Assembly (NCBI RefSeq): GCF_028743515.2 | Contig: NZ_CP117969.2 | Location: 315,001 to 379,000 of the forward strand | Origin: Imtechella halotolerans | Lineage (GTDB): Bacteria; Bacteroidota; Bacteroidia; Flavobacteriales; Flavobacteriaceae | Direction of reading: 5' to 3' | DNA length: 64,000 bases | In this document: piece by piece, positions 1-64,000 of the stretch | Numbering within the stretch: position 1 is the first letter of the stretch | How the letters are laid out: every line of letters begins with the position of its first letter | Translations under genes and position numbers: made by a program | Notes under the pieces: model-generated | Seen by the model: the letters and a program-made list of their open reading frames with translations, nothing else | The model's database searches: none | What the model was told of the DNA's origin: nothing

Positions 1-455
1 AGAACCACAGCAGCAATAAAGGCGAGCATTTTTAATCCGTATAAAGGCGTTACTAGTGCTTCATAGAGTATTGCCATTGCTTTTTTTGCAGCTTCAATGG
101 CACCTATATCTTGTTCCAAATCTAAATCTTGTAACTGTAATGGTAGAAGTGCAGGAGCTGTATAACGATACTGAAATTCAATAGATACAAGGATGCTGTC
201 CAATACAGCTAATACCTCTGTGGAAAATAGGACTAGGATAATGACGGCAACGTTTTTCGCTAACTCTGTTGGAGTAAGCCCCCAAGTCTGTCCATCAGTA
301 GCAGCTATTCCTTCATGATATTTCTTTAATAAATTAATCATGAAAAAAAGAATCGCCAATGTTTTCATACCAGTAATAGTATACTGTGAAAAGTTACTGT
401 TTTTGATGGTTTGAAAAACCGAATCCATATATTCTAAACCTATTCCTAGAAACAT
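1..455 (-). CDS. traJ: Conjugative transposon protein TraJ-like (C-terminal part cut by window edge)
   Basis: An open frame runs from an ATG at 455 off the left edge without a stop, giving about 151 residues. It has hydrophobic segments near residues 30-43, 68-87 and at the cut end (LKMLAFIAAVV), as expected of a polytopic inner-membrane subunit. It starts 8 bp after the TraI-like gene, the position of traJ in CTnDOT-type operons, where TraJ is an integral membrane part of the mating channel. The assignment rests mainly on gene order and membrane character; no catalytic motif is expected. The missing part prevents a length comparison. Confidence 0.65.
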   Translation of the reverse strand, partial: MFLGIGLEYMDSVFQTIKNSNFSQYTITGMKTLAILFFMINLLKKYHEGIAATDGQTWGLTPTELAKNVAVIILVLFSTEVLAVLDSILVSIEFQYRYTAPALLPLQLQDLDLEQDIGAIEAAKKAMAILYEALVTPLYGLKMLAFIAAVV

Positions 456-462
456 GAGTTGT

Positions 463-1050
463 TTAAAATTGGGTTATTCGACTGTTGATTTTTTCTTGCA
501 TTTTGCGAAATGATATCACCTCTTTATATCGTTTAGTTTTTAAGCTGACTTCAACTAGAAGCTCATCAGATTGGGATTCATGCACTTTTAAAAGTGTAGC
601 GCGTTCGGCATCTGTCATTTTTAAAAAGTGGCTCGTTAGTATTTTATCTACATACGAAATACTTTCCATGGCATATACAAGGATGTCCTCAAAGGAGGTA
701 ATAACTTGTGGAATTTCCTCGTAGGTAATGTATGGCGAGTTTATAATGCTTTTTACGTCCCTGTTAACCATGTTCAGTAATTGTTGGTTGTTTTTAACCA
801 ATTTTTTAACTGCATTTAGCTGGCGTACTGTTGTGCTAACCTGTTCAATATGGTCTTTCTGTTCCTTAAGAAATTCAACTGTTTTCAATAACTGAGAAGT
901 TTGCTTAGCGGATTCCACAAGTTGTTTAGCAAGACTGATAAAGTTTGTGTTGTCATAGACAGGCATTCCCTGTCCCATGGAACTGGTAGGTAATAAAATG
1001 ACTAAGATCATGACCACCACCGAAATGTTTAGTTTTTTAATTGGATTCAT
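463..1050 (-). CDS. traI: Conjugative transposon protein TraI-like (DUF4141 family)
   Basis: This 195-residue protein begins with a Sec signal peptide (hydrophobic VVVMILVILLPTS, likely cleaved after SMG-Q near residue 27). The rest is mainly helical and charged, with coiled-coil-like stretches at about 40-95 (many Leu, Lys and Gln). Length, export signal and position directly after the TraG ATPase match TraI/DUF4141 proteins of Bacteroidetes ICEs, which are periplasmic parts of the mating apparatus. It has no enzymatic motif and is unrelated to the F-plasmid TraI relaxase. It lies 12 bp after traG and 7 bp before the traJ-like frame, so it is surely co-transcribed with them. Confidence 0.75.
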   Translation of the reverse strand: MNPIKKLNISVVVMILVILLPTSSMGQGMPVYDNTNFISLAKQLVESAKQTSQLLKTVEFLKEQKDHIEQVSTTVRQLNAVKKLVKNNQQLLNMVNRDVKSIINSPYITYEEIPQVITSFEDILVYAMESISYVDKILTSHFLKMTDAERATLLKVHESQSDELLVEVSLKTKRYKEVISFRKMQEKINSRITQF

Positions 1051-1062
1051 AGGTATAAAGTT

Positions 1063-3477
1063 TTAATGATTACTCTGTGTTTTGTTATTGTGTAAGAAAT
1101 TTTTAATTGCTATTTCCATATTTCCAGTTGAATTATAATACCTCATAATAGTTTCGTTTTCCACCCCATCAGTGAGGTATGCTGCGTAGACTTCTGGGGG
1201 TACTTCTAATCGGAAGACATTACTTTCACTCCCTATTTTGATGAATATTTCAGTAAATTTTCGGATCCCAGTTAGGTTATTCCTTAAGGAGTATAACTGA
1301 TGGAGGTCATGGATTGAAAGATTTAAACGGGTCCTTAATTCTTCGTATCCTTTTTCGTTTTTTAGACTATAAATAACCTGGGTGTTTTCAAGTATACTGG
1401 CAGAGGTGCAATTATTAGGTAGTTGATTTATAGATTGAAGGATAATACCTATGGCACCATTTTGTTTGCGAATAGCTTGGTAATAGAACTCAACACTTTC
1501 CAGAACTCCCTTGAATTTAAGCTGCTTAGCAAATTCGTCGAAAAGTATAATTCCTTTATCTGTTCTATTATTCCAAATGGTTCTTTGAATGGCAGACTTA
1601 ATTAGTTTAAGCATTACCGACAGCATTTCTTTATTATCCTTTACTTCGTCTAATTCGAAGACAATCAATTTTTTATCTTCAAGTTTAAAGGTTTGATCAG
1701 TGCCCGGAGTAAACAAAAAACCGTATAAACCATCCTTAACATATTCCGAAAGGATATGCAAAAAGTTATAGGTGCTAAAGTGCTTTTCACTTAATGTCAA
1801 CGTAGAACTAAGAGTCTCTTTCTTGCGGTCCACAAAATCATAAAATGATGTCAAAGAATGGTCTGAGTGAATTTGTTGATAATAGTATAGCATTACCTTT
1901 TTCATGGCCACCTCCTTGCCTTTGGATATCTTTTTCCCTTCTGCTAATAATTCCAGAAGGAATACTGATAAATCTTCTATTTTTTCTGGAGTTAGGTCTG
2001 CTTTATTAGTGATGTAAAAGGGATTAATACCTAGGTTTTTACCATGCTCATATCTGAGTATGATATGATCAGACGGATATAGGTTCGCAAATTTCGCATA
2101 GGATCCTCCAAGGTCAATTATAACTAATCGGACCCCCTGTTCAAAGTATTGCCTAAGTATGTTATTGGCTAGGAAAGATTTTCCTTCTCCAGTAGGTGCA
2201 AAAATGACAAAGTTTCGGGCCTTAATACGCTTCTTTTTTTCATCCCAAACATCTTTTAGAACTGGTATGGTATGTTGCCGGTCATTAAAAATGATTCCTG
2301 CAGGATCGGAGCGATAATTTGTATTATTGATATATAAACAAAGGGCGTGTTTTAAGTCGCTAACATATAGGTCTTCATCACTGAAATTAGAAGAAAAACC
2401 AGGATATGAGTTAAGAAAATAGTGTTTGCGTTCTTCTCCTTTTGGGTAATAAGGGAGAATGTCTAATTCTTTAAACTCAGTGTTAATTTTGGAAGCAATA
2501 CTTGGCAGGTGCTCTGGATTTGAACTCCAAAAAAGAATATTTAAATGCCCACGAATAATGCGTGAACTCTCATCTAAGTTTATCCGTTCAACTATTTTTT
2601 TTAATTTAGATAAGAGCACTTTGTTCTGAGTGCCGAAGTGCACACTCTTGCTTAGTTCTTCAATTCTCTTCTCTAATAGTTTTCTCCATTTAAGCTTGTC
2701 ATCCATATAAATGATATGATTGACAATATGGTTTTCATTTAAAGATAACCCTAGTCCATCTAGAAACCCCTGATGGAAGCTGAAGCTGTCGGTTGTAAAC
2801 AGGTCATTAATTTTGCTGGTTTGAAGGGCATCACCAAAACAAAGCTCGCTGTTTACAGCTAAAACATCGAAATGATGATTACCCACACAAATACCCTTAG
2901 TAAGTTGGATATCTGTATCAAAATCGTGATTAAATCCATTAAAATAGCTATGTGTGTGCGCTATGATGTCATCCTGGTTAATGGGAAGTAAGGCAAACTT
3001 TCTACTATTATTTATAAAAGATACAGCTTCTTGAACAGCTCTTTTAAAGGAAAATACTTGGTCTGATAATTTTTGAGAAATTTCTTTGATTACTTTGGTA
3101 AATGGATTGACATATTTAGTGGGGTTGGCTGTTTTGTGTAGCGGTAGAACAAAGAACATATAACTGTTATGGAGAATATAATCCCTGCCTTTAAAGTGAT
3201 TGAAGGTCGCTTTCTGTAAAAAAGTGTTTTTTGGTAATTGTGTTCCTTTAAATGTTGTTTTTTGGTAGATATCCTGCTTGTGAATGATGGTGCCAATAGG
3301 GAGATATTTAAATGCTTGAAACCAGGTGTTGTGTATTTCTTCAAAATCTTTATCAGCCAATGAATAGATCTCAGGTAAAATAGTCCTGAAGCATACCACT
3401 ATATTACCATTGGAGGTAAATAGAGTGTTCTCCTGAATATCTAAAATAGGGTGGTAATCAGCCAAATTAATTTTCAT
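1063..3477 (-). CDS. traG: TraG-family conjugation ATPase (VirB4-like)
   Basis: This 804-residue protein is the size of Bacteroidetes TraG ATPases (about 800-840), which energise the type IV secretion channel like VirB4. The N-terminal half is the TraG_N/VirB4-like region. A Walker A motif, APTGEGKSFLAN, lies near residue 435, followed by LVIIDLGGSYAKF, and a Walker B-type IILFDEF with downstream sensor glutamine (IGIILQSINQ) lies near 640-680. It overlaps the DUF4133 gene by 11 bp, suggesting translational coupling. Do not confuse it with VirD4-type TraG coupling proteins; that role is filled here by the gene at 19924-21363. No truncation or frameshift is seen. Confidence 0.92.
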   Translation of the reverse strand: MKINLADYHPILDIQENTLFTSNGNIVVCFRTILPEIYSLADKDFEEIHNTWFQAFKYLPIGTIIHKQDIYQKTTFKGTQLPKNTFLQKATFNHFKGRDYILHNSYMFFVLPLHKTANPTKYVNPFTKVIKEISQKLSDQVFSFKRAVQEAVSFINNSRKFALLPINQDDIIAHTHSYFNGFNHDFDTDIQLTKGICVGNHHFDVLAVNSELCFGDALQTSKINDLFTTDSFSFHQGFLDGLGLSLNENHIVNHIIYMDDKLKWRKLLEKRIEELSKSVHFGTQNKVLLSKLKKIVERINLDESSRIIRGHLNILFWSSNPEHLPSIASKINTEFKELDILPYYPKGEERKHYFLNSYPGFSSNFSDEDLYVSDLKHALCLYINNTNYRSDPAGIIFNDRQHTIPVLKDVWDEKKKRIKARNFVIFAPTGEGKSFLANNILRQYFEQGVRLVIIDLGGSYAKFANLYPSDHIILRYEHGKNLGINPFYITNKADLTPEKIEDLSVFLLELLAEGKKISKGKEVAMKKVMLYYYQQIHSDHSLTSFYDFVDRKKETLSSTLTLSEKHFSTYNFLHILSEYVKDGLYGFLFTPGTDQTFKLEDKKLIVFELDEVKDNKEMLSVMLKLIKSAIQRTIWNNRTDKGIILFDEFAKQLKFKGVLESVEFYYQAIRKQNGAIGIILQSINQLPNNCTSASILENTQVIYSLKNEKGYEELRTRLNLSIHDLHQLYSLRNNLTGIRKFTEIFIKIGSESNVFRLEVPPEVYAAYLTDGVENETIMRYYNSTGNMEIAIKNFLHNNKTQSNH

Positions 3478-3751
3478 TGTAAAAGAGTTGAGTTATTTTT
3501 TTAGTACTGATAGTCTTTGGAAATTTTTTTTTAAAGTGAATGGCTGTTGGATGTTTGGTGAGGTAAATGAGTACCACATACAATTTTACATTTAGACTGC
3601 ACATAAAAACAATCAAACCAATACTGAAGGAAAATATAATGACTAGAAGTGAGCCAATAATAGAGGTCATTTGTAATGCGAACAATGATACTGGAAGTCC
3701 CATAATTTTTGCTCGTTTTCTAATGTCTCTATAGGGTATATAGGATTTCAT
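3467..3751 (-). CDS. traF: DUF4133 family TraF-like membrane protein
   Basis: This 94-residue protein has two adjacent hydrophobic segments (about residues 22-45 and 46-66) after a basic N-terminus, and a basic tail rich in Lys. Small size, double hairpin and location between a DUF4134 gene and the TraG ATPase match TraF/DUF4133 of CTnDOT-type elements, comparable in role to VirB3. Its start overlaps the stop of the DUF4134 gene by one base and its end overlaps traG by 11 bp, so the three genes are tightly coupled. It is unrelated to the thioredoxin-like TraF of F plasmids. Confidence 0.85.
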   Translation of the reverse strand: MKSYIPYRDIRKRAKIMGLPVSLFALQMTSIIGSLLVIIFSFSIGLIVFMCSLNVKLYVVLIYLTKHPTAIHFKKKFPKTISTKKITQLFYNEN

Positions 3752-4038
3752 TATACAACAATGCCAATTAAGTAGGTAAATATGCCAACTACCGCTCCCG
3801 CAATTAGAACAAAGATGAGCACTCTAGTAATACCTTTTTTTAAATCTGCATTTTCTCCGAAGAAATGCCCTGCGTTAAAAAGGAATCCTACAAGAAAAAT
3901 GATTCCCAGTATGATTGGAAAAATAGCCCTTATAGTATCTGAAATATCATTTACAGAATTTTCAATTCCTCCAATTTGAGCAAATAAGGGATAGGATAAC
4001 AGTACAATAAGTAGCAGTGCGTACATTGATTTTTTCAT
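3751..4038 (-). CDS. traE: DUF4134 family TraE-like membrane protein
   Basis: This 95-residue protein has a signal peptide (MKKSMYALLLIVLLSYPLFA, cleavage before QIGGI) followed by two transmembrane helices at about 37-58 and 70-95 joined by a short charged loop (ENADLKKGI). This is the VirB2-pilin-like layout of DUF4134/TraE proteins in Bacteroidetes conjugative transposons. It is the first gene of the visible tra run, with 460 bp of non-coding DNA upstream, so a tra promoter is expected there. Confidence 0.88.
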   Translation of the reverse strand: MKKSMYALLLIVLLSYPLFAQIGGIENSVNDISDTIRAIFPIILGIIFLVGFLFNAGHFFGENADLKKGITRVLIFVLIAGAVVGIFTYLIGIVV

Positions 4039-4500
4039 AGTAAATCGTTTTAGGTGGATGTTTAAGTATAGAAGGAAGTTAGTGTTTAAAACACTGTAAA
4101 TAAAGGTGTTGTGTATTTTTGTGAATAAGATATTGTTTGGTGTTGAATGTGCTTATTTGATAGTAAATCACATTACATTATATTAGGAAATGCCTTTGAG
4201 ATGTTCATAACTTGTGGCGATACACGTTTTGGGAGTGCTAAAAATGCAAATGGCAGTAGGTAACTACACTTAGACTTGAACTCTATAAATAAATCAATGG
4301 TTAGAGAGATTTAAAATGCACATTGGGATAGCATCTTAAAATGGTTTTTAAGAGAAGATGTAGAAAGCGTAAAACTGTTAGTTCGTATGAGATATTAAAA
4401 TAAAATAGAAGAGAATTAGGTTGTCTTTGGTATGTAGACATCCTGAGTTTATTGTGTAGTATTTATTTGAAATACAAGTTAAAGAGTAGATCTTTGAAAG
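4039..4500. other. Non-coding gap upstream of traE
   Basis: These 462 bp contain no open frame that looks coding on either strand. The region should hold the leftward tra promoter and the end of the ATPase transcript. The only structure noticed is a weak imperfect inverted repeat near 4420-4433 without a convincing T-tract. No clear CAAAnnTA (reverse TAnnTTTG) promoter box was recognised. Confidence 0.5.
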
Positions 4501-5166
4501 TTATCTATTTCTTTTATCCTTACTTTTCTTATCAAAGCAAATCAGATTAAAAAGTTGTTTCATCCTAGAATACACTCGATCTCCATAATATTCTTCCAAT
4601 TCTGTTGGATTTAAACTGGTGGTAGCATGCGTTCTTATTTTATTTGCAAGAAAGAGATCATATCTTGAAAGCAGAATTTCTCCTAAGACATTACAATTTT
4701 TTCCAAAATATTTCCCTTTAGGTTCTACTCCTAAATCATCAAAACAATAAAATTGACGATTGCCATAATCTTCAATGATGTTATATCCAATACTATTAAA
4801 TCCAAAAACAATATTTCTGGTGGGGATAACCTCGTATGGGCGTTGATGAGGAACAATATGCTTCAACAAACGGATTAAAGAAGTTTTACCACATCCTACG
4901 GGACCAGTGAGTAATATGCCTTTGTGTATGTCAATCCCTAATTTTTCGCAGGTTGATTTGTCTTTAATAAAGTAGGAGCATAATGAAAAGAGAATTTCTC
5001 GGTCTTCTGGGTAAATTTTAAATTTCCCTCCAAAAAGGAGTTTTCCTTTTACATTTAGGTAGGTAATGATTTTATTAAAATCATAGATAATGTAATCACC
5101 GTTAGGTTGACCAAGTTCGTACCGAACAGGTCCTTCCTTTATTATATGTGGGTAGTCTAGTTTCAT
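4501..5166 (-). CDS. DnaC/IstB-like AAA+ ATPase of the ICE
   Basis: This 221-residue protein carries a Walker A motif, GPVGCGKTS, near residue 90, and a Walker B-like segment, FYCFDDLGVEP, near 140. A conserved Asn/Thr-rich sensor region (THATTSLNPTELEEYYG) and an arginine-rich end (DRVYSRMKQLFNLI) resemble the DnaC/IstB helicase-loader group. No istA transposase is adjacent, so an IS21 origin is unlikely. Its place between the excisionase-like gene and the tra genes suggests a role in element replication or transfer, but that is inference. It starts 91 bp after the HTH gene and may share its transcript. Confidence 0.7.
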   Translation of the reverse strand: MKLDYPHIIKEGPVRYELGQPNGDYIIYDFNKIITYLNVKGKLLFGGKFKIYPEDREILFSLCSYFIKDKSTCEKLGIDIHKGILLTGPVGCGKTSLIRLLKHIVPHQRPYEVIPTRNIVFGFNSIGYNIIEDYGNRQFYCFDDLGVEPKGKYFGKNCNVLGEILLSRYDLFLANKIRTHATTSLNPTELEEYYGDRVYSRMKQLFNLICFDKKSKDKRNR

Positions 5167-5257
5167 AGGAATTGTTTAAGTTTTGACCTTTTCCATTTAT
5201 CTATTATTGATAGAGTATTCTTTGGCAAATAGAGACTTAAGATCCTATTTAAGGAGA

Positions 5258-5536
5258 TTAAATGGTACTATATATTTTGTTTTTTTCTAAGATTTTAACA
5301 ATGTCATTATAATCATAATACAAAAGCCCTCCTACTTTGGAGTACGGTAAGGTACCTTTGGCACGCATTTTTTGAAGCGTACTATGGGAAATTCCAAGTA
5401 ATTTTACCACTTCATTAGATTTCAACCATCTTTTAGAAGTAGGTCTGTTCCGATGCTTGAACATTTCATGGATTTCTTGAAACAACTCGTTTTTTAACTC
5501 TTGAATGTACTTAGAAATGATGACTGACTTTTCCAT
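5258..5536 (-). CDS. Excisionase-like helix-turn-helix protein (HTH_17/MerR-like)
   Basis: The protein has 92 residues. The C-terminal half has the winged HTH_17 layout: RWLKSNEVVKLLGISHSTLQ (recognition helices), then KMRAKGTLPYSKVGGLLYYD (wing) and a closing helix DIVKILEKN. CTnDOT-family elements encode such proteins (Xis2c, Xis2d) downstream of rteC as directionality factors. Here it follows RteC on the same strand with a 256-bp gap that contains a perfect inverted repeat (5553-5601). It is therefore a good candidate for the RteC-controlled excision factor, though many ICE HTH_17 proteins have untested roles. Confidence 0.8.
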   Translation of the reverse strand: MEKSVIISKYIQELKNELFQEIHEMFKHRNRPTSKRWLKSNEVVKLLGISHSTLQKMRAKGTLPYSKVGGLLYYDYNDIVKILEKNKIYSTI

Positions 5537-5552
5537 ACGAATTTTTATTAAA

Positions 5553-5601
5553 ACAAGGCCATCACTATGTATGAATGATTTTTAAGGGATGATGGCCTTG
5601 T
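5553..5601 (-). promoter_or_regulatory. Perfect 12-bp inverted repeat in the leader of the excisionase-like gene
   Basis: ACAAGGCCATCA at 5553-5564 is repeated as its exact reverse complement at 5590-5601, with a 25-nt spacer. Read leftward, the hairpin ends in a short TTTT run and lies 16 bp before the start codon at 5536. It could be an attenuator or terminator in the leader RNA, or a DNA operator for RteC or the HTH protein. Confidence 0.6.
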
Positions 5602-5792
5602 GAGATTTGACTTGGAGGCTAAAGTTGGACTATTTTTTTGACTTTAGTTCACCATCTTCACGTAGTTACGAAAGATTTTTTTAAAGGTGTTTAAGGTCGT
5701 GTTTTCCACTAAATTTTGAATTTTTGAGTTCTTTTGCGGCAATTGAGTCATGATTCTAACAACGTTTTTGTTGGGTAAGGACTGGAGGGTAA

Positions 5793-6638
5793 CTACGATA
5801 AATCGTTTTCTGAGTTTATTTTATCTTGAAACCTGGTAATTAGTTTGTTGAGAAAGGTGGATCTGTTCTTTTTTCGAATTTTTATTTCTGAATAGGTTTT
5901 ATAGATATTATCTAAAGTAAGATCAAATAGTTGTTCAAAAGCTTGAGCTATTGCTTTAATATCTTCATTTCCGTTATTAATGGCGTTTGAGGCTTGTAAG
6001 GCATAGATGAGTTCAACAAGTGAGGTTTTTGAGGCGGTCCATTCTAATGATTTTGTACTTATTTTTCTTTGTTCAGGCTGCTCATTATGTTCAATCTCAT
6101 TTAGTAGTGTATTTAGATATTTAATGAAATTGTACTTTCCTTTAATACGAGCCCATAAGATATCATGAGAGGTAAAGAAAGCGGGATCAAGATAGCTTAG
6201 TTCAATTATAGATAGTATTGGAAATACTTGGAATTCACGGGTGAAATATTGTTGGTCAAATTTGGTGAGTTCTTGCTCCATGTACTGTATAAAATCACAA
6301 TGCTTTGTAAAGAACTTGTTGATACGTTTTATCTTTTTCTTTAGAAATGACAATTGACTGGATACACCAATTTTTGGCATTAACAATTCGCAGGCGTATA
6401 CGTCACTATAATAGAACAGTCTACTCATAGGTTCTACTTTTATTTTTTTAAAGAAATTAATTTCTTCATCAACTGAAGAAAATCCATGTTTTACAATGTG
6501 ATTTTTTAAATGGTACAAGGCACTATTGAAAAATTGTATTCCTTCACTGGCTTGTTTCGCACTAATTCGCTTGGTGGTTTCAATATGATAATAGGTTGTT
6601 TCAATATGCTCTAACCTATAATTATACATTTTATGCAT
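5793..6638 (-). CDS. rteC: RteC-family regulator of ICE excision
   Basis: This 281-residue protein matches RteC in length and landmarks. A basic, aromatic middle region is followed by a C-terminal block at about 200-260 with SLEWTASKTSLVELIYALQA, an NGNEDI turn, FEQLFDLTLDNIYKTYSEI and the RKKNRSTFLNKL end. In CTnDOT, RteC activates the excision operon by binding inverted half-sites upstream of xis2c. Here it lies just upstream of an excisionase-like gene in the same direction. A second in-frame ATG lies three codons in. No RteA/RteB two-component genes are adjacent; the divergent neighbour is an AraC regulator instead, so the upstream control of excision may differ. Confidence 0.9.
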   Translation of the reverse strand: MHKMYNYRLEHIETTYYHIETTKRISAKQASEGIQFFNSALYHLKNHIVKHGFSSVDEEINFFKKIKVEPMSRLFYYSDVYACELLMPKIGVSSQLSFLKKKIKRINKFFTKHCDFIQYMEQELTKFDQQYFTREFQVFPILSIIELSYLDPAFFTSHDILWARIKGKYNFIKYLNTLLNEIEHNEQPEQRKISTKSLEWTASKTSLVELIYALQASNAINNGNEDIKAIAQAFEQLFDLTLDNIYKTYSEIKIRKKNRSTFLNKLITRFQDKINSENDLS

Positions 6639-7127
6639 GGTTGTTAAATTATTGGTTACGGTTATATGAGTTGGGATGGCTCTTTGAGAGGGCCTGAAAA
6701 ATACTCTTTTAGAAATAGTAACTTTCCTAAAAGCTGCGCAGCATAATTTCCTTTAGCCTATCTAGAGGTGAGATTCAAAGGAATAAAGTGGTAGATTTTT
6801 TTTAACAGATTTGGGATTCCAGTTTTAGTTATTTAAGTTATTATATTAAAAAATCTATTTGGCTGCAAACTATTTAAAATTTACTGGTTTTCAAAAGGTT
6901 AAGGTGTTTTATGATAAAGTAATCCTTTTCAGATATGAAATAATCCTTTTCAGATAGTTTTTGTATTAAATTAATATATAAGATTTTAAGATTAGTATTT
7001 AATTACTTATATTGATACTCTGATTTTTGGGTGTAAGTTCTTGAAAAGTAATTGAATATATAGATTGAACAGGGTTGGAAGTGTTTTAAATCTGGTAAAA
7101 GTTGTAGAACCAATAAATTATTTAGCC
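6639..7127. other. Divergent intergenic region rteC / araC
   Basis: About 490 bp of AT-rich DNA separate the leftward rteC and the rightward AraC gene. It contains the 10-bp palindrome GCTGCGCAGC (6733-6742), a CTTTTAG/CTAAAAG inverted pair (6706-6712, 6727-6733) close to rteC, and a 21-bp-spaced direct repeat (6920-6956) close to the AraC gene. Promoters for both genes should lie here. No coding frame is convincing. Confidence 0.6.
6920..6956. promoter_or_regulatory. Direct repeat, 16 bp at 21-bp period: candidate AraC operator
   Basis: TAATCCTTTTCAGATA occurs at 6920-6935 and again, identically, at 6941-6956. The 21-bp period places both copies on the same face of the helix. AraC-family proteins classically bind direct half-sites spaced by two helical turns. 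The repeats lie about 110-170 bp upstream of the AraC-family start, followed by A/T-rich promoter-like DNA, so autoregulation is likely. Confidence 0.65.
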
Positions 7128-8069
7128 ATGTTTAGAATTGAAAATCAATCACGATTAAAAGGTATTTATAAGCAGCTACTTGAGATCTACAAAGGAAATT
7201 ATTCAAGTCGTATTGATCGCACTGATTATTCCGATGATTTGGAAGTATTAACAGTGTTGTTGAATATGGTTACTGAAAAATTACAGCCTTTATCAGTACT
7301 ACAAGAAGATATTGATTTTAAAAATTCCTCCACTTCCTTAAATATTGTTATTATAGTAAATAATGATTTTAAGATAATGGAATCAAACAATAGTTTTTCT
7401 CAACTGGTAGGCAAAGAGGGAACACAACTTTATAATCAACCTCTTGAAAATTATTTAGCAAACCAATCTATAGAAGAATGGTATAGGTTAAAGAAGGAAT
7501 TAACGCATACTTCTACTATCGAAAATAAGATCAATTTATGGTTTAAAACAAACCACGCTAGACCGTGCTCAGGGATATGTACAATAGTTTCATTTCCAAG
7601 AACTTCTTTGTTGTATGGAAAAAGAATTTTAATAGCGAGCATTAGGGTTGAAAATAAAATATCATGTCGAAGTGTTCATAAAGACCAATCAAGTTTGGGA
7701 CGTACAATGCTAGATGTTAAGAAACAGAAAAAAGTAATTCCAGCACTCAATGGTCGCGATATTTCAATTCTCATTTCTATAGAAAATCATGTAAAGAATA
7801 ACTTGCAAATGCCATTAGTTACCCTAAGGGAGTTGGCTCATTCTTTTGGAACTAATGAGTACAAAGTAAAAATTGGATTTAAAAAACTTTTTGGAGTATC
7901 TGTTTTTCAATTTTTGAAAAATGAACGATTAAAGAAAGCACATGCCTTAGTTAAATTCACTAGTATTCCAATTAAAGAAATAGCATTAACAGTGGGTTTT
8001 AAACAACCTAATCATATGTCAAGAGAATTCAAAAGGCGATATGGATATAATCCTACCGAACTGAGATAA
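7128..8069 (+). CDS. AraC-family transcriptional regulator with PAS-like sensor
   Basis: The C-terminal ~100 residues form two helix-turn-helix units. The first includes LRELAHSFGTNEYKVKIGFK, the second IPIKEIALTVGFKQPNHMSR, followed by the family ending EFKRRYGYNPTELR. The N-terminal half (VVIIVNNDFKIMESNNSFSQ region) looks like a PAS domain, so a small ligand or redox signal is possible. The frame can begin at a TTG at 7065, but an ATG at 7128 gives a more usual start and a 313-residue protein. It is divergent from rteC and upstream of the metal-type cargo cluster; target genes are inferred, with the 6920-6956 repeats as the likely autoregulatory site. No receiver or kinase domain is present. 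Confidence 0.85.
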   Translation: MFRIENQSRLKGIYKQLLEIYKGNYSSRIDRTDYSDDLEVLTVLLNMVTEKLQPLSVLQEDIDFKNSSTSLNIVIIVNNDFKIMESNNSFSQLVGKEGTQLYNQPLENYLANQSIEEWYRLKKELTHTSTIENKINLWFKTNHARPCSGICTIVSFPRTSLLYGKRILIASIRVENKISCRSVHKDQSSLGRTMLDVKKQKKVIPALNGRDISILISIENHVKNNLQMPLVTLRELAHSFGTNEYKVKIGFKKLFGVSVFQFLKNERLKKAHALVKFTSIPIKEIALTVGFKQPNHMSREFKRRYGYNPTELR

Positions 8070-8185
8070 GGTAAAATTTTGGGAATACCAGATGTAAATT
8101 TTATGATTTTTTGCTAGATGGAGGTGTTTGTTTTTAACAGACTTCTAACATATTATGCGTATCAATTTGATAGATTTGTACCCAT

Positions 8186-8497
8186 ATGGATTACAGATAC
8201 CTTAGGAAAATATCGACACTGTTTTTTCTTTTCGTTTTTCTATCAACGAAGGTTTCTGGCTTGCATATATTGAATCATGGTGATGACCATGAAGATTTAG
8301 CACATTGTATCCTTTGTGACCATGCGACTGCATTTAACGGCACACCTGTTTTATTAGCAAGTGTACAAGAGTTAGAAGTTAAAGTCGTTCCAGTTTTTGT
8401 TGATAAAGAAATTACTTCTTTATACGATGTTCCCTTCTTTTCAACTAATTTTTCTCACAAGTTATTTACGAGGCCTCCTCCACAATTCGTACACTAG
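8186..8497 (+). CDS. Small exported His/Cys-rich protein (DUF2946-like layout)
   Basis: The protein has 103 residues. An N-terminal hydrophobic segment (STLFFLFVFLSTKVSG, about residues 9-25) acts as signal or anchor. It is followed by a dense putative metal site, HILNHGDDHEDLAHCILCDHA, which combines several His and Asp/Glu residues with CxxC. The C-terminus ends in RPPPQFVH, as in many DUF2946 proteins that occur near copper genes in Proteobacteria; the resemblance is by layout only. It lies between the AraC gene and the ABC transporter operon. Metal binding, perhaps copper, is inferred. Start ATG at 8186; there is no alternative nearby. Confidence 0.65.
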   Translation: MDYRYLRKISTLFFLFVFLSTKVSGLHILNHGDDHEDLAHCILCDHATAFNGTPVLLASVQELEVKVVPVFVDKEITSLYDVPFFSTNFSHKLFTRPPPQFVH

Positions 8498-8910
8498 GTA
8501 TCATACATTCCTCTTTTATATAGGTTTGAATACTATGCGTTGACATGGTATTCTAGAGCTATATACATTTTTATATTCGGATACTTTTATCTCTGGATAC
8601 TTTTGGTTTATTACCCAATTGGGCATTGTCCTATTTTGAGTATTCTTCCAAAGAAAAGGTAGCCCTTAATTGAATCATGATACCTTGTTGTCAACATATA
8701 ACAACGGCGAATTGCTCGCTGTTGATTTTATGCCTGATAGCCATCCCTATTGTGATATCTAAATCCTTTATAAATGAATCATTTATAAAGAATATTTAGC
8801 ATATCTAAATCTATTATTTTGCTGTATACCAACACTTTGTATAAAGGGGTTGTCTATGCCTGTTATTTATAAGTATTACAAAATAATTGTTTTAAAACAA
8901 AAATCAAGTT
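8498..8910. other. Non-coding region upstream of the ABC/TonB cargo operon
   Basis: These 413 bp contain no convincing gene. There is a 9-bp imperfect hairpin at 8702-8724 (CAACGGCGA / TCGCTGTTG, one G-T pair) followed by ATTTTA, perhaps a weak terminator. Next come an 11-bp direct repeat (8755-8765 and 8801-8811) and a 25-bp palindrome between its copies. The operon promoter must lie between here and 8911. Confidence 0.5.
8766..8790. promoter_or_regulatory. Perfect 12-bp-arm palindrome flanked by 11-bp direct repeats
   Basis: CTTTATAAATGA (8766-8777) and its exact reverse complement (8779-8790) surround a single A. The repeat ATATCTAAATC lies immediately left (8755-8765) and again at 8801-8811. 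The structure is about 120 bp upstream of the ABC ATPase start. It is a candidate dimeric-repressor operator for the operon; a miniature insertion with target duplication is an alternative. Confidence 0.55.
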
Positions 8911-9630
8911 ATGATAATTACAAAAGAACTTACCAAAAAATACGGTGATTTTACTGCGTTAACCAATTTGAATCTCCATATCAATTCTGGAGAGATATAC
9001 TGTTTGTTAGGCGCTAATGGAGCTGGAAAATCTACCACTATTAATCTTTTACTAAATTATATTAATCCTACCTCAGGCCAGGCCTACATAAACGGAATGG
9101 ACGTACAAAAACAGGGTAGGGAAACCAAAAAGTATATAGCTTACATACCAGAAAATTTGATGCTTTATCCAAGTCTTACGGCTATTGAGAATTTGGACTA
9201 CTTTTCAGGAATTGCTGGAATCAAACTTCAGAGAAAATCGTTAGAGGAACTTCTTTCGAAAGCCGGATTACAGTCAGAGGCGTTTTATAAACCTACCGTA
9301 GCTTTCTCTAAAGGAATGAGACAAAAGGTAGGGATCGCTATTGCATTGGCTAAGCAAGCCAAAGTATTGTTACTTGACGAACCTACTTCCGGATTAGACC
9401 CTAAAGCAAGTAATGAATTTGGGCATTTACTCCTACAGCTACAAAAAGAAGGAGTGGCTATTTTAATGGCCACACATGATCTTTTTAGAGCTAAGGAGAT
9501 TGCAACGCACATTGGGATTATGAAGGGAGGAATACTTCAGCACGAATTTAAAGCCTCTGAAATCACCTTGCAAAAATTAGAAGAAGTGTATTTACAAACC
9601 ATGAACTATAAAGAGTTGCATCATGATTAA
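8911..9630 (+). CDS. ABC transporter ATP-binding protein (NosF/CcmA-type)
   Basis: This 239-residue nucleotide-binding domain has Walker A GANGAGKST near residue 37, a Q-loop region near YIPENLMLYP, an atypical signature FSKGMRQKVGIA, Walker B VLLLDEPTSGLDP and switch His in ATHDLFRA. The SKGMR signature and two DUF3526/ABC-2-type permeases downstream place it with NosF-like subunits, which serve copper-site maturation in nos clusters and other cargo elsewhere. No nos genes are present, so only the family resemblance should be carried over. Its last 8 bp overlap the next gene, so it leads a five-gene rightward operon. Confidence 0.9.
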   Translation: MIITKELTKKYGDFTALTNLNLHINSGEIYCLLGANGAGKSTTINLLLNYINPTSGQAYINGMDVQKQGRETKKYIAYIPENLMLYPSLTAIENLDYFSGIAGIKLQRKSLEELLSKAGLQSEAFYKPTVAFSKGMRQKVGIAIALAKQAKVLLLDEPTSGLDPKASNEFGHLLLQLQKEGVAILMATHDLFRAKEIATHIGIMKGGILQHEFKASEITLQKLEEVYLQTMNYKELHHD

Positions 9631-11029
9631 AAGAACATTACTTAAGGAATTAAAGGAACTTTTCAGAGATGGTCGAATACGAATAACAATTGGGATTGTA
9701 GTACTACTTTTGGGAACAGCCATCTGGGTAAGTGGGAGTCAGTATATAGAAGCAAAAGCTAATTTTGAAGCTTTCACTGAATCAGAGAGAGAGACCTGGG
9801 AAGGTCAAGGGGAGAAGAATCCCCATTCTGCAGCACATTATGGTACCTATGCATTTAAACCAGAATACCCCCTAGGGTTATTGGATAAAGGGATTGATAA
9901 ATTCACGGGAACCTCCATATTTTTAGAAGCTCATAAGCGCAATGAAGCCCAGTATATACCTATAGCGGATAGAACTGGTTTGGCGCGTTTTGGTGAATTA
10001 ACCCCAGACTTTATATTATTGTTTATTATTCCCTTGTTGATTATTTTAATGGGATATAATAGTTATACAAAAGAAAATGAGCAAGGAACATTCTTATTGT
10101 TAAAAAGTCAAGGTGTAAAAAAACACTCGTTGCTTTTGGGGAAATGGACAGCATTATTCATTCCTATAGCAATAATATCTTTGGTTCTTTTTTTAATAGC
10201 TGGACTTATCATCTCTAATATTAAAGATTTAGGAAGCTTTAGTTGGGGTTCCTTGGGGATTTTACTTCTAATTTATTGGGGATATTATATCGTATTTATA
10301 AACATAACGTTATTTGTTTCTCGAATTTCTAAGAAATCAGCTATTGCGCTAGTGAGTTTATTAGGAGTGTGGATCGTTTCCTGTTTATTAATTCCTAAAG
10401 TTGCAAGCAATATTGCCAACTCAAAGTACCCCTATCCAACTAGGCAGCAATTTACTTCTACCATTAAGAAGGAAAAGGAGGAAGGGTTAGATGGACATAA
10501 TCCCTGGAGTGAAGCCGCTAAGCAACTGGAAAAGGAGACCCTTGCTCAATATAATGTGGATAGTGTACATAAACTACCCTTTAATTATGATGGATACAGA
10601 ATGCAAAAAGGGGAGGAACATGAGTCTGAAGTATACAGGAAACACTATCAGAAACTAAGACAACAATTTGCTAATCAGGCCTCTACATATAGAGCATTAT
10701 CTGTGTTGTCTCCCTTTTTGCCCACTCGATTTCTGTCTATGGGAATTGCTCGAACTGATTATTATACTCATTGGGATTTTGAAGACAAGGTAGAAGATTA
10801 TCGATTGTCTAAAGTTCAATTTCTCAATGAATATTTTGCTAAAAACTCCAAGTATGGAGATTGGGGCTTTGAAGCTGATGCAAAATTATGGGAAAAGCTA
10901 CCTGAGTTTACCTACCAATATCAACCATTTAGTGAAGTGTTAAGGCAACAAAAATCGTCTTTATTCATTTTGGGGGGCTGGTTACTCTTTACTTTTTTCC
11001 TATTGTTTAACGTTAAAAATAAGATCTAA
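9623..11029 (+). CDS. ABC-2 type permease, DUF3526 family (first of two)
   Basis: This 468-residue membrane protein has one N-terminal helix (ITIGIVVLLLGTAIWVSG), a large extracytoplasmic loop, helices at about 130-150, 185-205, 215-235 and 250-270, a second large soluble loop at about 270-430, and a final helix near the C-terminus. The soluble loops between helices are typical of DUF3526/NosY-related permeases. The central YNSYTKENEQGTFLLLKSQG segment is the conserved cytoplasmic coupling region. It overlaps the ATPase gene and is 1 bp from the second permease. The two permeases share layout but little sequence, suggesting a heterodimeric transporter. Confidence 0.85.
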   Translation: MIKRTLLKELKELFRDGRIRITIGIVVLLLGTAIWVSGSQYIEAKANFEAFTESERETWEGQGEKNPHSAAHYGTYAFKPEYPLGLLDKGIDKFTGTSIFLEAHKRNEAQYIPIADRTGLARFGELTPDFILLFIIPLLIILMGYNSYTKENEQGTFLLLKSQGVKKHSLLLGKWTALFIPIAIISLVLFLIAGLIISNIKDLGSFSWGSLGILLLIYWGYYIVFINITLFVSRISKKSAIALVSLLGVWIVSCLLIPKVASNIANSKYPYPTRQQFTSTIKKEKEEGLDGHNPWSEAAKQLEKETLAQYNVDSVHKLPFNYDGYRMQKGEEHESEVYRKHYQKLRQQFANQASTYRALSVLSPFLPTRFLSMGIARTDYYTHWDFEDKVEDYRLSKVQFLNEYFAKNSKYGDWGFEADAKLWEKLPEFTYQYQPFSEVLRQQKSSLFILGGWLLFTFFLLFNVKNKI

Positions 11030-11030
11030 A

Positions 11031-12452
11031 ATGTTAGTATATAATTTTAAGTATGAATTAAAAATTCTATACCGAAATCGGTGGGTTCAGCTCCTCACAG
11101 TTCTTTTATTGGTTTTGTTTGTTTTTGCTGGATATAACGGTAAACAAAGAGTAGATAAAAGAATGGGGGATATACAAGCAGCTCAAACTATGGTAGAGTT
11201 GTCTGACGCAAAAACCCTGGCAAACTTAAAAGCCATTGAAAATGGAGAAGACCTGGGATTAAGCAATTGGATCATTCCAACCTACCCAATGAATGTTGGA
11301 AATTTAAGTCCCAGATTGGTGGCTATGCCTGCAAACGAAATGGCTTTCATGGCCACTGGGCAGAGTGATATTTACACTCATTTTGTGATGCCAACAGTGT
11401 TTGGTGATGATTTTGCCATTAATGTCTCCGAAATGTCGAGTCCAATCCAGTTGCTTTTCGGGAGTTTTGATCTGGTGTTTGTTGTGGTGTATTTATTACC
11501 GTTGATTATTATTGCGTTTTCCTATAATATTCTTTCTGAGGAAAAGGAACGCGGATCACTGCGTTTATTGGCCTCTCAACCTATTTCAATCCGTCTTTGG
11601 GTGTTGCAAAAAATTGGGGTTAGACTATTTTGGATGTTACTTATAATATTTTTAGTAACAGCCCTTGTTTTTTTACTAAACACTATTAATTCGTGGGATG
11701 GATTTGTTACATTTTTAGTGAGCTGTAGTGTGTACATGTTTTTCTGGTTCACTTTGGCTTTTGCTGTAAATATCACTGTAGGTAAATCGGTACAGAATGC
11801 TTTTGCTCTATTGGGTTTTTGGATAGTGTTTGTATTGTTAATACCCTCTGGTGTAAATCAATTAAGTGATAACCTATATCCTATTCCTCCTAGGAGTGAA
11901 CTTATTAATGAAGTGAGGGAGCATAAAGCAGAAGCAACTAAAATGCAGGATGAAATATTGGATAATTTTCTTCGTGATCATCCGGAATATGCCATGTCAG
12001 AGGGAGAACAATCTCGTTCCTTTTGGCATAATTATATGGCATCTCAAGAAGTTGTGAAGACCCAACTTGAACCATTATTATTTGAATATGAAAAGAATCT
12101 TGGCCTTAGACATCAATGGGTTGACAAACTGCAATGGGTGTCTCCAGCAATTTTGACCCAACAAGCACTAGTAAGCCGAGCAGGGACTTCGAAGATTGAT
12201 TATGAAAATTTTTGGAAACAAGCCTCTCAATTTGGTGAGATTTGGAAAGGCTATTTTATTCCAATGTTATATACAAATCAGACGTTTACTTCTTCTCATT
12301 TTCAAGAGTTACCGGAATTTAAGTATGACTTTAAAAGTCATAGAATTTTCGATGTAAGAGTGTTTGGAGTGCTACTACTAACGGTATTAATTATGCTTTT
12401 AACTGCATTGAAATACAAACTATCAAAAAAGAAAAATGAAATCATATTATAA
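11031..12452 (+). CDS. ABC-2 type permease, DUF3526 family (second of two)
   Basis: This 473-residue protein has the same plan as the preceding permease: an N-terminal helix (VQLLTVLLLVLFVFAGY), a first extracytoplasmic loop, a helix block at about 145-275 containing SYNILSEEKERGSLRLLAS, a second soluble loop at about 280-425 and a C-terminal helix (VFGVLLLTVLIMLLTAL). The paired arrangement probably arose by an old duplication and yields a two-permease transporter with the ATPase at 8911. It lies 8 bp before the TonB receptor, strongly implying joint function across both membranes. Confidence 0.85.
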   Translation: MLVYNFKYELKILYRNRWVQLLTVLLLVLFVFAGYNGKQRVDKRMGDIQAAQTMVELSDAKTLANLKAIENGEDLGLSNWIIPTYPMNVGNLSPRLVAMPANEMAFMATGQSDIYTHFVMPTVFGDDFAINVSEMSSPIQLLFGSFDLVFVVVYLLPLIIIAFSYNILSEEKERGSLRLLASQPISIRLWVLQKIGVRLFWMLLIIFLVTALVFLLNTINSWDGFVTFLVSCSVYMFFWFTLAFAVNITVGKSVQNAFALLGFWIVFVLLIPSGVNQLSDNLYPIPPRSELINEVREHKAEATKMQDEILDNFLRDHPEYAMSEGEQSRSFWHNYMASQEVVKTQLEPLLFEYEKNLGLRHQWVDKLQWVSPAILTQQALVSRAGTSKIDYENFWKQASQFGEIWKGYFIPMLYTNQTFTSSHFQELPEFKYDFKSHRIFDVRVFGVLLLTVLIMLLTALKYKLSKKKNEIIL

Positions 12453-12460
12453 ATAAGGAT

Positions 12461-14779
12461 ATGAGAGATAAACAAATATTTTTATGGATAAACTTATTGA
12501 TATGGTTGTTTATTCAAGAGGTAAATGGACAAAATAAAATCCATGGAACCGTATTGGACGCTAATGGAAAATACCCTTTGATTGGAGCTTCGGTAATGAT
12601 CGAAGAAACGAGTCAAGGTTCTATAACTGATGCACATGGAGGGTTTGAGATTACGAATGTAATTTTTCCTGTGCAATTAAAGATTTCATTTGTTGGTTAT
12701 GAGACTATTATACTGAATGTAAAGGAATATCCTGCAGATTTTATAGTGAGATTGATTGAAAAGCCTCAGGAATTAAAAGAAATAGTTGTGTCTGCTTTTG
12801 AAGGAAGTAAACGACTTAAGGAAATCCCTGCGTCCGTAGCTAATGTTGGATTTCGTGAAATAGAAAGGTATAACTTAACAAGCCCTCAACAAGCTCTTAA
12901 TACCTTACCAGGGGTTAAATTGGAGTCTACAACAATTGGAAGATATTCCCTTAAGATTCGGGGAGGAAACCTTGGGGATATAGGTCATGATGATGGGTAT
13001 AAGACCTATTGGAATGGTATTCCTGTAACTTTAGCAAGTGGAGGACTTCCATTGGGACAATTTGATTATGGTAGTGTAGAGACGATGACTATTATTAAGG
13101 GGCCATCGGGAAGTATTTATGGTTCAGGATTAAGTGGCGTTTTATTGTTAGAAAATAGAAAACCTTCGTATAAACAATCTAGTATACAAACCGATTTTTT
13201 TGGAGGAAGTTATGGGACCTATCGTTATGGGCTTACCTTCACCACCGGAGGTCAAAATAGTGATGTAAGATTACAGTATTCCAATGTTCATACAGATGGC
13301 TATAGAGAGGAGGCTGCTTCAGATAATAAATACGTGAATTTGAACGCTAGATTTTTCCCCAACGAAAAGCAAAGTTTATCTCTTATTGCACAGTATGTTG
13401 ATCGCAGCTATGGCATACCTGGGAATCTTACGGCAGAGCAAGTAGCGGAAGACCCAAGACAATCTACTTTTTCTAGAGAATTGGACAATGGTTTAAGGGG
13501 TAAAAATATGCTAATAGGAGCCTCTCATACTTTGCGTTTTGGTAAAGGTTGGGAAAACAACACTTCTTTTAGTTATCAAGTCTATGAAGGTAATTTTTTA
13601 ATTGGTAATCAGTATTTTACTGTTGCTGATAGGAATATAACAACTGCATTTTCTTTAAGAACGGCCACTACTTACAACTTTAAAGGTCTATTTGGAAATC
13701 ATGCGAAATGGATTTTTGGTGCAGAATACACACGTGGAATAAATGAATTTAATGAATTTGGAAATGGTTTTGAAAGTGCTATTGTAAGTGCGAGGACTGC
13801 AACTGACCGTTCTGTTCTCGGGTTTAGCCAACTCGAATTTGAACTTCCAAAGGATATAACTTTAACTCTAGGTGCAAGTTTTAATAATTTTCGTTTAGAT
13901 TTTCAAGAACGACTTTTACCTATGGAGAATCCTTATTTTTCAAAGGAAGTGAATGACTTTTCACCTCGAATAGCCTTGACAAAGAAAATTAGTGAAGGAT
14001 TATTTTTATATACCAATGTGAGCAAGGGGTTTGCTCCTCCACCAAGAGGTGCTATAGATAATAACGGAACCCAATTAAACTTTAACTTAGAGTCTACTAA
14101 AGGCTGGAACAAGGAGTTAGGAATACGTGGAAATACATTTAGTGGTCAATTTTTTTATGATATAGCGCTTTATAAATTAGATGTAAAGGATGTAATTCTT
14201 CCAAGGGTCTCTAGTAATTTACAAGGGATTGAACTCATTGTTAACGAAAATGCCGGAGCTATAAATCGCAGTGGAATTGAAGTAAGGACAGAATATTTGG
14301 TAAGGTTGAGACCAGAAAGCAAGTTCTCAAAGGTTGGAGTATTTAGCAGTTATACTTACATGAATCATAGATTTGAAACTTATAATACTATCGAAACTGA
14401 TCAAAATGGACAGACCACAGAAATTAGTTTTAACGGTAAGCATGTGCCTGGAATCCACCCTCATACCTTGGTATCGGGCCTAGATCTTGTGTCCAAATAT
14501 GGAGTGTACCTTAATGGTACCTATTCATTTTATGATGCAGTGTACTTGAACAATAGTAATGCTATTTCCGACAACGCCTATCAACTTGTTGATGTTAAAA
14601 TTGGTTTTAAAAATTCATTGAATACCAATTGTTATTTGGATGTTTTTGTTGGGGGTAATAACCTATTAAATACCAGTTACAGTTCAACTCATCAGTATAA
14701 TTCCTCTTTTGGAGCCTATTATGATCCGGCGCCCGGAAGAAACTTTTACTCCGGAGTTAACATTAAGTATACTTTTTAG
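12461..14779 (+). CDS. TonB-dependent outer-membrane receptor with carboxypeptidase-like N-domain
   Basis: This 772-residue protein starts with a signal peptide (cleavage near VNG-Q). A CarboxypepD_reg-like domain follows (HGTVLDANGKYPLIGASVMI through residue ~110). The plug spans about 110-230, with the IKGPSGSIYGSGLSGVLLLE segment usual for TonB plugs. A long 22-strand barrel ends in YSGVNIKYTF with the expected terminal Phe. The plug and barrel resemble siderophore or metal-complex receptors. It is translated with the NosFYY-like transporter (8 bp gap), so it probably handles the same substrate. No Cys-rich or His-rich external loop identifies that substrate. Confidence 0.9.
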   Translation: MRDKQIFLWINLLIWLFIQEVNGQNKIHGTVLDANGKYPLIGASVMIEETSQGSITDAHGGFEITNVIFPVQLKISFVGYETIILNVKEYPADFIVRLIEKPQELKEIVVSAFEGSKRLKEIPASVANVGFREIERYNLTSPQQALNTLPGVKLESTTIGRYSLKIRGGNLGDIGHDDGYKTYWNGIPVTLASGGLPLGQFDYGSVETMTIIKGPSGSIYGSGLSGVLLLENRKPSYKQSSIQTDFFGGSYGTYRYGLTFTTGGQNSDVRLQYSNVHTDGYREEAASDNKYVNLNARFFPNEKQSLSLIAQYVDRSYGIPGNLTAEQVAEDPRQSTFSRELDNGLRGKNMLIGASHTLRFGKGWENNTSFSYQVYEGNFLIGNQYFTVADRNITTAFSLRTATTYNFKGLFGNHAKWIFGAEYTRGINEFNEFGNGFESAIVSARTATDRSVLGFSQLEFELPKDITLTLGASFNNFRLDFQERLLPMENPYFSKEVNDFSPRIALTKKISEGLFLYTNVSKGFAPPPRGAIDNNGTQLNFNLESTKGWNKELGIRGNTFSGQFFYDIALYKLDVKDVILPRVSSNLQGIELIVNENAGAINRSGIEVRTEYLVRLRPESKFSKVGVFSSYTYMNHRFETYNTIETDQNGQTTEISFNGKHVPGIHPHTLVSGLDLVSKYGVYLNGTYSFYDAVYLNNSNAISDNAYQLVDVKIGFKNSLNTNCYLDVFVGGNNLLNTSYSSTHQYNSSFGAYYDPAPGRNFYSGVNIKYTF

Positions 14780-14893
14780 GGAGTTAACTGCGCATTGTAT
14801 TTGTTTGTTAATCAATAGAATATTTATTGAAAGTAACCGGTGTATCACCATTTTAGGATAGGGCTGAAATGCGTAGTTACTGGTGTTATGAAG

Positions 14894-14921
14894 GCTGTCT
14901 CAGATTTGAGGCAGCTTTTTT
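14894..14921 (+). terminator. Intrinsic terminator after the TonB receptor gene
   Basis: GCTGTCTCA (14894-14902) pairs with TGAGGCAGC (14907-14915) around a 4-nt loop, with one G-T pair, followed by six T. It ends the ABC/TonB operon about 115 bp after the receptor stop, so the TPR lipoprotein at 15046 probably has its own promoter or is reached by read-through. Confidence 0.8.
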
Positions 14922-15045
14922 AATGATATTCAATTGAAAGGACCTTTTTGGTTGAATAAATTTCTCTTGAAAATACTATATTTTGTTTTAACTTTAGGGG
15001 TAATTATAAAATACATCCTTATTGTGTATTGAAAAACAGTTAGTT

Positions 15046-16770
15046 ATGGAGATTAGATTTGTATTGCTGGTACTGTTTGTTTTTTTATCCGGATGTAAAA
15101 ATTCAGACCAAAAAAAAGAAAAGTTAGTTGTTACTGCGACTAAAATGTGTGCTCCTATTACAACGGATAGAAGTTGGTATTTAAGTGAAAAGAAAGCTCC
15201 TTTGTTTGAGGGAATGGGGGAATTGCATTTTCCTATATCCACCAAAAATGAATTGGTTCAAAAGTATGTTAATCAAGGGCTTGTTCTAGCGTATGGCTTT
15301 AATCATGCCGAGGCTGCTAGATCATTTTATTATGCCACCAAACTTGACCCTAATTGTGCAATGGCATTTTGGGGGTATGCCTATGTTTTAGGGCCCAACT
15401 ATAATGCCGGTATGGATACAGATAATTACAGGTATGCTTATCAGGCCATTCAGAAGGCACTAACACTTTCAAAGGAAAAAAATGTAACACAAAGAGAAAG
15501 AGATCTTATCCAGGCGCTTTCAACAAGATATGTGAGTAGCCCTGTAGAGGATCGGTTGGATTTGGATATAGCGTATGCCGATGCTATGAAAGCACTCTTT
15601 AAAACGTATTCTGAGGATGCGGATATTGGAGTTCTCTATGTAGAATCTTTAATGAATCTTCATCCCTGGGATTTATATGACAAAGAAGGTAAAGAGAAGA
15701 AGTGGACTCCAGAAATTGTTTCAGTTCTGGAAAAAATAATTGAAAAATATCCTAGGCATCCAGGTGCTCACCATTTTTATATTCATGCCGTGGAGGCATC
15801 AAATATCCCTGAGAGAGCCCTTAAAAGTGCTGAATTGTTTGATAAAGGATTGGTAGCCAATGCTGGGCATTTAGTACATATGCCATCTCATGTGTATATA
15901 CGAACTGGAGATTACCACAAGGGGACTTTGGCCAATTTACAGTCTATCAAGGTAGACAGTGCCTATGTGACTGCCTGCAATGCACAGGGTGCTTATCCAT
16001 TGGCCTATTACCCCCATAACCAGCACTTCATGGCGGCAACGGCAACTTTGGAAGGGAATAGTAAATGGGCACTATATGCTGCTGAAGCCTTAAAAAGCAC
16101 TATAAATAAACAGTTAATGAAAGACCCAGATTGGAGTACCATTCAGCACTATTATACCATCCCGTATTATGTTTATGTGAAGTTTGGAAAGTGGGATCGT
16201 ATTCTTGACATGGAAAATGAATTTCCTGAACTAGTGTACCCTACAGCAATTTGGCATTATGCAAGAGGTATGTCATATACAGGAAAGGGTAATTTAATGG
16301 CTGCTAAAATGGAGCTTGAGGCTCTTGAAAAGGTGATAGGTACTCATAAAGAACTTAAAGAAATAACCATTTGGAATATAAATTCGGTATATGATTTAGT
16401 CCAAATTGCGCAAAAAGTATTAAAGGCATCCATAGTAGCACAAGAAGGTGACTTTTTACAAAGTATTGATTTATTGAAGGATGCTGTCGCCATTGAAGAT
16501 TCCCTAAATTATAATGAACCACCAGATTGGTTTTTTTCTGTACGGCATTATTTAGGAGCTGTCCAATTGGAAGCAGGAGCATATGAAAATGCCATTAGCA
16601 CCTATCAGCAAGATTTGAGAAATTTACCTAAAAATGGCTGGGCATTAAGAGGATTAAGTTTGGCTTATTCAAAATTAGGAGATGAGTCAAACAGAAAGAG
16701 AATAGAAGAGATGTTTACTACAGCTTGGCGTACAGCAGACATGAAAATCAACACATCGATTGTTAAATAA
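15046..16770 (+). CDS. TPR-repeat lipoprotein of the cargo cluster
   Basis: The preferred start is the ATG at 15046, giving 574 residues that begin with a lipoprotein signal (FVLLVLFVFLSGC, Cys near residue 18); upstream TTG codons in frame have no signal-like context. The body has tetratricopeptide units, clear at about 75-160 (GLVLAYGFNHAEAARSFYYA, then a second TKLDPNCAMAFWGYAYVLGP) and near the end (AISTYQQDLRNLPKNGWALR). A conserved PSHVYIRTGDYHKG and HNQHFMAATATLEG region is rich in His. The family is common in Bacteroidetes and of unknown function. It lies downstream of the TonB receptor, separated by a terminator. Confidence 0.8.
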   Translation: MEIRFVLLVLFVFLSGCKNSDQKKEKLVVTATKMCAPITTDRSWYLSEKKAPLFEGMGELHFPISTKNELVQKYVNQGLVLAYGFNHAEAARSFYYATKLDPNCAMAFWGYAYVLGPNYNAGMDTDNYRYAYQAIQKALTLSKEKNVTQRERDLIQALSTRYVSSPVEDRLDLDIAYADAMKALFKTYSEDADIGVLYVESLMNLHPWDLYDKEGKEKKWTPEIVSVLEKIIEKYPRHPGAHHFYIHAVEASNIPERALKSAELFDKGLVANAGHLVHMPSHVYIRTGDYHKGTLANLQSIKVDSAYVTACNAQGAYPLAYYPHNQHFMAATATLEGNSKWALYAAEALKSTINKQLMKDPDWSTIQHYYTIPYYVYVKFGKWDRILDMENEFPELVYPTAIWHYARGMSYTGKGNLMAAKMELEALEKVIGTHKELKEITIWNINSVYDLVQIAQKVLKASIVAQEGDFLQSIDLLKDAVAIEDSLNYNEPPDWFFSVRHYLGAVQLEAGAYENAISTYQQDLRNLPKNGWALRGLSLAYSKLGDESNRKRIEEMFTTAWRTADMKINTSIVK

Positions 16771-16804
16771 GTTTAAAATCTAAAGCACCCAATGTAGTTT
16801 CGAA

Positions 16805-17281
16805 TTACATACGATAGATGATTTTGAAATGTTCACAAATAATCATCATGTTTTCATCGAATTTCTCACCATAAGGTTCCATTTCACGTGTAAAAAATGC
16901 CTCGTGTACTCTTTTCCAGTATGCTAAAGATTTGTCTCCTTCACCTTCAATTTCTGCAAACTCGGCGGTGATTTCATTATAAGGAGTCGGTACAACTTTA
17001 ATGGTTTCAATGATGGCTTTTGCATTTCCTTCCCAGTCTGTAATAATATACTGATCACCAACTTCAGGGAGTTTCTCATGATTCTTTTCAAACCACCAAA
17101 GTGAGGTGGCTGTTGCTTGTTTAATTCCTTGGACAACTAATGATGCACATTGATCTGCATCTTCTTTATTGTCACAAAAATAAAAGGAAATGGGTTCTTG
17201 TATTCGTTTATTCATGGGGTTTTCTTGTAGAAAACGCTCCCAAATCAATGTAACAGACTCTTTTTTATTGCTTTCTTTCAT
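16805..17281 (-). CDS. ASCH domain protein
   Basis: This 158-residue protein is a complete ASCH-fold protein: N-terminal helix, then FYFCDNKEDADQCASLVVQG, a KQATATSLWWFEKN motif, and a beta-barrel with GDQYIITDWEGNAKAIIET. ASCH domains are PUA-like and are thought to bind RNA or nucleotides; one bacterial subgroup hydrolyses modified nucleosides such as N4-acetylcytidine. The G-K-K/Q-x-A-T-x-S-L pattern is conserved here. It is convergent with the TPR gene (34 bp apart) and appears to be a single-gene unit. Its relation to the other cargo is unknown. Confidence 0.85.
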   Translation of the reverse strand: MKESNKKESVTLIWERFLQENPMNKRIQEPISFYFCDNKEDADQCASLVVQGIKQATATSLWWFEKNHEKLPEVGDQYIITDWEGNAKAIIETIKVVPTPYNEITAEFAEIEGEGDKSLAYWKRVHEAFFTREMEPYGEKFDENMMIICEHFKIIYRM

Positions 17282-17503
17282 TTCTCCAAAATTGCTGAAG
17301 CTGTAAAATAACTGAATTTTTATGATTGATGTTCTTTATAAGTACATTTTGAATCATTTTTTTAAAAAAAACTGTTTTCAAAGGGGATTGTAGGTTTTTG
17401 GTTTATCTTTAGCGTAGTATTTCTAATAACGAAGATGAAACCGTACATTACTGTATATGGTCATCGTATTTCATTTATAATCAGATGTATAGTTTAAAAT
17501 AAT

Positions 17504-19072
17504 ATGAAAAATACAGCTTCATTTTTATCATTGTTTATTGTTATTTCACTGACTGGATCTCTTTATGCCCAGAAGATGACTTCTTCTAAAATTGATGCGT
17601 TGCTTGAAAGAGTGTTGGAATCAACGCCATCTGTTGGTATTGCTGTTGCAGTAGTTAAAGATGGAAAGCAGATTCATTCAAAGGGTTATGGATTTAAATC
17701 TATTAATGGTAAGGAAAAGGTGGATCAACACACTCTTTTTGCTATAGCTTCTAATTCAAAAGCCTTTACAGCAGCTGCATTAGCCATATTGGTGGATGAA
17801 GGAAAATTAAAATGGGATGACAAAGTAGTTACTCATATTCCAGAATTTACCATGTATAATGAGTATGTTACTGCCAACTTTACTATAGTAGATCTATTGA
17901 CACATCGAAGTGGCCTTGGACTTGGGGCTGGAGATTTAATGATTTTCCCAGATGGTGCAGATTTTACAGTAGCTGATGTACTTAAAAGCTTTCAATATCA
18001 AAAACCTGTTTCCGCATTTCGAACCAAATATGATTATGACAATTTACTTTATATTGTTGCTGGTGAAGTGGTAGCTAGAATTAGCGGTCAAAGCTGGGTA
18101 GATTTTATCCAGACACGAATTCTAGATCCACTAGAGATGAAAAATGCTGTGCCTACAGCATCTAAACTAAGCCCTAATGCAAACCTAGCCCTTCCACATG
18201 ACTCTGAAGGATCGAAAATAAAACAATTAACCACTTATGATAGCGAATTGTTGGCCGCAGCAGGAGGAATTTTTGCGAGCGTTAATGATTTGTCTAAGTG
18301 GATGTTGATGCAATTGAATAACGGGAAATATGGTGCGAATTTATCCAATGAATTATTTTCCTTGAAACAGCAAGATCAAATGTGGTATCCACATACTAAT
18401 TTACGTTTTTCAACTAAACCCAATCCTAGAACAAAGCAACATTTTGCAGCTTATGGACTAGGTTGGGTAATCAATGATAAACAAGGAAAAATTGTGGTAA
18501 GCCATACTGGCGGTCTGCCTGGTATGTTATCCAAAACAGTGTTGGTTCCAGAACTTAACTTAGGAATAGTAGTACTTACCAATTCACTACCTGGAGGCAA
18601 TGCATTTACCTCTATCCCTGAAATGATTTTGGATTCTTATCTTGAAATTGAAGAACATGATTGGATCAAAGAATTGGCTGAAAGAGCAAAATCCAAAGGG
18701 AATGAATCTGATTCTGTATTGACTAGTGTTTGGAATACAGTTGCAGAAAACCAATCTGTTAAAGTAGATTTTTCTAATTATGTAGGTACCTATATAGACA
18801 ATTGGTTTGGAGAAGTTGAGATTTCTGAAAAGAATGGTAAACTTTGGTTCACCTCAAAGCGATCTCCAAAACTAAATGGACAAATGCTGTATTATAAGGC
18901 AACTACCTTCGCTGTTAAATGGGACTATAAGGATATGGAAGCTGATGCTTTTGCCATTTTTAGTTTAGATGAAGAAGGAAAAGCAACAGGAATAAAAATG
19001 AAAGGTATTTCACCAAATATGGATTTTAGTTTTGATTTTCACGATTTGGACCTAAAACGGATACCAGATTAG
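17504..19072 (+). CDS. Serine hydrolase, beta-lactamase class C family
   Basis: This 522-residue exported protein has a signal peptide (LFIVISLTGSLYA-Q). The PF00144 domain at about 28-380 has the active-site SxxK as S83-N-S-K86, a YDYDN motif (the YxN Tyr) near residue 183, and an HTGG motif near 345 in place of KTG. The last ~100 residues (FSNYVGTYIDNWFGEVEISE) form a DUF3471-like C-terminal domain. Such proteins are usually peptidases or esterases of unknown substrate rather than antibiotic-degrading enzymes. It stands alone between divergent and parallel neighbours; no resistance claim can be made. Confidence 0.88.
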   Translation: MKNTASFLSLFIVISLTGSLYAQKMTSSKIDALLERVLESTPSVGIAVAVVKDGKQIHSKGYGFKSINGKEKVDQHTLFAIASNSKAFTAAALAILVDEGKLKWDDKVVTHIPEFTMYNEYVTANFTIVDLLTHRSGLGLGAGDLMIFPDGADFTVADVLKSFQYQKPVSAFRTKYDYDNLLYIVAGEVVARISGQSWVDFIQTRILDPLEMKNAVPTASKLSPNANLALPHDSEGSKIKQLTTYDSELLAAAGGIFASVNDLSKWMLMQLNNGKYGANLSNELFSLKQQDQMWYPHTNLRFSTKPNPRTKQHFAAYGLGWVINDKQGKIVVSHTGGLPGMLSKTVLVPELNLGIVVLTNSLPGGNAFTSIPEMILDSYLEIEEHDWIKELAERAKSKGNESDSVLTSVWNTVAENQSVKVDFSNYVGTYIDNWFGEVEISEKNGKLWFTSKRSPKLNGQMLYYKATTFAVKWDYKDMEADAFAIFSLDEEGKATGIKMKGISPNMDFSFDFHDLDLKRIPD

Positions 19073-19192
19073 CGGACATTGTTCCTTGAATATAGTTGGC
19101 AGGAATGGTATTCATTTATATTTACAATGGTATATATTCAATAAAAGAGTAGCTAGGACAAGAAAGGAATACAGATATAATACCTTATTATA

Positions 19193-19927
19193 ATGTTTCG
19201 TCATCAAGGGAGAAGTAGAACATTAAAGCACAATATTAATATAGCTATTGTACTTTCATTTGTTGCTGGAATTGTTAATGTTACAGGCTTTTTATCCTTT
19301 AAGCAACTTACTACAAATGTAACTGGTCATTTTGCATTGTTTATTAATGATGTGGCTGAGGTTGAGTTTTGGAAAGGAACCATTTACTTTCTCTACATTT
19401 TTTCATTTCTTTTTGGTTCATTCTTATCAAGTTTTCTAATTGAAAAATTTAAAGAAAGTAAAAAGCTAAATGTTTATGTGGTACCAACCCTACTTGAAAG
19501 TTTCATCTTAGTATCGATCTCTTTGGTAAGTAATTTTATGGAAATGAAATATCCAGATTTTATAGTTTGTTTGTTACTTTTTGCCATGGGCCTACAAAAT
19601 TCATTTGTGACTAAGATTTCAAACGCTGTAGTCAGAACAACGCATTTAACGGGTCTTTTTACAGATTTAGGAATTGATCTATCTCATCTATATTTTTCCA
19701 AAGTACCTTCCTTCAAAGCAAAAATAAAAGCAACTATCAGGCTGAGAGTGTACATTATTTTGTGCTTTTTTACCGGTGGACTAGTTGGTGGGTTTTTGTA
19801 TACCAAAATTGGATTAGGGTTAAATACCCTAAGTTTTGGCGCTTTTATTTTAATAGGGAGTTTGTTTTATGATGATTTTAGATTTAGATATATAAAGGCT
19901 AAGAGAAAATACTACCGAAGGATTTAA
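19193..19927 (+). CDS. DUF1275 (YoaK-like) membrane protein
   Basis: The protein has 244 residues and about six membrane segments. The family N-terminal motif is visible as SFVAGIVNVTGFLSFKQLTT followed by NVTGHF; then come LFGSFLSSFLIE, LLLFAMGLQNSFVTKIS and VVRTTHLTGLFTDLGIDLSH, all typical of DUF1275. Function of the family is unknown. The stop overlaps that of the convergent mobilisation gene by 4 bp, so cargo and conjugation genes abut directly. It is the last cargo gene. Confidence 0.88.
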   Translation: MFRHQGRSRTLKHNINIAIVLSFVAGIVNVTGFLSFKQLTTNVTGHFALFINDVAEVEFWKGTIYFLYIFSFLFGSFLSSFLIEKFKESKKLNVYVVPTLLESFILVSISLVSNFMEMKYPDFIVCLLLFAMGLQNSFVTKISNAVVRTTHLTGLFTDLGIDLSHLYFSKVPSFKAKIKATIRLRVYIILCFFTGGLVGGFLYTKIGLGLNTLSFGAFILIGSLFYDDFRFRYIKAKRKYYRRI

Positions 19928-21363
19928 GGTTCCTTAAAAATGGATTGAATTTCACGGTGAATCCGTTCAAAATTTAACTGTATATCATGGTCAGAGTATA
20001 AGGCCTTTTTGGCAGGTAATTCCTTATGTATTTTTGGTAATGGAAATCGTAATTTTTTATCTTTTCCGTCTGCAAAAGCAATAAATTCTCCCGTTTGAAG
20101 ACGAAAGAAACTGTTTGATCTTCGTTTGGCAACCTCTTTCTCTCCCTTGGTTATTCGACTTTCTAGGCTAAAACCACTACTTCTACTCACACTTAGAGTA
20201 GGTTGTTTTATGATTTCGAAAAATTGCTCATAGTGCTTAGCTGTTTCTGGTTCGTTTACTTTTCCAAAGAATTGATAAGAAAGATTACTAAGTATCGCCT
20301 TACTAGTCTTTTCTCCATACAGAATATCGTTTTGTATTTTATCCTGCAATACATATACAGTGCTAATATTGTAGCTTCGTAAGGTAGCTGGAATACGATG
20401 CATATTGGGTAATTTGATAGTAGAGGCTTCTTCCATTAGAAGAAAAGAAGGATCTCTATGCCGTACACTCATTTGTTTGATAGCGGTATGAATAATAGAG
20501 GCAATAATTGGTGCATAGAAAGCATCATATTGTGGACTGTTGCTAATGGCTATAATAGCCTTATGATGGGGGTGATTTATTTGTAAAGGGACTTCATTTT
20601 TTGACAATACCATAAAAAGTCTTTTAGAACTAATTTTCTTAAAAACATTGGCTAAACTACTTTTTACACCGGCTGTTTGTTTGTCTGAGTTTATCCCTGC
20701 TATAAAGGCACCAGCCATACTTTTTGAGGTTAGATCTGAGTTTAAAAAGGAAACCAGACTCTTGGTGTCAAGGTATTGGAAAATGGCAATGACATGAGGA
20801 ATGGTGCAAAATGATGGATAGTGGGTTCGCAGTTTCCAGATTAGCCCAGCTAATAGTCCTTCCATTGCATCAGTGAAAAATTTATTACTTCCAGACACCT
20901 GTGTAGGGTTATGATCCAGTAAATTTTCTATTAGTACTTTAGAGATTTCATGTACACTTTCCTCATTAGGGAGGTATATTGGTGAGATTGGATTTACTCT
21001 GTATCTAATCTCATCAAAAGAGATGATAAAGAAGGGAATCTTTCTGTTCCGAAAGAGTGGCCAAGCTATTTCAGTTAGTTCACAGTCTTTATAGTCATGG
21101 ATAATTCCTGAAAATTGATACTTGCTAAAATGTTGGAGAAGGGCGTAAATTACACTTTCAGTTTTACCGCTACCAGCTGCCCCAATGATGCAGATTCCCC
21201 TGCGGATATTACTCATTTGAAACCTACCGTTGGCTAGTTTTAGTCGAACTCTAAAGGACACTTCCTCCTTATATTTTCTGTTACTAAGGAGACTCCAAAT
21301 AATAATCAGAGTAATTGCATAAGGCAAAAGCGAAACAAGTATTTGTGCAGTAGGGTGTTTCAT
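19924..21363 (-). CDS. mobC: Type IV coupling protein (MobC/TraG/VirD4-like)
   Basis: The protein has 479 residues. An N-terminal membrane segment (ILVSLLPYAITLIIIWSLL) precedes a Walker A motif IIGAAGSGKTESV near residue 67 and a Walker B-like SFLLMEEAST near 305. The TVYVLQDKIQND segment is typical of VirD4/TraG-type T4CPs. T4CPs link the relaxase-DNA complex to the mating channel. The gene overlaps the relaxase gene by 4 bp. At 479 residues it is shorter than F TraD but in the range of Bacteroidetes MobC. Together with the VirB4-type ATPase at 1063-3477 it completes both ATPases needed for transfer. Confidence 0.85.
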   Translation of the reverse strand: MKHPTAQILVSLLPYAITLIIIWSLLSNRKYKEEVSFRVRLKLANGRFQMSNIRRGICIIGAAGSGKTESVIYALLQHFSKYQFSGIIHDYKDCELTEIAWPLFRNRKIPFFIISFDEIRYRVNPISPIYLPNEESVHEISKVLIENLLDHNPTQVSGSNKFFTDAMEGLLAGLIWKLRTHYPSFCTIPHVIAIFQYLDTKSLVSFLNSDLTSKSMAGAFIAGINSDKQTAGVKSSLANVFKKISSKRLFMVLSKNEVPLQINHPHHKAIIAISNSPQYDAFYAPIIASIIHTAIKQMSVRHRDPSFLLMEEASTIKLPNMHRIPATLRSYNISTVYVLQDKIQNDILYGEKTSKAILSNLSYQFFGKVNEPETAKHYEQFFEIIKQPTLSVSRSSGFSLESRITKGEKEVAKRRSNSFFRLQTGEFIAFADGKDKKLRFPLPKIHKELPAKKALYSDHDIQLNFERIHREIQSIFKEP

Positions 21364-22406
21364 AACTCGATTGAGGCTGATTGGATGGCATGGTTCAGGC
21401 CCTTTTTGAGTCTTTTAAATACTTTGAGGGCAAGTTGAGCTTTCGTAATAGAAATGGCTGGAATGATTCTTTTTTCCCTAAGTGGTCTAATGATTTCAAA
21501 TGCCTTTCTTTTCTCTTGGACAGATAGTTTGTAGATATTGGAGAAATACAAATGAGGATCTTTAATAAACGTTTTTCTAGCCTGGTAGTGTTCTGCATAA
21601 TTGCGTCGATATTGAAACATCGTATCAAAACACAATTCTGCTTTAGCAACAAAGCCATCTCTGTGAAAACCAACTTTAATTAGCTTTCCATTGAGGAATA
21701 CTTCTGATGCTATCTGTTTACTCCCAGGAGAGATACTATGCTTATTTGTTGCATCTTTTCGGCTCATTATAATATGAACATGGGTCTGTATTCCTTCTTT
21801 TTCCATTCCTTGGACAATTATTTGACCGTTTTGACGGTATGGAATTGATTCTTCTAATTCTTTAATTTTTAGTCGATATCTAGCAATATTCCCTGTTAGT
21901 TCACCTGATTCTATTTTCTTTATTTCCTGTTTTAGTTGTTTTATTTCAGCTACAATAGGTCTGTTCTCCAACACAGCTTTGTCAGTTCTTTTAAAAGTGC
22001 GTTTGTGCTCGATTTTTGCAAAATATACCAGATCATCTACGGTGACTTTTCTTCCATATATTTCACGGTTAAAGGAGGCTGCATAGTGTTTCATTAACTC
22101 TCTGACATAATCCTTTAGATTGCTAGAATGCTTCGTTAAATGCGCTAACTCCTTTTGACTTGGATTAATTGTAATTGTATAAAATTTGGGGTGGTTTTTA
22201 TGTAGGTTGGAAGTATTAGCATCAATACGAGTGCTTACCTCATTACTTGATACTGAGTCTTCGTATTGAGAAAAGAAATGTTCACAAGAAGCTAATGCTG
22301 TTTCATTGTTTTCCTTTTCAAGATATGCCACAAAATTAGCGGCACTTTTTTGATATTTAACCCCCATTTTCTGAGGTGATATGTTGATATACATGGTTAT
22401 ATTCAT
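21360..22406 (-). CDS. mobB: DUF5712 family relaxase/mobilisation protein (MobB)
   Basis: The 348-residue protein has the relaxase-type HUH metal-binding element as THVHIIMSRKD near residue 210, with upstream conserved FYTITINPSQKEL and a DLVYFAKIEHKRTFK segment near 125. These features match DUF5712 proteins encoded with MobC-type coupling proteins in flavobacterial ICEs. It would nick oriT and pilot the strand; the oriT is expected upstream of the module. The gene overlaps the preceding accessory gene by 50 bp and the T4CP gene by 4 bp. A second ATG lies four codons in. Confidence 0.8.
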   Translation of the reverse strand: MNITMYINISPQKMGVKYQKSAANFVAYLEKENNETALASCEHFFSQYEDSVSSNEVSTRIDANTSNLHKNHPKFYTITINPSQKELAHLTKHSSNLKDYVRELMKHYAASFNREIYGRKVTVDDLVYFAKIEHKRTFKRTDKAVLENRPIVAEIKQLKQEIKKIESGELTGNIARYRLKIKELEESIPYRQNGQIIVQGMEKEGIQTHVHIIMSRKDATNKHSISPGSKQIASEVFLNGKLIKVGFHRDGFVAKAELCFDTMFQYRRNYAEHYQARKTFIKDPHLYFSNIYKLSVQEKRKAFEIIRPLREKRIIPAISITKAQLALKVFKRLKKGLNHAIQSASIEL

Positions 22407-22938
22407 TTATTAGGGATTCCATTTTCTCTTTTGTGATTTCTAAGCGGTAATATTGATTTCCAAAGGGAGTATTAATAGGTAAGCTATTATTGAGCAGGGT
22501 TTCTATTTGTTTTTTTAATAGTTTGTTCTTTTTTTCTTCTTCAAGAAATTGCTGCTCAAAATCAGTTGTAGCTTGTGTGAATTCAACCTCGTTACCCTGT
22601 CTACGTTCAATATATTGGGGAGTTTCATCTTCTAGGTCATTTTCTTGAAAGAGTAATTGAATCATGGCGTAAGTTGGTTTCGTTTGCGTTTTTTCAATGT
22701 TTTTAATAATAGCTATCAGCGCATTAATTCTTTTATGTAATGTATTTTCCAACGACGCCAAATTCTCGTTTAAAGTATCAAATGGTGAAATCTTATGAAT
22801 TTTAAAAAAATGAAGCATAGCCGTCATTGTTTCATTAGGTGAACAGGATAATTCTTGGGAAAATTCTTCAAAATTAGTGGCCACTTCATTTTTAAAACTT
22901 AAGGAAGTCCATTGGTGGTTGTTTTCATTATAGTTCAT
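22357..22938 (-). CDS. BfmA/BtgA-like mobilisation accessory protein
   Basis: The 193-residue protein has an N-terminal segment (SLSFKNEVATNFEEFSQELS then SPNETMTAMLHFFKIHKISP) resembling the ribbon-helix-helix-like DNA-binding start of BfmA/BtgA mobilisation proteins. A helical, coiled-coil middle (EQQFLEEEKKNKLLKKQIE) follows. It is the first gene of the leftward mob operon and would bind oriT to assist the relaxase. It overlaps the relaxase gene by 50 bp. The identification rests on order and layout more than on a diagnostic motif. Confidence 0.7.
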   Translation of the reverse strand: MNYNENNHQWTSLSFKNEVATNFEEFSQELSCSPNETMTAMLHFFKIHKISPFDTLNENLASLENTLHKRINALIAIIKNIEKTQTKPTYAMIQLLFQENDLEDETPQYIERRQGNEVEFTQATTDFEQQFLEEEKKNKLLKKQIETLLNNSLPINTPFGNQYYRLEITKEKMESLINEYNHVYQHITSENGG

Positions 22939-23023
22939 TTTTGCAAATGGATTGAAGTAAATAAGTTAATTAGCTTGTTTTCTCATGATAAACTATGTGT
23001 TCATTAGGGCTCAATCCTCACTA

Positions 23024-23044
23024 TTGCTATTATATTAATAGCAA
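23024..23044. promoter_or_regulatory. Perfect 9-bp inverted repeat upstream of mob operon
   Basis: TTGCTATTA (23024-23032), TAT, TAATAGCAA (23036-23044). It lies 86 bp upstream of the first mob gene. It could be an operator for the accessory protein or part of oriT. Confidence 0.5.
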
Positions 23045-23118
23045 AAGAGGCGTCAAAACAATACCAGTACGTAACCACCTAACAGGGGTTAAACAAATGA
23101 ATGTTACATGTTTGTAAA

Positions 23119-23172
23119 TGGTCATTCAGGAAAGTCAAATCGTCCGTTTAACGGGCTAGGGTAAAATGACCA
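23119..23172. other. Nested inverted repeats, candidate oriT
   Basis: TGGTCATT (23119-23126) and its exact complement AATGACCA (23165-23172) enclose a second hairpin, GTCCGTT-T-AACGGGC (23142-23156; one G-T pair). Nested repeats just upstream of relaxase genes are a usual form of oriT. No nic consensus was recognised. Confidence 0.5.
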
Positions 23173-23357
23173 AAAATTGCTAATTGATAGCTAGATAAAG
23201 ATACATAATTTTGTGTGGTAAACAAATATAATATAGGGGGGGTATGGTCTATAAGTTATTGAATGTTAAAAGTGTATGCCAATTTTATTTGAATTTAATA
23301 AAGCATGTTTAGCCCAATACATAAAGGGTCGTAGTTTGTTCCTGAGTTTGTGAAAAA

Positions 23358-23373
23358 GTGACCTATAGGTTAC
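23358..23373. promoter_or_regulatory. 16-bp near-palindrome upstream of the Crp-type gene
   Basis: GTGACCTATAGGTTAC has a perfect 10-bp core (ACCTATAGGT) and only one mismatched pair. It lies about 95 bp upstream of the start at 23466 and may be an operator for that regulator. The spacing differs from the classic TGTGA-N6-TCACA site. Confidence 0.45.
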
Positions 23374-23465
23374 GTTAGATTTTGCACTATAGACCTTTTG
23401 AAAATCATACTTAAATTTGTAAGGATTTAAAGATAATTGATTTGTAAATTAACCTAGATCATAGT

Positions 23466-24044
23466 ATGACGACAATTCACCTTAAAGAACACATGGATCG
23501 ATTTATTAATGCCAAGGAAATTGACGTTACTACTTTGAATCAATTTTTTAATTATCGTACCGTAAAGAAAAAAGAACTCTTACTGAAAGAGGACACTATT
23601 TGTCAGCATTTGTTTTATGTACAAAAAGGATGTTTACAAATTTTTTATACGAAAGAAAATGGGGTGGAACAGACCATAGATTTTGCTCTTGAGGGATGGT
23701 GGACTACTGATTTTGCTGCCTATCCTCTAAATGCCATATCAAAATATTCAATTCGTGCTGTTGAAGCCGCTGAGGTGTTGGTGATAGATGTAGTGAAGCA
23801 AGAACGATTGCTTCAAGAGTTTCCAATATTAGAGCGCTACTTTCATTTGGTTTATCAAAAGGCGTACGCTGCTTCACAATATCGGATCAAATTACTTTAT
23901 GAATATTCGAGGGAAGAATTGTATCATCACTTTAAGGATAATTTTCCTGATTTCATCCAAAGGGTTCCTCAGTATTTAATTGCTTCCTTTCTTGGTTTTA
24001 CTCCAGAATATCTCAGTGAAATTAGAAAGCGCAGCATTTCTTAA
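23466..24044 (+). CDS. Crp/Fnr-family transcriptional regulator
   Basis: The 192-residue protein has an N-terminal cyclic-nucleotide-binding fold (about 20-115: KKKELLLKEDTICQHLFYVQ, then KGCLQIFYTKENGVEQTIDF) and a C-terminal helix-turn-helix (QYLIASFLGFTPEYLSEIRK) that is shorter than in E. coli Crp. It has no Fnr-type Cys cluster and lacks a clear RxS cAMP-binding pair, so the ligand is unknown; this is usual for Bacteroidetes paralogues. It lies upstream of an AhpD-like gene and close to sodC, suggesting a stress role. It is the first gene judged to be outside the ICE. Confidence 0.88.
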   Translation: MTTIHLKEHMDRFINAKEIDVTTLNQFFNYRTVKKKELLLKEDTICQHLFYVQKGCLQIFYTKENGVEQTIDFALEGWWTTDFAAYPLNAISKYSIRAVEAAEVLVIDVVKQERLLQEFPILERYFHLVYQKAYAASQYRIKLLYEYSREELYHHFKDNFPDFIQRVPQYLIASFLGFTPEYLSEIRKRSIS

Positions 24045-24344
24045 ACCAGTTTAAGAAGATATCGTTACCATCTTTTGATCTTTGTTTCATATTCTAAGTG
24101 AGTTCAGAGATAAATAGAATGGACTATGATGTAGTGCCTGCGGGTTCCTTATTTCCTCGTATCTGTTTTTTTATCAATAACTAGTGTAAGAATGTACTGC
24201 TCTTAAATAGAATTTGAGTAATTGGTCGTAATGTGGTTTTTTTAGAACGCTTTCAAAATCTTGACTTAATAACTAATTGGGATACTATAGGGACAGAACA
24301 CTTTCATGAAATAAAACAATTATTAATTACTAAAAAACGAAATA
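24045..24344 (+). other. Intergenic region before the AhpD-like gene
   Basis: Nothing recognisable was seen in these 300 bp apart from AT-rich sequence. The promoter of the following gene probably lies close to its start. Confidence 0.4.
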
Positions 24345-24797
24345 ATGTCAACACAAATTAATCAAGAACAACGGATAAATATTGCATCCTTAGAGCCAGA
24401 ATGTTGGAGTATAATTATGAGTATTGAAACACATTTATCCAAAACAGGACTTAATCAACTATTGAGAGAACTAATTAAAATACGAACATCGCAAATCAAT
24501 AAATGTGTTTTCTGCATTGATTTGCATACTAGGGATGCAATAAGATTAGGAGAGTCCCAACGAAGAATTTTTGCACTTACAGCATGGGAAGAAAGTACCT
24601 TGTTTACCCAAGAGGAACGTGCGGTTTTAAAGTTAACAGAAGAAATTACAGAAATAGCAAAAAAAGGAGTAACTGATGAAACCTATCAACAAGTAAAAGA
24701 GTATTATACCGATAAAGAAATTGCTCAGATCATTATTGCCATAAATCATATGAATTTTTTGAATAGGGTTGGCGTTACTTCAAAACTTAGAGTGTAA
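24345..24797 (+). CDS. Carboxymuconolactone decarboxylase / AhpD-like protein
   Basis: The 150-residue protein has the AhpD catalytic core CVFCIDLHTRDA (CxxCxxxH) near residue 52, preceded by LLRELIKIRTSQINK and followed by LGESQRRIFALTAWEES. This places it in the CMD/AhpD-like alkylhydroperoxidase group, where the CxxC pair supports peroxide or thiol chemistry. The true reaction is not known for this subgroup. It lies 300 bp after a Crp-type regulator, a pairing common in Bacteroidetes, which makes it the likely target of that regulator. Confidence 0.9.
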   Translation: MSTQINQEQRINIASLEPECWSIIMSIETHLSKTGLNQLLRELIKIRTSQINKCVFCIDLHTRDAIRLGESQRRIFALTAWEESTLFTQEERAVLKLTEEITEIAKKGVTDETYQQVKEYYTDKEIAQIIIAINHMNFLNRVGVTSKLRV

Positions 24798-24916
24798 TCA
24801 AAGAATTAGGAAATTATAAGTTTGAGTGTAACTAAAAAGTAAAAAACTATATGAGTGTATAATTGTATTTTCTTTGTAAAGTGACTAACTTAGGGGCAAT
24901 TAAAAAACTAAAGTTC

Positions 24917-25492
24917 ATGAAAAGACAAAGTATATTAACGATTGGGTTAATGACACTGGCCTTAGTTGGCTGTAAAAACACTGAAAAAAAGGAAACTACT
25001 GAAACAGTAGTGGAAGAGGTTGTTACGGAAGTGGCTGAAGCAAAGAAAATCATGATAAAGCTTGAGGCTAAAAGTGGTAGTACAGCTACTGGTATGGTAA
25101 CCTTTACTGAAGAGAATGGCCAAGTTAAAATGGAGGCACATATTAATGGTTTAACTCCAGGAGAACATGCTATTCACATTCATGAATCTTCGGATTGTTC
25201 TGCTGCCGATGGAACTTCTACAGGAGGACATTGGAATCCTACTTTCCAACCACATGGAAAATGGGGAAGTGAAGAAGGCTATCACCGTGGTGATATAGGA
25301 AACTTTACGGCTGATGAATCCGGACATGGTATGATCACTATGACTACAGATCAATGGTGTCTTGGTTGTGAGGATGAGACCAAAAATATCATTGGTAAAG
25401 CGATCATTGTACATGCTGGTGTTGATGATTTTGTAACGCAGCCAACAGGTGACGCAGGTGGTAGAGTAAGCTGCGGTGGAATTATTGAATAA
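24917..25492 (+). CDS. sodC: Cu/Zn superoxide dismutase, lipoprotein
   Basis: The chosen ATG at 24917 gives 191 residues with a lipoprotein signal (SILTIGLMTLALVGC, Cys at 20). An upstream in-frame TTG at 24863 would bury the signal. The metal ligands are visible: HIH in GEHAIHIHESSDC, HWNP...HG in the zinc loop (GGHWNPTFQPHG), GYHRGDIGN, and the later IIVHAGVDD. The Cys of SSDC and that of GGRVSCGG form the usual disulphide. It converts periplasmic or surface superoxide to peroxide. An acidic linker (ETTETVVEEVVTEVAEA) separates the lipid anchor from the domain. Confidence 0.95.
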   Translation: MKRQSILTIGLMTLALVGCKNTEKKETTETVVEEVVTEVAEAKKIMIKLEAKSGSTATGMVTFTEENGQVKMEAHINGLTPGEHAIHIHESSDCSAADGTSTGGHWNPTFQPHGKWGSEEGYHRGDIGNFTADESGHGMITMTTDQWCLGCEDETKNIIGKAIIVHAGVDDFVTQPTGDAGGRVSCGGIIE

Positions 25493-25512
25493 TTAGAACA
25501 AATAATGTTAGG

Positions 25513-25543
25513 ACCGGTTTTGGAAACAAAGCCGGTTTTTTTA
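25513..25543 (+). terminator. Intrinsic terminator of sodC
   Basis: ACCGGTTTTG (25513-25522) pairs with CAAAGCCGGT (25527-25536; one G-T pair) around a GAAA loop, followed by a run of seven T. Confidence 0.88.
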
Positions 25544-25623
25544 TTTCTTAATTCAGGAATTACCTAAATTTTTCGTTTGTATAACACCTATGAAGTATCT
25601 TCGCTTAAAGAAAAGTTACTTTA

Positions 25624-26826
25624 ATGAACCCTTCAGCACAAGGATGGATTGATAAATACGGCGCCTTATGTAAAAAGCATGCTTGGCATGGTCAAGAAGA
25701 GATGCTGTTTTATAATGCTCTTAAAAAGGCAGGGTTTATTTATGGTATTAATGTGGAAGTTGTACTAAAATGGTTAGGAGAGGAGCAACTTTCTGATGAT
25801 GAGATTGCAAAATTAAATTTGTTGTCAGCATTACATAATGCGTATCTGCAACATAAAAAGAATGGAGGATTTAAGGAGTTTGTACTTTCCGTTCTTGAAT
25901 TTTATGGTGAGCTTACCCCAGTAGAATCTTCTTTTTTTAATAAGCTATTTGCAGAAGACAAGCCTTCTCGTCAACTAGAGAAAATTTTACATTCTAGAGT
26001 TCATATTGATGATAATGTATTAACCAAAAACTTTAGAAATGTGCTTACTAATTCGCTACTTTTTGTAGATGTATTAGCATATAGACAGTTTTTGTTTCAA
26101 CAAATACTAGTAAAGCCTTATGTGCAACGGCTGGAATATGTTGTTATAAACTTTATTTATTACACGCTGAATTCTAAAAGCCAGAAAACAGCTTATGATG
26201 AGCAGCTTATTAGACTTTTTGAAGCTTCTGCATCTTATAGCCAAAAAAGAAGAAAAAGACTTGAGGCACCACTTAAAGAGTTGGCCTTTACGAACTACAC
26301 TATACAAGAGAAAAATTACCTATTAGATCTTGTCTGTCTTTCAGCATGGGATGATAAGGTACTTGAGAATGAAGAATCAAATTTTATAGTAGGTCTCGGT
26401 ACGCAAATGTATTTAGAAGAGAATCTTATTATGGAGTCTATTGATAGCGTTGCCATTTTCTTTTCAAAATATCAGGAACGCGTTAGTCTTTTTAAATCAG
26501 ATAATCCGGTTAAACTATTTTATGACAATTCTTCTCAATTAGTTAAAAAGCTGATCACCCGAAATAAAAAAAGATTATTAAAAGAGTTTACCCAAAGTAA
26601 AGAATTACTTGTATTACTCACTAAATCTACTACAACTGATTTGACCCCAAGTGAGCGTAAAAAAGTAAAGGATCAATTGTTGGAAATTTTTAAAACAATT
26701 CCTTCTCTGGCCATCTTTGCACTTCCTGGAGGAGGTATCCTATTACCTTTATTTATAAAACTAATTCCCAAAATGCTTCCTTCTGCATTTGATGATAATC
26801 ATGTGGAAGAAGAGCAGGAGTTTTAG
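25624..26826 (+). CDS. LETM1-related biofilm-associated protein
   Basis: The 400-residue soluble protein has a long helical N-terminal region with a TerB-like look (LLDLVCLSAWDDKVLENEES near 235). The C-terminal segment LTPSERKKVKDQLLEIFKTI followed by PSLAIFALPGGGILLPLFIK matches the signature of LETM1-related proteins. In Bacteroidetes these carry the name biofilm-associated, but their molecular function is not settled. In mitochondria LETM1 is linked to cation exchange; that role should not be transferred. It stands between the sodC terminator and a small beta-barrel gene. Confidence 0.8.
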   Translation: MNPSAQGWIDKYGALCKKHAWHGQEEMLFYNALKKAGFIYGINVEVVLKWLGEEQLSDDEIAKLNLLSALHNAYLQHKKNGGFKEFVLSVLEFYGELTPVESSFFNKLFAEDKPSRQLEKILHSRVHIDDNVLTKNFRNVLTNSLLFVDVLAYRQFLFQQILVKPYVQRLEYVVINFIYYTLNSKSQKTAYDEQLIRLFEASASYSQKRRKRLEAPLKELAFTNYTIQEKNYLLDLVCLSAWDDKVLENEESNFIVGLGTQMYLEENLIMESIDSVAIFFSKYQERVSLFKSDNPVKLFYDNSSQLVKKLITRNKKRLLKEFTQSKELLVLLTKSTTTDLTPSERKKVKDQLLEIFKTIPSLAIFALPGGGILLPLFIKLIPKMLPSAFDDNHVEEEQEF

Positions 26827-26920
26827 AGACCTTTAGAAACGTTTACCATTTTTTTAGGATTTCATTTAGAAATGTATGTAGGGAATTCACGTTTTAAGAA
26901 AAACCCAAAAATTACAATCT

Positions 26921-27430
26921 ATGAAAAAAATGAAAAACAGTATTAAACTTATGTTGGCGGCAGTAATCTGTGCATTAGGTTTCATTTCTACACTGCAAGC
27001 TCAAGAATATCAAAAAGGGTTTCGTTTGGGATTTGGTTTGAATACCGGTTATCTTACTGGAGATGAATATAGCGTTGGACTTGGGGCAGATGCACGACTT
27101 CAATATGATGTGTCTAAAAAGACATCCTTAGCATTTACTACAGGGTATACACACTTTTTTAAGGATAATTTGCCAGATGATGGATTTATACCACTAAAAA
27201 TGGGATTCAAATCATTTCTAGGAAATAAGTTTTATGTACTCGGAGAGGCTGGTGCTGCTCTTGGGGTAATTAATGATACAGGCAATACTTTTTTATGGAC
27301 ACCAGGTATTGGATATGCAACCAGGCATATAGATCTTAGTGTGCGCTATGAAAATTACAATGAATATTTGACCAATCAAGTGGCGCTTCGTTTAGCCTAT
27401 GGATTTTCATTGAAAAAGAAGAACAGATAG
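26921..27430 (+). CDS. Small outer-membrane beta-barrel protein
   Basis: The 169-residue protein has a signal peptide (LMLAAVICALGFISTLQA-Q) followed by alternating amphipathic strands typical of an eight-stranded barrel: RLGFGLNTGYLTG, VGLGADARLQYDV, SLAFTTGYTHFF, KFYVLGEAGAALG and IDLSVRYENYNEY, ending VALRLAYGFSLKKKNR. It probably sits in the outer membrane as a small OmpW/OmpX-size barrel; no specific ligand can be inferred. It follows the LETM1-related gene by 95 bp. Confidence 0.82.
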   Translation: MKKMKNSIKLMLAAVICALGFISTLQAQEYQKGFRLGFGLNTGYLTGDEYSVGLGADARLQYDVSKKTSLAFTTGYTHFFKDNLPDDGFIPLKMGFKSFLGNKFYVLGEAGAALGVINDTGNTFLWTPGIGYATRHIDLSVRYENYNEYLTNQVALRLAYGFSLKKKNR

Positions 27431-27437
27431 GATTGCT

Positions 27438-27469
27438 AAAAAAGGGTGTTGTATTAAACACCTTTTTTT
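27438..27469. terminator. Bidirectional intrinsic terminator
   Basis: AAAAAAGGGTGTT and AAACACCTTTTTTT around a short loop form a hairpin with A- and T-tracts on both sides, serving the barrel gene and the convergent dioxygenase gene. Confidence 0.82.
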
Positions 27470-27494
27470 CTTCAATTAGATGACACTTTTCTCC

Positions 27495-28313
27495 TTAATG
27501 TATCCAAAATGAGGTCATTGAAATTGAGCCGAACACAAAGGAATCATTGAAAAAATGAATTTCATCCTTCGCCGTTTTCATTCCTAATATATAAAGCATA
27601 GGTAAGTAGTGCTCTGGAGTAGGTATTGCCAATTGTAAGGCTTGTCCAAGGTTGTGATATTGTAAAAGTTGATCTGTAGCATCCATTTTAATAAATCTTT
27701 TTAGAGAAGTATTAGCCTCTTCAGCCCAATCATATCCAGATTGTGGTTGATGCCAGTTCATTCTCCTAAGATTGTGTACCATGTTTCCACTTCCCACAAT
27801 TAGAACACCCTTAGAGCGTAACTGTTGTAGTTGTTTTCCGAGTTGGTAATGATATTCTGGTGATTTCCCATAATCAAGACTAAGTTGTAATACAGGAATG
27901 GACGCCTCTGGGTATAAGTGCATAAGTACACTCCAAGTCCCATGATCTAGTCCCCATTCGAAATCCAGTGAAACCGTGGATTGTCCAAGTTCTTTCTGAA
28001 TTTCTTGGGCCCAATGTAAACTTCCAGGTGCGGGGTATGAAATCTCATAAAGTGCATTTGGAAACCCTCCAAAATCATGAATGGTGGCTGGAGGGTCCAT
28101 GGCAGTAATTTTTGTTCCTTGCGTCTCCCAATGCGCCGATACACATAGTATTGCATTGGGTTTTGGAAGTGATTTTCCTATCTGTTGCCAATGTTGGTTG
28201 AACACATTTTGTTCAATGGCGTTCATAGGACTACCATGACCCAAAAATAAGATGGGCATTTGTTGAGTGGTTGCGAATTGCAGCGCTATTTTATGGAGAT
28301 CATTAAGATTCAT
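27495..28313 (-). CDS. ygiD: 4,5-DOPA-extradiol-dioxygenase-like protein (YgiD family)
   Basis: The 272-residue class III extradiol dioxygenase-like protein has MPILFLGHGSPMNAIE near residue 20, CVSAHWETQGT near 57 and IHDFGGFPNALYE near 80, with LDHGTWSVLMHLYP near 127 and GSGNMVHNLRRM near 180. The His residues of GHG, SAHWE, HDF and VHN form the metal site of the YgiD/DODA family. E. coli YgiD cleaves L-DOPA; the natural substrate here is not known. Length is normal (about 260-270). Confidence 0.9.
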   Translation of the reverse strand: MNLNDLHKIALQFATTQQMPILFLGHGSPMNAIEQNVFNQHWQQIGKSLPKPNAILCVSAHWETQGTKITAMDPPATIHDFGGFPNALYEISYPAPGSLHWAQEIQKELGQSTVSLDFEWGLDHGTWSVLMHLYPEASIPVLQLSLDYGKSPEYHYQLGKQLQQLRSKGVLIVGSGNMVHNLRRMNWHQPQSGYDWAEEANTSLKRFIKMDATDQLLQYHNLGQALQLAIPTPEHYLPMLYILGMKTAKDEIHFFNDSFVFGSISMTSFWIH

Positions 28314-28442
28314 AGCTACTACAAAGGTACCATTTTTGGCAGATAAAAGGGATAAGAGTTAATTCTAAAAAAAAACAAGACTGTAATTTTATAACTAAAA
28401 GTAGTGTTTTTGTATTTTTGACCTGAAAACAATTGAAAACTC

Positions 28443-29615
28443 ATGAACTATATTCTCTTTGACGGGACTGTGCGTAATGCATTATTACCGTTAACCTTTA
28501 CCCGTCCGGTGGCTGAAATTCGTGTTGGTATATTGACGATCCGCGAAAAGTGGGAAAAACATTTGGGAACTACCACCACTACTATTACCGAAGAGTATCT
28601 TTCTGAAAAATTTCCTATGGTGGAAATGGAGCAGAATGTCATGATTAACGCCTCTTTTTTACCGAATGCTGAATTAGTGGAAATGGTGAAAAATTTGGAA
28701 GAGAATCAAGCCATTTTTTATGGAGAGGAGGTTATAGCGTTTTTCACAACGGAAGGTCAAGAGGTTGATTTTGAGAGTTATGAACCAATTGAGTACGAGG
28801 CAGAAGTGACCAGAATTGAAAATACGTGGGACATTTTTGCTAAGAATGGAGAAATTCTAGAAGCTGATTTTGAATTGATTACCGATGGTAGAAAAAGCCA
28901 GCCTATTCCACAAAGTAATAATGTAATTGCTCCCGAGAATATTTTTATTGAAGAAGGTGCTAGGCTAGAATTTTGTACTTTAAATGCTTCCACTGGTCCT
29001 ATTTATATTGGGAAAAATGCTGAGATAATGGAAGGTAGTATTATCAGAGGTGGACTTGCTTTATGCGAAGGGGCTACTGTAAAAATGGGTGCCAAAATTT
29101 ATGGACCAACTACAGTAGGGCCGTATAGTAAAGTAGGGGGAGAGGTGACTAACTCTGTATTGTTTGCGTATTCAAATAAAGGTCATGATGGTTATTTGGG
29201 AAATTCTGTATTAGGTGAATGGTGTAATATTGGAGCGGATACCAATACTTCAAATCTCAAGAATAATTATGAGGAAGTTCGTTTGTGGAATTATGAAACG
29301 GAAGGCTTTGCGCGTACAGGGAGAACATTTTGTGGTCTAATTATGGGAGACCACAGTAAATGTGGAATCAATACCATGTTTAATACAGGGACGGTGATTG
29401 GAGTAAGTTCTAATATTTTTGGAAGTGGGTTTCCACGTAATTTTATTCCTAGTTTTTCTTGGGGAGGCGCTGCAGGTTTTACAGTATACAAAACACAAAA
29501 GGCCTTTGAAACAGCTCAACGTGTGTTTGAACGTCGAGAAATGGTTTTTACTGAGGAAGATGCCGCTATACTTCAGTCCGTATTTGAACTCACAGCTAAG
29601 TATAGAAGGTACTAA
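28443..29615 (+). CDS. GlmU-family sugar-nucleotidyltransferase/acetyltransferase-like protein
   Basis: The 390-residue protein belongs to the Bacteroidetes alternative GlmU group. The N-terminal LFDGTVRNALLPLTFTRPVA start is diagnostic and differs from canonical GlmU. The C-terminal half is a left-handed beta helix with hexapeptide repeats (PIYIGKNAEIMEGSIIRGGL and GAKIYGPTTVGPYSKVGGEV). This group is thought to perform glucosamine-1-phosphate acetylation and UDP-GlcNAc synthesis, or to handle a related sugar phosphate. A TATTTTTG box at 28413-28420 may be its promoter. Its stop overlaps by 4 bp that of the convergent oligopeptide-binding gene. Confidence 0.85.
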   Translation: MNYILFDGTVRNALLPLTFTRPVAEIRVGILTIREKWEKHLGTTTTTITEEYLSEKFPMVEMEQNVMINASFLPNAELVEMVKNLEENQAIFYGEEVIAFFTTEGQEVDFESYEPIEYEAEVTRIENTWDIFAKNGEILEADFELITDGRKSQPIPQSNNVIAPENIFIEEGARLEFCTLNASTGPIYIGKNAEIMEGSIIRGGLALCEGATVKMGAKIYGPTTVGPYSKVGGEVTNSVLFAYSNKGHDGYLGNSVLGEWCNIGADTNTSNLKNNYEEVRLWNYETEGFARTGRTFCGLIMGDHSKCGINTMFNTGTVIGVSSNIFGSGFPRNFIPSFSWGGAAGFTVYKTQKAFETAQRVFERREMVFTEEDAAILQSVFELTAKYRRY

Positions 29616-31249
29616 TTAGCAGGTGTTTTTTTTACATATTTTAAGGTAAGTAGGTTAATAGGGTTACTGCCTAATCCGCTTACATTTTTTTGTGTAAAGC
29701 GAATACTTTGATCATAGTATAAGGGCACTATAGGAGCTTTACTGATTAACAAACTATCCATTTTCTGATATAATTTAATTCGTTTGTTTTCGTCAATTTC
29801 TTTGGTGGCAGATTCATACCACTGGTCAAATTGTACATTAGAGAAATGGGTGTAATTAGGTCCGTTAGGCGCAAAATTCTTGCTATAAAAAAGTGATAAA
29901 TAATTTTCCGCATCAGGGTAGTCAGCAATCCAACTGGCTCTGAAAATAGCTAGTTTTCCAGTAGCTTTACTTTGTCGTAGGGTGGCAGATGGGATTACAT
30001 CAATGGTTGTTTTAATGCCTATTTTTTCCAATTCACGTTGAATGTATTCACATACATCCACGTAATTACCATCGGTCGAAATAGTAATTTGGGGTTGATT
30101 TATACTGGTTTCTTCTCTGAAGGCCTGAATAAGCTCTTTTGCTTTCTCAGGTTGATAATCATAGCCTTGAAGATTATTGAAACCCGGTAGCCCTTGTGGT
30201 ATAATTCCATTAGTAGCAGGTGTGCCAATGTTATTGCGCAAATACTGCATCATTTTTTTTCGATCAAACCCGTAATTAATAGCTTTTCTTAATGCTTCGG
30301 ATTGGGCTTCTGGAACGTCATTTTTCATGAAAATACCTAAATATTCCGTGTTGAGATAGGGAGCGGTATTCATCGTTATTTTTTGTTGGTATTTAGGTTT
30401 TAAACTTCCCTGGGTTGTAAGTAGCTCATCTTTATATGAGGCATCCAACGAATTAAGAAAGTCGATATTTCCTTGCACAAATTGAAGAAATTCACTTTGT
30501 TTATCCGGTAAAAAAGTGATGGCTACTGCCTCCAGGTATGGAAGAGATGCACCATGAGCATCCTTTTCATAATACAAGGTGTTTTTTCTAAACACCAATT
30601 TTACATTTTCTTCCCATCTTTTAAATTGAAAGGGGCCAGTACCAATAGGGTTTTTGCGAAAATCATTCCCAAAATGCTCTACTATTTCTTTGGGTACTAC
30701 AGAACAGTACTTTGTAGTTAAAAGACCTAAAAATGCCGGAAATGGTTCCTTAAGAGTTATTGAGAAAATGGAATCATTAATGGCATGGAATTGTTCAACA
30801 TTATTTAAAACCCACTTTCCTGGAGCCGCTACTTTGGGATCTAGTAATCTAGAGAATGAATAGGCAATGTCAGTAGCTTTAACAGTTCGAGTACTGTCTT
30901 CTCCGAAAAGGGGATGCTTGTGAAAATAAACATCATTGCGTATAGTAAAGGTGTAGGTTAGGGCATCGCTGGATATGCTCCAATGTTTGGCAATATCTGG
31001 TTGTATATGAAGTTTATCGTCTAGTTGAACCAATCCATTATACAGTTGGTGAACTGCCCAAATTGTACTTTGGGTCCGAGCAAAGGCTGGATCTAGTGAT
31101 GCAACATTAGAGTGTTCGTTATATTTAAAAACGAGGTGCTCCTCCTTTGTTATCTTTTTTTGTGTGCAACTTATGAATAGTGAAAAAACACAAATTACTG
31201 ATAGGTAGTTTTTTATGATAAAATAATGAAAAAGACTTCGTATGGTCAT
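29612..31249 (-). CDS. Oligopeptide-type ABC substrate-binding lipoprotein (SBP_bac_5)
   Basis: The 545-residue protein has a lipoprotein signal (SVICVFSLFISC, Cys near 28) and the DppA/OppA fold: HSNVASLDPAFARTQST at the start, VKATDIAYSFSRLLDPK near 130, and FQFKRWEENVKLVF near 205. It would bind peptides or nickel-like ligands in the periplasm or at the outer surface. No permease or ATPase genes are adjacent; the neighbours are glmU-like (convergent) and mtaB (divergent), so its partners must be elsewhere. Confidence 0.9.
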   Translation of the reverse strand: MTIRSLFHYFIIKNYLSVICVFSLFISCTQKKITKEEHLVFKYNEHSNVASLDPAFARTQSTIWAVHQLYNGLVQLDDKLHIQPDIAKHWSISSDALTYTFTIRNDVYFHKHPLFGEDSTRTVKATDIAYSFSRLLDPKVAAPGKWVLNNVEQFHAINDSIFSITLKEPFPAFLGLLTTKYCSVVPKEIVEHFGNDFRKNPIGTGPFQFKRWEENVKLVFRKNTLYYEKDAHGASLPYLEAVAITFLPDKQSEFLQFVQGNIDFLNSLDASYKDELLTTQGSLKPKYQQKITMNTAPYLNTEYLGIFMKNDVPEAQSEALRKAINYGFDRKKMMQYLRNNIGTPATNGIIPQGLPGFNNLQGYDYQPEKAKELIQAFREETSINQPQITISTDGNYVDVCEYIQRELEKIGIKTTIDVIPSATLRQSKATGKLAIFRASWIADYPDAENYLSLFYSKNFAPNGPNYTHFSNVQFDQWYESATKEIDENKRIKLYQKMDSLLISKAPIVPLYYDQSIRFTQKNVSGLGSNPINLLTLKYVKKTPAN

Positions 31250-31264
31250 ACAAGAATTTGTTGG

Positions 31265-31272
31265 TATATTTG
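31265..31272 (+). promoter_or_regulatory. TATATTTG promoter box upstream of mtaB
   Basis: TATATTTG followed by CACCCGC lies about 95 bp upstream of mtaB and resembles the -7 box of rpmH (36323-36330, followed by CCCGC). A -33 TTG at the standard 19-bp spacing is not seen. Confidence 0.45.
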
Positions 31273-31366
31273 CACCCGCAAAGCAAGTGGCTGTAAATAT
31301 ACAGTTTTGTAATGATTTGCCTAGCCTCGAAGACCTTTTGAATGGTTTTTAAGGATTTTCAAAATA

Positions 31367-32710
31367 ATGTACATGACACGTAAAAAAGTAGCATTCTATA
31401 CCTTGGGGTGTAAACTGAATTTTTCAGAAACATCTACCATTGCTCGAAGTTTTCAAGATGAAGGCTTTGATAGGGTTGATTTTGAGGAAGTGGCCGATAT
31501 GTATGTAATCAATACATGCTCAGTTACGGACAATGCTGATAAACAATTTAAACAGGTAGTAAAAAAAGCTTTGAAGCTTAATGAGAAGGCATTTGTGGCT
31601 GCTGTGGGATGTTATGCTCAGTTAAAACCCGAAGAGTTGGCTGCCGTGGACGGTGTAGATTTAGTTTTAGGAGCTACTGAAAAGTTTAAAATTACCGATT
31701 ATATAAATGACCTTTCCAAAAACGATATGGGAGAGGTGCATAGTTGTGAAATTGCGGAAGCCGATTTTTACGTTGGTAGTTATTCTATAGGGGATCGTAC
31801 GCGTGCTTTTCTTAAAGTACAAGATGGATGTGATTATAAATGTACCTATTGCACCATACCGCTGGCTCGTGGAATTTCTAGAAGTGATACCATGGAGAAC
31901 GTGTTAAAAAATGCCGCTGAAATTGCAACTCAAAATATCAAGGAAATTGTTCTTACTGGAGTAAATATTGGTGATTATGGGAAAGGAGAGTTTGGCAATA
32001 AAAAACATGAGCATACCTTTCTTGAATTGGTGAAAAATTTAGACACTGTGGAAGGTATTGAACGTTTGCGTATATCTTCTATAGAGCCAAATTTATTGAA
32101 AAATGAAACCATTGAGTTTGTAGCTCAAAGCAATACCTTTGTTCCGCATTTTCATATTCCATTACAAAGCGGAAGTAATGCTATTCTTAAAAAGATGAAA
32201 CGTAGGTATTTACGGGAACTGTATGTTGATAGAGTGCAAAAAATACGTGAACTCATGCCTCATGCCTGTATTGGCGTTGATGTAATTGTTGGATTTCCAG
32301 GTGAGACAGATGAATTGTTTTTGGAAACCTATCATTTCTTGAATGAGCTTGATATTTCGTATCTTCATGTGTTTACCTACTCAGAGAGGGATAATACGGA
32401 AGCTGTAGATATGGATGGAGTGGTTCCAATGAGTGTGAGGTCTAAGCGCAGTAAAATGCTAAGAGGATTATCTGTGAAGAAACGAAGAGCTTTTTATGAG
32501 AGCCAGATTGGCTCAAGCCGAACTGTGCTTTTTGAAAGTGAAAACAAAGAGGGGTATATCCACGGATTTACAGAAAATTATGTAAAAGTAAAGGCGCCTT
32601 GGAATCCTGATCTTGTAAATACACTTCATCAAATAGTACTAAGTAAAATAGATGATGACGGGTTAGTTCGTTTTGAGTTCAGTTCAAAACCAGCAGTGAT
32701 ACAAGCATAA
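31367..32710 (+). CDS. mtaB: tRNA methylthiotransferase MtaB
   Basis: The 447-residue radical-SAM methylthiotransferase adds a methylthio group to N6-threonylcarbamoyladenosine at tRNA position 37. The N-terminal UPF0004 domain holds three cluster-binding Cys (LGCKLNFSE, INTCSVTDNA, VGCYAQLKP). The radical-SAM motif is CDYKCTYCTIP near residue 155, followed by GVNIGDYG and IPLQSGSN. The C-terminal TRAM-like domain ends near 440. A second ATG lies two codons in. Length and all six Cys are normal. Confidence 0.95.
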   Translation: MYMTRKKVAFYTLGCKLNFSETSTIARSFQDEGFDRVDFEEVADMYVINTCSVTDNADKQFKQVVKKALKLNEKAFVAAVGCYAQLKPEELAAVDGVDLVLGATEKFKITDYINDLSKNDMGEVHSCEIAEADFYVGSYSIGDRTRAFLKVQDGCDYKCTYCTIPLARGISRSDTMENVLKNAAEIATQNIKEIVLTGVNIGDYGKGEFGNKKHEHTFLELVKNLDTVEGIERLRISSIEPNLLKNETIEFVAQSNTFVPHFHIPLQSGSNAILKKMKRRYLRELYVDRVQKIRELMPHACIGVDVIVGFPGETDELFLETYHFLNELDISYLHVFTYSERDNTEAVDMDGVVPMSVRSKRSKMLRGLSVKKRRAFYESQIGSSRTVLFESENKEGYIHGFTENYVKVKAPWNPDLVNTLHQIVLSKIDDDGLVRFEFSSKPAVIQA

Positions 32711-32711
32711 T

Positions 32712-32746
32712 AAAAAAGGTTCGTCTACTATAAACGAACCTTTTTT
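32712..32746. terminator. Bidirectional intrinsic terminator
   Basis: AAAAAAGGTTCGT (32712-32724) and ACGAACCTTTTTT (32734-32746) are exact inverted repeats between the convergent mtaB and GNAT-like genes. Confidence 0.92.
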
Positions 32747-32757
32747 ATTCTACAAAA

Positions 32758-33048
32758 TTAGATGCGTATTCCTACCGGGAGCAAGTCTTTAAATTCCTTG
32801 TGCTTTCGAAGAAATTTGGCAATTTCCGGACTTGTTGGAACTACACGTAAATTTTTTTCCTGAATGTTTTCTAACACACTTTTTATGAATTCACCTTCAA
32901 ATTCATTGTCGGTGTTTTCAGGGAGGTTTAATTTGGTTAAGAAAATTTTTCTGTCTTGCAATGAGTATTCAATGCTGGCAAGTTCGTCATTGTGTTTTAC
33001 TTCAAATTGACGCAAAAATTCATTGTCATTAATCAATAGTGCATTCAT
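32758..33048 (-). CDS. GNAT-like N-acetyltransferase (YjdJ/GCN5-related small type)
   Basis: The 96-residue protein matches the small GCN5-related family (PF14542-type): FEVKHNDELASIEYSLQDRK, then KIFLTKLNLPENTDNEFEGE and FIKSVLENIQEKNLRVVPTS, ending with a helix PEIAKFLRKHKEFKDL. It lacks the first half of a full GNAT fold, as the family does, and its substrate is unknown. It lies 12 bp downstream of the pirin gene on the same strand, so the two are co-transcribed. Confidence 0.85.
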   Translation of the reverse strand: MNALLINDNEFLRQFEVKHNDELASIEYSLQDRKIFLTKLNLPENTDNEFEGEFIKSVLENIQEKNLRVVPTSPEIAKFLRKHKEFKDLLPVGIRI

Positions 33049-33060
33049 GAGTTTATTGTT

Positions 33061-33774
33061 TTAATACATTAGTACTTCAATTAGTAATATACGACTGTCA
33101 CTCTCAGCAGTGAATGATATTGTTTGAGTGTCCCATAATCCAATCGCATCTCTTGTATGGAGTGTCTCTCCTGCAATTGTTATTTCTCCTTCTAATAAGA
33201 AAATGTATACGCCGTTGCCTTCTTGCTTAATCGTATAGGAATGGTTTGTATTTTTTGAGAAATTTCCTAAATTAAAATAGGTTTGTTGGTGGACCCAAAG
33301 AGCCTTACCATCGTTATCATCTTTAGGTGAAACAACATTTTGAAATGTATTTTGCTGGTCAGCTGGATCAAATTTTTTCTGTCCGTATCGAGGAGTTACA
33401 TTCTGAGTATCTGGAAACACCCAGATTTGTAATAATTTGGTTGTAGATGAACTAGCATTCATTTCGGAGTGTTGTACACCCGTGCCTGCACTCATAACTT
33501 GTACTTCTCCGGGAGTGATCGTGGCCTGGTGGCCCATACTATCTTTGTGAGAAAGTGCTCCTTGTAAAACAATGGTTACAATTTCCATATTGTCATGAGG
33601 ATGCGTCCCAAATCCCATACCTGCGTCAATTGCATCATCATTTAGGACACGTAGTGCCCCAAAGTGTATTTTTTCGGGATTGTAATAATTGGCAAAACTA
33701 AAAGAGTAATTGGCTTTAAGCCATCCGTAATCGGCAGATCCTCGTTGATGGGCTTTATGTATGATTTTTTTCAT
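33061..33774 (-). CDS. Pirin family protein
   Basis: The 237-residue bicupin has the pirin N-terminal block ANYSFSFANYYNPEKIHFGA, the metal ligands GFGTHPHDNMEIVTIVLQG and VQHSEMNAS, and a second cupin at about 140-230. The pair of His in HPH, the His of VQHSE and the nearby Glu form the iron site. Bacterial pirins of this YhhW-like size often show quercetinase activity or regulate metabolism; this one's role is not known. It heads a two-gene operon with the GNAT-like protein. Confidence 0.92.
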   Translation of the reverse strand: MKKIIHKAHQRGSADYGWLKANYSFSFANYYNPEKIHFGALRVLNDDAIDAGMGFGTHPHDNMEIVTIVLQGALSHKDSMGHQATITPGEVQVMSAGTGVQHSEMNASSSTTKLLQIWVFPDTQNVTPRYGQKKFDPADQQNTFQNVVSPKDDNDGKALWVHQQTYFNLGNFSKNTNHSYTIKQEGNGVYIFLLEGEITIAGETLHTRDAIGLWDTQTISFTAESDSRILLIEVLMY

Positions 33775-33960
33775 TCGAAATACCTTCTTAATGAGATTTT
33801 CTTACAGAACATATGCTTGCAGTATCAACGGCAATTGCCACTATGCCTATTAGAAATTAAGGCTAGTGAATTTTAAAAATCCTGAAGAAGAATGATTATT
33901 TTTGAAGGACAAAGATACGAAAAATTAGCAATATAGTTGACAATCATTATTTAGCATTAC

Positions 33961-34641
33961 ATGGACAATTCGATTACACATGTGTATTGTATGCCTGGAA
34001 TGGCCGCTAATCCTTCCATTTTTGAGCATATCCAATTACCAACAGATAAATATGAGCTACATTGGTTGAGTTGGAAGTTACCAGAAAAGGGAGAATCATT
34101 ATTTGCGTACGCTAATAGGATGGTTCAGGAAGTTAAACACCCCAATCCAGTTTTGCTAGGTGTGTCTTTTGGGGGGATTTTGGTTCAGGAAATGGCGAAA
34201 GTGATTCCTGTTAAGCGATTGATTATTGTTTCAAGTGTGAAATCAAAGCATGAATTGCCCAAAAAAATGATTTGGGCGAAATACACCAAAGTATATAAAC
34301 TTTTGCCAACAGGTTTGGTAAGTAATATTGAATTATTGGCGAAATATGCATTTGGTGATGCAGTCACCAAGCGATTGGCTTTATACGAGAAATACCTATC
34401 TGTACGTGATAAAAAATATATCGATTGGTCGCTTGATTGTATCATTAACTGGGATCAAGAGAAAGAATCTCCAGGTGTAATTCATATCCATGGAGATAAA
34501 GACCCTGTGTTTCCAATACAATATATCCAAAATGCTATAGTTATAAAAGGAGGAACACACATTATAATTATCAATAAGTATAAGTGGTTTAATGAGAATC
34601 TAGAACATCTTATTGAAGAAGGAATCGAGAAGAAATTGTAA
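33961..34641 (+). CDS. Alpha/beta hydrolase
   Basis: The 226-residue protein has the nucleophile elbow GVSFGG (Ser near residue 70), the oxyanion-region start VYCMPGMAANPSIFEH, and later the acid and His: IHIHGDKDPVFP near 178 and IKGGTHIIIINKY near 200. It lacks a signal peptide and is cytoplasmic. The substrate is unknown. It ends 22 bp before the lytic transglycosylase start, so the two may be co-transcribed. Confidence 0.88.
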   Translation: MDNSITHVYCMPGMAANPSIFEHIQLPTDKYELHWLSWKLPEKGESLFAYANRMVQEVKHPNPVLLGVSFGGILVQEMAKVIPVKRLIIVSSVKSKHELPKKMIWAKYTKVYKLLPTGLVSNIELLAKYAFGDAVTKRLALYEKYLSVRDKKYIDWSLDCIINWDQEKESPGVIHIHGDKDPVFPIQYIQNAIVIKGGTHIIIINKYKWFNENLEHLIEEGIEKKL

Positions 34642-34663
34642 CTTTATCAAAAAAATTATTGCC

Positions 34664-35599
34664 ATGGAGTATGTAAAGAAAGGATTAATGACTGTGGGAC
34701 TGTTGTTTGTTGCTGGCACCCTGATTCATGCGGTGCAAAGTGATGCAGGACCCAATGCTGAAAAGCTACCAATGAATGATAATAACCCTGTAAGTGGTTA
34801 TAATGTCTATGCAATAGATATTCCTGAAAATGTCAATTTTGCTGGAGAAAGTGTGCCACTGACTGATCCAGATGTCAGGGAGCGTATGGATCGAGAGTTA
34901 TTAGTTAATATGTATTGGCAGTCCAATGGATTGCTAATGATTAAACGTGCTAATAAATACTTTCCTGTAATTGAGCCTATTTTAAAGAAATATGGAGTCC
35001 CGGATGATTTTAAATATCTAGCTGTAATTGAAAGTGGTTTAATGAATGTTGTTTCTCCTGCCAAGGCTACCGGATTTTGGCAGATTATGGAAGGTACAGG
35101 CAAACAATATGGACTTGAAATTAATGCAAACGTTGATGAACGTTACCATTTGGAAAAATCTACTGAAGTTGCTTGTAAATATTTGTTAGATGCTAAAGAA
35201 CGTATGGGTACTTGGACCTTAGCTGCTGCTGCATATAATGCAGGTCAGGCTGGTATAAATCGTCAATTAACACGCCAGAAAGAAAAGGAGTACTATGATA
35301 TATTGTTAGGTGAAGAGACAGGAAGATATCTATTTAGAATTATGGCGATGAAGGAAATTATGAGTAATCCGAGAAAGTATGGATTTAATTATGAACAACA
35401 CCATCTCTATAAAAGAATTCCTGCTAAAAAAATAGAAATTGATACTGCGATTACTGACTTGGCTGATTTTGCTAAATCGCAGGGAATTAATTATAAAATA
35501 TTAAAGATTCATAATCCTTGGCTTAGGGATGTACATCTAATTAATAATTCACGTAAAAAGTACTATATAGAGATTCCTGAAAATGGAAGTTATAAATAA
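34664..35599 (+). CDS. Lytic transglycosylase, MltD-like
   Basis: The chosen ATG at 34664 gives 311 residues and a signal peptide (GLMTVGLLFVAGTLIHA); the upstream in-frame start would overlap the hydrolase gene. The GH23 domain at about 110-240 shows the catalytic Glu in YLAVIESGLMNV, the PAKATGFWQIMEGTGKQYGL block and the AAAAYNAGQAG motif. It cleaves peptidoglycan with 1,6-anhydro product formation. The C-terminal ~70 residues resemble the linker that usually leads to LysM domains, but no LysM is seen. Confidence 0.92.
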   Translation: MEYVKKGLMTVGLLFVAGTLIHAVQSDAGPNAEKLPMNDNNPVSGYNVYAIDIPENVNFAGESVPLTDPDVRERMDRELLVNMYWQSNGLLMIKRANKYFPVIEPILKKYGVPDDFKYLAVIESGLMNVVSPAKATGFWQIMEGTGKQYGLEINANVDERYHLEKSTEVACKYLLDAKERMGTWTLAAAAYNAGQAGINRQLTRQKEKEYYDILLGEETGRYLFRIMAMKEIMSNPRKYGFNYEQHHLYKRIPAKKIEIDTAITDLADFAKSQGINYKILKIHNPWLRDVHLINNSRKKYYIEIPENGSYK

Positions 35600-35600
35600 T

Positions 35601-35630
35601 AAAAAATCCCGCTACTGGCGGGATTTTTTT
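35601..35630. terminator. Bidirectional intrinsic terminator
   Basis: AAAAAATCCCGC (35601-35612) and GCGGGATTTTTTT (35618-35630) enclose a 5-nt loop between the lytic transglycosylase gene and a convergent TPR-like gene. Confidence 0.92.
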
Positions 35631-35640
35631 TATGTGATAT

Positions 35641-36156
35641 CTAGATTTTTTTTAGTTGCTGCTGCATCATTTTTATTTGATCAGTAAGCATATTCTGTTT
35701 GTCTAGTTTCTTTGCCTCTGACAATAATTCCGTAGCTTCACGTTTTCTGCGTTTTTGCATGGCAATTCCTGCTAAGCTTAATTTTGCCATAGCAACATCG
35801 TAGTCCATGGATAAGCCAAGTTTTAATGCCTTTTTAAAGAATTTTTCAGCCTCAGTAAGATTGGTTTGTGAAGCTAAGATTCCATTTAAATAATTATAAT
35901 ATCCTTGTTGTTTCGTGATTAGGGCACTTTCAGGGTTTTTGATTTTATCAAGCCATTTCTTGGTTCCCGTAAAATCTTGTTTACGCATACGCAAAAAGGC
36001 TAACAGTATGATTTCATTTCGAAAGTACAGAAATATAAAAATTAGGGAGAGAAGTATAAGAAAGATACCATTACCAATATATCCTTCAATGAATTGATAA
36101 ACGGCATAGGCGATAATAAGAGTAGCGATTGCTAGTTTAAAATTTTTGTTATACAT
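35641..36156 (-). CDS. Membrane protein with TPR-like C-terminus (DUF2892-like)
   Basis: The ATG at 36156 gives 171 residues; an upstream in-frame TTG is less likely. Two membrane segments (LAIATLIIAYAVYQFIEGYI and GIFLILLSLIFIFLYF) are followed by a basic helix. A tetratricopeptide-like region spans residues 75-165 (QGYYNYLNGILASQTNLTEA, EKFFKKALKLGLSMDYDVAM, GIAMQKRRKREATELLSEAK). The TPR part should face the cytoplasm. The function is unknown; it is a single gene with terminators at its downstream side. Confidence 0.75.
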   Translation of the reverse strand: MYNKNFKLAIATLIIAYAVYQFIEGYIGNGIFLILLSLIFIFLYFRNEIILLAFLRMRKQDFTGTKKWLDKIKNPESALITKQQGYYNYLNGILASQTNLTEAEKFFKKALKLGLSMDYDVAMAKLSLAGIAMQKRRKREATELLSEAKKLDKQNMLTDQIKMMQQQLKKI

Positions 36157-36300
36157 AATAGTGTTGTAATTTTGAAGGGCCAAAGATACGAAATACTATG
36201 AGTAGGTAAAACCTTAAAATGATGCAAAAGTCGTTTTTTGAGGTAGTTTCTTGGGCAAATAGTTAAAAAGTATTTGGGTTAAAATATTTTTAAAAAAATC

Positions 36301-36330
36301 TTGTCAAAGAAAAAAGTCTTTGTATATTTG
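36301..36330 (+). promoter_or_regulatory. rpmH promoter
   Basis: TTG (36301-36303) is followed after exactly 19 bp by TATATTTG (36323-36330), a full match to the Bacteroidetes -33/-7 consensus. It lies about 70 bp upstream of rpmH. Confidence 0.82.
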
Positions 36331-36401
36331 CCCGCAGTTTTGGAAGGACCTCCAGGCAGAGATAAAAGTTATATACACGAAGCTATTTAAAGATATACGT
36401 C

Positions 36402-36563
36402 ATGAGTAAGAGAACATTTCAACCATCAAAGAGAAAAAGAAGAAACAAGCACGGTTTTAGAGAAAGAATGGCTACTGCCAATGGAAGAAAAGTGCTTGCT
36501 CGTAGAAGAGCTAAAGGTAGAAAGAAATTAAGTGTTTCTTCAGAGCCTCGTCACAAAAAATAA
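36402..36563 (+). CDS. rpmH: 50S ribosomal protein L34
   Basis: The 53-residue basic protein reads [20 protein letters not shown] at the start, then [20 protein letters not shown], and ends [13 protein letters not shown]. The FQPSxRKRxxxHGFRxRMxTxxGRxVLxxRRxKGRxxLS pattern is that of L34. It has its own promoter (36301-36330) and terminator (36587-36620). The usual neighbours rnpA and dnaA are absent; the gene stands alone, upstream of carB. Confidence 0.98.
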
Positions 36564-36586
36564 TGATTGATATCAGATAAATATAC

Positions 36587-36620
36587 AAGGTGTTACTTTT
36601 ATAGGTAACACCTTTTTTTT
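36587..36620 (+). terminator. Intrinsic terminator of rpmH
   Basis: AAGGTGTTAC (36587-36596) and GTAACACCTT (36605-36614) are exact inverted repeats around an 8-nt loop, followed by a T-tract. Confidence 0.92.
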
Positions 36621-36667
36621 ATACTTTATTGCTTAATTTTATACATAAACAACACAATACGAATACT

Positions 36668-39520
36668 ATGCCCAAAAGAAAAGATTTAAAATCCATTTTG
36701 ATTATCGGTTCCGGTCCAATTGTTATTGGTCAAGCTTGTGAGTTTGATTACTCAGGATCACAAGCACTTCGTTCGCTACGTGAAGATGGAATAGAAACCA
36801 TTCTTATCAATAGCAACCCGGCAACGATTATGACCGATCCTACCATGGCTGACCATGTGTATTTGAAACCGCTGACTACAAAATCGATTATCGAAATCTT
36901 AAAAAATCACCCTAATATTGATGCAGTCTTACCAACTATGGGAGGGCAAACTGCATTGAACCTTTGTATTGAGGCAGATGAAAAAGGTATTTGGAAGGAC
37001 TTCGGAGTAGAGATCATTGGAGTTGATATTGCAGCAATCAATATCACTGAAGACAGGGAGCAGTTCCGTGAATTGATGATTAAAATAGGAGTGCCAATGG
37101 CGCCACAGGCTACGGCTAACTCTTTTCTAAAAGGAAAAGAAATAGCTCAAGAGTTTGGGTTTCCTTTAGTTATTAGAGCTTCTTACACCTTAGGAGGAGC
37201 TGGGGCTTCAGTTGTATATAAAAAGGAAGAGTTTGATGAGTTACTAACCCGTGGTCTTGAAATCTCACCTATTCATGAGGTGATGATTGATAAGGCAATG
37301 ATGGGATGGAAGGAGTATGAACTTGAATTGCTACGTGATAAAAATGATAATGTAGTAATTATTTGTACTATTGAGAATATGGATCCAATGGGAATCCATA
37401 CTGGTGATTCCATTACAGTAGCTCCTGCCATGACACTCTCCGATCGTACGTTCCAACGTATGAGAGATATGGCCATATTAATGATGCGTAGTATAGGGGA
37501 TTTTGCGGGTGGATGTAATGTTCAGTTTGCTGTTAGTCCAGATGAAAAAGAGGATATTATTGCTATTGAAATTAATCCGCGTGTATCCCGTTCTTCTGCA
37601 TTGGCATCGAAGGCTACAGGATATCCAATTGCAAAGATTGCTTCTAAACTAGCCATTGGATATACACTTGATGAACTTCAAAATCAAATTACTAAATCAA
37701 CGTCGGCGCTGTTTGAGCCAACCTTGGATTATGTTATCGTAAAAATCCCGAGATGGAACTTTGATAAATTTGAAGGAGCAGATCGTACCATTGGTCTTCA
37801 AATGAAGTCGGTAGGAGAAGTGATGGGAATAGGCCGATCATTTCAGGAGGCGCTTCATAAGGCTACTCAGTCCCTTGAAATAAAGCGTAATGGTCTAGGT
37901 GCTGATGGGAAAGGTTACAAAAACTATGATCAAATTATTGAAAAACTAACGAATGCAAGTTGGGATCGTGTTTTTGTTATCTATGACGCAATTCAGATGG
38001 GAATCCCATTAAGCAGAATTCACGAGATTACCAAAATAGATATGTGGTTCCTAAAACAATATGAGGAGCTACACATGCTAGAGAAGGAAATATCTACCTA
38101 TAAAATTGAAACTTTACCTAAAGAACTGTTGCTAGAGGCAAAACAAAAAGGTTTTGCTGACAGACAAATAGCTCATATGCTTGGTTGTTGGGAAAGTGAA
38201 GTACATAATAAGCGTGATGAGCAAGGTGTGAAACGTGTGTATAAGTTAGTGGATACCTGTGCCGCAGAGTTTAAAGCGATGACACCGTATTATTACTCTA
38301 CATTTGAGGCGGAAATTGAAACTCCTGATGGGACTACTTATGTGGCTAATGATAGTATTGTAACTGACCGCAAGAAAATTGTAGTGCTCGGTTCTGGACC
38401 CAATAGAATAGGGCAGGGTATTGAATTTGATTATTGTTGTGTTCACGGAGTACTGGCAGCTGCAGAATGTGGGTATGAAACCATAATGATAAACTGTAAC
38501 CCTGAAACGGTCTCTACAGATTTTGATACGGCTGATAAACTTTATTTTGAACCTGTTTTTTGGGAACATATCTACGACATTATACAACATGAAAAACCTG
38601 AAGGTGTTATTGTTCAATTAGGAGGGCAAACAGCACTTAAATTGGCAGAAAAGTTAGATAAGTACGGAATTAAGATTATAGGAACAAGTTTTGAATCTCT
38701 TGATTTGGCAGAGGATAGAGGTAGTTTTTCAACCTTGTTGAAGGAGAATAATATTCCTTATCCAAAATTTGGAGTAGCGGAAACCGCGGAGGAAGCACTG
38801 CATTTAGCTGATGAACTTGATTTTCCATTATTGGTGCGTCCGTCCTATGTGTTAGGAGGGCAAGGGATGAAAATTGTTATCAATAAGCAGGAACTAGAAG
38901 AACACGTGGTAGATTTATTACGTAAGATTCCAAATAATAAATTGTTGCTTGATCACTATTTAGATGGAGCAATTGAGGCAGAGGCGGATGCCATTTGCGA
39001 TGGTGAGAATGTGTACATTATTGGTATTATGGAGCATATAGAGCCATGTGGAGTCCACTCGGGTGATAGCAATGCTACTTTACCACCGTTTAATTTGGGA
39101 GAGTTTGTAATGCAACAGATTAAAGATCATACGCACACTATTGCTTTAGCGCTTAATACGGTAGGTCTTATAAATATACAGTTTGCCATTAAGGATGATA
39201 TAGTATATATTATTGAAGCTAACCCACGTGCATCACGTACAGTCCCATTCATTGCCAAGGCATATGGGGAACCATATGTGAATTATGCCACTAAGGTAAT
39301 GTTAGGTGAGAATAAAGTTACTGACTTTACATTTAATCCAAGACTTGAAGGGTATGCCATTAAACAACCAGTATTCTCGTTTAACAAGTTTCCTAAAGTA
39401 AATAAAAAGTTAGGACCAGAGATGAAGAGTACAGGTGAAAGTATTCTCTTTATAGATGATTTAAAAGATGATCAGTTCTATGAATTGTATTCTCGAAGAA
39501 AAATGTACTTAAGTAAGTAA
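36668..39520 (+). CDS. carB: Carbamoyl-phosphate synthase large subunit, lacking the C-terminal allosteric domain
   Basis: The ATG at 36668 gives 950 residues; earlier in-frame codons precede the conserved start MPKRKDLKSILIIGSGPI. Two homologous halves each have an ATP-grasp unit: the first with GQACEFDYSGSQALRSL, PTMGGQTALNLCIEADEKG and RASYTLGGAGASV, the second with VLGSGPNRIGQGIEFDYCCVH, QLGGQTALKLAEKLDKYG and RPSYVLGGQGMKIV. The chain ends at GPEMKSTGESILFIDDLKDD plus a short tail. The ~120-residue MGS-like allosteric domain of E. coli CarB (1073 residues) is therefore absent. It makes carbamoyl phosphate for pyrimidines and arginine with CarA, which is not in the window. Confidence 0.95.
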   Translation: MPKRKDLKSILIIGSGPIVIGQACEFDYSGSQALRSLREDGIETILINSNPATIMTDPTMADHVYLKPLTTKSIIEILKNHPNIDAVLPTMGGQTALNLCIEADEKGIWKDFGVEIIGVDIAAINITEDREQFRELMIKIGVPMAPQATANSFLKGKEIAQEFGFPLVIRASYTLGGAGASVVYKKEEFDELLTRGLEISPIHEVMIDKAMMGWKEYELELLRDKNDNVVIICTIENMDPMGIHTGDSITVAPAMTLSDRTFQRMRDMAILMMRSIGDFAGGCNVQFAVSPDEKEDIIAIEINPRVSRSSALASKATGYPIAKIASKLAIGYTLDELQNQITKSTSALFEPTLDYVIVKIPRWNFDKFEGADRTIGLQMKSVGEVMGIGRSFQEALHKATQSLEIKRNGLGADGKGYKNYDQIIEKLTNASWDRVFVIYDAIQMGIPLSRIHEITKIDMWFLKQYEELHMLEKEISTYKIETLPKELLLEAKQKGFADRQIAHMLGCWESEVHNKRDEQGVKRVYKLVDTCAAEFKAMTPYYYSTFEAEIETPDGTTYVANDSIVTDRKKIVVLGSGPNRIGQGIEFDYCCVHGVLAAAECGYETIMINCNPETVSTDFDTADKLYFEPVFWEHIYDIIQHEKPEGVIVQLGGQTALKLAEKLDKYGIKIIGTSFESLDLAEDRGSFSTLLKENNIPYPKFGVAETAEEALHLADELDFPLLVRPSYVLGGQGMKIVINKQELEEHVVDLLRKIPNNKLLLDHYLDGAIEAEADAICDGENVYIIGIMEHIEPCGVHSGDSNATLPPFNLGEFVMQQIKDHTHTIALALNTVGLINIQFAIKDDIVYIIEANPRASRTVPFIAKAYGEPYVNYATKVMLGENKVTDFTFNPRLEGYAIKQPVFSFNKFPKVNKKLGPEMKSTGESILFIDDLKDDQFYELYSRRKMYLSK

Positions 39521-39540
39521 CACGAGATATAAAGATGAAA

Positions 39541-39575
39541 AAAAAGCGGTTCAATAGTATTGAGCCGCTTTTTTT
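39541..39575. terminator. Bidirectional intrinsic terminator
   Basis: AAGCGGTTCAATA and TATTGAGCCGCTT (39544-39570, one G-T pair) with flanking A- and T-tracts separate carB from the convergent thioesterase gene. Confidence 0.88.
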
Positions 39576-39576
39576 A

Positions 39577-40116
39577 TTACTCGGTAATGGCTACCTGAAC
39601 ATTGTATTTATCTAAGTTGCCATCTGTATACTCTTCAGTAGCGCTATAATTATGGCGTTCATGTTTCAGCTCAATTCGTTTGATACTTTTCAAAAAACGA
39701 CGTAATTCATTTTTAGAGGAAAGTATAATACCCGGAACCTGGGCGTTGCTTCCATCACTATTTTTGGCAACCATTGTAAAGTAAGAAGAATTACAGTGCT
39801 TTACATGACCTGTTTGGATATTTTCAGCCTCTACTCGTATACCGACGATCATTGAAGTGTTGCCTGTAAAATTAATGGATGCCTTAAGGGTTACTAGTTC
39901 ACCTACTTCTATGGGTTGCAGAAAGTCTACAGTGTCAACAGATGCTGTTACACAATAGGTCCCTGAGTGTTTCGAAGCGCATGCAAATGCAATTTGGTCC
40001 AATAATGAAAGAATGAACCCTCCGTGTATTTTTCCACTGAAATTGGTGTGCGATGGTAGCATAAGCTGTGATATAGTTACCTGAGATGCAGCAACGGTTT
40101 TAAATGATTTAGTCAT
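39577..40116 (-). CDS. Hotdog-fold acyl-CoA thioesterase (YciA-like)
   Basis: The 179-residue protein contains the thioesterase hotdog signature: LPSHTNFSGKIHGGFILSLL near residue 20, DQIAFACASKHSG with the catalytic Asp, and VTASVDTVDFLQPIEVGELV. The FTGNTSMIVGIRVEAEN strand follows. Family members hydrolyse long- and medium-chain acyl-CoA. A C-terminal extension of about 40 residues is less conserved. It lies 3 bp after rmuC on the same strand. Confidence 0.92.
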   Translation of the reverse strand: MTKSFKTVAASQVTISQLMLPSHTNFSGKIHGGFILSLLDQIAFACASKHSGTYCVTASVDTVDFLQPIEVGELVTLKASINFTGNTSMIVGIRVEAENIQTGHVKHCNSSYFTMVAKNSDGSNAQVPGIILSSKNELRRFLKSIKRIELKHERHNYSATEEYTDGNLDKYNVQVAITE

Positions 40117-40119
40117 GAA

Positions 40120-41454
40120 TTATGGGTTTAGTTGGTCGTTTTCATTAGCTCTTTTCAGTAAGCTTTCGGGGATTGATTTTTTGGCTTTTGCACCCATTGA
40201 TTTAAGTTTTTGAATACTAGTTACAATATTTCCTCTTCCATCAACAAGTTTATTCATAGCCTTTCCGTATTCAACTTTAGCATCATCCATTTTCTTACCG
40301 ATTCCAATTAAATCGGTAACAAAGCCTTCGAATTTATCATATAAGGCTCCTGCTTGTCTGGCAATCTCCAATGCATTTTCCTGTTGTTTTTGGTTGGTCC
40401 ACATACTGTCGATTGTGCGAAGTGTAGCTAATAGGGTAGTGGGTGTAACGATAACGATATTTTTTTCAAAAGCTTTGCTATATAAGGTGTCATCCTCATG
40501 TAAAGCTACAGCAAACGCAGGTTCTATGGGGATAAATAGTAATACAAAATCAGGGCTGTCAATACCCAATAGATCATGGTAGTTTTTGCCACTTAAGTCT
40601 TCAACATGTTTTTTTATAGAGCGAACGTGTTCTTTAAGATGATTGTTTTTTAGATCTTCATCCTCTTCATTTGCATAGCGCTCATACGCGGTAAGAGATA
40701 CTTTAGCATCTACCACCATCTTTTTTCCGTCAGGAAGATTAATTATTACGTCGGGTTGTAATCTATTACCCGTTTCGGTAGTGAAGCTTTGCTGTGTCTC
40801 GTACATTAATCCTTTATCTAGTCCTGATTTTTCTAACACACGTTCTAAAATCAATTCACCCCAATTTCCTTGTGTTTTGCTTTCCCCTTTAAGTGCTTTG
40901 GTAAGATTTTCAGCTTCTTTTGTGATCTTTAAATTTTGTTTCTCAAGGAATTGAAGTTGTTCCTTCAATGAGGCATGAAGCCCTACACTTTCTTTTTGCG
41001 ATCGTTCTACTTTTTCTTCAAAGTCCTTAATTTTATCTTGAAGTGGATTTAGAATGTTTTTTATGTTTTCACGATTCTGCTCTGTGAATTTATTACTTTT
41101 CTCTTCCAGAATTTTATTTGCAAGATTTTCGAATTCTTTAGTGAATTTCTCCTGAAGTTGTTTTACTTCCTCCTTTTGCTCGTCCATTTTACTTTTTAAG
41201 TTTTCGAATTCTGTATTACGACTACTTAGTTCAATGGCAAGTGCATCTTTTTCCGAGCGGATATGCTCCTTTTCATCATTGAGAATATCTATCTTCGAGC
41301 GATGTTCTTCCAAGGATGCTCTTAACTGATTTTCACGTTCTTGAGCAGCACTAGTTATGGAGCTTGTTTTAAGTGATTGAAAATAACGACCTAAGAATGC
41401 GCCTATAGCCATCGAGGCAAGAGAAATTAAGAATAAGGTGATAGGTTCTGACAT
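40120..41454 (-). CDS. rmuC: DNA recombination protein RmuC
   Basis: The 444-residue protein has an N-terminal membrane helix (LFLISLASMAIGAFLGRYF), a long coiled coil at about 30-190 and the RmuC nuclease-like domain from about 190 on, with TQGNWGELILERVLEKSGL, then LQPDVIINLPDGKKMVVDAK followed by VSLTAYERY, and DFVLLFIPIEPAFAVAL. E. coli RmuC limits DNA inversion and is PD-(D/E)XK-like. It is followed by a thioesterase in one operon. Confidence 0.95.
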   Translation of the reverse strand: MSEPITLFLISLASMAIGAFLGRYFQSLKTSSITSAAQERENQLRASLEEHRSKIDILNDEKEHIRSEKDALAIELSSRNTEFENLKSKMDEQKEEVKQLQEKFTKEFENLANKILEEKSNKFTEQNRENIKNILNPLQDKIKDFEEKVERSQKESVGLHASLKEQLQFLEKQNLKITKEAENLTKALKGESKTQGNWGELILERVLEKSGLDKGLMYETQQSFTTETGNRLQPDVIINLPDGKKMVVDAKVSLTAYERYANEEDEDLKNNHLKEHVRSIKKHVEDLSGKNYHDLLGIDSPDFVLLFIPIEPAFAVALHEDDTLYSKAFEKNIVIVTPTTLLATLRTIDSMWTNQKQQENALEIARQAGALYDKFEGFVTDLIGIGKKMDDAKVEYGKAMNKLVDGRGNIVTSIQKLKSMGAKAKKSIPESLLKRANENDQLNP

Positions 41455-41535
41455 GCGAAAATGATTTTTGTAAATATAATATATACCTAGAATTCCTCAA
41501 GATTGGCTAGGCTGAATTTATTAACGAAATAGGTG

Positions 41536-42336
41536 TTACTTGATTCTAAAAACTCCAGTTTTAGAATCAAATTCGATGATTTCTTTAGGAAAGATTGATT
41601 GAAAACTGCCTTTTTCAATGAGATTACAAGGGGTGTCCACCATTACTTTTTTATTGGCTAATACCATCATTTTGTCGCAAAGTTGGATAGCCAAATCCAT
41701 TTCATGTGAAGAAAACAAAATTGTTTTCTGAGTCTCATGAGCAATTTTTTTCAATAATTTTAGAATGTATGCTTTGTGATAAATATCAAGATGAGTGGTA
41801 GGTTCATCGAGGATGATAAGAGAAGTGTCTTGTGCCAAGGCTCTAGCTATCATTACTTTTTGAAGTTGACCATCACTTAGTTCGTAACATTTTTTGTGTT
41901 GAATATCTGATAATTGGAGTTGTTGAACAACTTCTTTTACCTTATGAATGTCACTTGGGTTCAAGGTGCCTAACCAATTTGTATAGGGCTGTCTGCCTAG
42001 CGCTATTACTTCCACAACTGTAAGACTTTTTGCAGCGATTGGTTCTGTTAGAACTAGACTTAATACTGTGGCAAGATGCTCAGGCGGGTAATTTTCAAGT
42101 GGTCTATTATCTATAGAGATACTACCTTTTAGGGCAGGTTGAATTCCTGCAAGTGTTCGTAGCAGTGTTGATTTTCCAATTCCATTGGCACCAACCAAAG
42201 CAACAAGTTCCCCTTTGAATAGATCAAAAGTTACATCGTCGGCCAAAAATAGTTCCTCCCTTTTTGTCCGATATCCGATGCTTAAAGAATCGGTACTTAA
42301 AACACTATGTCTGGTTTGGTCTTTAATGGCTGTCAA
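41536..42336 (-). CDS. FecE/BtuD-type ABC transporter ATP-binding protein
   Basis: The 266-residue protein has Walker A GANGIGKSTL near residue 44, an LSDGQLQKVMIARAL signature (D in place of the usual second G) and Walker B LIILDEPTTHLD. The size and order (binding protein, permease, ATPase) are those of FecCDE/BtuFCD transporters. The riboswitch-controlled receptor next door points to cobalamin, but the ATPase itself does not define the substrate. It lies 2 bp after the permease gene. Confidence 0.88.
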   Translation of the reverse strand: MTAIKDQTRHSVLSTDSLSIGYRTKREELFLADDVTFDLFKGELVALVGANGIGKSTLLRTLAGIQPALKGSISIDNRPLENYPPEHLATVLSLVLTEPIAAKSLTVVEVIALGRQPYTNWLGTLNPSDIHKVKEVVQQLQLSDIQHKKCYELSDGQLQKVMIARALAQDTSLIILDEPTTHLDIYHKAYILKLLKKIAHETQKTILFSSHEMDLAIQLCDKMMVLANKKVMVDTPCNLIEKGSFQSIFPKEIIEFDSKTGVFRIK

Positions 42337-42338
42337 TT

Positions 42339-43361
42339 TTAAAAAATCATTTTTCGTTTACGCACTAATAACCATATAACTACAGGTGCTCCTATCAGTG
42401 ATGTAATCGCATTGATGGGTAAGGAGAATTGGCTACCCGGTAATTGTGCAATGGTATCACAAAGTAACATTAAAATAGCACCAATAAAAAAGGTTGCCGG
42501 TAAAATAATAGTATGATTCGTTGTTTTAAACAGTTGTTTAGCCATATGAGGTACAGCTAAACCTATGAACGCAATTGGGCCAGCAAATGCAGTTACTCCA
42601 CCAGCTAATAAACTGGTGGCAATAATTATAATGAAACGTGTCTTTTTAATGTCTATTCCAAGGCTACGTGCATAGTTCTCCCCTAATAGGAATGCATTTA
42701 AAGCTTTTAGTACATAAATGGTAAAAAGGATTCCAGCACAAATAATGCATGCAAACAATTGAAGTTGCTGCCAACTTACATCCCCCAGACTACCAAAATT
42801 CCAAAAAACATACTGTCTAAGTTGTTCACTTTTACTAAAATAGGATAGAACACTCACAATAGCTGAGGTTATGCTTCCAAACATCAATCCAATAATAAGG
42901 ATGGCCATAGTATCTCTTACCCTAGAGGCCACTATGATTACTGCCAATAATACCAGAAAACTACCTAAACTAGATGCAATTGCCAATGAATATGAAGTAC
43001 TTATAAATTGCCATCCTATCAGAGAACTACCCATAATGAGTATGGCTACACCAAGGCTAGCACCTGAACTTATTCCTAGTACAAATGGTCCTGCAAGTGG
43101 ATTTCTAAAAAGTGTTTGCATTAACAGACCTGATATGGATAAACCGCACCCCACCAATATGGCAGTAAGTGCTTTTGGTAGGCGATATTCTAAAATGATG
43201 TGCTGCCAGGTAGTTTTAGAGGCAGATCCTCCACCAAGTACAGTGAGTATTTCTTCAAATGGGATGGATACTGAACCCAATGATAGGTTAAGTAGAAAAC
43301 AACCAATGAGTACTATGATTAGTATACCAAAGGCAAGAGAGTATGTTCGTTTTAAAATCAA
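42339..43361 (-). CDS. FecCD/BtuC-type ABC transporter permease
   Basis: The 340-residue protein has about ten membrane helices and the FecCD landmarks: an N-terminal LRLPR-like EYRLPKALTAILVGCGLSIS, then GLLMQTLFRNPLAGPFVLGI with SSGAS, and the coupling region RSLGIDIKKTRF followed by GPIAFIGLAVPHMAKQLF. It pairs with the ATPase downstream (2 bp) and the binding protein upstream (adjacent). The whole operon is divergent from a cobalamin-riboswitch-controlled TonB receptor. Confidence 0.92.
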   Translation of the reverse strand: MILKRTYSLAFGILIIVLIGCFLLNLSLGSVSIPFEEILTVLGGGSASKTTWQHIILEYRLPKALTAILVGCGLSISGLLMQTLFRNPLAGPFVLGISSGASLGVAILIMGSSLIGWQFISTSYSLAIASSLGSFLVLLAVIIVASRVRDTMAILIIGLMFGSITSAIVSVLSYFSKSEQLRQYVFWNFGSLGDVSWQQLQLFACIICAGILFTIYVLKALNAFLLGENYARSLGIDIKKTRFIIIIATSLLAGGVTAFAGPIAFIGLAVPHMAKQLFKTTNHTIILPATFFIGAILMLLCDTIAQLPGSQFSLPINAITSLIGAPVVIWLLVRKRKMIF

Positions 43362-44489
43362 TTAATCCAAGGGTTTAAAGAAGAATAGTTCATGCTCAGG
43401 CATTAGTTCAGGATGGAAAATATAAATTAAATCCTTTAATATAAGATCAGGTCGCTGGGGAGCTAGTTCAAAATATAAAGAGCCTCCGGTGGCACCTATA
43501 GTTTTATTGTAGGTATAGATATGCTTTTGTTTAAAAGCCGCGAACTCCATGTACATTTTATTAGCTGATTCCATTTGTGTATAATTGGTGAATTGGGATG
43601 GACTAATCCAAAAGTCAGCGTTGATTGCTGTGTCGTACACGCTTTCAATACTAAGGGCAAGACTTCCTGTTCCTTTGGTGTCTTTCCATAAATATTCCGC
43701 GTTCGCATCCTCAATAAATTGCGCCGCCCAGCTTTCACCTGCGGGAAGATACCACACATCTTTATACATTGCCCCACTAAATACTGTCGGCCTTTTAGTC
43801 GCGTTGGCTGCAATTTCCTTTGCCTGTTGGTAATTAGATTTTATTTCGTTAAACAGGGAATCTGCTAAAGATTCTTTTTGAAAGAATGGAGCGAAGAATT
43901 TAATCCACTCTGCTTTACCTAGAGGAGAAGTTTCATTCCAATCTCCATTGTAAACCACTGGAATACCACTTCTTTCAATGGTTTGATATGTTTTATTTTG
44001 GTTATTGATAGAGAACCCAATCACTACCTCAGGTGCCAATTCGAGTAAAATTTCAGTGTTTATCGATTCATTCACCCCTAATTCAGTAATACTTCCATTA
44101 TCAATTCGTTTCCTTGCCGCCTCAGAAGAAATATAACGGGTATCTGGAAATCCTACTAACGTATTTAAAACCCCCAGAGCCTCCAGGGCTGGAATATGAG
44201 TTGTTGAGGTAACAACAAGACGAGAAATGGGTACCGAAATAAAAGCATCATAAGTTTTGTTTTTTGTCGGTGTGGTTCCTTTGGGAGCTAAAAGATAAAC
44301 GAATGGTTTATCGGCCTCAGGCCAAGGATTGCTTACTGTAATATAGGTGAAATCACCTTCCTTTTCAATATTAAATCCATTTGCATACTGAAGCGATATG
44401 GTCTTTTTTTGACCTGTTGATTTGTCTTCTTTTTTAGTTTGACAACTTAGTAAAAGAAAAAAAAGGATGAGATATAAGTATACTTTCAT
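43362..44489 (-). CDS. BtuF/FecB-type substrate-binding lipoprotein
   Basis: The 375-residue protein has a lipoprotein signal (YLILFFLLLSC, Cys at 16) and the helical-backbone binding-protein fold: SRLVVTSTTHIPALEALGVL, then VGFPDTRYISS near 118, TEILLELAPEVVIGFS near 150 and ERSGIPVVYNGDWNETSPLG near 175. Together with the FecCD permease and ATPase and the divergent riboswitch-controlled receptor, vitamin B12 or a related corrinoid is the likely ligand. It directly abuts the permease gene. Slightly longer than E. coli BtuF (266), as is usual in Bacteroidetes. Confidence 0.87.
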   Translation of the reverse strand: MKVYLYLILFFLLLSCQTKKEDKSTGQKKTISLQYANGFNIEKEGDFTYITVSNPWPEADKPFVYLLAPKGTTPTKNKTYDAFISVPISRLVVTSTTHIPALEALGVLNTLVGFPDTRYISSEAARKRIDNGSITELGVNESINTEILLELAPEVVIGFSINNQNKTYQTIERSGIPVVYNGDWNETSPLGKAEWIKFFAPFFQKESLADSLFNEIKSNYQQAKEIAANATKRPTVFSGAMYKDVWYLPAGESWAAQFIEDANAEYLWKDTKGTGSLALSIESVYDTAINADFWISPSQFTNYTQMESANKMYMEFAAFKQKHIYTYNKTIGATGGSLYFELAPQRPDLILKDLIYIFHPELMPEHELFFFKPLD

Positions 44490-44561
44490 AACGGTTTCAA
44501 AAATAAGATTAATAAATCTTTTTAGTATAGAATTAATAAAATGTTTTACTTTCGCAAATGA

Positions 44562-44779
44562 AATATGGTTCAGAATGATGTGATATCATTTTGATTAAAA
44601 GGGAATCAAGTGAGATACTTTTTAGGCAAGATTTTTTCTTTAAAGTATTAATTCTTGAGCTGTTCCCGCAACTGTAAGCTTAGTTTCTAATTGTTAGAAA
44701 TGCTTGTTGCCACCTCATGCCACTGTCGTTTTTTAACGATGGGAAGGCCGCAACTAGACGCAAGCCAGGAGACCTGCCA
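44562..44779 (+). ncRNA. Cobalamin riboswitch
   Basis: The B12-box region is clear: GACGCAAGCCAGGAGACC followed by TGCC (44757-44778), GCCACTG (44719-44725), GGGAAGGC (44741-44748), and the upstream TTCCCGCAACTGTAA (44663-44677), preceded by AAAAGGGAATCAAGTGAGA (44597-44615). The element ends about 80 nt before the receptor start and should repress it when adenosylcobalamin binds. The 5' limit is approximate. Confidence 0.93.
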
Positions 44780-44861
44780 TTTTCAAACAAATGATTGTCA
44801 AACTTTCGGGATAAAAGTTTGCGTATGGAATCCATACTTTTTTCCCATAATTAAACAGTTT

Positions 44862-46742
44862 ATGAACAAAAAAATGTGTTCGTTTGGCGTGTTGGCGCTA
44901 ACGTGTGCGTTGTCTTTTTCGCAACAAAAAGACAAAGAATCCTCAGTAGAAACCTTAGAGGAAGTAGTGGTATCTGATTCGCGATTTGAATTAAAGCGTG
45001 AACATTCTGGAAAAACTGTCATAAAGGTGACCAGAGCTATGTTGGATAATCAACAAGGAAAAACAGTAGCAGAGGTGATTAATACCATCTCTGGTATTGA
45101 AATAGCTGGAAGTCGTAGTAATGCAGGTCAAAATTTAGGGTATTTTGTTCGCGGAGGTAATAATCGTCAGGTGTTGGTTTTAATTGATGGTATTCAAATG
45201 AATGATGCCTCTCAAATTGCATCAGATTTTGATATGCGTTTGCTTTCTTCTGATCAGATTGAATCTATCGAAATTGTAAAAGGTGCCGCGAGTACACTTT
45301 ACGGAAATGGTGCGGCCACAGCCGTAATTAATATTACAACACGGAAGGCTTCTCAAAAGAAAATTTCAGCAATTTTCAGTTCTACAATTGCTAGTAATCA
45401 ATCCCAAGATGATTCGGCATATAATCCTGCTGATTTTAGCAATAGTGCGACCCTTAGTGGGACCTTAGGTGCATTTACCTATTTGGGTGGATTTTCTCAT
45501 CAATTTACTGATGGTCTTTCTGCCTTAAATGTGAATGGTGCGACGGAGAGAGATCCTTTTTCCAGACAGAATGCCCAAGTAAAACTAGGGTATGGTGCGG
45601 GAAAAGCTTTTGAAATGGCTGTTTATGGTAATTGGGACAACTATTATGCTCATTATGATAATAGTTACCCAATGGAAGACGCAGACTTCCTTTCAAGAAG
45701 TAAACAATATAGGGTAGGAGTAGCCCCAAAATTTAACTATCGTATCGGGAGTGTAAATGTGAACGCGGCTTTTACTGAAATCAATCGCGAAATTGAATCA
45801 ACCTATCCTAATTCGTATTATGCAAAAAATCATATAGTTGATGCTTTCAGTAAAAATAAGATTGGAGATCGTTTACATGCGATTGTCGGAGTAAATTATA
45901 AACAAGATTACGCTCGTTTTGCATCAGAACATCAAATACACTACGCCGATCCTTATTTGAATCTTGTGTATGTTTCTGATTTTGGATTGAATTTTAACGG
46001 AGGTGTTCGAAATAATAATCATAGTATATACGGAAGTCATTGGGTATACAATTTAAATCCTTCGTATACATTAGCAACAAATTCAGGATATACTAAGTTC
46101 TTTGGAAGTTATAGTACTTCGTATATAGCACCCACCTTGTACCAATTATATGCTACATGGGGAGGTAACTCTGATTTAAAAGCCGAGGAAAATATCACCA
46201 AAGAAGGAGGTGTTGAGTGGAAGGTTAATAAGAATATTCGTTTAAGTACTCTATATTTTGAGCGACTAGAAAAGAATTTTATAGATTATGTATATACAGA
46301 TCCAGTTACTTACGATGGTGGATACGATAACGTTGATAGGGATTTCAAAGTTAGAGGAGTTGAAGTAGAAGCTGATGCTTCCATTGGGAATAAGTTATCA
46401 ATGTCTGTGAATTATACCTTTACAGAAAAAGATGATGTAGCTGTTTTACGCATTCCAAAACATAAACTTAATAGTTTGGTTGGTTTTAAATGGAATTCAA
46501 AGACCTACACTTCAGTTAGCTACCAGTATAATGCCGAACGTACAGATAGAGATTTTACTACCTATCAAGATGTTACATTGGATGCTTATGGCTTACTTGA
46601 CATTTATGTGAGTCATCAATTGTTATCTAGATTAAAAGTTTTTGCTACAGTTACTAATCTTTTAAATGAAGACTATACAGAAATTTTAGGGTATACAACA
46701 CGTGGTAGAAATGCAAGAATAGGAATGTCGTTACAGTTCTAA
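44862..46742 (+). CDS. btuB: BtuB-like TonB-dependent receptor (vitamin B12)
   Basis: The ATG at 44862 gives 626 residues with a signal peptide (SFGVLALTCALSFSQ). Upstream in-frame ATGs lie inside the riboswitch and are rejected. A TonB-box-like ETLEEVVVSDSRF is followed by the plug (GKTVAEVINTISGIEIAG, GGNNRQVLVLIDGIQMNDAS, IEIVKGAASTLYGNGAATAV) and a barrel ending GRNARIGMSLQF. The size is close to E. coli BtuB (614) and the cobalamin riboswitch fixes the substrate class. It works with the divergent BtuFCD-like operon. Confidence 0.9.
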   Translation: MNKKMCSFGVLALTCALSFSQQKDKESSVETLEEVVVSDSRFELKREHSGKTVIKVTRAMLDNQQGKTVAEVINTISGIEIAGSRSNAGQNLGYFVRGGNNRQVLVLIDGIQMNDASQIASDFDMRLLSSDQIESIEIVKGAASTLYGNGAATAVINITTRKASQKKISAIFSSTIASNQSQDDSAYNPADFSNSATLSGTLGAFTYLGGFSHQFTDGLSALNVNGATERDPFSRQNAQVKLGYGAGKAFEMAVYGNWDNYYAHYDNSYPMEDADFLSRSKQYRVGVAPKFNYRIGSVNVNAAFTEINREIESTYPNSYYAKNHIVDAFSKNKIGDRLHAIVGVNYKQDYARFASEHQIHYADPYLNLVYVSDFGLNFNGGVRNNNHSIYGSHWVYNLNPSYTLATNSGYTKFFGSYSTSYIAPTLYQLYATWGGNSDLKAEENITKEGGVEWKVNKNIRLSTLYFERLEKNFIDYVYTDPVTYDGGYDNVDRDFKVRGVEVEADASIGNKLSMSVNYTFTEKDDVAVLRIPKHKLNSLVGFKWNSKTYTSVSYQYNAERTDRDFTTYQDVTLDAYGLLDIYVSHQLLSRLKVFATVTNLLNEDYTEILGYTTRGRNARIGMSLQF

Positions 46743-46779
46743 AGTTGGTTTGGGATTGAACTGAACTTTATTCCAAATT

Positions 46780-46806
46780 AAAAGTCCCGTGATAAACGGG
46801 ACTTTT
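46780..46806. terminator. Bidirectional intrinsic terminator
   Basis: AAAAGTCCCGT (46780-46790) and ACGGGACTTTT (46796-46806) are exact inverted repeats around GATAA, between the btuB-like gene and the convergent S41 protease gene. Confidence 0.88.
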
Positions 46807-46815
46807 ATAGTTTTA

Positions 46816-48270
46816 TTAAAATTGTTCTCCTGGAAGTATATACATTTCTTTTGTAAAGGGTTTTTCTTTGATTCCCTTTAAGGCTTCAACTGGGGAAATC
46901 ATTTCTTGGCTAAATCTTGCCATACCACTGGTCATATCATCTAGAGCTGCTTTAAGTAAGGGTTCTTCAATATTGCCAAAAGGTTTGATATCACGGAAGT
47001 AATTTCTTTCCAATACCTCAAATTGAGGTATAAATCCTTCTGTATAGTTGCTTTCATTGTTTTTGTTGAATATTTTAAAAACAATTGGCTGCATTGCATA
47101 TTTATGATTCGGATTCACATTACTTTGCATAAATGAAGGAGAGTCGAATAGGGTAATTGAGCCTACATTTTTCCCGTAGGATTGTTCACCTATTGTAATG
47201 ACTTCCATATAGGGTAATAGTCCATTTATAATCATCTCACTAGCAGATGCGGTTCCATCACTCATTAGTACATACAATCGTGTTAATGAAGTTAACCTAT
47301 TTATGGTTACTTTTGTACCAGTAGCATTTCCTGTAGTTTTATCGTAAATGTTGGCCTGATCATAAAAAGGATAAGCGCCATTCTCACTACTATTTTTACT
47401 GTTGAACATAAGCCTTGCAAAATGATCTGTAGTGGTTGCATTACCATAAATCATACTAGCAAGGTACGCCGAGGTTAATACGGATCCACCACCGTTGTAC
47501 CTAAGATCTAAAACAAGTTCTTCAATTCCTTCTGTTTTGAATGTCCCAAACACCTCATTTAATTCATTGTGATAGGAGTTGTTAAAGCTGTTATAAGTGA
47601 GATAACCTATTTTTTTGCCACCATATTCAAATACATTGCTAAAATGAATTGGATTTTCCTGAACTGGACGAATAGCTAAAGTCGAAATACCCCCAGTAGG
47701 TGTAACCGTTTCTCCTGCTACAGTAGCAAATTCTAATTTAATGGTGTTGTTTCTGTAGTAATTATTTACAACAAGATAATTGGAAGTATTAAGTGTTACA
47801 TCATCAAATCGATAGATGATATCTCCGCGTTTCATGCCTGCATCGGCAGCAGGAGAATTTGGAATCACATAGCCTACATAAAGCACAACCTGATTGGTTT
47901 GCCCTACTCTAACTAAATCACCTATTTCAAATCCGTAAGCTTCTCCTTCCCCTCTAAAAGAGCTAAGTAGTGCTTCATAATCATCTACAATCCATGAAAA
48001 TCTATCGGACACATTTCTATCGTATAGAAGGCTATAAAAAAGGTCTTCAGGATCGTTAAATTGTTTAAGGAAATTGGTGTATTGCGAAGGAGTAAAGGCA
48101 TTATCATCTAGATTAGGCACATCTTCCTGCCAGTAGTAGAACTGGTTCATTCCTCTCCAAATAAAATCATGAATAGCTAAATCACTTGAAGGTCTGGTAG
48201 CATCATCATCATTGTCCTTACAACTAAAAATGGTGATTGATAAAAATAAAAGTAGGAAAATCTTTTTCAT
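46816..48270 (-). CDS. S41-family peptidase lipoprotein
   Basis: The 484-residue protein has a lipoprotein signal (IFLLLFLSITIFSC, Cys at 17) and an Asp-rich linker. A PDZ-like segment lies near 110-200 (VVLYVGYVIPNSPAADAGMK RG-type loop). The catalytic domain has the ELVLDLRYNGGGSVLTSAYL block near 250 and the nucleophile region MSDGTASASEMIINGL near 340. It belongs to the C-terminal processing peptidase family, but at the cell surface or periplasm rather than as a classic Prc. The substrate is unknown. Confidence 0.92.
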   Translation of the reverse strand: MKKIFLLLFLSITIFSCKDNDDDATRPSSDLAIHDFIWRGMNQFYYWQEDVPNLDDNAFTPSQYTNFLKQFNDPEDLFYSLLYDRNVSDRFSWIVDDYEALLSSFRGEGEAYGFEIGDLVRVGQTNQVVLYVGYVIPNSPAADAGMKRGDIIYRFDDVTLNTSNYLVVNNYYRNNTIKLEFATVAGETVTPTGGISTLAIRPVQENPIHFSNVFEYGGKKIGYLTYNSFNNSYHNELNEVFGTFKTEGIEELVLDLRYNGGGSVLTSAYLASMIYGNATTTDHFARLMFNSKNSSENGAYPFYDQANIYDKTTGNATGTKVTINRLTSLTRLYVLMSDGTASASEMIINGLLPYMEVITIGEQSYGKNVGSITLFDSPSFMQSNVNPNHKYAMQPIVFKIFNKNNESNYTEGFIPQFEVLERNYFRDIKPFGNIEEPLLKAALDDMTSGMARFSQEMISPVEALKGIKEKPFTKEMYILPGEQF

Positions 48271-48532
48271 GAATTAAAGTGTTGAATTAATGTATAACAA
48301 ACCTTAAAGTTAACGGTTTATTAGGTTATTACGTATGTCCTTATTAAATAGTTTCTTCAAAGAGTTGTTGAGTTAGCAAATATGTTCCAGTGTACGTATT
48401 TGATTTTTTATACCGTATATTGGATATTTCTTTTATTCTATTGTTGTAAATGTATTTACAATATTTTGAAATTAAAATTTTTGTAACAAAATTTATTGTC
48501 ATTCGTCTAGAAGATATAAGCAACCAATACCA

Positions 48533-49042
48533 ATGACTCAAGCAGAGTTTTTACATACTGTAATGCCTTTTAAAGACAAACTTTTTCGGATGGCCAAGAG
48601 ATTATTGGTTTCAACCGAGGAGGCTGAGGATGCGACACAAGAGGTCCTTTTAAAGTTGTGGGATAAAAAGGAGGGGATAGGTAATTACAACAATGTGGAA
48701 GCTTTTGCGATGACAATGACTAAAAATTTCTGTCTTGACAGACTTAAGTCAAAACAAGCAAGTAACTTAACCCTTGTTCATAGTAATTACAAGGATGAAA
48801 AGAGTTCAGTGTATCATCAAGTAGAGGTTGAAGATAGCTTGCAGTGGGTACAACGAATTATGCAAACTCTGCCGGAGCAACAACGAATCATTGTTCAATT
48901 AAGAGATATTGAACAATATGAATTTGATGAAATTGAAAAAATGTTAGACATGAATGCTACAGCCATACGTGTGGCTCTTTCAAGAGCAAGAAAAACAATA
49001 CGTGAGGCTTTGTTAAAAAAACATAGTTATGGAACTAAGTAG
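48533..49042 (+). CDS. ECF-type RNA polymerase sigma factor
   Basis: The 169-residue protein has region 2 (FRMAKRLLVSTEEAEDATQE then VLLKLWD, followed by FAMTMTKNFCLDRLKSKQ) and region 4 (TLPEQQRIIVQLRDIEQYEF then DEIEKMLDMNATAIRVALSR). It lacks regions 1 and 3, as ECF sigma factors do. The next gene overlaps by 14 bp and encodes a membrane protein with a short soluble N-terminal domain, so a sigma/anti-sigma pair is likely. The cluster continues with two DUF4252 proteins. Confidence 0.94.
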   Translation: MTQAEFLHTVMPFKDKLFRMAKRLLVSTEEAEDATQEVLLKLWDKKEGIGNYNNVEAFAMTMTKNFCLDRLKSKQASNLTLVHSNYKDEKSSVYHQVEVEDSLQWVQRIMQTLPEQQRIIVQLRDIEQYEFDEIEKMLDMNATAIRVALSRARKTIREALLKKHSYGTK

Positions 49043-49469
49043 AATAGAAACATTATTGGTAAAGTACTTTGAAGCTGACACAAGTACAGCGGAAGAGCAG
49101 GAACTTCAACATTATTTTTCACAAGAGAATGTGGCGCCACATTTGGAGGAATATCGTTCTATGTTTGCATTCTTTTCCAGAGCCAAAGAAGAGCAGTATA
49201 CCAAGCCCCTTCCATCAAAACCTTCGAGAAAATTTAATACCCTTATTCGGTGGATTTCGGTGGCAGCAGTTGCAGTTTTTGTTTTTGGCATTTATTTTGG
49301 GAACCCATTCAGTACATCGTCTCAATTGTCTGATGAAGAACTGTTGGCCTACCAACAAACCAAGGATGCATTGGAGTTTGTTTCTTTAAAATTAAATAAA
49401 GGTGCACAGTCCATTGAATATCTTGGTGAATTTGAAACTGCTAAAAACAAAATCCTAATCAACAATTAA
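49029..49469 (+). CDS. Anti-sigma-factor-like single-span membrane protein
   Basis: The 146-residue protein has a soluble N-terminal domain (YFEADTSTAEEQELQHYFSQ) of about 65 residues, one membrane helix (WISVAAVAVFVFGIYFG, about 75-91) and a short outer region. The layout and the 14-bp overlap with the sigma gene indicate an anti-sigma role, although no zinc-binding HxxxCxxC motif is present. The EADTSTAEEQEL start is often seen in Bacteroidetes anti-sigma factors. Confidence 0.78.
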   Translation: MELSRIETLLVKYFEADTSTAEEQELQHYFSQENVAPHLEEYRSMFAFFSRAKEEQYTKPLPSKPSRKFNTLIRWISVAAVAVFVFGIYFGNPFSTSSQLSDEELLAYQQTKDALEFVSLKLNKGAQSIEYLGEFETAKNKILINN

Positions 49470-49506
49470 GTAAGAAGTCATGAAAATAAATAATCTATAT
49501 CCTACC

Positions 49507-50046
49507 ATGAAAAAACAGATCGTTTTATTAGTTGCACTTTTGGCCCTACCAATGGCCACTTTTGCTCAGTCAATTTTTGACAAATTTGAAGAGTCTGATA
49601 ATGTTACAACAGTGGTTGTTACTAAAAAGATGTTTGAACTTTTCTCTCGTATTGATGCCGAAGATAAAGAAGCTAAAGAGTTTATGGAACTCACTAAAAG
49701 TCTACATAATCTTAGGGTATTTGTTACCGAAAATAAATCGGTTGCCGCAGACATGAAGTCAACCGTGGATAAGTACCTAAAATCATCAGCAATGGAAGAG
49801 TTAATGAGAGTTAAAGATAAAGATGCTAATGTTAAATTTTATATCCGTCAAGGTAAAGATGCGGATCACGTTAAAGAACTTTTGATGTTTGTTGACGGAA
49901 TTAATGGAACAGCTAAAATGCCTGGAGATAGAAAGGTGGAAACAGTTCTCTTATCCCTGACAGGTGATATTGACCTTAATAAGATCAGTACCCTGACTAA
50001 GAAAATGAATTTACCTTCAGAGCTCGATAAGGCTGGAAACAAATAA
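49507..50046 (+). CDS. DUF4252 family exported protein
   Basis: The preferred ATG at 49507 gives 179 residues and a clean signal peptide (QIVLLVALLALPMATFAQS); an alternative ATG at 49480 adds nine residues. The mature protein is the DUF4252 fold (NVTTVVVTKKMFELFSRIDA, LRVFVTENKSVAADMKSTVD, ELLMFVDGINGTAKM). Function is unknown; the family sits with ECF sigma/anti-sigma genes in Bacteroidetes. It is followed by a hairpin terminator and a second DUF4252 gene. Confidence 0.88.
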   Translation: MKKQIVLLVALLALPMATFAQSIFDKFEESDNVTTVVVTKKMFELFSRIDAEDKEAKEFMELTKSLHNLRVFVTENKSVAADMKSTVDKYLKSSAMEELMRVKDKDANVKFYIRQGKDADHVKELLMFVDGINGTAKMPGDRKVETVLLSLTGDIDLNKISTLTKKMNLPSELDKAGNK

Positions 50047-50054
50047 TTTAATTT

Positions 50055-50085
50055 AAAAACTCCACAGGATACTGTGGAGTTTTTT
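50055..50085 (+). terminator. Intrinsic terminator between the two DUF4252 genes
   Basis: CTCCACAG (50060-50067) and CTGTGGAG (50072-50079) around GATA, extended by A/T pairs and ending in a T-run (50080-50085). It may end the transcript or reduce expression of the second DUF4252 gene. Confidence 0.88.
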
Positions 50086-50107
50086 AACCACTAAAAACAA
50101 TCAAAAA

Positions 50108-50653
50108 ATGGCAACAGTTATCAAGTATGTAACCAAGATGCTACTTCTGGTAGCTTCCCTTCTTTTCTTTTCCTGTACTAGTAGTACTTCCCTTCAAGAA
50201 TACCTAGTAGAGGGTGCACAACGAAGTGATTTTATTTCAGTTGATTTACCAGCAAGTATATTGAAGATTGATCAGGAATCGCTTACAAAGGAGCAAAAGG
50301 AAGCTTATAAATCAGTTAAAAAATTAAATGTTCTTATTCTGCCTTTAAAAGATGATAATCAAGCGGTATACAATGAAGAACGTATGCGCGTTAATGAAAT
50401 TTTAAAAAGTGGAAAGTATCAAGACTTAATGCGCATAAATGATAAGCACATGAAAGGAGTCATTAAGTATTTGGGTACCGATGAAGAAATAGACGAATTG
50501 ATTCTTTTCGGCAGTAGCGACGACAAAGGTTTTGCGTTGGTTCGTGTTTTGGGAAAAGATATGAAACCGGAAAACATGAGTACTCTTATTGAAGCTTTAC
50601 AACGTTCCAATATAGATGAAGCATCCTTAGGAGGTCTTAAACAGTTTTTTTAA
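50108..50653 (+). CDS. DUF4252 family lipoprotein
   Basis: The 181-residue protein has a lipoprotein signal (MLLLVASLLFFSC, Cys near 23) and the same DUF4252 plan as its upstream neighbour (VDLPASILKIDQESLTKEQK, LNVLILPLKDDNQAVYNEER, DELILFGSSDDKGFALVRVL). It differs in sequence enough to be an old duplicate. It is likely the fourth member of the sigma, anti-sigma, DUF4252 cluster, although a terminator at 50055-50085 precedes it. Confidence 0.88.
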   Translation: MATVIKYVTKMLLLVASLLFFSCTSSTSLQEYLVEGAQRSDFISVDLPASILKIDQESLTKEQKEAYKSVKKLNVLILPLKDDNQAVYNEERMRVNEILKSGKYQDLMRINDKHMKGVIKYLGTDEEIDELILFGSSDDKGFALVRVLGKDMKPENMSTLIEALQRSNIDEASLGGLKQFF

Positions 50654-50677
50654 TTAGCTGAATAGCTATATTATGTA

Positions 50678-50708
50678 AACTCTTCAACGTTGTTGAGGAG
50701 TTTTTTTT
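50678..50708 (+). terminator. Intrinsic terminator after the DUF4252 lipoprotein gene
   Basis: AACTCTTCAAC (50678-50688) and GTTGAGGAGTT form a hairpin with a 3-nt loop and one G-T pair, followed by T8. Confidence 0.85.
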
Positions 50709-50805
50709 ATGGTGAAAAGTGACCTATTATAAAAATGTGTGTCTTAATGCTTAGATGATTAAAGTATTCACATCCTATGTTGAAGGATGGTAATAAATAT
50801 ACATC

Positions 50806-50916
50806 ATGTTTACACTAATAGGGAAGGGGTATTTAGAAAGGGCATGGAGGTTGTACCTCTTCCTATTTTATGAAATAGTTTATTATAGATGGAGGCATAG
50901 CCCTACTTTCTATTAA
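50806..50916 (+). CDS. Possible 36-residue small protein with its own terminator
   Basis: An ATG at 50806 opens 36 codons ending in TAA at 50914-50916. The predicted peptide has an aromatic, hydrophobic middle (LYLFLFYEIVYY) flanked by basic residues (GKGYLERAWR and RWRHSPTFY). It sits between two terminators: the stop overlaps the base of the hairpin at 50915-50957. This looks like a separate short transcript. No family is recognised and coding is unproven; an ncRNA is an alternative. Confidence 0.35.
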   Translation: MFTLIGKGYLERAWRLYLFLFYEIVYYRWRHSPTFY

Positions 50917-50957
50917 AGGGGAGACATTATTAGGTTGGTTTCAGTCTCCCCTTTTTT
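50915..50957 (+). terminator. Intrinsic terminator with 18-nt loop
   Basis: AAAGGGGAGAC (50915-50925) and GTCTCCCCTTT (50944-50954) are exact inverted repeats, followed by further T. No recognised gene lies immediately upstream apart from the 36-codon frame. Confidence 0.82.
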
Positions 50958-51086
50958 AATGATAAATATTTAAAGTGTAGTGAGGACCCTTACTGAGTTT
51001 AAGAGCTTACTTTGAGGTTAGACAAAAGGGATTCTCCTACACTTTATATGAGTCAGAATTATACATATCCAAGATGGTTGAAATTT

Positions 51087-51122
51087 AAAAAGCCCCGCTA
51101 GTATTATTTAGCGGGGCTTTTA
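51087..51122. terminator. Intrinsic terminator of the adhesin operon
   Basis: AAAAAGCCCCGCTA (51087-51100) and TAGCGGGGCTTTTT (51109-51122) form a strong bidirectional hairpin downstream of the leftward OmpA-family gene. Confidence 0.9.
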
Positions 51123-51151
51123 GGTATTAAAAAGGTAAATTAAAAACAGTG

Positions 51152-53074
51152 TTAATTTTTCATTTTAACTACAATGAATTCCGTTCTACGGTTCAGTTGG
51201 TGAGCCTGTTCTTCACATGGATGGCTTCCATCACAACCGTTGGTAAGTCTTCGTTTACCAAATCCTTCTACAGACGTAATACGATCTTTCGAGATTCCTT
51301 TACTAATTAGGTACTCATAGGTAGAATTGGCACGATCAATAGATAATCTATCGTTATAACTTAAGCTACCTCTGGCATCCGTATGTGATTCTATTCGAAT
51401 AACCATTTCAGGATAAATATTGTTCATTAGATTTACAATTTTGTCCAGTTCGGCAGCAGCATCAGGTCGGATATTGTGCTTATCAAAATCGAAGTAAATA
51501 TTATCCAGTTCAGCGAGTTTAACCACATCTTCAACAGGGCTTAATACCAAATCAACGATAATTTCTTCAGTAGTTGGTTTCAAATTTCTAGAAGTGAAGT
51601 CCTTCGAATCTGAAACATATTTATCTTGACTTCCTACAATGTGATAGTCTGTATTGCGGTCAATATTAATTTCATAGTATCCTTTGTCATCCGTTACTAC
51701 ATATGCTATTTCTTTTCCGCTTTCCATTAGCTGAATTTTAGCATTAGGTATTGGTCGGTTATTAATCGCATCTGTAACGGTACCTTTAAGCATGAGTAGG
51801 GGAGTTCTTGTAAATGCATAAATATCGTCATCTCCCATTCCACCACTTCTGTTTGAAGAGATATATCCTGTGATACCGTCTTCATTAAGGAAAAAGGCAA
51901 AATCATCTTTACTGCTGTTTGCCGGAACACCAATATTTACCACATCCATAAAGTTCCCTTCTTTATCTTTAATGGAGGCAAAAACGTCTAACATACCTAG
52001 ACCCACATGTCCATCTGAAGAGAAAAACATATTGTCTTCATTGTTTACGAAAGGAAATACCTCATTTCCAGGAGTGTTAATTACATCTCCTAAATTCTGC
52101 GGAGTACCAACTGATCCATCCTTATTCACATCTACTACGTAAATGTCGTAACCTCCTTTACCGCCCGGCATATCTGAGGCAAAGTATAACTTTTTGCCAT
52201 CTCTGCTTAAGCTAGGATGAGCGGTAGAGTATAGGTCACTATTGAATGGAAGTTCTGTTATGTTTTTCCATTGGTCATTTACCAATGAAGCTCTATATAT
52301 TTTAAGATTAACTATTCCTTCTTCATCTTTACCCTTTCCATCTAGATAGTTATTACGAACAAAGTACATGGTATTACCATCTCTTGAAATCGTCACAGGG
52401 CCATCGTGATATTGTGTGTTAACATCTCCCTTTAGTTTCGATTTATGATCAACATTAGTAGCTTCTTTACTTGTTTGATACACATCTAGAAAAGGTTGCA
52501 TGTTCCATGAATATAGTCTCTTAGTGGACACCCCTTCATCACGTGATGAAACGAAATATATTTCATCGTTGTGTTCTATGGCGCCAAAGTCGCTGTATTT
52601 GGTATTGAAACCTACAGATTTAATCTTGTACTGTTGTTTGGCATTGAAAACTTGTGTAACGAAGTTACTTTTCTTTAGATACTTTTCAGCTCTATTGTCA
52701 CCATTAGATGAGTTGTATTTTTCCATCCAGATAGTTGACTCGTCATAGTTTTCTACTGCTCTTAATGCCTGAGCATATTGAAAGTAATATTCCGAAGGTA
52801 CATTTTCTTGTTGTACTACCTCTTGTAAATACGGGATGGCATTGGATGGCTCTCTTAATAGAAGGTAGCTGTCAGCAATTCTTCTTTTGGCATAGTCCGC
52901 ATTGTAATCCTTATCCACCAAGTCTTTATATACTTCAATGGCATCTACAAACGAAAAGTTGTTAAACAAACGATCGGCACGTTGTTGTTTGACCTGCTGA
53001 GCTACAAGGGTTGAGCTTGTCATCACCAGGATCAAAAGACATATTTTGTATAGCTTTTTCATGTTGTTACGCAT
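51152..53074 (-). CDS. OmpA-family protein with TPR, PD40 and carboxypeptidase-like domains (PorE-like)
   Basis: The 640-residue exported protein (signal LLILVMTSSTLVA-Q) has TPR-like helices (about 25-130), WD40-like PD40 repeats (about 190-420: AHPSLSRDGKKLYFASDMPG and SSDGHVGLGMLDV), a carboxypeptidase-regulatory domain (about 430-510: LKGTVTDAINNRPIPNAKIQ) and an OmpA C-domain (about 525-640: IYFDFDKHNIRPDAAAELDK and RIESHTDARGSLSYNDRLS). This order matches PorE-type proteins that anchor T9SS parts to peptidoglycan. It is the last gene of the adhesin operon. An internal ATG four codons in is an alternative start. Confidence 0.92.
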   Translation of the reverse strand: MRNNMKKLYKICLLILVMTSSTLVAQQVKQQRADRLFNNFSFVDAIEVYKDLVDKDYNADYAKRRIADSYLLLREPSNAIPYLQEVVQQENVPSEYYFQYAQALRAVENYDESTIWMEKYNSSNGDNRAEKYLKKSNFVTQVFNAKQQYKIKSVGFNTKYSDFGAIEHNDEIYFVSSRDEGVSTKRLYSWNMQPFLDVYQTSKEATNVDHKSKLKGDVNTQYHDGPVTISRDGNTMYFVRNNYLDGKGKDEEGIVNLKIYRASLVNDQWKNITELPFNSDLYSTAHPSLSRDGKKLYFASDMPGGKGGYDIYVVDVNKDGSVGTPQNLGDVINTPGNEVFPFVNNEDNMFFSSDGHVGLGMLDVFASIKDKEGNFMDVVNIGVPANSSKDDFAFFLNEDGITGYISSNRSGGMGDDDIYAFTRTPLLMLKGTVTDAINNRPIPNAKIQLMESGKEIAYVVTDDKGYYEINIDRNTDYHIVGSQDKYVSDSKDFTSRNLKPTTEEIIVDLVLSPVEDVVKLAELDNIYFDFDKHNIRPDAAAELDKIVNLMNNIYPEMVIRIESHTDARGSLSYNDRLSIDRANSTYEYLISKGISKDRITSVEGFGKRRLTNGCDGSHPCEEQAHQLNRRTEFIVVKMKN

Positions 53075-53081
53075 TTAAGTA

Positions 53082-53996
53082 TTAGAAATATCTTGGAGAT
53101 TTGAGTTTGGATTTAATAAACTTCAACTCATATATCAGGATGATTTCATGAGAACCTGAAGTATAGGGTCTTATATCACCTTTAGGATAATCATAGGCAT
53201 ATCCTATTCGGAATTGATCAGACACTTGAAAATCGGCAATAGCTCCAAAACTGTCAGCGTCATTAAAACGGTAGGCGGCTCCAAGCCATAACTTTTCATT
53301 AATTAAGAAGTTGGCTGTAACATCATAACTCGCAGGTGCGCCATTAGTTAATTTGAAGATAGTAGAAGGCTTGAATTTTAGGTTTTTGTTAAGATTGAAC
53401 ACGTAACCACCTGTTAAATAATAACTTACCCTCTCATTAGCCTCGATAAGAACATCAGTGGCATCATGATATTTTTGATTAATAAATCTAGGTGCGGATA
53501 GGCCCAAATACCACATGTCTGAGTGGAGATAGATACCTGCACCTAAGTTTGGAGTCCAAGAGTTTATGTTCTCTAGGGTGTTATCCTGTGATACAGTAGC
53601 CTGGTCTAAATTGTAGTGACTAAAACCACCTTTTAATCCAAATGCAAGCTCTGTGTTTACACCTGTTCTAATGGTATATGAAAAGTCTCCAAAAATATAG
53701 GCGAAATTCTGATCTCCAATTTTATCATTGATTAAAGAAAAACCAAGTCCAACCTTCTCATTACGTAATGGTGAATGAATAGATAGTGTTTGAGTTTGAG
53801 GTCCTCCTTCAAAGCCAGCCCATTGGCTTCGGTGTAGTGCAGTGATGTTTAAAGCTTCTCTACTTCCTGCATAAGCCGGGTTGATAGAAATAGTGTTAAA
53901 CATGTATTGAGTGAATTGTGGCAGCTGTTGTGCCTTCCCTATAAGAGGGAAGGACAAAAGAGCCGCTATTATTGAAATTTGTTTAATCGTGTTCAT
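53082..53996 (-). CDS. PorP/SprF-family T9SS-associated outer-membrane protein
   Basis: The 304-residue protein has a signal peptide (IIAALLSFPLIGKA-Q) and the PorP/SprF start LPQFTQYMFNTISINPAYAG, then SREALNITALHRSQWAGFEG and PQTQTLSIHSPL. The rest is a beta-barrel. SprF supports secretion or surface display of the SprB adhesin in Flavobacterium johnsoniae. Here it lies between the giant adhesin and the OmpA-like gene, 9 and 7 bp from each, and very likely serves that adhesin. Confidence 0.93.
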   Translation of the reverse strand: MNTIKQISIIAALLSFPLIGKAQQLPQFTQYMFNTISINPAYAGSREALNITALHRSQWAGFEGGPQTQTLSIHSPLRNEKVGLGFSLINDKIGDQNFAYIFGDFSYTIRTGVNTELAFGLKGGFSHYNLDQATVSQDNTLENINSWTPNLGAGIYLHSDMWYLGLSAPRFINQKYHDATDVLIEANERVSYYLTGGYVFNLNKNLKFKPSTIFKLTNGAPASYDVTANFLINEKLWLGAAYRFNDADSFGAIADFQVSDQFRIGYAYDYPKGDIRPYTSGSHEIILIYELKFIKSKLKSPRYF

Positions 53997-54005
53997 GGCT
54001 AAGGA

Positions 54006-57000
54006 TTATTTGGTTGCAAAATAGATATAACCTGTAATTGGCTTAATTCCGCTATTACGTACATTAATGATGTAGAAGTAGGTTCCAGTAGGAATTTTAC
54101 CTGCGGCTCCTATTGCTCCAGAAGGTGCTTGTCCATTCCAGTTGTTTTGATAGTTATTAGATTCGAAAATAAAATCTCCCCAACGGTTAAATAGTTTTAC
54201 ATCAAATGTAAATCCACATTCAGGATCAATACCTTCTATTGTAAAGAAATCATTCTGTCCATCGCCATTTGGAGTTACAACTTTGGATATAATAATATCG
54301 TCAGCTGTACAAGCAAGAACAACACAATCGTCATTAATTTTTACATTAACCTGAGTACGGCTAGGGCAGTCACTGTCAGTTACTGTATAATAGAATGTGT
54401 ATTCTCCCAGGGCAATGTTAGCAGGGTCAAGCCAGCTACCATCTCTAAGATTAAAGTTTGCAGGAGTTTCCCAAACACCTCCTTGTTCATATCCTTGCGC
54501 AAGAAGAGAGAATAGATTTATTTCAGCATCTTCTATACAGATATCTAATTCATATGGAGTTACTTGGTCATTCAATTGAACTTTAATTGTTTGAGTGAAT
54601 TCAGTTTCATTACCACATAAGTCAGTAGCCTTCCAAGTACGAATGATGTTATAATCGCTTATTTCATCAGTACGAGTTGAAGTCTCATTGAATGTGACAA
54701 CTAATTCCTCAGACCCTGTACAGTTATCGTTAAATATAACGGTTGGTACAGCAGGAATTTCTGAACAGCTTACCGTGATTTCTTCATCTAATTCCGTAAG
54801 CATGATTGGAGCTGTTATGTCTCTTACTGTAATGGTCTGTACATGTGTTGTAGTATTACCAGCACAGTCTGAAGTTGTCCATGTACGAGTGATAACATAG
54901 CTACTACCGCAAGTTTCAGATGTATCCGTTATTTCTTCTGTGAAAGTCACTTCCGTTTCTCCACTACAATTATCTGTTGCAGTCAGCGTAATTGCCTCAG
55001 GAACATCATCACATTCTACGGTTAGATTACCAGGTAATTCTTGAGCCGTAAATACTGGTGCTGTGGTATCTTCAACACGTATGTTTTGTGTATGTGTAGC
55101 TATATTGCCAGCACAGTCTGTAGCAGTCCATGTACGAACAATTGTATAATTAGTGCTACATACCTCAGTATCATAGGTGATTTCTTCATTGAAATCAACA
55201 GTAATAGAGCTATCACATTGTTCAGTAACAGTAAGAACAGCTGCCTCAGGGACTTCATTACATTCTACTGTTAGGTCTCCAGGCAATTCTTCTACAAACA
55301 CAGGTGCAGTTGTATCCTCAATAGTAAATCGAACTTTTTGAGTCATGGCAACATTATTACATGCATCTGAAGCGGTGAAGGTTACTTCTGCATATTTTAC
55401 AGTTTCGCACTCACTTACCCAACTTTGCTCAGAATAATCATTACTCCAATTAAAGACACTACACTCATCAGTAGCTGTAGCACCACCATTTGAATTTAAC
55501 CATTCTTCGAATGCTTCCGTATTACCTTGACCATCACACTCTACAGTTTTATCCTCAGGTTGTAATGTGATTGTAGGCGCTTGTGTATCCTTTATTGTAA
55601 AGGTTGCTTTAGTTTCTGCCTGGTTTCCACATTCATCAGTAGCGGTAAATCGTACTATAATGTCATTTGAACATCCTTCCTCTAATCCTTCGAAGTTGTG
55701 CGTCCAGGTTACATCATCACAATTATCTATGGCTACCGCTCCTGCATTGTTGTTCAACCATTCATTTAGGTCAGCCAGATAATCCGTACCACATTCAACC
55801 ACTAGATTTCGTAGACCAGTTTTGTCAATTATTGGAGGGATGTTATCCGTTACTTTTATGATTTGTACCTGTGGCTCGGCTTGGTTTCCGCAATTATCTG
55901 CAAGAGTCCAAGTTCTTTCAATAGTGAATGAACTACCGCATCCAGGTATAATGGTGTCTTCAAATGTAGCATTCAAATCAGTTGAACAACCATCGTTTTC
56001 ATCCTCTACATCTCCCGTAACAGCTACTGATGTGTCATATGAACATTCAGCATCGATAAATATTTCTATATTCTCAGGAGCTGTAAAGGTAGGAGCCGTT
56101 GTATCTTCAATAGTGAATGTAGCCGTTGTTTCAACAAAGTTATCGCAAGAATCAGTAGCTCTAAATGTTACAGTATAAGAACCAGTGCTACCGCAAGCTT
56201 CTTCAAACGCCACTTGATTAGCGTTATTACTCCAAGAAACCGTACTACAGTTATCAGCAGTTACCGAAGCACCACCATTGTTAGCTAACCACTCTTGGAA
56301 TGCTTGCTCATTACCTTGACCATCACACTCAACAGTTTTGTTTTGAGCCACTACGCTAATAGTAGGAGCCGTTGTATCTTCAATAGTGAATGTAGCCGTT
56401 GTTTCAGCAAAGTTATCACAAGAATCCGTAGCTCTAAATGTAACAGTATAAGAACCAGTGCTACCGCAAGCTTCTTCAAACGCCACTTGATTAGCATTGT
56501 TACTCCAAGAAACAGTACTACAGTTATCAGCAGTTACCGAAGCACCACCATTGTTAGCTAGCCACTCTTGGAATGCTTGCTCATTACCTTGACCATCACA
56601 CTCAACAGTTTTGTTTTGAGCCACTACGCTAATAGTAGGAGCCGTTGTATCTTCAATAGTGAATGTAGCCGTTGTTTCAACAAAGTTATCACAAGAATCC
56701 GTAGCTCTAAATGTTACAGTATAAGAACCAGTGCTACCGCAAGCTTCTTCAAACGCCACTTGATTAGCGTTATTACTCCAAGAAACCGTACTACAGTTAT
56801 CAGCAGTTACCGAAGCACCACCATTGTTAGCTAGCCACTCTTGGAATGCTTGCTCATTACCTTGCCCATCACACTCAACTGTTTTGTTTTGAGCCACTAC
56901 GCTAATAGTAGGAGCCGTTGTATCTTCAATAGTGAATGTAGCCGTTGTTTCAACAAAGTTATCACAAGAATCCGTAGCTCTAAAGGTAACAGTATAAGAA

Positions 57001-60000
57001 CCAGTGCTACCGCAAGCTTCTTCAAACGCCACTTGATTAGCGTTATTACTCCAAGAAACCGTACTACAGTTATCAGCAGTTACCGAAGCACCACCATTGT
57101 TAGCTAACCACTCTTGGAATGCTTCAGTATTACCTAGACCATCACACTCAACAGTTTTGTTTTGAGCCACCACGCTAATAGTAGGAGCCGTTGTATCTTC
57201 AATAGTGAATGTAGCCGTTGTTTCAACAAAGTTATCGCAAGAATCCGTAGCTCTAAATGTTACAGTATAAGAACCAGTGCTACCGCAAGCTTCTTCAAAC
57301 GCCACTTGATTAGCGTTATTACTCCAAGAAACCGTACTACAGTTATCAGCAGTTACCGAAGCACCACCATTGTTAGCTAACCACTCTTGGAATGCTTCAG
57401 TATTACCTAGACCATCACACTCAACAGTTTTGTTTTGAGCCACCACGCTAATAGTAGGAGCCGTTGTATCTTCAATAGTGAATGTAGCCGTTGTTTCAAC
57501 AAAGTTATCGCAAGAATCCGTAGCTCTAAATGTTACAGTATAAGAACCAGTGCTACCGCAAGCTTCTTCAAACGCCACTTGATTGGCATTGTTACTCCAA
57601 GAAACCGTACTACAGTTATCAGCAGTTACCGAAGCACCACCATTGTTAGCTAACCACTCTTGGAATGCTTGCTCATTACCTTGACCATCACACTCAACAG
57701 TTTTGTTTTGAGCCACTACGCTAATCGTAGGAGCCGTTGTATCTTCAATAGTGAATGTAGCCGTTGTTTCAACAAAGTTATCACAAGAATCCGTAGCTCT
57801 AAATGTTACAGTATAAGAACCAGTGCTACCGCAAGCTTCTTCAAACGCCACTTGATTAGCATTGTTACTCCAAGTAATGGCTCCGCAATCATCAGTAGCA
57901 GTTGCCCCACCATTGTTAGCCAACCAATCTTGTAATGCTTGTACATTACCTTGTCCATCACACTCAACAGTCGTAGATTGAGCATTAGTAATTATTGGTT
58001 TGGTAGTATCTTTAATTGCATACGTTGCTGTTGTTTCAACAAAATTTCCACAAGCATCAGTAGCTGTAAATGTTACCGTTATTGGTTCTGCACAATCAGA
58101 AGCAACTTGACCATAATTGTTAGACCAAATAACTTCACTACAATTATCCATTGCAGAAGCACCACCATTATTATTTAACCACTCTTGAATTTCCTGGTTA
58201 TTACCAGATCCATCACATTCTACAACTAGGTTGCTAGCTACAGATGTTAAGGTAGGTTTTACATTATCATTTAAAGTATAAGTATATACCCAGTCATGGT
58301 TAGTACCTGTACAATCCGCATAGTTCCATGTATAGGTTTTAGTACCCGCACATGTAGGATCTTCACTAACTACTGGACCTGTAGGGATGATTTCATTACC
58401 ACAGTTATCAGTTACAGTAGGAGGAGTCGGCTGGGTGATCTCAGAAAGACAGGCTACAGTAGAACCGTCATTAGATGGCATTGTAAAGTCTTGGTAATCG
58501 ATAGTATAGGTATACACCCAATCATGATTAAAGCCTGAACAGTCAGCATAGTTCCATGTATAGGTCTTAGTACCTTCACAGGCAGGATCACTACCAACAA
58601 TCGGTCCGGTTGGGATGATTTCTTTACCACAGTTGTCATACACCGTTGGTGGTACAGGCTCTGTAATATCATCCAGACAGGCTACAGTAGAACCGTCATT
58701 AGATGGCATTGTAAAGTCTTGGTAATCGATAGTATAGGTATACACCCAATCATGATTAAAGCCTGAACAGTCAGCATAGTTCCATGTATAGGTCTTAGTA
58801 CCTTCACAGGCAGGATCACTACCAACAATCGGTCCGGTTGGGATGATTTCTTTACCACAGTTGTCATACACCGTTGGTGGTACAGGCTCTGTAATATCAT
58901 CCAGACAGGCTACAGTAGAACCGTCATTAGATGGCATTGTAAAGTCTTGGTAATCGATAGTATAGGTATACACCCAATCATGATTAAAGCCTGAACAATC
59001 AGCATAGTTCCATGTATAGGTCTTAGTACCTTCACAGGCAGGATCACTACCAACAATCGGTCCGGTTGGGATGATTTCTTTACCACAGTTGTCATACACC
59101 GTTGGTGGTACAGGCTCTGTAATATCATCCAGACAGGCTACAGTAGAACCGTCATTAGATGGCATTGTAAAGTCTTGGTAATCGATAGTATAGGTATACA
59201 CCCAATCATGATTAAAGCCTGAACAATCAGCATAGTTCCATGTATAGGTCTTAGTACCTTCACAGGCAGGATCACTACCAACAATCGGTCCGGTTGGGAT
59301 GATTTCTTTACCACAGTTGTCATACACCGTTGGTGGTACAGGCTCTGTAATATCATCCAGACAGGCTACAGTAGAACCGTCATTAGATGGCATTGTAAAG
59401 TCCTGGTAATCGATAGTATAGGTATACACCCAATCATGATTAAAGCCTGAACAATCAGCATAGTTCCATGTATAGGTCTTAGTACCTTCACAGGCAGGAT
59501 CACTACCAACAATCGGTCCGGTTGGGATGATTTCTTTACCACAGTTGTCATACACCGTTGGTGGTACAGGCTCTGTAATATCATCCAGACAGGCTACAGT
59601 AGAACCGTCATTAGATGGCATTGTAAAGTCTTGGTAATCGATAGTATAGGTATACACCCAATCATGATTAAAGCCTGAACAATCAGCATAGTTCCATGTA
59701 TAGGTCTTAGTACCTTCACAGGCAGGATCACTACCAACAATCGGTCCGGTTGGGATGATTTCTTTACCACAGTTGTCATACACCGTTGGTGGTACAGGCT
59801 CTGTAATATCATCCAGACAGGCTACAGTAGAACCGTCATTAGATGGCATTGTAAAGTCCTGGTAATCGATAGTATAGGTATACACCCAATCATGATTAAA
59901 GCCTGAACAGTCAGCATAGTTCCATGTATAGGTCTTAGTACCTTCACAGGCAGGATCACTACCAACAATCGGTCCGGTTGGGATGATTTCTTTACCACAG

Positions 60001-62339
60001 TTGTCATACACCGTTGGTGGTACAGGCTCTGTAATATCATCCAGACAGGCTACAGTAGAACCGTCATTAGATGGCATTGTAAAGTCCTGGTAATCGATAG
60101 TATAGGTATACACCCAATCATGATTAAAGCCTGAACAGTCAGCATAGTTCCATGTATAGGTCTTAGTACCTTCACAGGCAGGATCACTACCAACAATCGG
60201 TCCGGTTGGGATGATTTCTTTACCACAGTTGTCATACACCGTTGGTGGTACAGGCTCTGTAATATCATCCAGACAGGCTACAGTAGAACCGTCATTAGAT
60301 GGCATTGTAAAGTCTTGGTAATCGATAGTATAGGTATACACCCAATCATGATTAAAGCCTGAACAGTCAGCATAGTTCCATGTATAGGTCTTAGTACCTT
60401 CACAGGCAGGATCACTACCAACAATCGGTCCGGTTGGGATGATTTCTTTACCACAGTTGTCATACACCGTTGGTGGTACAGGCTCTGTAATATCATCCAG
60501 ACAGGCTACAGTAGAACCGTCATTAGATGGCATTGTAAAGTCTTGGTAATCGATAGTATAGGTATACACCCAATCATGATTAAAGCCTGAACAGTCAGCA
60601 TAGTTCCATGTATAGGTCTTAGTACCTTCACAGGCAGGATCACTACCAACAATCGGTCCGGTTGGGATGATTTCTTTACCACAGTTGTCATACACCGTTG
60701 GTGGTACAGGCTCTGTAATATCATCCAGACAGGCTACAGTAGAACCGTCATTAGATGGCATTGTAAAGTCTTGGTAATCGATAGTATAGGTATACACCCA
60801 GTCATGTTTATGACCAGCACAATCTTCATAAGTATACGTGTAGGAAATAGTGCCTTCACAATCAGGGGTGGCACTAACCACTGGTCCGGAAGGAACAATA
60901 GCAACGTTACACGCATCTAAAACTACCGGTAAAGTAGGAGCTACTGCTTCAGAGGCACAAGAAATTGTTGAACCATCATTTTCAGGTAGTGTAAAGTCTC
61001 CCTGTTGAATATTAATAGTCTGTGTAGTTGATACCTCCTTTCCACAGTTATCTTTAATTGTAAATGTTCTTGTAACAACTATAGGGCAAGTAGTTCCACC
61101 ACTAACTACATCTATATATGTGATGCTTTGTATTGTACCGTCATCATGAGCCAGGTAGTCTATACCATTGTCAAAAGACGAGGTAATATTAACATCCGTT
61201 GTACTAAAAGCAAATCGCGCAATACTCTCTGCTGTAATAGCACTTGTATCACAACCTTCTAAATTTAATGGAGATGGTACTTGAATCGTAGGATCTTCGG
61301 TGTCTGTTACAAGAAATTCTTTACTAATTGTAGCTGTACAACCGTTTTTATCAGTTACGATAACATTATAGGTTCCTGGTAGTAAATTACTAACATCTTC
61401 AGTTGTTGCACTAAATCCATTATTACTAGTCCAGCTGTATGTATATGGAAAGGTACCTCCAGAAACACTTAGGTCAATATAGCCATCAGGAGATCCGCTA
61501 CATTCTATATCCGTAACAGTATTTGTGCTTAAAAATAAAGGATCATTTACGACGATAGTATACATTTGACTATCTGATGATACTGGATTAGAGGTGTCTG
61601 TAGCAGTAAGAGTTACATTATAGGTGCCTGCACTAGGGAAAGTATGTGAAAAAGAAGAAACCGGGGGACTTAAAGATGTAGGACCAGTAGTAGTTCCATC
61701 ACCCCAATTCCATGTGTAAGAATAAGGAGAATTAATAGGAGTGCCTGAACTGGAATTTCTTTTACCTCCAGTTACAAAAGTGCTAAAATCAATAGTGTAG
61801 TCATTTGAACAATCAACAGCGTAGGTATAATTAGCTACAAGGGGGGCATCTATGATAAATGGCCCAAGCTCAGAATAACATTTGGAAGGGTTAACATCAC
61901 AATCTTTACCACTATTTGATTGCCATGCCATATAAAAGTTGCTTAATTCAACTTCATCTCCGCAATTCCAGGTAAATGTATGGATATCAAGGAGTCCATG
62001 GGTAGGAATTGGTTGACCTTCATATAAACAATCATTTACAGCATATGACTGTACCGAACCATCAGGTTTTGTTATTTTTACGTTAAAGGTTAAATGCAAG
62101 GAGTATCTGTCTGAAGCGGCAGTTGGAGTGAATTGAACCCAGATATGGGTATTTACTGGACTCCCTGGAGTACATGAGCCATTTGAGAATGGTGCCCCGC
62201 TCGCATCTCCTAAGTAAAAGGTTGTGAGGTTAAAATCATTGGCAGGACATCCCTTACTATTTTGCCCATGAGTGCTCCATGAGAAAAGGAAGACACCCAA
62301 TAAAACCAATACATTGTTTAAAGTAATTTTTAAATTCAT
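54006..62339 (-). CDS. Giant repetitive T9SS-secreted adhesin (SprB-like, type B sorting domain)
   Basis: The 2777-residue protein has a signal peptide (VLVLLGVFLFSWSTHG-Q), a PKD-like domain near 165-265 (FSHTFPSAGTYNVTLTATDT), an SprB-type repeat near 272-345 (GGTFPYTYSWTSNNGF and LLPGTYNVIVTDKNGC) and then two arrays. The first has ten nearly identical 76-residue units (about 510-1298), the second six nearly identical 91-residue HYR-like units plus a partial one (about 1488-2080). More divergent HYR-like domains follow. The last ~95 residues are the gliding-motility-associated type B C-terminal domain (SKVVTPNGDGQNDFFTIEGI, VKLFNRWGDFIFES, PTGTYFYIINV). It should be exported by T9SS and kept at the surface with the PorP/SprF partner. 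Paired Cys in each unit suggest disulphides. Confidence 0.93.
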   Translation of the reverse strand: MNLKITLNNVLVLLGVFLFSWSTHGQNSKGCPANDFNLTTFYLGDASGAPFSNGSCTPGSPVNTHIWVQFTPTAASDRYSLHLTFNVKITKPDGSVQSYAVNDCLYEGQPIPTHGLLDIHTFTWNCGDEVELSNFYMAWQSNSGKDCDVNPSKCYSELGPFIIDAPLVANYTYAVDCSNDYTIDFSTFVTGGKRNSSSGTPINSPYSYTWNWGDGTTTGPTSLSPPVSSFSHTFPSAGTYNVTLTATDTSNPVSSDSQMYTIVVNDPLFLSTNTVTDIECSGSPDGYIDLSVSGGTFPYTYSWTSNNGFSATTEDVSNLLPGTYNVIVTDKNGCTATISKEFLVTDTEDPTIQVPSPLNLEGCDTSAITAESIARFAFSTTDVNITSSFDNGIDYLAHDDGTIQSITYIDVVSGGTTCPIVVTRTFTIKDNCGKEVSTTQTINIQQGDFTLPENDGSTISCASEAVAPTLPVVLDACNVAIVPSGPVVSATPDCEGTISYTYTYEDCAGHKHDWVYTYTIDYQDFTMPSNDGSTVACLDDITEPVPPTVYDNCGKEIIPTGPIVGSDPACEGTKTYTWNYADCSGFNHDWVYTYTIDYQDFTMPSNDGSTVACLDDITEPVPPTVYDNCGKEIIPTGPIVGSDPACEGTKTYTWNYADCSGFNHDWVYTYTIDYQDFTMPSNDGSTVACLDDITEPVPPTVYDNCGKEIIPTGPIVGSDPACEGTKTYTWNYADCSGFNHDWVYTYTIDYQDFTMPSNDGSTVACLDDITEPVPPTVYDNCGKEIIPTGPIVGSDPACEGTKTYTWNYADCSGFNHDWVYTYTIDYQDFTMPSNDGSTVACLDDITEPVPPTVYDNCGKEIIPTGPIVGSDPACEGTKTYTWNYADCSGFNHDWVYTYTIDYQDFTMPSNDGSTVACLDDITEPVPPTVYDNCGKEIIPTGPIVGSDPACEGTKTYTWNYADCSGFNHDWVYTYTIDYQDFTMPSNDGSTVACLDDITEPVPPTVYDNCGKEIIPTGPIVGSDPACEGTKTYTWNYADCSGFNHDWVYTYTIDYQDFTMPSNDGSTVACLDDITEPVPPTVYDNCGKEIIPTGPIVGSDPACEGTKTYTWNYADCSGFNHDWVYTYTIDYQDFTMPSNDGSTVACLDDITEPVPPTVYDNCGKEIIPTGPIVGSDPACEGTKTYTWNYADCSGFNHDWVYTYTIDYQDFTMPSNDGSTVACLDDITEPVPPTVYDNCGKEIIPTGPIVGSDPACEGTKTYTWNYADCSGFNHDWVYTYTIDYQDFTMPSNDGSTVACLSEITQPTPPTVTDNCGNEIIPTGPVVSEDPTCAGTKTYTWNYADCTGTNHDWVYTYTLNDNVKPTLTSVASNLVVECDGSGNNQEIQEWLNNNGGASAMDNCSEVIWSNNYGQVASDCAEPITVTFTATDACGNFVETTATYAIKDTTKPIITNAQSTTVECDGQGNVQALQDWLANNGGATATDDCGAITWSNNANQVAFEEACGSTGSYTVTFRATDSCDNFVETTATFTIEDTTAPTISVVAQNKTVECDGQGNEQAFQEWLANNGGASVTADNCSTVSWSNNANQVAFEEACGSTGSYTVTFRATDSCDNFVETTATFTIEDTTAPTISVVAQNKTVECDGLGNTEAFQEWLANNGGASVTADNCSTVSWSNNANQVAFEEACGSTGSYTVTFRATDSCDNFVETTATFTIEDTTAPTISVVAQNKTVECDGLGNTEAFQEWLANNGGASVTADNCSTVSWSNNANQVAFEEACGSTGSYTVTFRATDSCDNFVETTATFTIEDTTAPTISVVAQNKTVECDGQGNEQAFQEWLANNGGASVTADNCSTVSWSNNANQVAFEEACGSTGSYTVTFRATDSCDNFVETTATFTIEDTTAPTISVVAQNKTVECDGQGNEQAFQEWLANNGGASVTADNCSTVSWSNNANQVAFEEACGSTGSYTVTFRATDSCDNFAETTATFTIEDTTAPTISVVAQNKTVECDGQGNEQAFQEWLANNGGASVTADNCSTVSWSNNANQVAFEEACGSTGSYTVTFRATDSCDNFVETTATFTIEDTTAPTFTAPENIEIFIDAECSYDTSVAVTGDVEDENDGCSTDLNATFEDTIIPGCGSSFTIERTWTLADNCGNQAEPQVQIIKVTDNIPPIIDKTGLRNLVVECGTDYLADLNEWLNNNAGAVAIDNCDDVTWTHNFEGLEEGCSNDIIVRFTATDECGNQAETKATFTIKDTQAPTITLQPEDKTVECDGQGNTEAFEEWLNSNGGATATDECSVFNWSNDYSEQSWVSECETVKYAEVTFTASDACNNVAMTQKVRFTIEDTTAPVFVEELPGDLTVECNEVPEAAVLTVTEQCDSSITVDFNEEITYDTEVCSTNYTIVRTWTATDCAGNIATHTQNIRVEDTTAPVFTAQELPGNLTVECDDVPEAITLTATDNCSGETEVTFTEEITDTSETCGSSYVITRTWTTSDCAGNTTTHVQTITVRDITAPIMLTELDEEITVSCSEIPAVPTVIFNDNCTGSEELVVTFNETSTRTDEISDYNIIRTWKATDLCGNETEFTQTIKVQLNDQVTPYELDICIEDAEINLFSLLAQGYEQGGVWETPANFNLRDGSWLDPANIALGEYTFYYTVTDSDCPSRTQVNVKINDDCVVLACTADDIIISKVVTPNGDGQNDFFTIEGIDPECGFTFDVKLFNRWGDFIFESNNYQNNWNGQAPSGAIGAAGKIPTGTYFYIINVRNSGIKPITGYIYFATK
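56098..57875 (-). repeat. Six tandem 273-bp coding repeats plus a partial copy (91-residue HYR-like unit)
   Basis: Units of 273 bp repeat NKTVECDGQGNEQAFQEWLA and TFRATDSCDNFVETTATFTI with few changes. Two middle copies share GLGNTEAF in place of GQGNEQAF, and one has FAETT for FVETT, so copies duplicated in steps. The seventh, upstream copy is identical only from its middle (WSNNANQVAFEEAC) onward, which marks a likely recombination boundary. Confidence 0.93.
58446..60810 (-). repeat. Ten tandem 228-bp coding repeats (76-residue unit)
   Basis: Ten units of 228 bp, nearly identical at DNA level (only a few third-base differences, such as CTGAACAG/CTGAACAA and TCTTGG/TCCTGG), repeat the core TMPSNDGSTVACLDDITEP. 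More divergent units of the same family flank the array on both sides. Near-identity points to recent expansion or gene conversion, and such arrays are prone to length change and assembly collapse. Confidence 0.95.
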
Positions 62340-62626
62340 ACAGCTTAATTTTAATTTCGTTAACTAAGACTTTACATTTTAGTTTTTAGTCATCCATTAA
62401 AACCAACTGTAACAACTTGAAAATGATACGGAGGGGTTTCGTAGGTCGGTTAAGTTGTGTACAATTAATTTTAGTTAAAGTTCTTATACATCAACATTTA
62501 CAATTTGAGGCGCAAATGATAAATGCTTATATTTCAATACGAAATTGAAAAATAAATTTGGAAGCAAAGAATTTCCTTCAAAATATTAGTTAAATTGACG
62601 TTTTTAATCGGTAAACGACCAATTTT
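62340..62626. other. Divergent promoter region adhesin / sixA
   Basis: These 287 bp separate the leftward adhesin operon from sixA. On the reverse strand TATCATTTGCGCC (near 62510-62522) resembles the -7 box of local promoters with one extra base. No hairpin or coding frame of note was seen. Confidence 0.4.
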
Positions 62627-63112
62627 ATGAAAGAGATACACCTTATACGGCACGCTAAATCATCATGGGATCTACCATTACCCGATCATAAACGTCCCTT
62701 GGCTCAACGAGGTATTATGGATGCTATGAATGTGGGTAAATCATTGATTGAAAAACAGTTAAATGTGGAGGCCGTTTATTGCAGTCCTTCAGAAAGAACT
62801 AGGCAAACAGCAGATATTATTCTTAATGAAACTGCTCTAAAGCGCCTTCCTTTTCATTATGTCGATGACTTGTATGATTTTCATGGGAATGGGCTGCTTT
62901 CAGTTATTAAGTCTTTACCTGATGTCTATAATTCAGTAATGGTTTTTGGTCATAATCATGCCATTACATGGTTTGTCAATAACTATACTTCTCATTATTT
63001 TGACAATGTGCCAACATGTGGTTATTTAAACATTTCTTTTCCTATAAGCAGTTGGAATGAATTGCAAAAAGGAGTACTTTTAAACCATCTATTCCCTAAA
63101 GATCTTCGATAG
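62627..63112 (+). CDS. sixA: SixA-like histidine phosphatase
   Basis: The 161-residue protein has the RHG-type motif IHLIRHAKSSWDLPLPDHKR (catalytic His near residue 8), then PLAQRG, VEAVYCSPSERTRQTADIIL and the second His in VMVFGHNHAITWFVNNY. The size and motifs fit SixA, which removes phosphate from phosphohistidine in phosphorelay or PTS proteins. The stop (TAG) directly abuts the ATG of ppk1, so the two are translationally linked. Confidence 0.9.
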   Translation: MKEIHLIRHAKSSWDLPLPDHKRPLAQRGIMDAMNVGKSLIEKQLNVEAVYCSPSERTRQTADIILNETALKRLPFHYVDDLYDFHGNGLLSVIKSLPDVYNSVMVFGHNHAITWFVNNYTSHYFDNVPTCGYLNISFPISSWNELQKGVLLNHLFPKDLR

Positions 63113-64000
63113 ATGATTTATGTTGATAAAGTAACCAAAAACAGCTACATCAATAGAGAGATTAGCTGGTTGCAGTTTAATGCCCGTGTGTTGCAGGAAG
63201 CAGCTGATGAAACCGTACCTCTAATTGACCGATTAAGGTTCCTAGGAATCTTTTCGAATAATCTTGATGAATTTTTTAAGGTGCGTTATGCGACCGTTAA
63301 ACGTATAGCCCAATCAGGCAAAACAGGGAAAAGTGTGTTGGGTGGCGCCAATGCTAAAGATTTGCTCGAGGATATAACTGAGATTGTTATTAAGCAACAG
63401 GCAGAGAGCCTTGAGATACTTAGTGCAATTGAGAAAAAATTAGAGGAAGAAAATATCTTTGTTCGCAACGAGAATGAAATTTCTCCATCTCAAAGTGAAT
63501 ACATAAAAAGTTATTTTATTCAAAAGGTAAGCCCTGCTTTAGTGACCATTATCCTTAATGAGTTGGATGCTTTTCCAGAACTAAGAGATAGTGCAGCCTA
63601 CTTGGCCATAAAAATGGTTCTTAAAGAAGAGACTAAGCCTTCGGGTATTCGAAAATACTTTGGAGTTGGGAATTCAAAAGAACGTCTCAGATATGCACTT
63701 ATTGAAATACCACGTACGGTAGAACGGTTTGTTGTATTGCCAAACGAAGGTGATAAGAATTATATCATAATGCTTGATGATCTTATTCGATACAATTTGA
63801 GTAACATTTTTACCATATTTGATTATGAGTCCATATCGGCTCACATGATCAAAATTACTAGAGATGCAGAATTGGATATTGATAGTGATTTGAGTAAAAG
63901 TTTTATAGAGAAAATATCTAGTAGTGTTAAGGGACGCAGTAGTAGCGAGCCCGTACGTTTTGTATATGATAAAGAGATAGATAAAGATACCTTAAAGTTC
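63113..64000 (+). CDS. ppk1: Polyphosphate kinase 1 (N-terminal part, cut by window edge)
   Basis: The frame from 63113 is open to the right edge (296 codons). The N-terminal region is diagnostic: NREISWLQFNARVLQEAADE, then PLIDRLRFLGIFSNNLDEFF and KVRYATVKRI. It is followed by the PPK1 middle domain (VSPALVTIILNELDAFP, IEIPRTVERFVVLP and VRFVYDKEIDKDTL). The catalytic His domains lie beyond the window. PPK1 makes polyphosphate from ATP. The gene starts at the base after the sixA stop. Confidence 0.93.
   Translation, partial: MIYVDKVTKNSYINREISWLQFNARVLQEAADETVPLIDRLRFLGIFSNNLDEFFKVRYATVKRIAQSGKTGKSVLGGANAKDLLEDITEIVIKQQAESLEILSAIEKKLEEENIFVRNENEISPSQSEYIKSYFIQKVSPALVTIILNELDAFPELRDSAAYLAIKMVLKEETKPSGIRKYFGVGNSKERLRYALIEIPRTVERFVVLPNEGDKNYIIMLDDLIRYNLSNIFTIFDYESISAHMIKITRDAELDIDSDLSKSFIEKISSSVKGRSSSEPVRFVYDKEIDKDTLKF

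Follow-up and report, generated by a model that had tools for sequence, protein, structure and literature searches.

Gene content of the locus

The window, by which we mean the whole stretch of 64,000 nucleotides analysed from Imtechella halotolerans (contig NZ_CP117969.2, positions 315,001 to 379,000, forward strand), contains a cargo flanked on both sides by conjugation genes (TraG P-loop, RteC, coupling protein, DUF5712). All genes named in the original prediction are present (AraC, a small CxxC/His ORF, an ATPase, two DUF3526 permeases, a TonB receptor and a TPR lipoprotein), and they lie inside conjugation modules as it had stated. In window coordinates, the features are:

5793..6638, minus strand: RteC (PF09357, 203.7 bits), left cargo border, a mobile-element gene outside the system
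7065..8069, plus strand: AraC-type regulator, a neighbour gene (HTH_18, 64.5 bits; TTG start, ATG alternative at 7128)
8186..8497, plus strand: leader ORF, 103 aa, with a hydrophobic N-terminus, a His/Asp-rich stretch, CxxC and a C-terminal RPPP
8306..8317, plus strand: leader CxxC codons (C41-C44), proposed metal sensor, kept in alignments A1, A2 and A5
8471..8482, plus strand: leader RPPP codons (R96-P99), proposed arrest motif
8498..8910, plus strand: structured stretch of 413 nt separating the leader from the ATPase, a proposed attenuator
8911..9630, plus strand: ABC ATPase (PF00005, 110 bits)
9623..11029, plus strand: ABC-2 permease P1 with DUF3526 (PF12040, 102 bits, cut-off 25)
11031..12452, plus strand: ABC-2 permease P2 with DUF3526 (PF12040, 84 bits, cut-off 25)
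12461..14779, plus strand: TonB-dependent receptor, PqqU-like, without the PQQ signature
15022..16770, plus strand: TPR lipoprotein, passenger (TTG start, in-frame ATG at 15046)
16805..17281, minus strand: ASCH-domain protein, passenger (PF04266)
17504..19072, plus strand: serine hydrolase of the beta-lactamase-like family with DUF3471, passenger (PF00144, PF11954)
19193..19927, plus strand: DUF1275 membrane protein, passenger (PF06912)
19924..21363, minus strand: conjugative coupling protein, right cargo border (TraG-D_C, TrwB_AAD_bind, T4SS-DNA_transf)

The distances given earlier are exact: -8 bp between ATPase and P1, +1 bp between P1 and P2, +8 bp between P2 and the receptor. Two features had gone unmentioned: a long gap precedes the ATPase, and the small ORF ends in RPPP. 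The related element L283 has 94 bp between RteC and the coupling protein.

For two of the genes first counted as members of the system, membership is not supported. A TPR match occurs in none of the 146 other DUF3526 loci, and the family of the lipoprotein is present in 54 of 296 genomes. As for the AraC gene, which also gives a weak PAS_9 match under the cut-off, the placement directly in front is seen only in the window among the clusters read; a few other loci (e.g. L045, L090, L098, L114 and L128) have AraC-type HTH matches at a distance of about 1.5-4 kb. The ASCH, serine hydrolase and DUF1275 genes look unrelated to the operon.

The small ORF as a candidate leader peptide

The first ORF of the operon carries HILNHGDDHEDLAHCILCDHA together with a hydrophobic start, the latter judged by eye. 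Its RPPP motif is placed 51 residues past CxxC and 4 residues short of the ORF end. In the 12 sequences of alignment A1, residues H27, H31, C41, C44, R96 and P97-P99 are invariant. Against Pfam, the window leader matches nothing at E up to 10, not even DUF2946 (PF11162); of the other leaders, L166 reaches 28.9 bits with that model, above the cut-off of 23.7, while L097 (16.0 bits) and L161 (13.8 bits) stay under it.

Because of the RPPP end and the fixed distance between CxxC and RPPP, the ORF is, judging by its sequence, best read as a regulatory leader peptide of the CruR/CutF type rather than a metal carrier. This changes the reading of the small His/Cys protein in the original prediction.

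PMC12992588 reports RxPP with x = G, A, S or P as arrest-inducing, and arrest of translation in vitro by CruR. According to the same study, when Pro replaces the Ala of RAPP, ApdP stays close to wild type in B. subtilis, and some activity is kept by ApdP in E. coli and by ApdA. Several points count against arrest by RPPP. In some contexts it is weaker than RAPP: any change of this Ala abolishes arrest in ApcA. Of the RAPP-like sequences that occur naturally in E. coli and B. subtilis, most of those tested lacked efficient arrest (PMC10987492), and the proline motif of CutF alone causes no strong stalling. Four loci have a KGPP end, which goes against the reported irreplaceability of Arg.

Recurrence of the candidate leader before DUF3526 operons

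We define a full leader as CxxC, followed by 42-51 residues and a terminal R[APGS]PP or KGPP. Across five phyla, 41 of 147 DUF3526 loci have such an ORF no more than 900 nt upstream, where the off-target rate predicts about 0.44. (The 147 leave out L264 and L265, which have no P1, as well as L038-L043 and L046-L057; they include a few repeats of one genome place, e.g. L193/L263, L198/L262, L205/L261 and L089/L207.) All 12 PDZ-type loci are without it, as are 94 of the 135 non-PDZ loci within 900 nt, some of them cut by contig ends. When loci were selected on PF12040 only, the full leader was present in 10 of 26, and two more had RxPP without CxxC.

CxxC and RxPP are separated by 49-51 residues in each of the 14 RPPP members and by 43-47 in the 14 remaining CxxC members (for L108, the first of its two CxxC was used). 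The motif stands 2-4 residues from the ORF end in 28/28 CxxC cases. The stretch in between is variable in sequence, its length being kept.

Ends of the form [RK][APGS]PP occur in 26 of 1165 distinct ORFs, and all 26 precede DUF3526 operons or sister TBDT genes, 12 of these loci having been collected by likeness to the leader; the 373,897 residues contain only 35 such motifs. A profile of RPPP leaders matched five of 296 genomes of the phylum (at most 16 candidates scored per genome), so the RPPP subfamily looks narrow.

These regularities bear on another reading of the ORF, as a periplasmic metal chaperone whose RPPP end is unrelated to translation. The export-like N-terminus and the His/Cys stretch would suit such a protein. 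A CxxC-RxPP segment constant in length only, a motif always next to the end, and an ORF that comes first in the clusters read, with a gap behind it, argue for a leader instead, and we hold the chaperone to be very unlikely.

The set of leader, ATPase and two DUF3526 permeases, with or without a TBDT, is found again in many genomes and is more than chance. Its order varies: ATP-P1-P2-TBDT, ATP-TBDT-P1-P2, TBDT-P1-P2-ATP and TBDT-ATP-P1-P2 are all seen, and the outer-membrane partner is exchanged between clusters. That the genes are passive cargo with no shared function, as the unrelated look of the ASCH, hydrolase, DUF1275 and TPR genes might suggest, is hardly credible in view of the tight gaps and of the joint recurrence of leader, ATPase and both permeases in five phyla.

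Structure of the leader-ATPase gap

Folding of positions 8470-8930 gave a z-score of -4.86, with none of 100 shuffles as stable. Gap RNAs across 30 loci are mixed: z is at or below -2 in 10 of them, the window included. No Rfam family exceeds its threshold in the gap. A tmRNA match on the opposite strand (8402-8482; 12.8 bits, gathering threshold 47) was taken as chance.

Masking of the start codon, lifted by a stalled ribosome, was rejected, with a mean change of 0.0016 over 30 loci. An intrinsic-terminator search finds in the window gap a hairpin followed by ATTTTATG. As 24 of the 30 gaps have no match in this search, Rho-type attenuation is kept as the putative default, by analogy only.

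The transporter and its outer-membrane receptor

Most ABC-2 permeases with a NosY-like fold act in export or transmit mechanical force. The nearest solved fold to P1 is NosY itself (7znq_y; VIA-align Z 21.2, rmsd 2.9, 246 aligned), the next other family being ABCA3 (Z 17.2). The original view of an envelope system on a mobile element, with a NosFY-like ABC transporter, a recurrent gene set and probably a metal as substrate, is supported.

Residues His68, His72, Glu102 and His104 of P1 belong to the loop that follows its first long helix. Over 126 rows, His104 is conserved at 100%, His68 and His72 at 99-100% and Glu102 at 98%; up to 80 of these rows were collected by a pattern demanding His68 and His72, so in them only His104 is independent. 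Both motifs are kept, by pattern, in 47 of 55 independently found P1 proteins. At a level of at least 85%, P1 and P2 conserve no Cys and a single Met (M373).

DUF3526 transporters are common: one scan confirmed at least 547 relatives of P1. The literature searched makes no mention of DUF3526, and the main texts searched contain no printed link between these transporters and arrest-peptide leaders. Some of the clusters carry a DUF4374 or Peripla_BP_2 protein, which suggests other substrates there.

For the receptor, a first scan of the genome contigs gave no matches. It is 22-28% identical to its relatives, and its best solved one is the PQQ importer PqqU (1.8e-29). Of 19 relatives of the receptor, 6 have a PQQ-type dehydrogenase (PF07995 kin) at most 1.5 kb away; there are two more weak matches, and the host genome has one such enzyme. 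From these data one could propose that the receptor imports a PQQ-like molecule, an organic cofactor or a metallophore, which the ABC transporter handles as well, the leader answering to metal only indirectly. The PqqU signature (an aromatic residue at 99, Arg304, Arg365) speaks against this: the window receptor has none of the three. The multiple alignment puts Gly, a gap and Phe at these positions, the pairwise one Gly, Phe and Gly. Position 99 is Tyr or Phe in 19/19 relatives, although none of them has the full signature in the same alignment. Uptake of PQQ was rejected on this ground, and the broader cofactor reading appears quite improbable.

Zinc or copper

The first proposal was copper or another metal. 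A metal is probable, and the genomic context favours zinc over copper, through ZigA-type GTPases. In a quickly built P1 tree (141 different rows of 145, several long branches), of which only the seven-row clade of the window was used (support 99), four of the six other rows have a COG0523 GTPase gene within 8 kb. Three proteins of the clade and one beside a sister leader were scored; ZigA is the best match of all four (L103 569.7, L268 567.5, L105 292.0 and L043 565.1 bits, the model cut-off being 600), with CobW at only 155-159 bits. Against zinc, the host genome itself has just three weak cobW matches (31.2, 24.5 and 19.7-22.3 bits; cut-off 20.7).

The L105 and L094 loci also hold MacB-like FtsX and DUF3299, a candidate likeness to the Zur-controlled PA4063-66. 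MerC-like proteins are found in L094 and L268.

The region in front of the window cluster has no Zur box of the Caulobacter type: with at most one mismatch, GTTATNNNATAAC occurs in positions 1-24000 only at 9877, inside P1, though the box of Bacteroidota may differ. At the same tolerance there is none in five Proteobacterial plasmid clusters or in the alphaproteobacterial loci scanned. Candidate copies with a single mismatch do occur in AT-rich Bacteroidota loci, some of them just upstream of leaders (L095:15470, L105:5096).

The same architecture and leader mechanism could serve copper, as a CruR-like switch on a NosFY-like operon for copper uptake or delivery. Copper is the metal sensed by both studied relatives of the leader (CruR and CutF), TBDT genes often follow leaders of the CruR type, and NosY belongs to a copper-enzyme pathway. 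However, no copper family appeared among 40 chosen proteins scanned in kin loci, the GTPases of the ZigA type stand within the window's own P1 clade, conserved Cys are missing from the permeases, and OprC (TIGR01778) is absent from the 11 families matching the receptor at E up to 0.01. In addition, copper-related RAPP/RGPP uORFs are reported missing in Bacteroidota (PMC12992588), RPPP being outside that mining. Copper, originally argued by analogy with DUF2946 and NosF, is kept as a rival and not preferred; we judge it unlikely.

Proposed mechanism

We propose, with a chance slightly better than even, that the element carries an operon for metal uptake, gated by its nascent leader peptide, with zinc or a complex of zinc as the most likely substrate. 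The plan itself (leader ORF, 413-nt gap, ATPase, two DUF3526 permeases, TonB receptor) and its recurrence are read from sequence; arrest, metal identity and direction of transport are our inferences. When the metal is scarce, the ribosome translating the leader would stall at RPPP and expression would continue into the operon. Binding of metal to the His/CxxC stretch of the emerging chain would relieve stalling, and attenuation within the gap would then shut the operon down, as happens with CruR of Bordetella. Given the length of the ribosome tunnel, the metal-binding stretch, some 50 residues from the peptidyl-transferase centre, would probably be just outside it.

The receptor would carry the metal, alone or complexed, as far as the periplasm, and the P1/P2/ATPase complex would move it on, in either direction; the three-His/one-Glu set of P1 is in a loop that should be periplasmic. 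The Caulobacter operon built on this plan is regarded as an importer.

More tentatively, and with somewhat less than even confidence, the leader may be a zinc-sensing arrest peptide that attenuates ABC/TonB uptake operons of the DUF3526 class, widespread over five phyla or more, and that travels here with its transporter on a conjugative element. As far as the literature searched goes, it would be the first for zinc. If so, the host would acquire a metal sensor and the uptake system in a single step and would need no Zur of its own, nascent-chain metal sensing would extend from copper towards zinc, and a cassette of regulator plus transporter would move by conjugation. Arrest-peptide leaders and ZigA-type GTPases together give DUF3526 transporters a likely role.

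Comparison with known systems

CutF-like proteins include Bacteroidota members, and TonB neighbours are noted in general (PMC9973294); "ABC" is absent from the main text of that study. The window leader has several of their features: fewer than 150 aa (103), PP within 15 residues of the end (RPPP at 96-99) and a next gene on the same strand within 1000 nt (gap of 413). CutF itself works via a stem-loop on the ribosome-binding site, whereas start masking is unsupported in window-type loci.

NosFY of NosDFY(L) likewise pairs an ATPase with an ABC-2 permease of the same fold. The window differs in having two different permeases, each with an added DUF3526 region, and no nos family was matched among ten cargo proteins scanned. 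PqqU (YncD), the PQQ importer of E. coli (PMC12124388), is nearest to the receptor among solved structures and differs in its binding signature.

In Caulobacter znuK/znuGHI, which is Zur-repressed (PMC4176598), a TBDT adjoins an ABC-2 ATPase and two ABC-2 permeases, as in the window; unlike the window it has a Zur operator and no reported leader. Its repression by Zur counts in favour of zinc. Among 14 control genomes DUF3526 is present in C. vibrioides only, and ZnuH/I may be DUF3526 proteins. No Caulobacter locus is among the P1 relatives listed in the second scan, and PF12040 is rare in the alphaproteobacterial draw (4/385).

Also close in plan is CruR (DUF2946) of Bordetella pertussis, leader of the bfrG TBDT operon, which copper turns off; PMC9426467 gives it a CXXC and RAPP at a spacing of 45, kept within one or two, and a long gap. 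Both operons have a small, exported-looking first ORF with CXXC and a C-terminal RxPP, a long gap (413 nt before the ATPase in the window, with the AraC gene upstream on the same strand) and a TBDT. The window leader has RPPP for RAPP, a spacing of 51 for 45 and no Pfam DUF2946 match. Its operon has an ABC-2 transporter in place of the PepSY protein, and its metal is probably zinc.

Gene set and mobile-element setting

The system is real and recurrent. The original prediction had assembled an AraC regulator, a small exported His/Cys protein, an ABC ATPase, two ABC-2 permeases with DUF3526 (PF12040; P1 and P2), a TonB receptor and, last, a TPR lipoprotein. The small protein is a 103-aa His/CxxC ORF (8186-8497; hereafter the leader) that ends in RPPP. 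All these ORFs and families were recovered, as were the gaps of -8, +1 and +8 bp across ATPase, P1, P2 and receptor; 413 nt separate the small ORF from the ATPase. The core of leader, ATPase and two permeases was found again across DUF3526 loci. Neither the AraC gene nor the TPR lipoprotein is supported as a member; the family of the latter is common and without link to the DUF3526 unit.

This lipoprotein (15022-16770) belongs to a widespread family, present in 54 of 296 genomes, for which no Pfam match other than a sub-threshold TPR_19 was found.

The stretch is bordered by two genes:

5793-6638, RteC, left border
19924-21363, coupling protein, right border

TraG-type and DUF5712 genes lie further out. 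Within the same family, 50 of 199 genomes hold kin of the coupling protein (E up to 1e-80); of the 74 matches listed, the window's own among them, 20 regions were read. In one of these, L283, the coupling protein, RteC, an ATPase-like gene and TraG follow the order and strand of the window, with a coupling protein-RteC interval of 94 bp versus 13.3 kb of cargo here. That the same borders stand 94 bp apart supports the earlier description of the stretch as cargo; the other 19 regions are arranged differently. L283 is a related element whose cargo site stands empty.

Conservation of the leader

Leader-like matches were found in 11 of 60 genomes, including that of the window (E up to 0.1). Among 15 loci read around such matches, 12 have a leader directly in front of the ATPase or of a TonB receptor; L048 is fragmentary, and the matches in L050 and L052 look like chance. 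H27, H31, C41, C44 and R96-P99 are common to all 12 aligned members. In loci drawn independently by PF12040 (present in 43 of 296 genomes), diverged ORFs often occupy the leader position with the same plan: they begin with a hydrophobic segment and have histidines, CxxC, a part of low conservation and a terminal R[APS]PP or KGPP. The CxxC-to-RxPP spacing is 49-51 in 14 RPPP members, 43-47 in the other 14 CxxC leaders (L108 measured from its first CxxC) and 42-51 across the larger set, while three loci (L090, L092, L164) have RxPP without CxxC. When profiles were compared, the RPPP family and leaders from other phyla aligned over 41 columns, from the start to CxxC, at a probability of 90.7. Pfam DUF2946 matches the betaproteobacterial leader of L166 above cut-off; no such match was found for the window leader.

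Sister RPPP leaders in L042 and L043 head another operon, with a TonB receptor, a ~270-aa protein and DUF4625, to which L043 adds two COG0523 genes, one ZigA-like. Literature searched by the word DUF4625 yielded no mention of it.

In 41 of 147 DUF3526 loci a full leader stands no more than 900 nt ahead of the first core gene and on its strand, versus ~0.44 expected from off-target ORFs of the same kind, a background inflated by leaders farther upstream in the same clusters (e.g. L102, L105, L109); several loci truncated at contig ends were scored as misses. With the PDZ type (L115-L126) excluded, full leaders come from the phylum draw (10/26), plasmids (2/8), the search of genome contigs (22/80), other genome draws (2/16), leader-selected loci (4/4) and the window (1/1); the PDZ type has none (0/12). 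Record titles or annotation place leaders in Bacteroidota, Acidobacteriota, Gemmatimonadota, Latescibacterota and Pseudomonadota.

The PDZ type is a distinct DUF3526 type standing behind a ~499-aa protein and a PDZ protein, with an NPCBM-associated domain in L115; neither leader nor PHxxAH motif was found in these twelve loci.

Transporter and receptor

Among solved structures, NosY is closest to the predicted fold of P1 (mean pLDDT 88.8), with a Foldseek value of 1e-4 and a VIA-align Z of 21.2 across 246 residues; ABCA3 follows (VIA-align Z 17.2). In the loop behind the first long helix, His104 is kept in 100%, His68/His72 in 99-100% and Glu102 in 98% of 126 rows, of which up to 80 were retrieved by a pattern requiring His68 and His72, so that only His104 is unbiased by it. 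Both His motifs are kept, by pattern, in 47 of 55 independently found P1 proteins, and the first was found in none of 24 PDZ-type permeases. The direction of transport is less certain than the leader reading.

The window receptor is PqqU-like. Among 29 targets (chosen receptors and outer-membrane proteins plus long ORFs from L268) it matches well only the PqqU-like L053 and L054, and weakly L163 and L166. A DUF5916 protein occupies the receptor slot in L128 (examined as L051) and L268.

A PQQ receptor identity was rejected by the published PQQ signature (PMC12124388). Six other loci (L002, L003, L005-L008) have PqqU-like receptors adjoining a PQQ-type dehydrogenase and lack the full signature in alignment; judged from these sequences, it may be too narrow for Flavobacteriales.

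Elsewhere in the window, a cobalamin riboswitch (44549-44795, + strand) lies where a TonB receptor ORF begins, and the other strand carries FecCD and Peripla_BP_2 genes; the locus (42339-46742) is probably an ordinary B12 uptake locus.

Zinc or copper

We read the cluster as a putative zinc-uptake operon, a metal identity that is less likely than the leader reading. The P1 tree places the window in a seven-row clade (support 99) with leaders in the window, L127 and L128, COG0523 genes in L103 and L268, and both in L102 and L105. ZigA is the best match of the GTPases scored, those of L103 (569.7 bits), L268 (567.5), L105 (292.0) and, adjoining the sister leader, L043 (565.1); none of them reaches the cut-off of 600. 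COG0523 genes occur within 8 kb in 23 of 135 non-PDZ loci, as a raw count. Neighbours also include FtsX and DUF3299 (L105), FtsX and MerC-DUF3299 (L094), and MerC with a CDF-family gene (L268). Caulobacter znuGHI with znuK is the studied case of the same gene plan (PMC4176598). Against zinc stand the host's cobW matches, which are weak only, the Zur box, which was not found for the window cluster, and DUF4374 or other importers in some DUF3526 clusters. Copper is the rival metal: both studied leaders, CruR and CutF, are copper leaders. CutF-like proteins are reportedly not all regarded as copper-specific (PMC9973294).

One-mismatch matches to the Caulobacter Zur box, as raw pattern matches, lie directly upstream of leader ORFs at L095:15470 and L105:5096. 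In L200 a perfect 20-bp palindrome, TGCAATGTTATAACATTGCA (7101-7120), stands 28 nt ahead of the TonB receptor ORF opening the cluster (TBDT, ATPase, two DUF3526, ATPase, FtsX); it looks like a Zur/Fur-type operator.

Proposed arrest and attenuation, and known leaders

The leader is likely an arrest-type regulatory peptide, with RPPP as the putative arrest motif. Across the leaders, x of RxPP is A, P, S or G, the same residues with which RxPP is reported to induce arrest; its Arg is described as irreplaceable (PMC12992588). Leaders of L096, L100, L266 and L273 end in KGPP, and arrest is disfavoured there because Lys for Arg falls outside the reported set. Against arrest at RPPP, ApcA is reported to tolerate no replacement of the motif Ala (PMC12992588), most of the natural RAPP-like sequences of E. 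coli and B. subtilis tested reportedly gave no efficient arrest (PMC10987492), and the CutF motif alone reportedly gave no strong stalling. The gap RNA of the window is more stable than 100 of 100 shuffles; across loci the picture is mixed, with z of -2 or lower in 10 of 30, window counted. A computed test of start-codon release by the stalled ribosome came out negative, and transcriptional attenuation is therefore preferred.

The link between DUF3526 transporter and arrest leader appears unprinted in the main texts searched; supplements, the likely place of neighbour lists, lie outside this scope. Neither the CruR paper (PMC9426467) nor the CutF paper (PMC9973294) has "ABC" in its main text, and the mentions read in the EMBO paper are to ABCF proteins. 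Literature searched by the word DUF3526 gave no mention, and the combination of uORF, TonB, ABC transporter, RAPP and CXXC gave nothing on the link among the matches listed.

CutF-like proteins are reported to have many Bacteroidota members, often with TonB genes following them (PMC9973294). CruR, a DUF2946 protein, is proposed to stall at RAPP when copper is absent, so that the bfrG receptor operon is transcribed, while copper on CXXC lifts the stall and Rho then terminates transcription (PMC9426467); its arrest in vitro was later reported (PMC12992588). The window-type leaders differ from it in the distance between CxxC and motif, reported as 45 in CruR (PMC9426467) against 49-51 in the RPPP members.
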